A stretch of 34,878 nt of DNA, taken from NCBI GenBank assembly GCA_018818165.1, contig JAHISP010000031.1, positions 1-34,878 of the forward strand. The letters are read 5' to 3'. The notes under the pieces are model-generated. The model was not told where the DNA came from. It ran no database searches and saw nothing but the letters and a program-made list of their open reading frames with translations. Source of the stretch: Bacteroidota bacterium (GTDB lineage Bacteria > Bacteroidota > Ignavibacteria > Ignavibacteriales > Melioribacteraceae). The number at the start of each line of letters is the position of its first letter. The stretch's first letter is position 1. The translations under genes were made by a program, and so were the position numbers. Of the stretch, positions 1-34,878 are shown piece after piece.

Positions 1-90
1 AACTTTGAGTTTTATAATAATGAGTAATTTTATGCTTTAGTAAAATATTAATTTTGCATATCGATATTTTTGTTGCTTTTTAACATAACA

Positions 91-155
91 GTGACGAAGC
101 AATCTTTTGATTTTGCGCTAAATTCGGCAGATTGCTTCGCTCCGCTCGCAATGAC
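91..155. repeat. GTCATTGCGAG-type hairpin repeat, shortened copy
   Basis: The segment contains GACGAAGCAATCTTTTGA and, inverted, AGATTGCTTCGC followed by CCGCTCGCAATGAC. The two arms can pair as a hairpin. A longer copy lies at 21253-21334. Compared with that copy, the left CATTGCGAG arm is missing here. Elements of this kind are widespread intergenic repeats in many bacteria. No gene is visible in bases 1-283; the rest of that stretch is AT-rich sequence without recognisable signals. Confidence 0.7.
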
Positions 156-283
156 ATTATTCAATAGAACCTTTTTATAGTAGACTCATTTATTATTCAC
201 AAACATTTATGAAGAATTAATAAATTATATTTTTAATTTAACAGCAAAAAATTATAACTCAAAAAATATTTTTACTAATTTCT

Positions 284-1477
284 CTATTTGAATTCTTCAT
301 TTTTAAAGTCATTGTAATATTTCTTTTTGCTTCCGTCGTAACTATCAATTTGGAAAAGAACTCCCTCAAGTTTTCCGTTTACAAGTGGAATTCTTCTTGT
401 GGTTTTTAATCCAATTGATTTACGCAAAGATGGATCTCCGGAATAGATAAACGCAGATGTACCATTACATTTTTGTTTAATAAAATCACCAAGTTCTTTA
501 AAAAGCAATTTTGCACCTTCGTTAGTGCCAAGACGAATTCCGTATGGAGGGTTTGTAACCAAAACTCCATTTTCAAACTTTTCTACTTGCTGAAATTTTT
601 GACAAGTTAACTCAATATTATCAGAATATGGAAGAGGTGATAAATTATTTTCAGCCATTTTCAATACAATATCCGACATGTCACTTCCAATTATTAATCC
701 TTTTGGCAAAGGACGAATATTTTTATCGCAATCATTTTTAACTTTATTCCAAATATTTTTATTGAAATCGGGCAAGTAAAAAAATCCAAAATTCTTCCGC
801 AAAGTTTGTGCAGGAATTCTGCAATAGTGCATAAGTGCTTCGGCAAGAATTGTCCCAGAACCGCACATGCAATCCCACAAAGGTTTTTCGCCATTCCAAT
901 TGCTTATTTTAATTAAAGCTGCTGCTAAAGTTTCCTGCATTGGAGCATCGCCTGATGAAAGTCGGTATCCCCTTTTGTGTAGCGATTGACCAGAAGTATC
1001 CAAACTAATTGTTGCAACGTTTTGATCAATGTGGAGATTAAACCGAATATCTGGATTATCAAGTTTAACATCGGGACGTTTGCCATTGCTGACTTTTCGG
1101 AAATAATCAACAATTCCATCCTTAAAATACTGAGAAGCTGCTAAGGAGTTGGTTATTCGGCTATTTGAAACCGAAGCAGTAATTGCAAAGGATTGATCTA
1201 CTGCAAAAAAATTATCCCATTTAATTTGTAAAGCATTTTCTCTTAATAATTTTGTATCGTTGCAGCGAAATGAAATTAGCGGAGCCAAAACACGAGAAGT
1301 TAAACGAGAAGTGTAATTTATTTTATATAAAACTGCAGGATCTGCGTTGAAAGAAACTCCACGATAAGCAACTTTTGTATTCTTAGCACCTAATTCAATA
1401 AGTTCGGCTTCACAAATTTCTTCCATCATTCCAGGAACTTGAGCAAAGTATTCGTTTGTTTTCTGATAATCGTACAT
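284..1477 (-). CDS. THUMP-domain class I SAM-dependent rRNA methyltransferase (RlmL N-terminal type)
   Basis: Predicted N2-guanine methyltransferase acting on 23S rRNA, like the N-terminal half of RlmL. With the start used here it has 397 residues. An N-terminal ferredoxin-like/THUMP region (about 50-165) is followed by a Rossmann methyltransferase domain. SAM-binding motif I is DCMCGSGTI (202-210), and the catalytic motif IV is NPPYG (309-313), typical of methylation of an exocyclic base amine. An upstream in-frame ATG at 1525 would add 16 residues (starting MGRKIYLLRC) that do not fit the family. The ATG at 1477 has AGGAAA just upstream and directly begins the conserved N-terminus, so I prefer it. 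It stands alone, convergent with nothing nearby. The family is clear; the exact rRNA position is inference. Confidence 0.87.
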   Translation of the reverse strand: MYDYQKTNEYFAQVPGMMEEICEAELIELGAKNTKVAYRGVSFNADPAVLYKINYTSRLTSRVLAPLISFRCNDTKLLRENALQIKWDNFFAVDQSFAITASVSNSRITNSLAASQYFKDGIVDYFRKVSNGKRPDVKLDNPDIRFNLHIDQNVATISLDTSGQSLHKRGYRLSSGDAPMQETLAAALIKISNWNGEKPLWDCMCGSGTILAEALMHYCRIPAQTLRKNFGFFYLPDFNKNIWNKVKNDCDKNIRPLPKGLIIGSDMSDIVLKMAENNLSPLPYSDNIELTCQKFQQVEKFENGVLVTNPPYGIRLGTNEGAKLLFKELGDFIKQKCNGTSAFIYSGDPSLRKSIGLKTTRRIPLVNGKLEGVLFQIDSYDGSKKKYYNDFKNEEFK

Positions 1478-1610
1478 TATTAATTTCCTATTATTACACC
1501 GCAATAAATAAATTTTCCGACCCAAAATTACTTAAATAAAAGTTGAATTGATATTTGAAAGAACTGTGTTGTTATTGTAGGGAAGAGTAAAGAAGTTATT
1601 TTAAAATTTA

Positions 1611-1750
1611 TTTGTCTTTGTTTGGTTTGCGATTCAGCGAATCGCACTACATTGTAGCTCGAATCGCTGATTCGAGAACTTTGCAATTCACAATACTAAA
1701 AATTAATATAACGAATCAATATTATTTTTAATGACTGTCGGTTTATTTGT
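1611..1750 (+). repeat. Cruciform-core intergenic repeat, copy 1 (left end missing)
   Basis: Copy 1 of a three-member family (others at 17556-17770 and 23186-23403). The core has two short hairpins, GCGATTC-AGC-GAATCGC (1629-1645) and CTCGAATC-GCT-GATTCGAG (1658-1676). They flank CTACA/TGTAG, so the whole core is itself a long imperfect palindrome. After the core comes a conserved tail (TTCACAATACTAAAAATTAA) and the terminal motif ATGACTGTCGGTTTATTTG (1731-1749). The first 70 or so bases found in the other two copies are absent here. Confidence 0.85.
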
Positions 1751-1818
1751 TTTCTTAAAAGGAATCAAAAAGGATAAGATAAATGGAATAATCATTAGCT
1801 TTTTTAAGAAAAACAGTC
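1733..1818. repeat. Inverted repeat next to repeat copy 1
   Basis: GACTGT (1733-1738) and TTTTCTTAAAA (1750-1760) recur inverted as TTTTAAGAAAA (1802-1812) and ACAGTC (1813-1818), with perfect matches in both pairs. The left arm is the terminal motif of the repeat. The remainder of the gene-free stretch 1478-2072 holds no other gene that I can support, only a 7-bp hairpin, TGCAGAA/TTCTGCA, near 1960-1980. Confidence 0.6.
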
Positions 1819-2072
1819 AAAATTATTTTTTTCTACCATCAATTTTTATTTTAGTTACATATGCGGGCACTCATTTAACTTTTTATTCGCGCATTGGCGG
1901 CTAATAATTCCCTTACAAAAACACCAAAAACTTGGAATAATGAATTTTAGACAAGGAATGCAGAAGTACTTTCTGCAAGATTTAATATTATTACATTTGA
2001 TTGCTATAAAGCAAATATTATTTTAGGTATATAGAAATAAAATTATTTAGAATGAAATATTGAGTATAAATT

Positions 2073-2312
2073 ATGAGTGAACATAAATCAAGCGACCCAT
2101 TGCACGGTTTAACACTGATGCAAATACTAATTAAACTGGTCGAATATTACGGCTGGGAAGAATTGGGATTATTAATTGAAATTAGGTGTTTTAATAGTAA
2201 TCCTTCCATAAATTCTTGCTTAAAATTTTTAAGGAAAACTCCTTGGGCAAGAAAAAAAGTTGAAAATCTTTATCTGGATACTGATTTTGATAAACCTTTA
2301 GGTGAATACTAG
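2073..2312 (+). CDS. VF530 family protein (DUF2132)
   Basis: A 79-residue protein that matches the VF530 family closely. It has the N-terminal DPLHGLTLMQIL block, then YYGWEELG, IRCFNSNPSINSCLKFLRKTPWAR and the ending VENLYL, which cover almost the whole length. The family is small and probably nucleic-acid binding, but its cellular role is not established. It is the first gene of a three-gene run: 8 bases separate it from the YwbE gene, whose stop overlaps the RNase H start. No strong Shine-Dalgarno is visible before the ATG; the upstream sequence is AT-rich. Assignment to the family is firm, the function is open. Confidence 0.88.
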   Translation: MSEHKSSDPLHGLTLMQILIKLVEYYGWEELGLLIEIRCFNSNPSINSCLKFLRKTPWARKKVENLYLDTDFDKPLGEY

Positions 2313-2320
2313 GAATATAA

Positions 2321-2533
2321 ATGATTAATACAGAACTAGATGGAAGAATTAGAAAAGATGTTCAAATTGGGCAAGATGTAGAAATAGTATTAAAACATCA
2401 TCAAAGAACTGGTGAATTAACAGAGGGAGTTGTACAACGCATTCTTACAAAATCTCCAAATCATCCACATGGAATAAAAGTCATGTTAGAATCGGGCGAA
2501 GTTGGTCGTGTTAAAAATATTTTAATTGAATGA
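2321..2533 (+). CDS. ywbE: YwbE family protein (DUF2196)
   Basis: A 70-residue protein with the YwbE signature: GQDVEIVLKHHQRTGELT (about 17-34), then GVVQRILTKSPNHPHGIKV (36-54) and GEVGRVKNI near the end. The fold is expected to be a small beta-barrel, and the biological role is unknown in all bacteria. It sits 8 bases after the VF530 gene. Its TGA stop overlaps the ATG of the RNase H gene in an ATGA arrangement (2530-2533), which predicts translational coupling. Length is normal for the family. Confidence 0.9.
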   Translation: MINTELDGRIRKDVQIGQDVEIVLKHHQRTGELTEGVVQRILTKSPNHPHGIKVMLESGEVGRVKNILIE

Positions 2534-3024
2534 CAGAATTAAAACTATTTACCGATGGAAGTGTTAATACTAAATTAAAAATTGGTTTCGGTGCAATTCT
2601 TTTTGTTTCAACTGAAATTTTTGATTTTGATAAGTTAAAATCGCAAGTACAACTTAAACGTTTTGAGGAAACTTCATCCACCAAATTAGAAATACAAACT
2701 TTACTTTGGGCTCTTTCCAATCTTCCTAAAATTGATGGAAAAATTATAATTTACACGGATTCACAAAACATAATTGGACTGCCAAAAAGACGTGATAAAC
2801 TTGAGAAAAATAATTATAGCTCAAAAAAAAACAAACTCATCAAAAATCATTTACTTTACAAAGATTTTTTCAATTTAATTGATACTTTTAATTGTGAATT
2901 TGTTCAAGTAAATGGGCATAAATCTTCATCTCAAAAAGATGAAATTGACCAAATATTTACTCTTGTTGATAGAGCTTCAAGAAATGCGGTTAGAGATATG
3001 GGGAAATATTTACCACCTGATTAA
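2530..3024 (+). CDS. RNase H-like nuclease
   Basis: A 164-residue protein with an RNase HI-type fold that would cleave the RNA strand of RNA-DNA hybrids. The expected metal-binding carboxylates are present in order: D9 (FTDGS), E54 (TKLEIQTLLWAL), D77 (IYTDSQN) and D137 (LVDRAS). A histidine sits at H120 in the NGHK loop, matching the catalytic His position. The active site therefore looks complete. It is divergent from standard rnhA, with an extended region between the third and fourth acidic residues (about 85-115, rich in Lys and Asn). The start codon overlaps the stop of ywbE. Its placement with VF530 and YwbE suggests a shared nucleic-acid role; that is inference. Confidence 0.8.
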   Translation: MTELKLFTDGSVNTKLKIGFGAILFVSTEIFDFDKLKSQVQLKRFEETSSTKLEIQTLLWALSNLPKIDGKIIIYTDSQNIIGLPKRRDKLEKNNYSSKKNKLIKNHLLYKDFFNLIDTFNCEFVQVNGHKSSSQKDEIDQIFTLVDRASRNAVRDMGKYLPPD

Positions 3025-3409
3025 ATACAATAATCAGCATTTTAAATAAACCACTGTGGACTGTATTTACACAGTCTTGGTGACGTACAAAATTCGTTTT
3101 GAACGACCAAACGATAAACCACAAAAACCAAATAATATCCAAACTTCAATGTCTAATATCCAAATTTTTTCTTTTTTGCATGATTTATTCAAAAATAATG
3201 AGTTTGAGTTTTGGTTATTCGTTTTTGCTATTTATTTGAAATTTATCTTTTGTCGTTTGCTATTTATTATGACATTTTTATACGCTAAGTCGAGATGCAA
3301 TTAAGTGCATAGTTTTAACCCTAACTTATACCAATAAAATTCTTCAAATTATTGAATGTTTTTAAGTATTTTGTCAATTGCTATTTCACTTATTTATGAG
3401 AATACAAAA
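3025..3409. other. Gene-free spacer with low-complexity, repeat-like sequence
   Basis: No convincing gene. A frame starting with GTG at 3056 runs to 3304, but its translation is dominated by Phe, Ile and Asn and has no start signal. Its DNA has an A/C-rich left half (near 3098-3165) and a T/G-rich right half (near 3200-3270), weakly inverted relative to each other. This pattern is common in intergenic repeats. No terminator hairpin is clear after the RNase H gene. Confidence 0.45.
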
Positions 3410-5380
3410 ATGCAAAAATCAATTAAATACTTACTAATCATATGTTTACTGCCTTTGACAAGTATTTTTTCACAACCTTGGGTCGAAGAAAGCTCGATTT
3501 TTAATCCAAGTGGAGTTCCCTCGTTCTCATTTTCGCAGCCACGATTTTATGATTTGGATGTTGATGGCGATTTTGAAATGATTTTGGGCAGCATTGAGCA
3601 AAATCCAATTTACTTTAAGAATATTGGAAATAAATACAACGCAAAATTTGAAGCCGATCCGTTCGTTTTTCAAGAAGTTAGAGACCTTGATGCCGAAATG
3701 GGAGTTTGTGCTGATATGGATAATGATGGCGATTTAGATTTTGTTTCTGGCGGTTACACTGGTTTACATTATTATCAAAACACTGGCAATAACACTGATG
3801 GTTATTTTGTTGAAATTGAAAACGTGTTTGCAAATGTTGTAGCTGGTGAAAATCCTTCTCCAGCATTGGGCGATCTTGATGGCGATGGAGATTTCGATTT
3901 GGTTTTTGGATTGAGCGAGGATGGAAGAGTAAAATACATCCCAAATACTGGAGACTCAACTACACCACAATTTTTAGAAGCAAATTCTTCAGTTTGGTTT
4001 GATGTTGGTTTGTTTGCTTATCCAGTTTTATTTGATTTGGATGGGGACAAACTCACCGATTTGTTAATTGGCAAAGATGGTCATGGATTTGATTTTTACC
4101 AAAATACTGGTGATTCATCCAATTTTGTTTGGACAAATAAAAGCTCATTATTCCAAAATGTTGGAACAGATACTTATTGGAATTCCCCTGCCCTTGTTGA
4201 TTTAACTGGCGATGGACGAATTGATTTGCTTTACGGAACCGCTTCTGGTCCAATTAAATTTTACAAAAATACTGGAACAAATGCCGCTCCAATTTGGGCA
4301 GAAAACACAACACTTTTTGGTGGTACTATTGATATTGGCGGTGCAAGTTCACCAGTGCTTTTCGATTTTGATAGTGATGGAGATTTCGATTTGATAAGTG
4401 GAAGCCAAATGGGCGAAATTAAATATTTTGAAAATACTGGGAATAAATCATCACCAGCTTGGCTAGAAAAATCCTCAATATTTTCAAGTATCGATCACTC
4501 AATTTATTCTTCCGTAACAGTGGGCGATATTGACAATGATGGAATTCCAGAACTTATTATTGGTGATTTAAGCGGAAATATTTATGCTCATAAAAAATCT
4601 GGTACATCTTATCCAACAATTCCCAATTTACTAAACGAATTTAATTTTGGCGGATGGTCAGTGCCAAGATTAATAGATTTTGATTTTGACAATGACCTTG
4701 ATTTAATAGTAGCTAATGAAAATGGAGATCTTGCATATTTAGAAAATTCTGGCACTCAAGATTCTGCTGCGTGGACAAAAATTGATGGATTTTTTGGCTC
4801 TTTAAATGGCGAAAGCAATTGCGTTCCTTATCCAGTTGATTACGATAGTGATGGCGATTATGACTTATTTTTGGGGAATATCTGGAGTGAAATGAATTAT
4901 TATGAAAATAATGATAACAATTTCACATTAAATAACTCTGTAATTGAGGGAATTTCTGTAGGACAAAATGCTACCCCAGCATTGGCAGATTTAGATAATG
5001 ATGGCGATTTGGATATTATTCTTGGAAATTATGGAGGGACTTTTAATTATTACACAAACATGTTAACTGTTGATGTAAAGGAATTAAAATCCGAAATTCC
5101 AAATAACTTTGAACTATTACAAAATTATCCAAATCCTTTTAACCCAAGTACTACAATTAAATATTCAATTCCAAATAATGTGAAAAGTGAAATAACAAAC
5201 GTGAAGCTTATTGTGTTTGATATTCTTGGAAACGAGGTAGCAACTTTGGTAAATGAGGACCAAATTGCTGGGAATTATTCTGTCAATTTTGATGCATCTA
5301 ATTTATCAAGTGGCGTATATTTTTATAAATTGGAAAGTGGATCGTTTGTTCAGACAAAGAAACTAATGTTACTCAAATAG
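3410..5380 (+). CDS. Secreted FG-GAP/VCBS repeat protein with T9SS type A sorting domain
   Basis: An exported 656-residue protein. The preferred start at 3410 gives a signal peptide (MQKSIKYLLIICLLPLTSIFSQ); an earlier ATG at 3356 would put 18 extra residues before it. The body holds about ten FG-GAP/VCBS-type units with a calcium-binding D-x-D-x-D-G-D-x-D loop, such as DMDNDGDLDFV, DLDGDGDFDLV, DFDSDGDFDLI and DLDNDGDLDII. Such units build integrin-alpha-like beta-propellers. The unit near DLTGDGRIDLL varies slightly. From about residue 566 there is a T9SS C-terminal domain: [13 protein letters not shown], then FDILGNEVATLVN, then SSGVYFYKL and the end KKLMLLK. It is therefore predicted to cross the outer membrane and be anchored or released. 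The ligand is unknown. An intrinsic terminator follows. Confidence 0.9.
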   Translation: MQKSIKYLLIICLLPLTSIFSQPWVEESSIFNPSGVPSFSFSQPRFYDLDVDGDFEMILGSIEQNPIYFKNIGNKYNAKFEADPFVFQEVRDLDAEMGVCADMDNDGDLDFVSGGYTGLHYYQNTGNNTDGYFVEIENVFANVVAGENPSPALGDLDGDGDFDLVFGLSEDGRVKYIPNTGDSTTPQFLEANSSVWFDVGLFAYPVLFDLDGDKLTDLLIGKDGHGFDFYQNTGDSSNFVWTNKSSLFQNVGTDTYWNSPALVDLTGDGRIDLLYGTASGPIKFYKNTGTNAAPIWAENTTLFGGTIDIGGASSPVLFDFDSDGDFDLISGSQMGEIKYFENTGNKSSPAWLEKSSIFSSIDHSIYSSVTVGDIDNDGIPELIIGDLSGNIYAHKKSGTSYPTIPNLLNEFNFGGWSVPRLIDFDFDNDLDLIVANENGDLAYLENSGTQDSAAWTKIDGFFGSLNGESNCVPYPVDYDSDGDYDLFLGNIWSEMNYYENNDNNFTLNNSVIEGISVGQNATPALADLDNDGDLDIILGNYGGTFNYYTNMLTVDVKELKSEIPNNFELLQNYPNPFNPSTTIKYSIPNNVKSEITNVKLIVFDILGNEVATLVNEDQIAGNYSVNFDASNLSSGVYFYKLESGSFVQTKKLMLLK

Positions 5381-5385
5381 TGTCA

Positions 5386-5422
5386 AACCTAAGAGGTTTT
5401 GGAAACCTCGGAGGTTTTTTGT
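5386..5422 (+). terminator. Probable intrinsic terminator
   Basis: A few bases after the stop of the FG-GAP gene, AAACCT-CGG-AGGTTT forms a short hairpin followed by a T run (GGTTTTTTG). A second AGGTTTT just before it gives alternative pairing. It is oriented to end transcription of the + strand gene before the convergent beta-lactamase-like gene. Confidence 0.6.
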
Positions 5423-5507
5423 AAAGTAGGTTTAAATTAGGTTTACAAAATAGTCGCTTCGCAGTGAATGCTTTTTTTGCAGAAACACTATTTTAATTCT
5501 TTTTTAA

Positions 5508-6398
5508 TTATAAATTATTCACATAATCATAAATAATTTTGGAAACTTCGGACATCATTTCTGCAGTTTGAGGCGCACTAGTAATATTTTTAGATAATAT
5601 AACCAGCACATATTTTCTGCCATCTGGAAGAATGACAATTCCAGAATCGTGAAGTACTCCAGTAATTGAACCAGTTTTGTGAGCAACTTTTACTTCGCTA
5701 GGTAATTTTGCTGGAATAATACTATTGTGTTTTTGGTTCAAAAGTATTTCAATCATAATTGAATCAGCTTTTGGATTTACAGCCTTTCCCTCTGCAATTT
5801 TTTCAAATAAAATCATCAAATCATTAGCACTTGTTTCGTTGTTCAAGCCAGCATCAAAAGCTTTCATATCTTCAACTCCGCGCAAAACTTTTATTGTTTT
5901 TGCACCCAGCTCGTCCATGGTTTTCATAACATTTTGGGCACTGAGTTGCTCAATAACAATATTAGTTGCTAGATTACTGCTGTGTATAATCATATCATAA
6001 ACTAGATTATAATAAGTGTCTTTCTTCCCAATCATTTCATAAGCTTTATCGCCAGAATCTCTATTTATATCAAGTGAAAACTCACTTCCATCAACAATGC
6101 TTTTGAAACTATTTTTCACAATTAATGAATCTTGCAAATCAATAATTCCATTAGCATCTTGCTTGAATGCTTCAATCATAACTGGAGTTTTCATTGTGCT
6201 GGCAGCATGAAACATCTCTTTTTCATTTATTAAAATTGAATTATCCTCACTTCCAACCAACTTAAACGCAAGGGCAAAATTTCCTTCAACTTTTCCAAAT
6301 TTTTCGTTAATCTGTTTTTCTACTTCCGTTTTCATATCCACGCTAAAACTCATTAAAATTATTGAAATGAATAAAATGATTGATTTTGTTTTTAACAT
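5508..6398 (-). CDS. Class A beta-lactamase-type serine hydrolase
   Basis: A 296-residue exported protein with an N-terminal hydrophobic signal (residues 4-20). The active-site motifs of class A beta-lactamases occur in the right order: S67-T-M-K70 (S-x-x-K, nucleophile Ser67), S140-S-N142 (place of the S-D-N motif) and K241-T-G-S244. Glu176 in RGVEDMKAF is the best candidate for the deacylating glutamate of the omega loop, but the usual E-x-x-L-N is not literal. It could hydrolyse beta-lactams, or belong to related peptidase/esterase-like members common in Bacteroidota. Antibiotic resistance cannot be claimed from sequence alone. It is monocistronic and convergent with the FG-GAP gene. Confidence 0.82.
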   Translation of the reverse strand: MLKTKSIILFISIILMSFSVDMKTEVEKQINEKFGKVEGNFALAFKLVGSEDNSILINEKEMFHAASTMKTPVMIEAFKQDANGIIDLQDSLIVKNSFKSIVDGSEFSLDINRDSGDKAYEMIGKKDTYYNLVYDMIIHSSNLATNIVIEQLSAQNVMKTMDELGAKTIKVLRGVEDMKAFDAGLNNETSANDLMILFEKIAEGKAVNPKADSIMIEILLNQKHNSIIPAKLPSEVKVAHKTGSITGVLHDSGIVILPDGRKYVLVILSKNITSAPQTAEMMSEVSKIIYDYVNNL

Positions 6399-6447
6399 AT
6401 TTTACCTAATGTTTTTATACAAACTATTAGTTATTAAAAATTTGATT

Positions 6448-6477
6448 CAAAGATATACAATTGAAATCAAAAACAAA
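6448..6477 (-). promoter_or_regulatory. Possible Bacteroidota-type promoter for the beta-lactamase-like gene
   Basis: On the - strand, TATCTTTG (6455-6448) matches the Bacteroidota -7 consensus TAnnTTTG. TTTG (6477-6474) lies 18 bases upstream, slightly closer than the usual spacing to the -33 box. The ATG would follow about 45-50 bases later. In AT-rich DNA such matches also occur by chance. Confidence 0.35.
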
Positions 6478-6529
6478 ATTAACTTTTATCAAATTTGGAT
6501 TAATATTAACTTACGTTACGCAAGAATTA

Positions 6530-6607
6530 AAAACCTTGAAGGTTTTGTTAAGAGGAATCGCAAAGAATTCAATATTTTAATTTTTATTAGCGAAACCTTC
6601 AAGGTTT
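6530..6607. repeat. Pair of AAACCTT/AAGGTTT palindromes
   Basis: AAAACCTT-G-AAGGTTTT (6530-6546) and AAACCTT-C-AAGGTTT (6593-6607) are each near-perfect palindromes and are reverse complements of each other, so they can pair locally or with one another. They lie in the gene-free region 6399-6821 between divergent genes. No other gene or RNA is visible there. Confidence 0.65.
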
Positions 6608-6821
6608 GGGTCATGTGTATGAATAAGGTGAATATTAATTTAAAATATTTTCAAAGATAAAATATTAGATTATTCTTAAAGGTTCGTCTACTGAAATTAA
6701 AATAAAATTATTAAATTGACATTTAATTTTAATACTTTGTTAGTAGTATAATTTTTTTTGAAATTATTAGTAATAGATAAAATTTGAATTAAATCATTTG
6801 TCATAATTTTTTGAGATAAAA

Positions 6822-8534
6822 ATGAAATTCGGACTCTCGCAATACACACTTGATCTTTTCTTTGAAAAAGTATTAGAAAAATATCCAAATAACCCAGCAC
6901 TATCTTTGGTTGGCGAAAAACCATTTACGTTTTCTGAATTTGGGGAAAAAGTATACAAATTACAAGTAACATTAAAAGCATTGGGCATTCGTAAAGGCGA
7001 TAAAATTGTAATTCTTGGAACTTCATCACCAAACTGGGCAATTGCTTTTATGGCAATTATGACAATGGGCGCTGTTGCTGTGCCGGTTCTTGAGGGATTT
7101 CCAGAAACAGATATTGAGCATATAATCCGTCATTCCGATGCAGAAGGTATTTTTATTTCCAATAGTTTACACAGCACTCTAAATATAGAATTGCAGCGCA
7201 TGAAAGTTGTTATTAAACTGGATGACTTTTTGTTATTAGACCCAAATTCAAAAGACAAAAATATTTGGAAAAAGATTATTGAATTTCCTGACAAAGTGAT
7301 TCAAGCTATAGGTAATGAGCTATCTGGCACGCCAAAATATGAAATTGAGGAAGATGATATTGCTGAAATATTGTACACTTCTGGAACTACTGGGCATTCA
7401 AAAGGAGTCGTACTCACGCATAAAAACCTTGTTAGCAATATTTTTGAAGGTCCCGATTTACTAAAAGTTATAACCGAAAAAAGTGTTGTATTATCAATTC
7501 TGCCAATGGCACACGCTTTTGGCTCAACTTCTTCGTTTTTGTCAATTATCTATTGTGGCGCAAGTATTGTTTTTATGGATAAGAAGCCATCTCCAAAAGC
7601 ATTATTAGAAACAATGCAATTAGTAAAACCAACCATTTTTGGCTCTGTTCCGTTAGTATTTGAAAAAATTTATCAAAAAAGAGTGCTTCCAACAATTGCA
7701 CAAAATAGATTATTCAAACTTTTATCCAAAGGTAAAACGACAAAAAGATTGTTAAATAAAATTATTGGGAAAAAGATTAAAAAGCTTTTCGGTGGTAAAT
7801 TGGACTGTGTAATTATTGGTGGGGCAAGTTTTTCACCCGAAGTTGAAACCTTTTTGATTGAAGGTGAAATTCCATATTGTTGTGGATATGGTTTAAGCGA
7901 GTGCGCTCCATTAGTTACTTTTTCATCAATGGAAACTCAAAAAATGGGTTCTCCAGGTCATGCAGTTACGGACGTAGAAATAAAAATTATGGATGCTGAT
8001 TCCAAAAGTGGAATTGGTGAAATTTGCATAAAAGGTCCAAACGTAATGAAAGGCTATTACAAAAACGAAGAAGCAACGAGCAAATCATTTACAAAAGATG
8101 GATGGTTAATTTCTGGCGACAAGGGATATCTTGATAAAGATGGATTTTTATTCATAACCGGGCGATCAAAAAATGTGATAATTGGTCCATCGGGTGAAAA
8201 TATTTATCCAGAAGTAATTGAAGCAAAACTGCTTGAATCATCATTTGTGGAAGAAGTGATAGTTTATAAATCTGATAATCATTTAGTAGCACGTATTTTG
8301 CCCGATTACACATATATCGAAAATCTTAAAAATACAAGCAACGAAAACCGAATTGCTTCAAATGTAGTTGAAATATTGGAAAATGTAAGACGTGAAACGA
8401 ATAAGAATTTACCTTCGTTTTCTCAAATAAATAAAGTTGTGGAGCAGACTTCTCCATTTTTGACAACACCGACAAATAAAATTAAACGTGTAGAATATGT
8501 TCCTGGATATTTGGGAAATAATAGCTCCACATAA
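6822..8534 (+). CDS. AMP-forming long-chain acyl-CoA synthetase-like protein
   Basis: A 570-residue ANL-superfamily enzyme that would activate a carboxylic acid, probably a fatty acid, with ATP to an acyl-adenylate and then to a thioester. The phosphate-binding loop is YTSGTTGHSKG (185-195). GYGLSE (355-360) is the A5-type motif. GWLISGDKGYLDKDGFLFIT (427-446) holds the ribose-binding Asp433, and GRSKNVI follows (447-453). The A8 region reads GPSGENIYPEVIE; a Glu stands where many relatives have Lys or Asn before NIYP. The C-terminal NKIKR offers the usual catalytic lysine. Length fits fatty acyl-CoA ligases and long-chain AMP-binding proteins. It is monocistronic. Chain-length preference cannot be read from sequence. 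Confidence 0.88.
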   Translation: MKFGLSQYTLDLFFEKVLEKYPNNPALSLVGEKPFTFSEFGEKVYKLQVTLKALGIRKGDKIVILGTSSPNWAIAFMAIMTMGAVAVPVLEGFPETDIEHIIRHSDAEGIFISNSLHSTLNIELQRMKVVIKLDDFLLLDPNSKDKNIWKKIIEFPDKVIQAIGNELSGTPKYEIEEDDIAEILYTSGTTGHSKGVVLTHKNLVSNIFEGPDLLKVITEKSVVLSILPMAHAFGSTSSFLSIIYCGASIVFMDKKPSPKALLETMQLVKPTIFGSVPLVFEKIYQKRVLPTIAQNRLFKLLSKGKTTKRLLNKIIGKKIKKLFGGKLDCVIIGGASFSPEVETFLIEGEIPYCCGYGLSECAPLVTFSSMETQKMGSPGHAVTDVEIKIMDADSKSGIGEICIKGPNVMKGYYKNEEATSKSFTKDGWLISGDKGYLDKDGFLFITGRSKNVIIGPSGENIYPEVIEAKLLESSFVEEVIVYKSDNHLVARILPDYTYIENLKNTSNENRIASNVVEILENVRRETNKNLPSFSQINKVVEQTSPFLTTPTNKIKRVEYVPGYLGNNSST

Positions 8535-8546
8535 CTATATAGTTAT
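8531..8546. repeat. 16-bp perfect palindrome over a stop codon
   Basis: ATAACTATATAGTTAT is a perfect palindrome, and its first bases include the TAA stop of the acyl-CoA synthetase gene (8532-8534). It has no T run after it. It could be chance in AT-rich DNA, a weak RNA hairpin, or a binding site. Confidence 0.4.
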
Positions 8547-8734
8547 TGCTAATAGTAGATTAATGATGTATAAAATACTTTGGAATTACTTCGATTTTTA
8601 TTAAGTTAAGAATATCGGAATTGATATGTGGCATCAATAGTACTTATTTGCTATAAACATTTCTGATTAGAGTATTATTGAAAGCATGTAGTATATCAAA
8701 GAAAGGAAAACAATAAATAAGTAAAGGAGATAAA

Positions 8735-11700
8735 ATGAAAAATCGTTGTGATTCTTTCAATCTTTTTTTTACTGTAAAATACATTTCAATTTTCTTTTTT
8801 CTATTAAGCAGTATTCTACAATTAAGTATTACTTCAACTATCTTTGCCCAAAATTCTAAAAGAACAAGACTCTATACCCATCCTCAAAATTTTGATGCCT
8901 ATAATAAAATATACAATGGATGGATTGAAGCTCATGTTGAAGGTCATGTTTTTTACAATGACACATATATTCCAATACCTAATGCAGAAATAAATTTATT
9001 TTACGAAGAGTATTGGGTATTTGAAAGTGAAGAAACAGTTGATCCTTGCTATATGTTTTTAGGTTTACCCTTCCCATTCCAAGGTTGGCTTTTTTCATGT
9101 GATAAGCAAGATCTATCAACTATTTCCAATAATGAAGGTTATTTTGTTTTTGGTAGTGGTTCATCTTCACATGATATTTATCTAAATTATACTGGTGACA
9201 GTTTTACAATCTCAGGAACAGTTACTGATTCAAACCAAGCTCCAATTCCGGAAACTACAATAAATCTTTATACTGGTACGTTTAAAGTAGCGGAAGTATT
9301 CACTGATAGCGATGGCAATTTCCAATTATTAAATATTTTACCTAGTAATTACACTTTAATTCCGGAAAAAGAAAATTATGTTTTTGAACCAGATTCTATT
9401 TTAATAGAGTTAAGTGACAACGATATTTCAGGTATCTCCATTACAGGCAAACCTGTTAAACCATTTCAAGTTTGGATATTGCCTAAAGATCCTTTTGCGC
9501 CTCAGTTTCATAAAACAGGAGTAATTCCAGCTGATAAACTTTTCCCAGCAAAAGTATTTGCAAAAATGGAAAATGAGATTGGAGAGCCCATTAAAGATCA
9601 TCCGATTAAATTTACGCTCCAAAATCCCGAATTAGGAGAATTACGTTTTGAAAATAATGTTGAACAGGAAACAATCACAGTTCCTACAGATGAAAATGGA
9701 ATTGCGGTCGTTTACTATCATTTTACTAGCCAAATAGATAATGCTAAAATTATAGAACAGATTGTTATCAAGGATGAGGAATCCGGCAATCAAACTACCG
9801 TAGATGTTGAGATTGGATTAGGTCTCCACATATATTATCTAGAGCGATATGAAACTGAAGCTGGATTAATAGTTCCAGGAACGCAAATAGGTCTTGTTGT
9901 AAAAATTAAATCATCGGAAATGTTTCAAACCAAAAATTTTGATTTAGAAGCTTATTTGGATAGCATTCAAAGTGCTGGAATATGGGATAATCCTTTTGGT
10001 GTGGATCTAAGCGTTGAGTGGTTAAACAAACCGAAACCAAGTACATATGGAAAATTAGTTAGTCTTTTTTGGACTACAGAAGATGAAGTATATAATGGAT
10101 ATTGCAGATTTGATAATTTGCGCGACCTAAATACAAACTATAATTTTAATATTCTTTATGCGTATGACACACCTAAGATTGAGTATGGAAATTTACATAG
10201 TCTGCCTGCCATAATACCACATTCAAAAGAAAATCATTTATATGAAGTTTCTGCGAGCTTATCTACTCCTAACAATCAAGGTGAATATGTTAGCATTGGT
10301 AATCCATTTATGCAAATTGACGTAGACGGTGTTTCATCCGATATTGAATTATTTTTATGTGCTTTTAGTCCAACAACAAAAACACAATTTATAGTTGCTG
10401 AAATATTCAAAAATTATAATTCATGGGGTGGAGCAACACTGGATTTAATTGATATTTCATGCAAAATATTTCAAGGAGAGTATTTTGAAGCATTGCTAAA
10501 TTTTGCAAAATATAAAGGCGATGCCTATCTCGGTTCACTTAAAGAAAAAGTTGGTGAAAGTGATTTTCTGCAAAACTTATCTGAACAGGAACTTGCTGAA
10601 GTATATAAAGCAATATTATTCAAAGATGCAGCTGACTTCTATAGCTATATTTCCGGTATTCAAGGGTTGGATTCTATTTATAGTATTAATAGAAAACCGA
10701 TGAAAGCGATAACCAACTTGATTCTTCCGGCACCTGACGTGTTCGATATGGAATACCAGAACCTAGCCAATATTAATATAATGGGGATGCTTCAAAATGA
10801 AGAAAACTTAAATTCTAGAATTATTACTGTAGTAAATGCTGATGAAGCTAATCTAAAAAATTCCGATGGTGTACTAGCAAAAGAGATTGACTACGATTTT
10901 GAAAACATTGATGAAATGATGAAAACTACTCTTGATAATATAACTTGTTTTATTTTAAGTGGTGATGATTCCTATACATTAGACCTAAAAACAAATCAAA
11001 ATACTTCCCTATCAACTTGTAAAGCTGGTGATCTAGAATACGATCTAATACTATTAGATACCGATCATTATACAAGTGGAACACTAGAGGTTAGTACTTC
11101 AGAAATTGGAAGTTTTAATGTTGATTACAATAATGACGGTATTATTGATGCTGTTATTGAATCTGATAGAATAGATCCTTTTGATTCTGGTGGCGATGAA
11201 ACAGAAAGCGCAGTCGTAGACTGGGCAATCGTTGGTGGCAGTGAATATGACCATCGCTCATATGGTATAGTCACTGACGTAAATGATAACATTTATCAAA
11301 CTGGTTCTTTTAAGAAAACATTTAGCATGTTAAACCAAAAAGTCGAAACTAATAATCAAAGATTTTACTTAGCAAAAATCAATAAAGAGCATCAACTTGA
11401 ATGGCTGGTTGATGGTGGAGCAAATGATGGCTCAAGCAGCCCAACAGATATTGTGATTTCTAAAGATGGTAATCCGATTTTAGCTGGTTATTTTGAAGGA
11501 GAAAGTACTTTTGGTGATGTCACCTTAACATCAAATGGAGGCTCAGATCCTGTTATAGTGAAATATAAAAGTGATGGAAATGTTAGTTGGGCTATGAATT
11601 ATGGTGGGGAGAAGACAGAATTTTTAAATGGTGCTGCACTTGATTATAATGAAAATATAATTATAACAGGATATTTTTATAACAATTCTCAATTTGGTAC

Positions 11701-12817
11701 TATAAACCTTGAGGCAAATGGTCATGAAGATATATTTATAGCTAAGTTGGATCAGGGCGGCGAAGTTCTTTGGGCAAATTCTGCTGGTGGAGAAGATTTT
11801 GAAGAAGGGAAAAAGGTTGCAGTTGATTCGCACAATGATATTTATGTGTGTGGTAGTTTTGCTAAGCTGGTCAAATTTGAAAACTATGAAATAAATTCAA
11901 ATGGAATAAGCGATATTTTTCTTGCTAAATACAGTGAGTCTGGAGTTCTTTTGTGGGTTAAATCATTCGGAGGATTAGAAAATGAAGAAGTTAATGATAT
12001 TGTAATCGATAAGGATAATAGTACTTATATTACAGGAAAAATTTACAGTACTGATTTTTCATTTGAAGAAATTGAAATCTCTAAAAATGACAAAGGTAGT
12101 TTTTTTATAGCAAAATTTAATGAGGACGGTGAATGTTTATGGGTCAAAAATTCTGATGATAAAAGAGGCAGTAGTGGACTTTGCTTATTCGCAGATGCAT
12201 ATTCGAACTGTTATGTCGGCGGAGTATATGATGATGGATTTACTTTTGAAAATATTACTCATGAATCTAGATTTGAGGATGACATTTTTATTATGAAACT
12301 TACTAAAGATGGCGATCTTATTTATTTTAAGGAATACTCTGGTCTAGCATTTAAACAAATATCCGGTATTGCAAAAAATAGTAAGCAAAAAATATTCACT
12401 ACTGGATATTTCGAGGCCTCATTAACACTTGATGGAATTACAATTTCAAGTGAGAATAATAAAGATATTTTTATTACCTCTATGAATGAAGTAATAACTA
12501 ATATTAGAGATGTTAAAACAAATGGGAAAAAAGTGAACTCATACTATTTGAGTCAGAATTACCCAAACCCTTTTAACCCAAGCACCATAATTCAATATGA
12601 ATTATCAGAACAAAGTAAAATCAAAATTGAGATATTTAACATGTTAGGCCAATGTGTTGACATACTAGTTGATGCAAAAAAATCATCTGGTAATTATGAA
12701 ACTACATGGAAAGCTGAAAATTTACCAAGTGGAGTGTATTTAATAAAACTAAATGCTGAAGGATTAAGTTCAAATAAACAATTTACAATGGTTAAAAAGG
12801 CTCTTTTATTGAAATAG
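8735..12817 (+). CDS. Large secreted multidomain protein with T9SS type A sorting domain
   Basis: A 1360-residue exported protein. The start has an excellent AAAGGAG site 6 bases upstream, followed by a basic N-terminus and a hydrophobic signal (about 17-37). Visible parts: a carboxypeptidase-regulatory-like Ig domain around 157-234 (ISGTVTDSNQAPIPETTINL); a Big_1-like Ig region around 269-330; a long middle with no family I recognise; a DYNNDGIIDAVIE calcium-type loop near 795. From about 828 to 1250 there are repeated units of the SBBP beta-propeller type, with D-x-N-x-x-Y-x-x-G-x-F and D-I-F-I-A-K strands. A T9SS C-terminal domain lies around 1267-1360 ([14 protein letters not shown], then SGVYLIKL). 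No catalytic residues are evident. It is probably a surface adhesin or structural protein; that is inference. Confidence 0.87.
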   Translation: MKNRCDSFNLFFTVKYISIFFFLLSSILQLSITSTIFAQNSKRTRLYTHPQNFDAYNKIYNGWIEAHVEGHVFYNDTYIPIPNAEINLFYEEYWVFESEETVDPCYMFLGLPFPFQGWLFSCDKQDLSTISNNEGYFVFGSGSSSHDIYLNYTGDSFTISGTVTDSNQAPIPETTINLYTGTFKVAEVFTDSDGNFQLLNILPSNYTLIPEKENYVFEPDSILIELSDNDISGISITGKPVKPFQVWILPKDPFAPQFHKTGVIPADKLFPAKVFAKMENEIGEPIKDHPIKFTLQNPELGELRFENNVEQETITVPTDENGIAVVYYHFTSQIDNAKIIEQIVIKDEESGNQTTVDVEIGLGLHIYYLERYETEAGLIVPGTQIGLVVKIKSSEMFQTKNFDLEAYLDSIQSAGIWDNPFGVDLSVEWLNKPKPSTYGKLVSLFWTTEDEVYNGYCRFDNLRDLNTNYNFNILYAYDTPKIEYGNLHSLPAIIPHSKENHLYEVSASLSTPNNQGEYVSIGNPFMQIDVDGVSSDIELFLCAFSPTTKTQFIVAEIFKNYNSWGGATLDLIDISCKIFQGEYFEALLNFAKYKGDAYLGSLKEKVGESDFLQNLSEQELAEVYKAILFKDAADFYSYISGIQGLDSIYSINRKPMKAITNLILPAPDVFDMEYQNLANINIMGMLQNEENLNSRIITVVNADEANLKNSDGVLAKEIDYDFENIDEMMKTTLDNITCFILSGDDSYTLDLKTNQNTSLSTCKAGDLEYDLILLDTDHYTSGTLEVSTSEIGSFNVDYNNDGIIDAVIESDRIDPFDSGGDETESAVVDWAIVGGSEYDHRSYGIVTDVNDNIYQTGSFKKTFSMLNQKVETNNQRFYLAKINKEHQLEWLVDGGANDGSSSPTDIVISKDGNPILAGYFEGESTFGDVTLTSNGGSDPVIVKYKSDGNVSWAMNYGGEKTEFLNGAALDYNENIIITGYFYNNSQFGTINLEANGHEDIFIAKLDQGGEVLWANSAGGEDFEEGKKVAVDSHNDIYVCGSFAKLVKFENYEINSNGISDIFLAKYSESGVLLWVKSFGGLENEEVNDIVIDKDNSTYITGKIYSTDFSFEEIEISKNDKGSFFIAKFNEDGECLWVKNSDDKRGSSGLCLFADAYSNCYVGGVYDDGFTFENITHESRFEDDIFIMKLTKDGDLIYFKEYSGLAFKQISGIAKNSKQKIFTTGYFEASLTLDGITISSENNKDIFITSMNEVITNIRDVKTNGKKVNSYYLSQNYPNPFNPSTIIQYELSEQSKIKIEIFNMLGQCVDILVDAKKSSGNYETTWKAENLPSGVYLIKLNAEGLSSNKQFTMVKKALLLK

Positions 12818-12943
12818 CAATAAAAATATATTGTTTTGGGAGATATGAAGTAGCAAAAACGGAAAGAATATTCTAAGCTAGTGAAATAGAAGTTCTCAAC
12901 TTATAATGTAAAATTTCCATCAATCTCTCTTCATAAATAATGT

Positions 12944-13185
12944 CTTATTGAGAATTTATATAACTTCTTATACAACCTACAAGAAGTTTCACCATCTAAA
13001 AACCAGTTTACTATTCCATTAAGCGGTTTTACCAATGATACTGGACATTTTTCAGCTACTTTGGATTTACTTATTATTTCATGCTGTATTTTTGTCAACA
13101 GCTACAATAGATACTACTTTGGCGTTGTTTAACCATTAACCCAATTTCATAGTTAAACCTCTATTAAACAATAACTTATTGAGAA
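12944..13185. repeat. Segment bounded by 11-bp direct repeats
   Basis: CTTATTGAGAA occurs at 12944-12954 and again at 13175-13185 in the same orientation. The 242-bp segment between them contains the pgl relic. Eleven bases of AT-rich sequence could match by chance, but the position around an out-of-place gene fragment is suggestive. Confidence 0.4.
12971..13131 (-). pseudogene. Decayed 3' fragment of a 6-phosphogluconolactonase gene
   Basis: On the - strand this segment translates to a decayed copy of the C-terminus of the pgl gene at 20497-21222. The stretch beginning EIISKSKVAEKCPVSLV and ending NGIVNWFLDGETSCRL matches 25 of 36 residues of the intact protein's last 36. Upstream, NNAKVVSIVAVDKNTA matches the region around residue 186 onward. 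About 11 bases are then deleted, which breaks the frame with a TGA, and the original TAA stop has become TAT. Nothing resembling the N-terminal two thirds is present. It is a dead fragment, probably from an old duplication, rearrangement or acquired relative. Confidence 0.85.
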
Positions 13186-13196
13186 AGTAAAAAATT

Positions 13197-13276
13197 CCTC
13201 GATTACATCTCTACGAGTAGTAATCGAGGTAACTTAGGCAAGAGCTTTTATTCATTAGATTTTTCTAATGAATAAA
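13197..13276. repeat. Two consecutive hairpins in the spacer
   Basis: CCTCGATTAC (13197-13206) pairs perfectly with GTAATCGAGG (13220-13229). A 13-bp perfect stem follows: 13247-13259 with 13264-13276, around a TTTT loop. They lie just downstream of the - strand ABC operon end (13349) and could act as its transcription end or protect the 3' end of its mRNA. Neither is followed by a T run on the - strand. The rest of the gene-free stretch 12818-13348 shows only the pgl fragment. Confidence 0.6.
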
Positions 13277-13348
13277 CTAGGTAAAAATAAAATTAAAGTA
13301 TTTTGTGAGAGGTACGGAATCACACAATAATATTTATTAAAAACTACC

Positions 13349-14266
13349 TTATTTAATAAAAATATTTTTATTCACAAATATTTTATTACCAAGTTCATTT
13401 TTTGCTGCATCAAAAAAGCTTTCTTTATTTACTGATGAATTAACAACAACTGTTGAATTAGAAACCATTTCATTTAAAACAATATTGGTACTATCATCGC
13501 GCTCAATGGTTATGGTTTTTGTCGTCTTCCCTTCTACAAAATTATCAATATATTCTGTACTGGAAAGTCTTGCAAGACTTTTTAAATAATTTACAGTTTC
13601 AAGTGAATCTGCTTCAATGCCGTCAATTTTCCAAGTTCCATTATCTCTAATCATTGAATACTTTTCATCTGGATAATTGAATTTTAATGAAACCCAATTA
13701 GATTCGTTGTCTTTAATAATTGTATTATCTCTAAAGGAGTTTTTCTTTTGGTTAAACTGCATTTCAAGGAATCCATCAACCTCATAGACTTCCGTTTCGC
13801 TTGCGAGACGAACATATGAATTCATTTGACGAGGTTGTTGGAAAGAGTATTTGCCAACTACTAAATCTAAATTTTTATTTCCATTCTCATAAATTTCAAC
13901 TTTAGTTGCGTTTTCTCCAACTTGGTACTCATCCCAATTTTCTTTTTTTCGAGAAACCAATACGTTGGGTTTTATTTTAAGCAATGTTGATAACATATTT
14001 ATCACTTTTTCAGTAGGTACAGAAGCAAATTTATTATCAGATAATTCAACCTTCCACCCATCATTTTCTTTGTGTAGTTTTACCTTTTCACCATTAGACT
14101 TTGGAGATAGTATTATTTCCGAAACCTTTGATGTATCAATAGAAATTAAATCTGCTTTTAGATTACTCTCCTTTCGTACTCCATCTCCAAAATAGATATA
14201 GATTACAGCAAGCACTAAAATGAGCAATATTATAAATTGAGTTTTGTTTGATTTTAAGTTAGGCAT
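13349..14266 (-). CDS. DUF4340 domain-containing protein
   Basis: A 305-residue protein with one N-terminal membrane segment (about 10-26) and a long extracytoplasmic region. The body shows the repeated DUF4340 pattern of beta-rich units containing a W-K-V/I-x-x-x motif (GWKVEL near 69, TWKIDG near 215) and the VGKYSFQQPRQMNSYVRL block. The family commonly follows GldG-like genes, and its biochemical role is unknown. Its start overlaps the end of the GldG-like gene by 8 bases, so it is the last gene of a four-gene operon and is probably translationally coupled. It may assist the ABC complex at the outer face of the inner membrane; that is inference. Confidence 0.85.
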   Translation of the reverse strand: MPNLKSNKTQFIILLILVLAVIYIYFGDGVRKESNLKADLISIDTSKVSEIILSPKSNGEKVKLHKENDGWKVELSDNKFASVPTEKVINMLSTLLKIKPNVLVSRKKENWDEYQVGENATKVEIYENGNKNLDLVVGKYSFQQPRQMNSYVRLASETEVYEVDGFLEMQFNQKKNSFRDNTIIKDNESNWVSLKFNYPDEKYSMIRDNGTWKIDGIEADSLETVNYLKSLARLSSTEYIDNFVEGKTTKTITIERDDSTNIVLNEMVSNSTVVVNSSVNKESFFDAAKNELGNKIFVNKNIFIK

Positions 14267-15782
14267 AATGTGTATTCATCAATTTGTTTTTATTTCTTTT
14301 CTTTAATTGCCATCTATAAATTCCAATAAATACTACTAATAATAATGGCAAAATAAAATTCAAGTATTTCAATAAAGTTTTTGTACCATCTTCAATACTT
14401 GCATCAATAGGCCGTGAAGTTATTCCCTTTGTACGTAGATCTATTAATCCAGTGTCATCAGCTAACCAATCAACAGAATTAACAAAAAGATTAACATTAT
14501 CATCTTGAAGTTTTTGAGCACTTTGCCCCTCACCATTAACAATAAAATCGCCATCAGAAATAACAATCATCTTGCTTTCAGTGTTGCCTACTAGCTTTCC
14601 ATCGGCAATTATTGCAACTGGAATACTTGATTGCATAAAATCAACACCAGTCCAATTTTTATTTACATCAAAATATAGCGGTGGATTAACTGTTCCCGAT
14701 TTTTTTGATGTCGTTGCTATTGGATAAATGTAAATACTTGTATCCTTAGGTTCAATTTTAATTTCACTTGCAAAAGGCAGCACAACAGATTCAAGTCCTT
14801 CGGTTATTGGATTTTTTCCGAACGAATTAATTATTGGTAAATAAGGAAATTGTACTGGTGTGTTCATTACAAACATTCCTTGTTGCTGGCGAACCATTAC
14901 GTTGCTACAATTAGCATCAATAACAAAATTATTTTGTATATCTATTCCTTTGTTTCTTAACCAGCTTTCAAACCCAGTATTTAACTCACTTCCTTGTGCG
15001 GTGCTCAAATCGCCTTTAACACTGTTTAATGCCAAAAGTAATCTTCCGCCACTTTCTAAATAATTATCAAGCTGGTCAAAATATCTTGTTGGAATTGAAT
15101 CTGTTGGAGCAACAACTAAAATAGCCTTATAATCATTGGGTATATTCGCGGTATCTGAAAACTCAAATGGTTTAACATCATACAGCACTTGCAATTGCTC
15201 ATTTGCTTGTTGTAACTCGGTTAAACTTGGAGTTCCAAATCCCTGTAAAAATCCTACCTTTGGCTTATTCTCATTCGTTAATTTTTTAATGTTGGAAGAA
15301 AGAGCAAACTCCATTGCTGCACCGGGTTGAATAAAAGGAATTACTTCTTTTTTACTACCCAATTGAACAATAGCTCCAAGATATGCACGCTGTTGTTTAA
15401 CTTGGTCACGCTCTCTTACATTAATCATAATTGGACGAATACCAGCCTGCTGTGCTTCAGTTTCTGTTTGTTGATCCTCGTTAGGATTAATAAACTCATA
15501 TACTACATTGTCGTCAGAGTAATTTGAGTATTCAATTAACAAATCTCTAAAATCGCTTCTAACTTTTTCAACATCGGGAGGAAGATTTTCTGAAAAATAT
15601 GCTTTAACAGTAACTGGTTGATTAAGATTTTTTAAAATATTTTCTGTTGCGTTACTTAAGCTGTAACGCTGATCGTCTGTAAAATCGAGACGAAAAAACA
15701 ATTTTGCTGCAATTAAATTAATTAGAATTGTAATTACAACTATTAATAAAATGTTCGTTTGTAATTTTTTTCGTGTTAACAT
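14259..15782 (-). CDS. GldG-like ABC transporter auxiliary protein
   Basis: A 507-residue membrane protein with a TM helix near the N-terminus (about 9-28) and another near the C-terminus (about 475-492), enclosing a large extracytoplasmic domain. The N-terminal LDFTDDQRYSLSNATENILK block followed by PVTVKAYFSENLPP is characteristic of GldG/uncharacterised ABC-type families. The region around 165-260 (KVGFLQGFGTPSL, then YLESGGRLLLALNS) is the ThuA/GATase-like part of these proteins, without a clear catalytic Cys-His pair. It starts 9 bases after the permease gene, with GGAT upstream. GldG acts with GldA and GldF in flavobacterial gliding, but relatives also occur in non-gliding bacteria. Confidence 0.85.
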   Translation of the reverse strand: MLTRKKLQTNILLIVVITILINLIAAKLFFRLDFTDDQRYSLSNATENILKNLNQPVTVKAYFSENLPPDVEKVRSDFRDLLIEYSNYSDDNVVYEFINPNEDQQTETEAQQAGIRPIMINVRERDQVKQQRAYLGAIVQLGSKKEVIPFIQPGAAMEFALSSNIKKLTNENKPKVGFLQGFGTPSLTELQQANEQLQVLYDVKPFEFSDTANIPNDYKAILVVAPTDSIPTRYFDQLDNYLESGGRLLLALNSVKGDLSTAQGSELNTGFESWLRNKGIDIQNNFVIDANCSNVMVRQQQGMFVMNTPVQFPYLPIINSFGKNPITEGLESVVLPFASEIKIEPKDTSIYIYPIATTSKKSGTVNPPLYFDVNKNWTGVDFMQSSIPVAIIADGKLVGNTESKMIVISDGDFIVNGEGQSAQKLQDDNVNLFVNSVDWLADDTGLIDLRTKGITSRPIDASIEDGTKTLLKYLNFILPLLLVVFIGIYRWQLKKRNKNKLMNTHYA

Positions 15783-15791
15783 AACTATCCG

Positions 15792-16517
15792 TCATTCAAC
15801 TATATTTCGTTTTGATAAAATTGATTTTGCTAAAAAAAGACAAAGTGAAGTGATTGAAAGGAAATAAATTACATCCTTGCTATCAATTACTCCACGAGAT
15901 ATTGATTCGTAATGTGTAGATAAACTTAAATAACTAAAGAACATACCTAAAGTTCCAGTAAAGTTTGAAGCTAACACATTAAAAATGATTAAGAAAAACA
16001 CTCCAATAAATAGTGACAAAAGGAATGCTATAATTTGATTATTAGTAATACTGCTTGCAAAAATTCCAATGCTAATAAGTGTCATGCTCATTAAAATCAT
16101 TCCAAAATATCCTAACCAAACTGCGCCGTGGTCAATTGGACCAATAGCCCAGATAGTAAAATAATAAGGCAGTGAGAGTGCAAAAGCTATTATTACAAGT
16201 AGCAATGCTGCACCAAACTTTCCAGCAACAACTTGAAAATCTGATACAGGTTTAGTTAATAATAATTCCAGTGTACCCGATTTTTTTTCTTCAGCTATCA
16301 TTTTCATTGTAATTGCCGGTATAAAGAAGAACAAAGTCCAATAAGCAATTGAGAAAAATGGTTGCAGTGTAGCCTGTCCAATAAAGAAAATATCTGAACC
16401 ATAAAGCCAAGTAAAAAATCCAGTGAAACCAAGAAACACGGTTATTATTATGTAAGCTGATAAAGAATCAAAAAATGATTTTAATTCCCGTTTTGTAATT
16501 GTCCAAATCTCTTTCAT
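15792..16517 (-). CDS. ABC-2 type transporter permease (GldF-like)
   Basis: A 241-residue inner-membrane permease with about six hydrophobic segments, starting with ITKRELKSFFDSLSAYIIIT, which is typical of ABC-2/GldF permeases. The cytoplasmic loop MIAEEKKSGTLELLLTKPVS (about 73-92) is the hallmark that contacts the ATPase. The final helix is near 215-232. It lies 8 bases after the ATPase gene and 9 before the GldG-like gene, so the three belong to one transcript. The substrate is unknown. GldF is the best-named relative, but sequence alone cannot separate it from NosY-type permeases. Confidence 0.88.
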   Translation of the reverse strand: MKEIWTITKRELKSFFDSLSAYIIITVFLGFTGFFTWLYGSDIFFIGQATLQPFFSIAYWTLFFFIPAITMKMIAEEKKSGTLELLLTKPVSDFQVVAGKFGAALLLVIIAFALSLPYYFTIWAIGPIDHGAVWLGYFGMILMSMTLISIGIFASSITNNQIIAFLLSLFIGVFFLIIFNVLASNFTGTLGMFFSYLSLSTHYESISRGVIDSKDVIYFLSITSLCLFLAKSILSKRNIVE

Positions 16518-16525
16518 ATCAATAA

Positions 16526-17458
16526 TTAATTTGTTGTTAGTTCTCTAAAAATATCTTCTAGCTTTGTTTCCAAAGGTGTTAGCTCTGTTAGTAGCCAATT
16601 ATTTTGAACACAAAGATTGAAAATGTTACGTTTTGATGAAGAATCATCTTTGCTGTTAATGATGAAAGTATTCTCCACATCAGGGACAGGGTCAATCATA
16701 GCAATGGTTTCTATGCTCTTTAATCCATTGAAGATTACATCAGAATTTTCCGCATCCGATATTTGTACTTTTAGCATTTCCTGTCCTTGTGCCTGCTTTC
16801 TTAAGTTTGCGGCTGTACCATCGGCAACAATTTTTCCATTATTAATAATTAATATTCTATCGGAAGTTGCTTCAACTTCGGATAAAATATGAGTACTTAA
16901 AATAACAGTCTTTTCGCGTCCAAGTTCTCGTATTAGTTTTCTTATTTCCACAATCTGATTTGGGTCAAGCCCAGTAGTAGGTTCATCTAAAATAAGAATT
17001 TCGGGATCGTGAATCATGGCTTGTGCTAATCCGACTCTTTGTTTATAACCTTTGGAAAGCTCGCCAATAATTTTATGCTTTTCAGCATCAAGCCCAGTTA
17101 CACGAACCATTTTCATTATTTGGTTCGGTATTTTTGATTTAGGAACTCCATGTAATTCAGCAGCATATTCAAGATATTCAAGAACGGGCATATCTTCATA
17201 AAGCGGATTGCTTTCGGGCAAGTACCCTATTTTCTTTTTTATTTCATCTTGATGTTCGTGAATTGAGAGTCCGTTAACTTTTACATCTCCATCAGAAGGA
17301 GCAAGAAAACAAGTAATTATTTTCATTGTTGTGGTTTTACCTGCACCATTTGGTCCAAGAAAACCAACAATTTCACCAGTTTTTACTTCGAAGGAAATAT
17401 TATCTACAGCTCTTTGTGTGCCATATTTTTTTGTTAAATTTTCAACTAAAATGCTCAT
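16526..17458 (-). CDS. ABC transporter ATP-binding protein (GldA-like)
   Basis: A 310-residue cytoplasmic ATPase that powers the neighbouring permease. Walker A is GPNGAGKTTT (about 35-44). The signature motif reads LSKGYKQR, giving LSKGY in place of the common LSGGQ, as in many drug/GldA-type ATPases. Walker B with the catalytic Glu is ILILDEP, followed by the D-loop TTGLDP, and the switch histidine is in STHILSE. After about residue 220 there is the C-terminal extension usual in GldA/CcmA-like members. It is the first gene of the operon running down to DUF4340; no clear promoter was identified upstream. Confidence 0.92.
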   Translation of the reverse strand: MSILVENLTKKYGTQRAVDNISFEVKTGEIVGFLGPNGAGKTTTMKIITCFLAPSDGDVKVNGLSIHEHQDEIKKKIGYLPESNPLYEDMPVLEYLEYAAELHGVPKSKIPNQIMKMVRVTGLDAEKHKIIGELSKGYKQRVGLAQAMIHDPEILILDEPTTGLDPNQIVEIRKLIRELGREKTVILSTHILSEVEATSDRILIINNGKIVADGTAANLRKQAQGQEMLKVQISDAENSDVIFNGLKSIETIAMIDPVPDVENTFIINSKDDSSSKRNIFNLCVQNNWLLTELTPLETKLEDIFRELTTN

Positions 17459-17555
17459 AATTAAATAATTCTTCTATAAAATAAATGATAATTTAAATTT
17501 CGAGGTTTTCTACAAATAAAAATCTTTTTAGGTTCCCAACTTTTTTGTTTTTTTT

Positions 17556-17770
17556 ATAACTGTCTGTTTGTTTGCCAAAAGATACCTCAATTTTTTTGAG
17601 AGCATTGTTGTAACTTAGCTGATTTCTAATACATGTTTACAACTTTGTTTGTATCTGCTTGGTTTGCGATTCGGCGAATCGCACTACAGTGTAGCTCGAA
17701 TCGCTGATTCGAGAACTTTGCTATTCACAATACTAAAAATTAATATAACGAATTAATATTATTCTAAATC
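17556..17770 (+). repeat. Cruciform-core intergenic repeat, copy 2 (right end diverged)
   Basis: Same orientation as copy 1. It starts with AACTGTCTGTTTGTTTGCC, continues with AAAGATACCTCAATTTTTTTG and CTGATTTCTAATACATGTTT, and reaches the palindromic core at 17666-17713. The conserved tail TTCACAATACTAAAAATTAA follows. The terminal GACTGTCCGTTTG motif seen at the right end of copies 1 and 3 is not found. It lies in the gene-free region 17459-18179, between the ABC operon and the YCF48-type gene. Confidence 0.85.
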
Positions 17771-17785
17771 ATTTCTGTTGCTTCT

Positions 17786-17878
17786 TTATCCAACAGCCAA
17801 ATTAAATTTCCACCCTTTGGAATCTGGAAGATTCTGAAATGAACTATCAAACTTTTTAGATATTCCCTTTTGAAATAA
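17786..17878 (-). other. Possible coding relic or repeat-borne open frame
   Basis: On the - strand a stop-to-stop frame without a start codon reads LFQKGISKKFDSSFQNLPDS, then KGWKFNLAVG, then a stop. It looks more protein-like than its AT-rich surroundings. A second frame of the same DNA is also open. It may be the end of a lost gene or a DNA repeat that happens to stay open. I do not recognise a family. The rest of 17879-18179 shows no feature that I can support. Confidence 0.25.
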
Positions 17879-18179
17879 TTACTTTTAACTTTTACACTTT
17901 GATAAATATATCTTTTTAATTATTTTAATTTTCAAGAAATGCAAAGTGTAGATGTTGTGAGGAAGGTTTGATGGGATTTGAATAGGAAATGTATTTCTTG
18001 AAATATTTTAGATTGTTAGAATGAATAATTATTTTTTTAGTAAACTATTTAATTAAATAACTTATGATGATATTGATTGAACATAGTGGTCTCTTATTAA
18101 GATTTGTTTTTCTTGATAACACGCCAAAATGCACTATTTTCAATCGGGTCAATACAGGGTTATACAACTTGAGGTGTTA

Positions 18180-20354
18180 ATGAGAAGAGGCAATTATCTT
18201 ATACTATTTTTATGGTTCCATTTATTTACAACTCTAATTGCACAATGGGAATGGAATAATCCAACACCTAATTCAAATCCATACAAAGAGGTTGAATTAC
18301 TTGATAAATTTTCGTTTTTAATTTTAGATGAGTTAGGGAATTTAATATTAACAAATGACAACGGAATTTCCTTTAAGGAAATAACAAATTTCCCCAACGA
18401 AATTACTCCATTCCAAATGCATTTTTTTTCTAAAAATTCTGGCTGGTTTTTAGGATCAGGTGCCAGCGAAGATTTTATAATTTATACTGATGATGCTTGT
18501 GAGACTTACGAAATACAGTTTGCCGGTGATTTTTCATCACTATATTTTCTAGATGAAAATATTGGATGGGTAACCTCTCCAGACTCGATATATTCTACCA
18601 TAGATGGGGGTCTTAACTGGCAAACGACGGGTGCAATCCCTTCGGACTTCCAAAAAATCCATTTTGTAAATGATGAAATTGGATATGCAATAAAATATTA
18701 TTTGATTTATAAAACAACAGATGGAGGCCTCAATTGGAATATTATATACAGTAAAACTGGATATCGGTATAACTCATTATTTTTCATTAATGAAGATGTT
18801 GGATATTTTGTTGGCTCAAAAACTACTGGCTCACAAAGTAGTATAGTATTAAAAACAGTTGATGGAGGGCAAAATTGGATATCCCAGATTCTTGATGATT
18901 ACATAGAAATTTATTCATTAAAGTTTATTTCAGAACAAGTTGGGTTTATTAATGGTATTGGATGGGATGAAGGCAAAATGAACATTGGTGTATCAGGGAC
19001 TTACGACGGTGGCATAAATTGGACTCGCTTAAAATCCATAAGTTATACTCCTGGATTCGTAAATAAAAAAGGTGATATAGATGTTTACGAAAACAATAAA
19101 ATTATATCAGTTTTTAGCAGTAATTCTTCGATAGTTGGTTCTGAAGATTCCGGTGATACTTGGGATATAATTTCAGATGATTTGTTGGCTGATTCTACCG
19201 CAACAAATTATAAGATATACGATATTTGTTTCCCCTCTGAAAATATTGGGTACTTATTAACCGAAAAAGGATTATATAAATCATTTGATTCTGGATTAAA
19301 TTGGGAATTAATAAAAACATTTAATCCATATGAAACTTTAACCCGTTTGTCTTATCTAAACAATTTAACTATTTGGATTGGTGGATCTGATGGCAGAGTG
19401 TATAAAAGTTCAGATGGAGGGGAAAGTTGGGAAATTGTAGACTGTGGAATCGGGGAAGATATCAAGGCAATCCAAGTAATATCAAACAATAATATTGTTA
19501 TAGCTGCATCAGAATGGATTGAAGATTTTTCAATTGGTGGATTCTATTCTACGCACACTGCCAAATCGGTTGACGCTGGATTAAATTGGCAAACCGTAAA
19601 TTTTGATGATGATTGTGCAATATATGATCTTTATTTTCTCTCAGAAAATAAAGGATGGGCTGTTGGAAACAACGTTTTTTTTACTGATAATGGTGGGGAA
19701 ACGTGGGCCAAAATAAGTCAAATAAATGATAAATTTTTAACTGTGAAATTTATATCCGATTCAGTTGGTTTTTCAGTTGCATATATTAATGATGGTATTT
19801 ATAAAACTACTGATGGGGGATATAATTGGGAAAGTATATTTTCAGGCTATATTAATGACATTGATTTTTTTGATTCTAATAATGGTGCTGCAGTTGGTCG
19901 CAATGGACTTTACTTAAAAACAAGCGACGGTGGAAACACTTGGAGCTATGAAAATATAAATACTTATACTGATTTTAGCAATTTGTATTTCGACAGCAAT
20001 AATATTTGGTTAATTGGAGATATGCATACAATATTGAAACAAAAATTTAATATTACCAGTATTGATAAGTACAATAAATTAATTTCTATACACAAATTCA
20101 AACTAAGTCAAAACTACCCGAATCCTTTTAATCCAACGACACAGATTAGTTACCAATTGCCAGAGGGTGGGTTTGTGAATTTAACGGTTTATAATTTAAT
20201 AGGGCAAAAGGTGGCTGTACTAGTGAACCAAGAACAAAAAGTTGGTAGTTACGAAATAGAACTTGATGCAACAAATTATTCAAGTGGAATTTACTTTTAT
20301 CGAATACAACGTGGTGACTTTTCGGAAACAAAAAAAATGATGTTGCTAAAATAG
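18180..20354 (+). CDS. Secreted YCF48/BNR-repeat protein with T9SS type A sorting domain
   Basis: An exported 724-residue protein. The start at 18180 is preferred because GAGGT lies just upstream and the next residues, [20 protein letters not shown], form a signal peptide ending near AQ. An ATG at 18129 adds residues that do not fit. The body has repeated YCF48/BNR-type beta-propeller blades with the S/T-x-D-G-G-x-x-W pattern: [51 protein letters not shown] and [10 protein letters not shown]. Each is followed by a strand of the type F-x-x-x-x-x-G-Y/W. The last 85 or so residues are a T9SS sorting domain ([14 protein letters not shown], then SSGIYFYRI and KKMMLLK). It is probably surface-exposed, with unknown ligand. 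It is monocistronic. Confidence 0.88.
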
Positions 20355-20496
20355 TATCAAATATTTAGAATTAAGATGGTTATTTGTATCAATTTAGAGA
20401 TTTCTCTTTCCGTTCGAAATAAAAGTGAGTTTTAAAAGGTGTGTTATTGCTTCACACAAATAGCTGAAACAAACTAATAAAACATTAGTAAAATTT

Positions 20497-21222
20497 TTAC
20501 AACCTGCTAGAAGATTCAACATCTAAAAACCAGTTAACAATTCCATTAATTGGGTTTACCAACGAAGCTGGGTAATTTTTAGCTACCTTGGTTTTATTTA
20601 TTATTTCAAAAACTCTTTCAGCTTTGCTTTTCCCAATAGCAACAAAAGTAACTGTTTCAGCATTGTTGATGATATTGCCAGTTATTGTAATTCTCTTTTG
20701 TCCAGAAACTGGGTGAACAGCAACTTCACAATAGTTTTGCGAACTAAAAAGTTCAATTTCATGTGGAAATATTGAAGCTGTATGTCCATCTTCACCTAAC
20801 CCGAGCAAAATAAAATCAAATTTTGGAGATCCATTCGCTATCGGTAAGTTTGCTTCTATAATTTTGGAATACGCTTTAGCTTCTTCAATTGGCTCGCGCT
20901 CCCCTTTTATTCTGAAAATATTTGATTCATCCAGATTTACATTTCTAAGCAAATAATCATTTGCTAATTTGTAATTGCTGTCATTATCACTAGGCGGAAC
21001 GCACCTTTCGTCTCCCCAAAAGAATTTTATTCTGTTCCAGTCAATTTTATCTCTAAAATTTTCGCTCAAATAATTAAATATTTTTATTGGAGTATTTCCA
21101 CCAGAAAGAGCTATTGAATAAAACTTATTACTTTCGAGTTCATCAATTTTTTGCTTCCAAAAATTGCCTAAATATTCTGATAGTTCGTCTGTATTGTTGA
21201 AAATTTTAATTTCATTATTCAT
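20497..21222 (-). CDS. pgl: 6-phosphogluconolactonase
   Basis: A 241-residue cytosolic enzyme of the NagB/SugarP isomerase fold that hydrolyses 6-phosphoglucono-lactone, step two of the oxidative pentose phosphate pathway. Family motifs: ALSGGNTP (38-45) for phosphate binding, FFWGDERCVPPSD (67-79), and GLGEDGHTASIFP (141-153) with the catalytic-region Asp and His. Length is normal. It lies downstream of zwf with 147 bases between them, most of it a hairpin repeat, so the pair is probably one transcript. A decayed fragment of a related gene lies at 12971-13131. Confidence 0.93.
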   Translation of the reverse strand: MNNEIKIFNNTDELSEYLGNFWKQKIDELESNKFYSIALSGGNTPIKIFNYLSENFRDKIDWNRIKFFWGDERCVPPSDNDSNYKLANDYLLRNVNLDESNIFRIKGEREPIEEAKAYSKIIEANLPIANGSPKFDFILLGLGEDGHTASIFPHEIELFSSQNYCEVAVHPVSGQKRITITGNIINNAETVTFVAIGKSKAERVFEIINKTKVAKNYPASLVNPINGIVNWFLDVESSSRL

Positions 21223-21252
21223 ATTATAAGTTCACTATAAAAAGGTTGTTTT

Positions 21253-21334
21253 GTCATTGCGAGTCATTTTTTTGACGAAGCAATCTTTCGATTATAAGCC
21301 ATTTAAAAGATTGCTTCGTTCCACTCGCAAAGAC
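21253..21334. repeat. GTCATTGCGAG-type hairpin repeat, longer copy
   Basis: GTCATTGCGAGTCA begins the element and ACTCGCAAAGAC ends it. Inside, ACGAAGCAATCTTT pairs with AAAGATTGCTTCGT, making a long stem with an AT-rich loop. It lies between zwf and pgl and would appear as a stem-loop in their mRNA. A shorter copy is at 91-155. Confidence 0.75.
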
Positions 21335-21369
21335 ATCCATGAAAATATTGTTCTTAGAGTGAACTCATT

Positions 21370-22890
21370 TTAGAGTTCACAATAAATTCCGTCATCTGCT
21401 AAATTTTTGCATGGATACCGCCAAGTACTTCCATCTTTTTCTATTAATTCATCAGCAACTTCTGGTCCCCAAGTCCCGCATGGATAACCATAAATTGGAA
21501 TTGACTTATCATTTTTCCACGCTGTCAAAACTGGGTCTAAAAATTCCCATGCGCTCATAACCGCATCGCCGCGCGCAAAAAGAGTTGAGTCGCCCAACAT
21601 GGAATCTAAAAGCAATCTTTCATACGCAGACGGAACTCTTTGGTGAGCTAATTCGGAATAATGAAAATCCATATTAACTGTTTGTACATTAAAACCGCCA
21701 CCAGGAACTTTCATTCCAATCTTTAACAGAATTCCTTCATCTGGTTGAATTCTAATTATCAATTGATTACTTCCATTGTTGATTGATTTATTTTGGAAAA
21801 GGAAGTGTGGTGTTGACTTAAAATGAATTACCGCTTCAGTAACGCGTGTTGGAAGTCGCTTGCCAGTACGAATGTAAAACGGAATTCCACCCCAGCGCCA
21901 GTTATCAATATAAAATTTAAGTGCCGCATAAGTTTCTGTTTTTGATTCCGGATTTACGCCATTTTCTTCACGGTAGCCAAGCATTTTTTCACCTTTAACA
22001 GTTGAGCTCAGATACTGTCCGCGAATAACAGATTTGTGAACATCCTTTTCACTCATTTTTCTTATTGATTGAAACACCTTTTCGGTTTCATTTCTAATTG
22101 ATTCCGAATCCATTGATGATGGCGGTTCCATTGCAATTAAACCCACAAGCTGCAGCAAATGATTTTGAATCATATCGCGCAAAGCTCCAGAGCCTTCGTA
22201 ATAACCACCGCGTTTCTCTACTCCAATTGATTCAGCCGAAGTTATTTCAATATGATCAATGTAATTTCTATTCCAAAGTGGTTCAAATATTCCGTTAGAA
22301 AATCTTGTAACCAAAACATTTTGTACAGTCTCTTTACCTAGATAGTGGTCTATTCGGTAAATTTGATTTTCTTTCCAATTAAGTTTTAATGAAGCATTTA
22401 ATTCCTTTGCTGTTTCAAGGTTGTAACCAAAAGGTTTTTCAATTATAATTCGTTTCCAGCCTTTTTGTTCATTATTTAATTCCACTTTAGCTAAGTTTTC
22501 TGGAATAACAGAATATAGGCTTGGCGGAGTTGACAAATAAAATATTATTTTTTCTGCAACTTGCAACTCATCCATTATTTTCTGAAGTCTATTTTTCAAT
22601 GCTAAAAATGAATCAATTGATTTTGCATCAACACTTTGATAAAAAACAGAGTTGAGAAAGTCATCTATTTTTTCTTTATTCTGCGATAATGCAAATTTTA
22701 TTATGCCTTCCTTCATTTCATTTCTATAATTAGCATCACCTAAATCTGATCTACTAGCCCCAATAATTGCAAATTTATCTGGCATTAAATTCTGATCGTA
22801 AAGGTCATAAAGTGAAGGAACAAGCTTTCGTTTAGTTAAATCGCCCGAAGCGCCGAATATTAATATTATTTGATTTTCTGGTTTTCGCAT
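21370..22890 (-). CDS. zwf: Glucose-6-phosphate 1-dehydrogenase
   Basis: A 506-residue cytosolic enzyme that oxidises glucose 6-phosphate to 6-phosphoglucono-lactone while reducing NADP(+) or NAD(+). The N-terminal dinucleotide-binding loop is GASGDLTKRKL (13-23). EKPFG is at 151-155. The substrate-binding and catalytic motif RIDHYLGKE is at 179-187, with His182 and Lys186. Length is usual for the family. Pgl follows directly on the same strand, so the first two steps of the oxidative pentose phosphate branch are paired. No gnd is in the window. On the - strand, TATATTTG (22926-22919) resembles a Bacteroidota -7 box, without a matching -33 box. Confidence 0.95.
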   Translation of the reverse strand: MRKPENQIILIFGASGDLTKRKLVPSLYDLYDQNLMPDKFAIIGASRSDLGDANYRNEMKEGIIKFALSQNKEKIDDFLNSVFYQSVDAKSIDSFLALKNRLQKIMDELQVAEKIIFYLSTPPSLYSVIPENLAKVELNNEQKGWKRIIIEKPFGYNLETAKELNASLKLNWKENQIYRIDHYLGKETVQNVLVTRFSNGIFEPLWNRNYIDHIEITSAESIGVEKRGGYYEGSGALRDMIQNHLLQLVGLIAMEPPSSMDSESIRNETEKVFQSIRKMSEKDVHKSVIRGQYLSSTVKGEKMLGYREENGVNPESKTETYAALKFYIDNWRWGGIPFYIRTGKRLPTRVTEAVIHFKSTPHFLFQNKSINNGSNQLIIRIQPDEGILLKIGMKVPGGGFNVQTVNMDFHYSELAHQRVPSAYERLLLDSMLGDSTLFARGDAVMSAWEFLDPVLTAWKNDKSIPIYGYPCGTWGPEVADELIEKDGSTWRYPCKNLADDGIYCEL

Positions 22891-23185
22891 ATTTTACTTT
22901 CTTAATAATTCTTTGAAGCAAATATAAATATATTTATCGAGTTATATGTGGTTGAAGTCTATAAAAAGTTAGATTATCGATTTATAATTTCATTTTTTAA
23001 ATAACATAAGAAACAGCTCAGAAAAGGATATATTTTTTAAAACACGAACAACATTTGGAAAAAATGAGTGTCAGCATTGATACGTACAATAAAAATTGGA
23101 AACAGAAAACACTAATTTCAAATTCACTTCTAAAAAAATATTGGTGATTATTTCATTTATTTTAAGTCATTTTAATTCTTTAAGC

Positions 23186-23403
23186 TAAACAAACGGACAG
23201 TCATAAAACAAATTGATTAGCTATATTAATTTTTAGTAGTGTGAATGGCAAAGCTCTCGAATCAGCGATTCGAGCTACAATGTAGTGCGATTCGCAAACC
23301 AAACAGATACGAACAAAGTTGTAAACATGTATTAGAAATCAGCTAAATTCAACAACGCTCTTAAAAAGTTGAGGTATCTTTAGGTAAACAAACGGACAAT
23401 CAT
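23186..23403 (-). repeat. Cruciform-core intergenic repeat, copy 3 (complete), bounded by 19-bp direct repeats
   Basis: The inverted, most complete copy. TAAACAAACGGACAGTCAT (23186-23204) and TAAACAAACGGACAATCAT (23385-23403) are direct repeats with 18 of 19 bases identical, and they bound a 218-bp unit. The core at 23256-23295 retains CTCGAATC-AGC-GATTCGAG and CTACA/TGTAG but has lost about 8 bases of the second hairpin. Elsewhere it aligns with copy 2 over its left part and with copy 1 over its right part. It lies in the gene-free region 22891-23677 between zwf and icd. No gene is visible in the rest of that region. Confidence 0.85.
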
Positions 23404-23450
23404 AGTGGGAAATTATTATACATATTTGTTGAAAAAAATAAAGTTTCCCA

Positions 23451-23463
23451 AAACCTCAGGTTT
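23451..23463. repeat. Small AAACCT/AGGTTT palindrome
   Basis: AAACCT-C-AGGTTT resembles the palindromes at 6530-6607 and the terminator hairpin near 5395. It sits upstream of the isocitrate dehydrogenase gene, at some distance from its start. No T run follows. Confidence 0.4.
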
Positions 23464-23665
23464 GATAAAATCACTTTTATGAAAGTGTTGCATTATTAAA
23501 AGTTTAAGCAAATCAGAAAAAATGGTACAACTATTCTTGAACAATTCCTTTATACCATAAAACTCTCTTTTAATTAAAAGGAAAGATGCTTAATTTTAAA
23601 ACAAAGAATAAACGAAACAATTCATGATTTAACCTTCATGAAATAAATAATTTTTAACTAATTAA

Positions 23666-25906
<2,241 letters not shown>

Positions 25907-25932
25907 TTACTTTTAAAATTAGAAGTATAATA

Positions 25933-25973
25933 TTAAAGGGGATTTTATCTTGATTGATAAATCCCCTTTTTAA
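25933..25973. terminator. Intrinsic terminator after icd, possibly bidirectional
   Basis: AAAGGGGATTT (25935-25945) pairs with AAATCCCCTTT (25959-25969), followed by TTTAA on the + strand. The complementary strand also shows TT/T-rich flanks, so it could also end transcription of the convergent mscL gene. Confidence 0.8.
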
Positions 25974-26009
25974 TATTTATAAAGAAAAATATTAAATTAA
26001 ATAACCGAA

Positions 26010-26402
26010 TTACTTTTGCAACAAATCTCGTATTTCCCTTAGCAACAAAATATCTTCAGCAGTTTTAGGAACCTCAACTGGTTTAACTTCTTCTTTCTTT
26101 TTCAAAGAATTGATTCCTTTAATTGCCATAAAAATTATAAAAGCAATTATTAGAAAATCAAGAACTACCCCAATAAATATTCCATAATCAATAGTAACAG
26201 CTGCGTTTGTTTCTGTGGCATCTTTTAATATTATTACCAAATCTGTGAAGTCAACTCCACCAAGTAGAAGTCCGATTGGAGGCATAACAATATTGCTGAT
26301 AAAAGATGCCACAATTTTACCAAATGCTCCTCCTATAATTACTGCAACAGCTAAATCTACTACATTGCCTTTCATTGCAAATGCTTTAAATTCTTTTAAC
26401 AT
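26010..26402 (-). CDS. mscL: Large-conductance mechanosensitive channel
   Basis: A 130-residue inner-membrane channel that opens under membrane tension to release solutes after hypo-osmotic shock. The N-terminus [20 protein letters not shown] is diagnostic, with the amphipathic segment followed by TM1 (about 15-45, including [14 protein letters not shown] at the pore constriction). The periplasmic loop [15 protein letters not shown] follows, then TM2 (about 73-95, [19 protein letters not shown]), and a C-terminal helix ending in [15 protein letters not shown]. Length is normal. A GGAG site precedes the ATG. It follows the cyclase operon by 64 bases on the same strand and may be transcribed from it or separately. 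Confidence 0.95.
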
Positions 26403-26466
26403 TTTTTGCTCCGTTATTATTTATAATTGTAAAATTATTTTTTTGAAATCTACAAATTAGTAATAT

Positions 26467-28689
26467 CTATTTACTTGTTAAATGTGAAACTCCATCCCAA
26501 TTAGATTCAGGGGGATTTAAAATATAATTTTCGGAACGTTCTAAATAAATCTTTGAAAGCAAATCGTTTGGATTTGTAAGTAATGATTTTTGAAAATATA
26601 TTTTTGCCGATTCAAAATTTCTACTTTTATATTGCTTATATCCATCGATATAATTTTGAAATAAATTTAATTTTTCTAGTGCTTCTTTATCATTTTTTAG
26701 ACCAAGTAACTCGTATACAATAATAGGTTTTGTCTTACCTTTTACGACTATTTTATCAATTGTTCTAACAACAACTTCCTCTGCAACTTTTTGGTAAATG
26801 GCTTCACTTATCATAATGGAAGTACCATAAAGTTTATTTGCACTTTCCAATCTGGAAGCAAGATTAACACCATCCCCCATAACGGTATAATCAAATCGCT
26901 CAATTCCGCCAATATTTCCAACAACTACATCGTCACCATTTATCCCAATTCTAGTTTTAACTTTTGTAGTAACTTCACTAGAAAAACCATTTTTCAATTC
27001 ATCCATTTTCTTTTGCATTAAAATTGCTGTAATACAAGCATTTAGTTCTTTATCTTCAACGTCAAGTGGAGCACCCCAAAAAGCCATAAGTGAATCGCCA
27101 AGATATTTATCCAAGGTACCTTTATGCTCCAATACAATCGAAGTCATAATTGAAAGATAATTATTGATGAACTCAACCAATTCTTCTGGTTTCATTTTTT
27201 CAGAAATAGAAGTAAACCCTTCAATATCACTAAACATAATTGTAATATTTTTTTTAACTCCACCAAGTGATAGTTTTTCTGGATTGTTTAGCAACTCTGT
27301 TACAAGAGATTTACTTACATATTTCCCAAACATGCCTTTAATCATAGCATTATGTTTTCTTACACTAATTACATTATATGCGGTTGTGGAAAAATATCCA
27401 AAAATAATTGTAGCAATAGGACTGATAAACGATACTATATAATCATGTTCAACAAACAGATAAATGCCCAAAAAGTAAAATCCCACAAATAAGAAAGTAA
27501 GAAAAGTAATGTTAATTAACTCTGCTAAAATTATGTTTAATTTTTTATTTTGCTTAAATAATGAGAAAATAAAGAACGAAAAGAAGGACAGAATAATAAT
27601 TGAGAGAATTTCAATAATTTTTGATTCTTTGATTAAAAAATCATTCCAAATCACATTTTGAATGGCGTTGGCGTGGATTTCAACGCCCCAAATCTGGTTA
27701 TCACCTTTTCTTTTTCCTTGACCAAAAGCTGTTGGATGAAAGTCCTTATCTTCGGGCATGGTAGAACCGATAAGAACAATTTTATTTTTAAACTTTCCAG
27801 ACTGTAGTAATCCTGAAAATTCGTCATCCCATATATTTATATCTGTATCGTAATAAATTTCATCTTTCGTTTTGAAATCCTTGTCATCCAATACATCTGA
27901 AAATTTTAGATATTCGAATGTTCCATTAGGGCCGTAATAGTTTATCAACATTGAAGATTTATCATAACGTGGAATTTCTATATTTAACAATTTAAAATAC
28001 GAATTAGAAATACTAACAATATTGTTTCCTTTTAAACCATAATATTTATTTAAGATTGCAAAACTAAATGTTGGCAAAATAGATTCATTTGCACCAGAAA
28101 TAACAAGGGGTTCGTATCGTCGATAAATTCCATCTTCATCGCTGCCAATTTGTACTATTCCAACCGAACTATCTACAGCAAAAAACTTATTTCTATAGTT
28201 ATAAGACTGCTTTTTAATTGAATAATTCCCAATTTCATATTGCATTTCTGCTTCAACATCCAATTGACCAGCAACAACAACATTTCTTGAATTTAGAATT
28301 GCTTCCTCAAAAAGCTTATCATTTTGGGGAGAGAATTTATCATCATTAGACATTAAAACATCAATTCCAACAGCTTTAACACCAGCATTTTTTAGGTTAT
28401 TAACTACTTTTGCAAAATAGGAACGAGGCCAAGGCCAAGAATTGTATGGTTCTGGAATTTGATCAAAATCATCTTGAGTAATTCCAAGTATTATAACATC
28501 TGCCGAGTCTTTTATATCCTTAACATCTTTTTTTGAAAAACGAATATCAAGATATTTTAATTCCAATTCCTGAATAGGTTTTATTGAAAAGAAAATATCT
28601 TGTGTAAGGAGAATAACTATTAAAGCCGTACCGAGTGGAATAATTACACTTGGTAAAATTTTTTTTATTTTTCTTTTATATCTGTTCAT
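26467..28689 (-). CDS. CHASE2-domain class III adenylate cyclase
   Basis: A 740-residue membrane enzyme. An N-terminal helix (about 11-33) leads to a periplasmic CHASE2 sensor (about 38-355; FSKKD, GVKAVGIDVLMS, KIVLIGST and WGVEIHANAIQN are typical). Three TM helices follow (about 361-378, 388-410, 414-436), then a class III cyclase catalytic domain (about 478-645). The metal-binding Asp pair is D488 (FSDIEGFTS) and D532 (LGDSLMAFWG). Lys528 and Asp606 (MGDGVNLASR) match the ATP-selecting pair, and Asn609 and Arg613 match transition-state residues, so it should be an active adenylate cyclase. The tail is a TPR-like helix pair ending with WDG and TSK. It is separated from the beta-barrel gene by 4 bases. 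The CHASE2 ligand is unknown. Confidence 0.92.
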   Translation of the reverse strand: MNRYKRKIKKILPSVIIPLGTALIVILLTQDIFFSIKPIQELELKYLDIRFSKKDVKDIKDSADVIILGITQDDFDQIPEPYNSWPWPRSYFAKVVNNLKNAGVKAVGIDVLMSNDDKFSPQNDKLFEEAILNSRNVVVAGQLDVEAEMQYEIGNYSIKKQSYNYRNKFFAVDSSVGIVQIGSDEDGIYRRYEPLVISGANESILPTFSFAILNKYYGLKGNNIVSISNSYFKLLNIEIPRYDKSSMLINYYGPNGTFEYLKFSDVLDDKDFKTKDEIYYDTDINIWDDEFSGLLQSGKFKNKIVLIGSTMPEDKDFHPTAFGQGKRKGDNQIWGVEIHANAIQNVIWNDFLIKESKIIEILSIIILSFFSFFIFSLFKQNKKLNIILAELINITFLTFLFVGFYFLGIYLFVEHDYIVSFISPIATIIFGYFSTTAYNVISVRKHNAMIKGMFGKYVSKSLVTELLNNPEKLSLGGVKKNITIMFSDIEGFTSISEKMKPEELVEFINNYLSIMTSIVLEHKGTLDKYLGDSLMAFWGAPLDVEDKELNACITAILMQKKMDELKNGFSSEVTTKVKTRIGINGDDVVVGNIGGIERFDYTVMGDGVNLASRLESANKLYGTSIMISEAIYQKVAEEVVVRTIDKIVVKGKTKPIIVYELLGLKNDKEALEKLNLFQNYIDGYKQYKSRNFESAKIYFQKSLLTNPNDLLSKIYLERSENYILNPPESNWDGVSHLTSK

Positions 28690-28693
28690 TTAA

Positions 28694-31099
28694 TTAAAAA
28701 TTGTATCGAACAGTAACCCCAGAAATTGTGTTTGCCCCACTATCTTTCATGTTATAGTATCTCATTTGCGCTCTAAGCCACAAATTGCGAATTACTTGAT
28801 AAGCAGCCGTTAAGTCTAGAGCATGGCGGCTAAAATCGCCAAAACTTGGACTATAATTCATCGCTAATTCCAAATTATCTTCAAGCATTTTGTATCTTCC
28901 ACCAGCCGCAATTGTAATATATTTATATTTTCGAGAAGAAATATCACTGTTATAATATATGACACTAAAATTACTAACAAATTGTCTTGTCCAAAAGCTA
29001 TTAAGATTAAATGAAGTGGAAAAATATTTTGCATCATTTTTATAAAAACCTTCATCAACTCTGTTTGAAGTCATAAAACTTAAAGAGGAACTATGCCGAA
29101 CTTTGTAATTAAAATCATATCCCAGATTTAGAGAAAATCTATCTGTAATGTCGTTAATAATCGATGTTTGGTTTGCAGAATCAGTCGGACTAATATCATT
29201 ATTGTTTTTATTTCTAATATAACTTAAAGTAATATTTGGCATATTTTGCCTCATATAAAGCGAAACAGAAGTACGCACAGTCTGAAATGTTGTCGTGGCA
29301 ACTTTTGTTTTTTGTAGATTATCATTAAGATTTTCGTATCCAAGAGTAAAAAACAATTGATTATCAAGGGTTCTGAATCTATCTGATATATTTAATCCAG
29401 CAACGTCAGTTCTAGTATATTCCTGACCAAATGATGAAAATTGATTTCCTCTATAAATATATAAGCCTTTCAAATTATTATTAAAATAATTTAATTCAAG
29501 TGAGCCTTCAGCAGCTAGTGATGAAAGTTCTGTGAAATTAAGAGGCTCAATAAATTGATTTACAGTAAAAAATGGTGAAATTCGATTTTTAATATTCTTA
29601 AAGTTTTCAATATCATTTCCTAGTTCATCCCCAACATTAAATATTGAATCAATTTCCGAATCACTATATGTTCCATAAGTTATATCCGAGTTCATAACAG
29701 AAAGAGCACCAACTCCTTTAAGAATAATCCTTTGATCATCAAGCGCCAAACGCATATCAGTACTTGCAACAAGATTTTCTTCTGGTTTGCTTCCAAATTC
29801 AACTGATTTCACATCATCTTTGGAATGCAAAAATGACACTCCAAATTCAAAACCATTTTTAGAACCTAATCCAAGTCTAGCAGATAGAAGATTTCGTGAA
29901 TGATTTCCAAAATCAACCATACCAAATGGTGCCCCATATTTTGCTGAATCGATACGAACTACATTTGATTTAAGTGGAGCGTTATCCTCAGAATAAAGTG
30001 AATCCAAAGTACCCTCAATTTCTCTTCGTACTTCTCCATAAGTACCATGTATATGTATTATACCATAATCAATCTTTCCATCAACACCTCTTACTCTCTT
30101 TCCGTTTAACAAAAGATTGTTATATCTTGGGTAACTATCACCAGCACGGAGATTTAACCAATCACTCGAAACAGAAAGTGAATATCTATTTTGGGGTTGA
30201 ACATTTTTATTTTCTTCCGAAGTTAAGTAACCGTAACCTTTAAAATTCCAATCCCCAATTCCAGCATTTAATGTAAGACCAAGATTTTGATAGAAAGTAC
30301 TTTTATCATTAAAAGATTCGTTTCTTATCTCACCAGCGGCATCACCATTAAACCTAATACCACTCCCCAATTCCTTTATTTGTGCTAAATCCAATGCAAC
30401 AAAATCTCTTTTTATTGAATGATAAAGTTCCCCAGCTTTGTTATAAACAAGTACTTCCAAATTTTGGGAACCACTATTAAAAGATTGTTCAAAATTTTGT
30501 GGATAATATAAGAGCAATTCTCCCGCGAAAATGACATTTTGAGTAACATCTTGTCCATTAAAAATTATTTTTGTCTTAGATATATCAACAACATCTGATG
30601 CTTTTACCATTGAGATAGAAATAAACAAATCATTTAAAGAGAGTGTTTCATTACTGCTTGGACTTAAGATTAAAATCTCGCTATCCTTTTCGCTCATTGA
30701 AGAAACTGTTAATATAATTGGTTGTGCAGCATCGGGTACACCTAATGGATAAGTTTCCATAGAAGCATTTTTCATTTCTATCACTAAATAATATGAAAGT
30801 GTTGGCGCAATTACATCTACACCAGCAATTTGATATGTAGCAATATCGCCTTGGATTTCCATTTCCCTCGTTCTAAAATCAGTTTCTTGAAAAGATTTAT
30901 AAACTATTTGTACTCGAGAAATTGAAGCTGAATTAATTAGAGAAGCTGTTACATTAACATTATTTCCATCTTTAATTTCACCAAAAGTTACAGATGAAAC
31001 TGTATTACTGACTTGCCCCATTATAGAAGTTGTGCAACATAGAATTATTGCCAATACAAAAGAAATACTTTTTATGTATTTCCGTTCAATCTTAAGCAT
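28694..31099 (-). CDS. Outer-membrane beta-barrel protein with N-terminal Ig-like domains
   Basis: An 801-residue exported protein with a signal peptide (about 9-29, ending near IMGQ). Two beta-sandwich-like regions (about 30-130 and 140-232) precede a long alternating-hydrophobic part (about 240-801), rich in aromatic girdle residues. It ends in VTVRYNF, and the terminal Phe is the usual signal for the BAM complex. About 16 or more strands can be guessed, so it could form a large barrel. The block LLLNGKRVRGVDGKIDYGII near 330 looks conserved. I recognise no named family. It is third in the operon, after FecR with a 38-base gap, and almost touches the CHASE2 cyclase, which suggests a shared envelope function. 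Confidence 0.78.
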   Translation of the reverse strand: MLKIERKYIKSISFVLAIILCCTTSIMGQVSNTVSSVTFGEIKDGNNVNVTASLINSASISRVQIVYKSFQETDFRTREMEIQGDIATYQIAGVDVIAPTLSYYLVIEMKNASMETYPLGVPDAAQPIILTVSSMSEKDSEILILSPSSNETLSLNDLFISISMVKASDVVDISKTKIIFNGQDVTQNVIFAGELLLYYPQNFEQSFNSGSQNLEVLVYNKAGELYHSIKRDFVALDLAQIKELGSGIRFNGDAAGEIRNESFNDKSTFYQNLGLTLNAGIGDWNFKGYGYLTSEENKNVQPQNRYSLSVSSDWLNLRAGDSYPRYNNLLLNGKRVRGVDGKIDYGIIHIHGTYGEVRREIEGTLDSLYSEDNAPLKSNVVRIDSAKYGAPFGMVDFGNHSRNLLSARLGLGSKNGFEFGVSFLHSKDDVKSVEFGSKPEENLVASTDMRLALDDQRIILKGVGALSVMNSDITYGTYSDSEIDSIFNVGDELGNDIENFKNIKNRISPFFTVNQFIEPLNFTELSSLAAEGSLELNYFNNNLKGLYIYRGNQFSSFGQEYTRTDVAGLNISDRFRTLDNQLFFTLGYENLNDNLQKTKVATTTFQTVRTSVSLYMRQNMPNITLSYIRNKNNNDISPTDSANQTSIINDITDRFSLNLGYDFNYKVRHSSSLSFMTSNRVDEGFYKNDAKYFSTSFNLNSFWTRQFVSNFSVIYYNSDISSRKYKYITIAAGGRYKMLEDNLELAMNYSPSFGDFSRHALDLTAAYQVIRNLWLRAQMRYYNMKDSGANTISGVTVRYNF

Positions 31100-31137
31100 C
31101 TTTCAACCTATTATTATATTGATTAATCCACAAAATT

Positions 31138-31836
31138 TTATTCTTCTTCAGGATAGAACTCTAACTCAATTGTTCCTTCTTCAGTTTCAATTCGTATTTT
31201 TTTTACGCTTGTTTTAGTCGATTTATTGAACTTGTCATTTTCTAATGATGATATTATTCCTTTAGCAATTACACCTTTTTTACTAATATTCAGAGCCGAG
31301 CCTCCATCTACAGTTGCTTTTTCCTTATTACCAATCAATGATTCAACTTCTATTCTTCCATGGTCGCAAACAATTGTAGTAGAACTATCTTTACCAACTT
31401 CTATGTATCCTGCAGTACCTCTAATAGCAGCAACAGCAGTTGGAGTAGTAAATTTAAACTCCTCGGCGTCCTGCTTATTAACATCAAAACCAACTAATCC
31501 TTTTTCAATAAAAGTATTTTTATTTATTTTATTATCCTCTTTCTCTCCATAAATATACATTGTGGAATTTTCTCTAACTCTCAGAAGTCCTGTTCCATCT
31601 GAGAACAAAACTAAGGCTAATGATTTAAATCCCGTTTTTATTTGTTCACCGCTTTTAAGTGGTGCGCCAGTTTTTGCAGCTTCCCAATCCGAAGAATCAA
31701 CTGGTCTGTATGACACATCTTGAACAATCTTTTTAATCAGTGCTATTGGAGTTGTTTCTTTATCGACTTGAATAAACCCAACAGCAACCGAGAATACAAA
31801 TAATAAAAGCACAAAAAATATTTTAGTTTGTTTCAT
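31138..31836 (-). CDS. FecR-domain protein, exported
   Basis: A 232-residue protein with an N-terminal signal or anchor (about 5-21) and a FecR/LysM-like domain. Family features: DWEAAKTGAPLKSGEQIKTG (about 50-69), then SLALVLFSDGTGLLRVRENS, and TPTAVAAIRGTAGYIEVG around 128-145. The latter is the conserved T-P-x-A-x-x-x-R-G-T segment of FecR proteins. The C-terminal part is charged and ends in EFYPEEE. This is not a classic FecR with an iron-uptake sigma factor next to it, because no ECF sigma or TonB receptor gene is here. It lies 14 bases after the secreted protein gene and precedes the barrel gene. It probably acts as a periplasmic envelope component. Confidence 0.85.
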   Translation of the reverse strand: MKQTKIFFVLLLFVFSVAVGFIQVDKETTPIALIKKIVQDVSYRPVDSSDWEAAKTGAPLKSGEQIKTGFKSLALVLFSDGTGLLRVRENSTMYIYGEKEDNKINKNTFIEKGLVGFDVNKQDAEEFKFTTPTAVAAIRGTAGYIEVGKDSSTTIVCDHGRIEVESLIGNKEKATVDGGSALNISKKGVIAKGIISSLENDKFNKSTKTSVKKIRIETEEGTIELEFYPEEE

Positions 31837-31850
31837 TTAATAGCCTCATT

Positions 31851-32948
31851 CTATTTTTCTTCAAAATTTAGGTTAGTCAATAAGTCAGGGTTTTTTCTCA
31901 AATAATCCAATATTTGCTGAAATTCTTGATACGTTATTCTTCTACCGTCACCCATTGTAATTGTCAAATCATTAAAATTAATTTCTCCATTCCCTATTTT
32001 ATCTAGCAAATTTTCTAGTCTCTCTAATAACTCTTGGCCTTCACCATTTTCTGTAGACTGAGTCTTAAGACCATCTGCAACTTGTTTAATGATATTAGTA
32101 AATCCTTCTTCAGTCCCTTTATCAAAAGATTCTTTTACTGAACCTTTAATTCTAAAATTTACAATCTCTGACTCAATATAAGTCTCACCTCCAGGTGCTT
32201 GAATTGTACCCTTTACTTGAACAACTATTTCTTCTCCACCAACTAATTCTCTATCTAAAATATCTCGAAGATTTATATCTGTAACAATACCAACATTTTT
32301 ATCGTTAACAATTGGATCTCCTTTCTTCAAAGCTTCTTCTAAAGATTCTTTCTTACTTGTGCGAATATTTGCTCTAACTATATAATCTGAAACTCCATCA
32401 ATCCCAGTCCAACTCATAAGAATTCCACCAAGGTCAAGTTCATCGCCAATATTTGGTTGAAGAATAAAAATAGTTTGTGAAGGATTTGTGAACTCCAGAT
32501 CTTTAGTATCTGTACCTTGAAAAACCATATTTGAGTCAAATACTTCAATTATAACTCTATAGGTTCCTGTTGGTTCACCCTTATCTCTGTTTTCTTGAAT
32601 TAAATCATCATTATAATTAGATTCTTCTATATCAGGATAATTATCGTTATAAAAACTACGCGAAGGGAAAGGTTTGGTAGTAAAATTTAATATTTCATTA
32701 AATGAGCTTTCATTCAATTTCCTCCAAAGAAATACTCCTTTAACAATAACTTTTTCATCCTGTGGTGTTAAAACCACTTGTAAAATTCTTGGAGTATTTT
32801 TTAAAGCTGTATTTGAAAGAAATGCGGCAAACGAAGCCTTTGCCAATTGGTCAAATACATTCAAACTAACAGTAACCTGTTGTGCAGATATATTTAGACT
32901 TGAGAAAAGTAGACCTAGAATCATTAAGCTTAATAATTTATTTTTCAT
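31851..32948 (-). CDS. Exported protein of unknown function, operon first gene
   Basis: A 365-residue protein with a signal peptide (MKNKLLSLMILGLLFSSLNI, cleavage near SAQ). It does not match a family I know. The N-terminal half (25-150) is mixed beta with a WRKLNESSF segment. Around 155-255 there is an Ig/fibronectin-III-like module: ILQPNIGDELDLGGILMSW, then DYIVRANIRTS and FRIKG. The C-terminal 80 residues are polar and helical with a GEGQELLERLENLLDKIGNG coil-like stretch. No lipobox or membrane anchor is visible. It is the first gene of the four-gene envelope operon; a TATGTTTG at 33056-33049 (-) resembles a -7 box but lacks a -33 box. Confidence 0.72.
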   Translation of the reverse strand: MKNKLLSLMILGLLFSSLNISAQQVTVSLNVFDQLAKASFAAFLSNTALKNTPRILQVVLTPQDEKVIVKGVFLWRKLNESSFNEILNFTTKPFPSRSFYNDNYPDIEESNYNDDLIQENRDKGEPTGTYRVIIEVFDSNMVFQGTDTKDLEFTNPSQTIFILQPNIGDELDLGGILMSWTGIDGVSDYIVRANIRTSKKESLEEALKKGDPIVNDKNVGIVTDINLRDILDRELVGGEEIVVQVKGTIQAPGGETYIESEIVNFRIKGSVKESFDKGTEEGFTNIIKQVADGLKTQSTENGEGQELLERLENLLDKIGNGEINFNDLTITMGDGRRITYQEFQQILDYLRKNPDLLTNLNFEEK

Positions 32949-33057
32949 GCTAACACCTTAAATACTTAGTTAATAAATATTGAACTATTCCAATTTATAA
33001 ATTTTAATTAGAATGTGCTGTGATACCAATCAATAAAAGCTTAAAGCACAAACATAA

Positions 33058-33378
33058 TTAATTAATTTTTTCGCTACTATCTGCATTTGTAAATCCAAAT
33101 TGTGGATTAGAATGTCCCTCAATTTTAATTTCACCAAATCGAGCTTCAAACTTTTCAATGTTATCTTGCAATGCTCTAAGAAGCATTTTTGCATGTTGCG
33201 GGGTTGTTATAATTCTTGATTGCACTTTAGCCTTTGGAACTCCGGGCACAACTCTTGTAAAATCAATTATAAATTCTGCAGGAGAATGAGTAATAATTGC
33301 AAGGTTTGAGTATGTTCCTTGAGCTTCATTTTCACCAAGCTCAATGCTTATCTGTTGTTTTGGATTATTGTTGTTCAT
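33058..33378 (-). CDS. DUF3467 domain-containing protein
   Basis: A small cytosolic protein of 106 residues with the start used here. The domain covers nearly everything: YSNLAIITHSPAEFIIDFTR, then VPGVPKAKVQSRIITTPQHA, KMLLRALQDNIEKFEARFG. Function is unknown. Upstream ATGs at 33408 and 33390 are in frame. The 33408 start would lie inside the terminator hairpin of the preceding TPR gene, so it is rejected. The start at 33378 has GAGA just before it and begins the conserved part. Transcription probably begins between the terminator and the ATG, or by read-through. Confidence 0.85.
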   Translation of the reverse strand: MNNNNPKQQISIELGENEAQGTYSNLAIITHSPAEFIIDFTRVVPGVPKAKVQSRIITTPQHAKMLLRALQDNIEKFEARFGEIKIEGHSNPQFGFTNADSSEKIN

Positions 33379-33396
33379 AATTTCTCTCATATTAAT

Positions 33397-33437
33397 AAAA
33401 AAACCCACAATTCATTTCTAATTTAACAAATTGTGGG
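33397..33437 (-). terminator. Intrinsic terminator after the TPR gene
   Basis: On the - strand, ACCCACAATTT is followed by a short loop and AATTGTGGGT, then TTTTTTT. The stem and T run are close to ideal. It lies 24 bases past the TPR gene stop and only about 20 bases before the DUF3467 start, so it may also attenuate entry into that gene. Confidence 0.85.
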
Positions 33438-33461
33438 TGAATTAAACAATCATTTTAAATT

Positions 33462-34625
33462 TTATTTAAACAAATCAGCTTTTTCAAAAGCTTCTTTTGA
33501 TTTTTCTGTTTGACCTAAATTTGCATAAATTTTTCCTAAAAAGTTCCAAATTTTTGAATCTTCTGGATTATCCTGCAAATATCTTTCTAGAGGCATAACA
33601 GCCATTCCAAATTTTTCTTTATATGTCATATCGCCAGAGTCTTCTTCAATAGCTTTCTCTTGAAGTTTAGCACCCCATTTAAGATAAGTGACACCAAGGT
33701 TGTAATAAGCACTTACATAATTTTCCTTTAGATCAATTGCTTTTTGAAATTGAGCAACTGCACCTTCAAAATCATCTGCACCTAATAATAAAACTCCATA
33801 ATTATAACGGTATATTTCATTGCTTGGATCTTTATCAACACCTTTTTGGAATGCTTTCATTGCAACATCCATTTTATTAGCATCTACATAAGCATTTGAA
33901 AGTTGAGCTAAAATTTTAGAATCATCTGGATATAAATCTTGAGCACCTTCTAGTAGTTTTATTTCTTTACTATAAATTGCTGCCGCTTTTATGCTATCAT
34001 CAATATTTTTTGTATCATGAAAAGAATTCATTAATATAAGAGCCTGGTTGTTATATACCTTACTTAAATCAACATAAGCTTCTGGCGAACTTTTTAATTC
34101 AATTATTTTAAGTAGAGGAACCTCTAATTCACTTTCACTTCTACCAGCATTAATCATAGAATAAAACATGTTTTGGTATGAACTAACAGTGTCTGGTTCA
34201 ACTATAGTACAATTTTCGAAATTCTCAACAGACTTATTAAAAAACACTTTACTACTATCCTCGTCGGTCATTTTTGTGCCTTTATTAAAAAATCCTACGC
34301 CTTTATTAAAGCTGTCCTGCCACTGAAATTTTTTGTAATCATCAATGTTTTTTTCAAATTTTTTGGAAATTGCTAGTGATTTATCAAAATTTTTAATCAT
34401 TGATTGTAAATCGCCTTGTTCTCCATTCAAATAGCCAAGTAAATAAAAACCTTCGTCACTTGCTGCATTTTTAGCAATTTCTTTTTCGAGTGCTTCTTTT
34501 GCTTTATCATAATTCTTTTGTTGAATATAAAGCTTGGCACTGGTCAGTTCTGTAGATGCACATTGGAAAGCAGATAAACCTAAAACCATACTTAAAACAA
34601 CTAAAATACTAAGTGCTTTTTTCAT
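33462..34625 (-). CDS. TPR-repeat exported protein, possibly a lipoprotein
   Basis: A 387-residue protein. GTG at 34628 and ATG at 34625 are adjacent possible starts; AGGAG lies at the proper distance from the ATG, so I use 34625. A hydrophobic signal (about 4-20) is followed by AFQC; Cys22 could be a lipid-anchor residue, but the Gln just before it is unusual for a lipobox. The rest is helical TPR repeats: YDKAKEALEKEIAKN near 38, then MDVAMKAFQKGVDKDPSN and FEGAVAQFQKAIDLKENYVS, and a last unit ending TEKSKEAFEKADLF. The middle is less regular. It probably acts as a protein-interaction scaffold in the envelope, partner unknown. Confidence 0.82.
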   Translation of the reverse strand: MKKALSILVVLSMVLGLSAFQCASTELTSAKLYIQQKNYDKAKEALEKEIAKNAASDEGFYLLGYLNGEQGDLQSMIKNFDKSLAISKKFEKNIDDYKKFQWQDSFNKGVGFFNKGTKMTDEDSSKVFFNKSVENFENCTIVEPDTVSSYQNMFYSMINAGRSESELEVPLLKIIELKSSPEAYVDLSKVYNNQALILMNSFHDTKNIDDSIKAAAIYSKEIKLLEGAQDLYPDDSKILAQLSNAYVDANKMDVAMKAFQKGVDKDPSNEIYRYNYGVLLLGADDFEGAVAQFQKAIDLKENYVSAYYNLGVTYLKWGAKLQEKAIEEDSGDMTYKEKFGMAVMPLERYLQDNPEDSKIWNFLGKIYANLGQTEKSKEAFEKADLFK

Positions 34626-34847
34626 CACTTCTCCTATTAAAATATTCTAAAAATTAAAATTATATTGCGGTAAATTACTTTTTTTAAGGTTTATAATCAA
34701 GGTTAAACTTAGGAATGAACATTATCACATGTTAATTTCACATCTGTCCAAAACGATAAAATAGAAAAAAGCAGGCTCCAACTCAGCAAAATAACTTTGC
34801 TGAGCATAAATTTGTTTTTCGGAAATAAATTTAAATAAGGAGCCACA
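34626..34847. other. Short spacer between the TPR gene and the right-edge gene
   Basis: Divergent region holding the upstream signals of both genes. A 9-bp perfect hairpin, CTCAGCAAA-ATAAC-TTTGCTGAG, occupies 34782-34804, ahead of the right-edge ATG. No clear promoter was recognised. Confidence 0.5.
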
Positions 34848-34878
34848 ATGAACATAACACTTTTTAGTCAATTATTGC
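34848..34878 (+). CDS. Start of a gene cut by the window edge, possibly an IS4-type transposase
   Basis: ATG at 34848 has AAGGAG 7 bases upstream, a strong start. Only ten codons are inside the window, reading MNITLFSQLL, and the frame continues out of it. The beginning resembles N-termini of IS4-family transposases of Bacteroidota, and the hairpin just upstream would fit a mobile element's leader. Ten residues cannot prove this. If it is right, an IS inserts at or begins near 34700-34780. Confidence 0.4.
   Translation, partial: MNITLFSQLL

Follow-up and report, generated by a model that had tools for sequence, protein, structure and literature searches.

A conserved four-gene operon of Bacteroidota linking exported Ig-like, FecR-domain and beta-barrel proteins to a CHASE2 adenylate cyclase: a candidate trans-envelope receptor

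The window (the whole stretch of DNA analysed, 34,878 nucleotides) contains four neighbouring minus-strand genes, predicted to encode an exported Ig-like protein, a FecR-domain protein, an outer-membrane beta-barrel and a CHASE2 cyclase (Table 1). Their coordinates in the ORF list confirm the layout given in the original prediction, with intergenic gaps of 14, 38 and 4 bases. The hairpin upstream of the DUF3467 gene may delimit the transcription unit on its upstream side. Promoter-like sites were not in excess in the region (37, compared with 41.8, sd 6.9, in shuffled sequences); one weak minus-strand match (9/12, at 31880-31853) is located just before the FecR gene and may or may not mark an internal promoter. 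A TPR lipoprotein gene is found two genes upstream of the operon, as it is in most f1 loci; all of the f3 loci read lack it at this place.

Table 1. Genes of the operon and an associated element in the window
Feature	Position	Strand	Basis
Exported Ig/FN3-like protein, 365 aa, operon gene 1	31851..32948	-	ORF call; no Pfam family; structure model
Periplasmic FecR-domain protein, 232 aa	31138..31836	-	Pfam FecR 1.2e-11; hydrophobicity; NsrA FecR similarity
Outer-membrane beta-barrel, 801 aa	28694..31099	-	Predicted structure; MtrB structural match
CHASE2 class III adenylate cyclase, 740 aa	26467..28689	-	Pfam; PDB homologues; catalytic residues
Terminator-like hairpin, upstream of DUF3467 gene	33403..33438	-	Consensus scan only

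The AlphaFold model of the 365-aa protein (mean pLDDT 82.9) has two beta-sandwich domains followed by a C-terminal part that is helical. Foldseek matches of this model include adhesin, FN3 and Ig-type chains with TM scores of only 0.15-0.31 (model length), and these, together with the predicted sandwiches, support the label Ig-like. The family was found at the same place in the operon in other orders and classes (hhalign 99.8%). The 232-aa FecR protein possesses one hydrophobic segment, N-terminal (residues 6-24), which leaves no room for a cytoplasmic anti-sigma part.

The barrel protein is predicted to consist of a signal peptide, beta-sandwich domains (approximately residues 30-240) and a barrel (approximately residues 245-801). 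Its model (mean pLDDT 83.6) shows some 24-26 strands past residue 245, counted by eye, in support of a beta-barrel. The best structural match is MtrB of the MtrCAB conduit (6r2q_B; Z 21.3, 452 aligned residues, rmsd 4.2, 13% identity), with the pilus ushers PapC and FimD also among the best; the VIA-align rows beyond MtrB tie with many unrelated barrels, and no conclusion attaches to families absent from them. The shared MtrB fold shows no function and, unlike MtrCAB, the window encodes no recognizable cytochrome family among the 21 ORFs scanned (the DUF3467 gene plus all 20 ORFs of 120 aa or more). The barrel has no Pfam family match, and hence no TonB-receptor domain was found in it. The terminal phenylalanine pointed out in the original prediction proved to be a variable feature, being present in 33 of 79 operon barrels and absent from the other 46, 41 of which have I, L, Y, W or M as their last residue.

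Pfam analysis of the 740-aa protein identified CHASE2 (7.1e-50) and Guanylate_cyc (8.7e-26) domains, and its PDB homologues include CyaB and other cyclases. A hydrophobic segment near the N-terminus is followed by CHASE2 (31-369), a hydrophobic cluster, the cyclase domain (480-659) and a conserved C-terminal tail. Residues D488, K528, D532, T602, N609 and R613, which we take to be catalytic by analogy with class III cyclases, are all present and are invariant in 79/79 operon cyclases. By these sequence features the protein qualifies as a CHASE2 class III adenylate cyclase with the complete active site ascribed to it.

Of the 32 genomes of the order that have a strong barrel match, the source genome included, 29 contain the complete gene order (Ig-like, FecR, barrel, cyclase); in the remaining three the operon is cut at contig ends. 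Within a set of named loci that overlaps these genomes, 54 of 69 are complete, and the 15 incomplete ones comprise ten at a contig edge, two with interrupted frames and three rearranged. Stygiobacter electus carries one of the complete copies (L175). Among 40 regions taken from other orders and classes, 28 carry all four genes in this arrangement, in a search that covered all frames; scores in this count are partly circular because its profiles were rebuilt in part from the same regions, and independent support comes from an initial search whose profiles were built solely within the order and from profile-profile (hhalign) tests. The barrel of L259, one of the 28 complete regions, spans two overlapping frames. 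The four genes form one conserved unit, and conservation of their order across the phylum places the arrangement beyond chance.

A sample of 395 genomes from the phylum contains 94 with a strong barrel match. A CHASE2 gene is present in 93 of these 94 as against 44 of the 301 others (shared ancestry ignored), and the cyclase adjoins the barrel in 82, with the CHASE2 match 70-934 bases after the barrel in 81 and G064 as the additional case. As had been anticipated, CHASE2 cyclases are accompanied by the barrel and the Ig-like protein, and barrels without the cyclase are not the rule among relatives. Genome G092, which has a distant barrel relative and lacks CHASE2, was counted against a receptor role for the operon.

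Where the operon is broken up, its parts are usually kept at separate loci. Two genomes retain the first three genes together with an orthologous cyclase elsewhere, as does G301, while another has restriction-modification genes after FecR and before the barrel and keeps all four operon genes. In ten genomes of f24, f39 and f51 the barrel is located apart from FecR and the cyclase, which was likewise counted against a receptor role. In nine of the ten, the barrel gene is preceded by two small genes, one TPR and one HIT-motif; the Ig-FecR pair is kept apart from the barrel in seven, and in three no Ig-like neighbour of FecR was detected. In the cyclase tree (midpoint root), all 60 operon cyclases fall into one group of 70 rows (support 98). 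Clade members occur in four of the ten f24/f39/f51 genomes, the only four for which such loci entered the tree. Three genomes nested in the group have no strong barrel match and retain FecR upstream of the cyclase, directly in two and approximately 1 kb away in one.

That the genes lie together merely by chance or by descent, without being functionally linked, would be a very improbable account of this pattern. Vertical inheritance alone does keep some neighbours together, and the gene order follows the cyclase tree; however, flanking genes differ between families while the four operon genes stay, broken-up operons mostly keep their parts, and a gene with FecR and barrel domains precedes a CHASE2 cyclase gene in another phylum as well.

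That gene is nsrA of Sinorhizobium meliloti, which lies directly before, and overlaps, the CHASE2 cyclase gene cyaK; a cyclase gene follows the nsrA-like gene in 5/5 rhizobial loci read. NsrA is described as the receptor for an added protein, and both NsrA and CyaK are needed for the cAMP signalling response (PMC7529298, available text). NsrA is also reported there and in PMC13001267 (likewise, available text) to be required together with CHASE2 cyclases. The window FecR protein finds NsrA with a modest tblastn E value (1e-4 to 5e-4), is 29% identical to its FecR domain over 127 residues (hhalign 97.2%) and, like NsrA, scores above the Pfam FecR cut-off. The window cyclase is 27% identical over 598 residues to the class III CHASE2 cyclase encoded after nsrA. 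Both systems have a receptor gene immediately before the CHASE2 cyclase gene. NsrA, however, is a single protein of 1200 aa with FecR, TPR and C-terminal barrel parts (the last according to the available text of PMC7529298), whereas in the window FecR and barrel are encoded by separate genes, neither with a Pfam TPR match, and the operon adds the Ig-like protein relative to the NsrA-CyaK/CyaD1-CyaD2 pathway. Sequence kinship between the two barrels was not detected (hhalign probability 0.4%, with only five close NsrA sequences), for which reason we do not assign the system to the NsrA family. NsrA-CyaK is the closest precedent, and the FecR similarity, the nsrA-cyaK gene order and the published requirement together point to a pathway of an already known kind in a four-gene form.

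A second relative is the cAMP cluster of Campylobacterota, which according to the accessible description (PMC9239204) comprises a CHASE2 cyclase, a phosphodiesterase, a FecR outer-membrane protein and a TPR protein. Compared by that description, both systems have an exported FecR-domain protein beside a CHASE2 adenylate cyclase; unlike the cluster, the operon has no phosphodiesterase or TPR gene, and no phosphodiesterase family was found by Pfam among the 21 window ORFs. The original prediction had recognized no named pathway with this gene set. It overlooked NsrA-CyaK and the Campylobacterota clusters, but was right in that neither has the exact set, for which word searches of the open literature, a body outside which most subscription papers fall, returned no paper.

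The four genes probably encode one trans-envelope receptor through which, as with NsrA-CyaK, an event at the cell surface would set cAMP; the direction from surface to cyclase has a precedent in NsrA. The barrel and the Ig-like protein would make up the part, in the outer membrane or at the surface, that encounters the signal. The periplasmic FecR protein may relay the state of the barrel by contact with CHASE2, the periplasmic domain of the cyclase in the inner membrane, and the cyclase would then alter its cAMP output. CRP-type proteins would read the cAMP (six cNMP-binding proteins above the cut-off are encoded in the genome, three of them of CRP size). Such a receptor would resemble NsrA-CyaK, except that FecR and barrel are split between two proteins, the barrel is apparently a different one, the TPR part is missing and an Ig-like subunit is added.

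It is less likely, indeed rather unlikely, that the three exported proteins build a surface structure or transport channel whose internal assembly state, instead of an outside ligand, is monitored by the cyclase. The wide barrel fold with its best matches to MtrB and the ushers, the weak resemblance of the Ig-like protein to adhesin and FN3 domains, and the ability of the barrel to live apart from the cyclase would agree with this. On the other hand, the nearest studied case, NsrA, is a receptor (PMC7529298, available text), and FecR and cyclase persist in the three genomes lacking a strong barrel match, where a monitor of the barrel would be unneeded.

In the Burkholderia BiofilmReg operon, the gene for a LysM-FecR protein precedes that for a CHASE2 histidine kinase (PMC5192318, available text). 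This operon shares with the window a periplasmic FecR-domain protein immediately before a CHASE2 sensor, and differs in its histidine kinase output and in that the available text describes no barrel or Ig-like gene. This precedent, the FecR-cyclase sets that remain where the barrel is lost and the barrels at other loci in f24, f39 and f51 would fit a signalling pair of FecR and cyclase, with the barrel and Ig-like protein serving some other purpose, such as export or uptake, and sharing only the transcript. We consider this quite improbable, since the immediate neighbour of the cyclase in the 82 genomes is the barrel and not FecR, and in NsrA the FecR and barrel parts belong to a single polypeptide (barrel part: PMC7529298, available text). 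The FecI-FecR-FecA system has a periplasmic FecR domain in common with the operon, whereas the window barrel has no TonB-receptor domain and the window FecR protein no cytoplasmic part. With no sigma factor found by Pfam among the 21 window ORFs either, FecIRA iron signalling is ruled out, as originally proposed.

To our knowledge, roles of FecR domains outside iron signalling have been little studied. The conserved set, break-ups that keep most parts and reductions to FecR and cyclase point to FecR as a partner of CHASE2. More tentatively than for the trans-envelope receptor itself, FecR might be a general periplasmic partner that switches CHASE2 enzymes, and the operon an old surface-receptor form of this partnership that occurs in several classes of the phylum and whose wide MtrB-like barrel and Ig-like protein enable a molecule from outside to move FecR against CHASE2. 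If so, CHASE2, which has no known ligand, would be a protein-binding switch and not a small-molecule sensor; the factors sensed by CHASE2 were described as not known in 2016 (PMC5192318, available text). Protein families without Pfam names are hereby tied to one experimentally known pathway, which makes the question genetically testable in more than one phylum.

Distance correlations were also calculated. Across 79 operons the CHASE2 domain tracks the barrel (partial r 0.37) above its own catalytic domain (0.12), but the trend reverses (-0.08 for the barrel versus 0.30 for the catalytic domain) in 31 operons for which an unrelated exported gene served as control. The Ig-barrel (0.40) and FecR-barrel N-domain (0.26) values are still positive in the same 31. 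As the control gene itself reaches 0.35 with the catalytic domain, such values are meaningless alone, and this coevolution signal is not robust.

Two proteins at a paralogous cyclase locus were considered as counterparts of operon members and rejected. The 251-aa neighbour is not a FecR protein, as Pfam gives only TPR and related repeats; its relatives in two other families score weakly with the FecR profile (19 and 23 bits). The 1513-aa protein is a beta-propeller/TPR protein instead of a second barrel and shows sub-threshold transglutaminase-like matches.

The four minus-strand genes of the predicted envelope operon and the gaps separating them (14, 38 and 4 bases, from gene 1 to gene 4) were confirmed by reading of the ORFs, and the CHASE2, cyclase and FecR domains by Pfam analysis. 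The predicted cyclase active site is likewise complete: D488, K528, D532, T602, N609 and R613, which we take to be the catalytic residues of a class III cyclase, are identical in 79 of 79 operon cyclases.

Genes of the CHASE2 cyclase operon and features of their products
Gene	Position	Strand	Product and evidence
Ig-like protein gene	32948-31851	minus	365 aa; ORF; no Pfam family
FecR-domain protein gene	31836-31138	minus	232 aa; Pfam FecR 1.2e-11
Barrel gene	31099-28694	minus	801 aa; ORF; no Pfam family
CHASE2 cyclase gene	28689-26467	minus	740 aa; Pfam CHASE2 7.1e-50 and class III cyclase domain 8.7e-26

The Ig-like, FecR and barrel proteins possess a single N-terminal hydrophobic segment apiece, while the cyclase possesses one near its N-terminus and a cluster at approximately 351-404, a layout consistent with the CHASE2 domain being extracytoplasmic. 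Structural modelling supports the predicted outer membrane barrel: the model of the 801-aa protein (mean pLDDT 83.6) shows beta-sandwich domains at approximately 30-240 followed by a putative barrel of some 24-26 strands by manual count. Its top solved structure by VIA-align was MtrB (6r2q_B; Z 21.3, 452 residues, rmsd 4.2, 13% identity), with the PapC usher ranking below it (Z 18.1). The model of the 365-aa protein (mean pLDDT 82.9) contains two sandwich domains and helices and is consistent with the Ig-like label; its structural matches are weak and include adhesin, FN3 and Ig chains. Promoter-like matches across the operon region showed no excess over shuffled DNA; one of them, a weak match, is located directly upstream of the FecR gene. 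Elsewhere in the window, three large proteins (3356-5380, 8735-12817 and 18129-20354) carry type IX secretion C-terminal sorting domains.

Relatives found by name were Ignavibacteriales and their kin (Melioribacteraceae, Ignavibacteriaceae, Stygiobacter and others). Among 58 genomes, window genome included, a barrel match was present in 33 (weak in G011), the Ig-like protein in 31 and a CHASE2 gene in 55. Loci were fetched for the 32 genomes with a strong barrel match; 29 have the full order Ig-like, FecR, barrel, cyclase, and G004, G025 and G050 make up the remainder, their contigs terminating within the operon. A pattern scan found 69 named loci, a set overlapping the 32 genomes, of which 54 are complete, 10 run off the contig, two have interrupted frames and three are rearranged. 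Upstream TPR-DUF3467 genes occur in most f1 loci and in none of the f3 loci, so that the conserved unit comprises the four genes.

Across the phylum, a barrel profile search of 395 genomes matched 118. The counts were restricted to the 94 whose match was no worse than 1e-20, which excluded 24. The co-occurrence of barrel and CHASE2 cyclase expected from the original prediction was found: CHASE2, present in 137 of the 395 genomes, occurs in 93 of the 94 with a strong barrel match versus 44 of the 301 others (Fisher p 7e-55, uncorrected for ancestry). The CHASE2 match lies 70-934 bases downstream of the barrel match in 81 of the 94, and adjacency in G064 brings this to 82. Outside the order, 40 regions were compared: 28 retain all four genes in order, one has the first three without the cyclase, one has a distant barrel (G092) and in ten, of the f24, f39 and f51 groups, the barrel stands without any of the other genes nearby. 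Profile comparison (99.8% and 99.8%) assigns the Ig-like proteins of the compared groups to a single family. Two loci from other orders of the class (L246 and L247) have dxr-like and rseP-like genes as immediate upstream neighbours of the operon, and L248-L263 perhaps have the same neighbours, as genes of similar length are found there in most. FecR-type proteins undergo processing by RseP in other bacteria.

Natural break-ups of the operon were also identified. In G058, G059 and G301, the first three genes have lost the adjoining cyclase and an orthologous cyclase is encoded at another locus, which has no FecR or barrel gene beside it. By eye, the divergent neighbour of the cyclase-less genes in G058 and G059 (L193 and L196) reads as a GAF histidine kinase, followed in L196 by genes reading as a SpoIIE-type phosphatase and a STAS protein; the same kinase-like gene adjoins a complete operon in L199. 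In G061 (L176 and L319), one contig keeps the Ig-FecR pair with a DNA methylase gene after FecR, and a second keeps the barrel-cyclase pair with a type III restriction endonuclease-domain gene before the barrel; a single restriction-modification insertion may separate the two pairs. For the f24, f39 and f51 groups, the Ig-FecR pair lies away from the barrel in seven of ten genomes, and the other three have FecR matches with no Ig neighbour detected. Their barrels (L265-L267, L270-L272, L274-L276 and L278) form a branch of 867-915 aa located away from FecR and the cyclase, with a small TPR gene and an HxHxH (HIT-type) motif gene upstream in nine of the ten. G311, G362 and G347 have no strong barrel match and carry a FecR gene upstream of the cyclase (adjoining in G311 and G362, approximately 1 kb apart in G347); in two of these genomes the FecR match exceeds the Pfam cut-off. 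A midpoint-rooted FastTree phylogeny of 97 cyclases has one 70-member group (support 98) that contains every one of the 60 barrel-operon cyclases together with the three split and the three FecR-only cyclases, as well as L327, L329, L330 and L331 of f24, f39 and f51. Outside it are 17 cyclases with other neighbours, eight from TPR-type loci and two rhizobial CyaK proteins.

Searched at the protein level against 72,556 plasmids, the window FecR protein matched 67 records, 59 of them from Sinorhizobium (E 1e-4 to 9e-3); among the matches listed (30 of 67), one record is annotated nsrA, and there the gene shares a single base with cyaK, which comes next. NsrA possesses a FecR domain (2.3e-15, residues 66-160) followed by TPR repeats (Pfam), and passages of PMC7529298 place a barrel at approximately 600-1200. 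CyaK is a CHASE2 cyclase (Pfam), and such a gene comes next after the nsrA-like gene in five of five rhizobial loci read. The window FecR protein resembles NsrA (29% over 127 residues; hhalign 97.2%) and the cyclase resembles CyaK (27% over 598 residues), whereas the two barrels show no detectable sequence kinship. Excerpts of PMC7529298 and PMC13001267 describe NsrA as an outer membrane receptor whose signals are transduced to cAMP by CyaK and CyaD1/D2, purified uL2 having an effect only with both nsrA and cyaK. FecR-CHASE2 gene neighbourhoods in Campylobacterota and a FecR gene beside a CHASE2 histidine kinase in Burkholderia are mentioned in portions of PMC9239204 and PMC5192318, respectively. 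The type of pathway is already known, although the earlier statement that no named pathway is known with this exact gene set holds for the four-gene form: this form, its spread across classes, the Ig-like subunit, a barrel without detectable NsrA kinship and the FecR-only reductions were not described in the papers retrieved by literature searches.

The four genes are best read as encoding a trans-envelope receptor with cAMP output, its contacts, direction and output being putative. The barrel and Ig-like protein would be located at the outer membrane and the FecR protein in the periplasm, CHASE2 would act as the receiver and the cyclase would produce cAMP. An apparent CHASE2-barrel coevolution link in 79 operons was gone in a control set of 31 operons, leaving no computational support for a specific contact. 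Six cNMP-binding proteins of the window genome score above the Pfam cut-off and three of these match a CRP in size, so the cell can probably read cAMP. Its second cyclase copy is among the eight TPR-type-locus cyclases outside the operon group. Besides the cyclase, this second CHASE2 cyclase operon (L127, G000:C19:16000-30000, at 5831-13309) encodes a 1513-aa beta-propeller/TPR protein and a TPR protein of 251 aa, and three-gene sets of similar layout are present in other families of the phylum.
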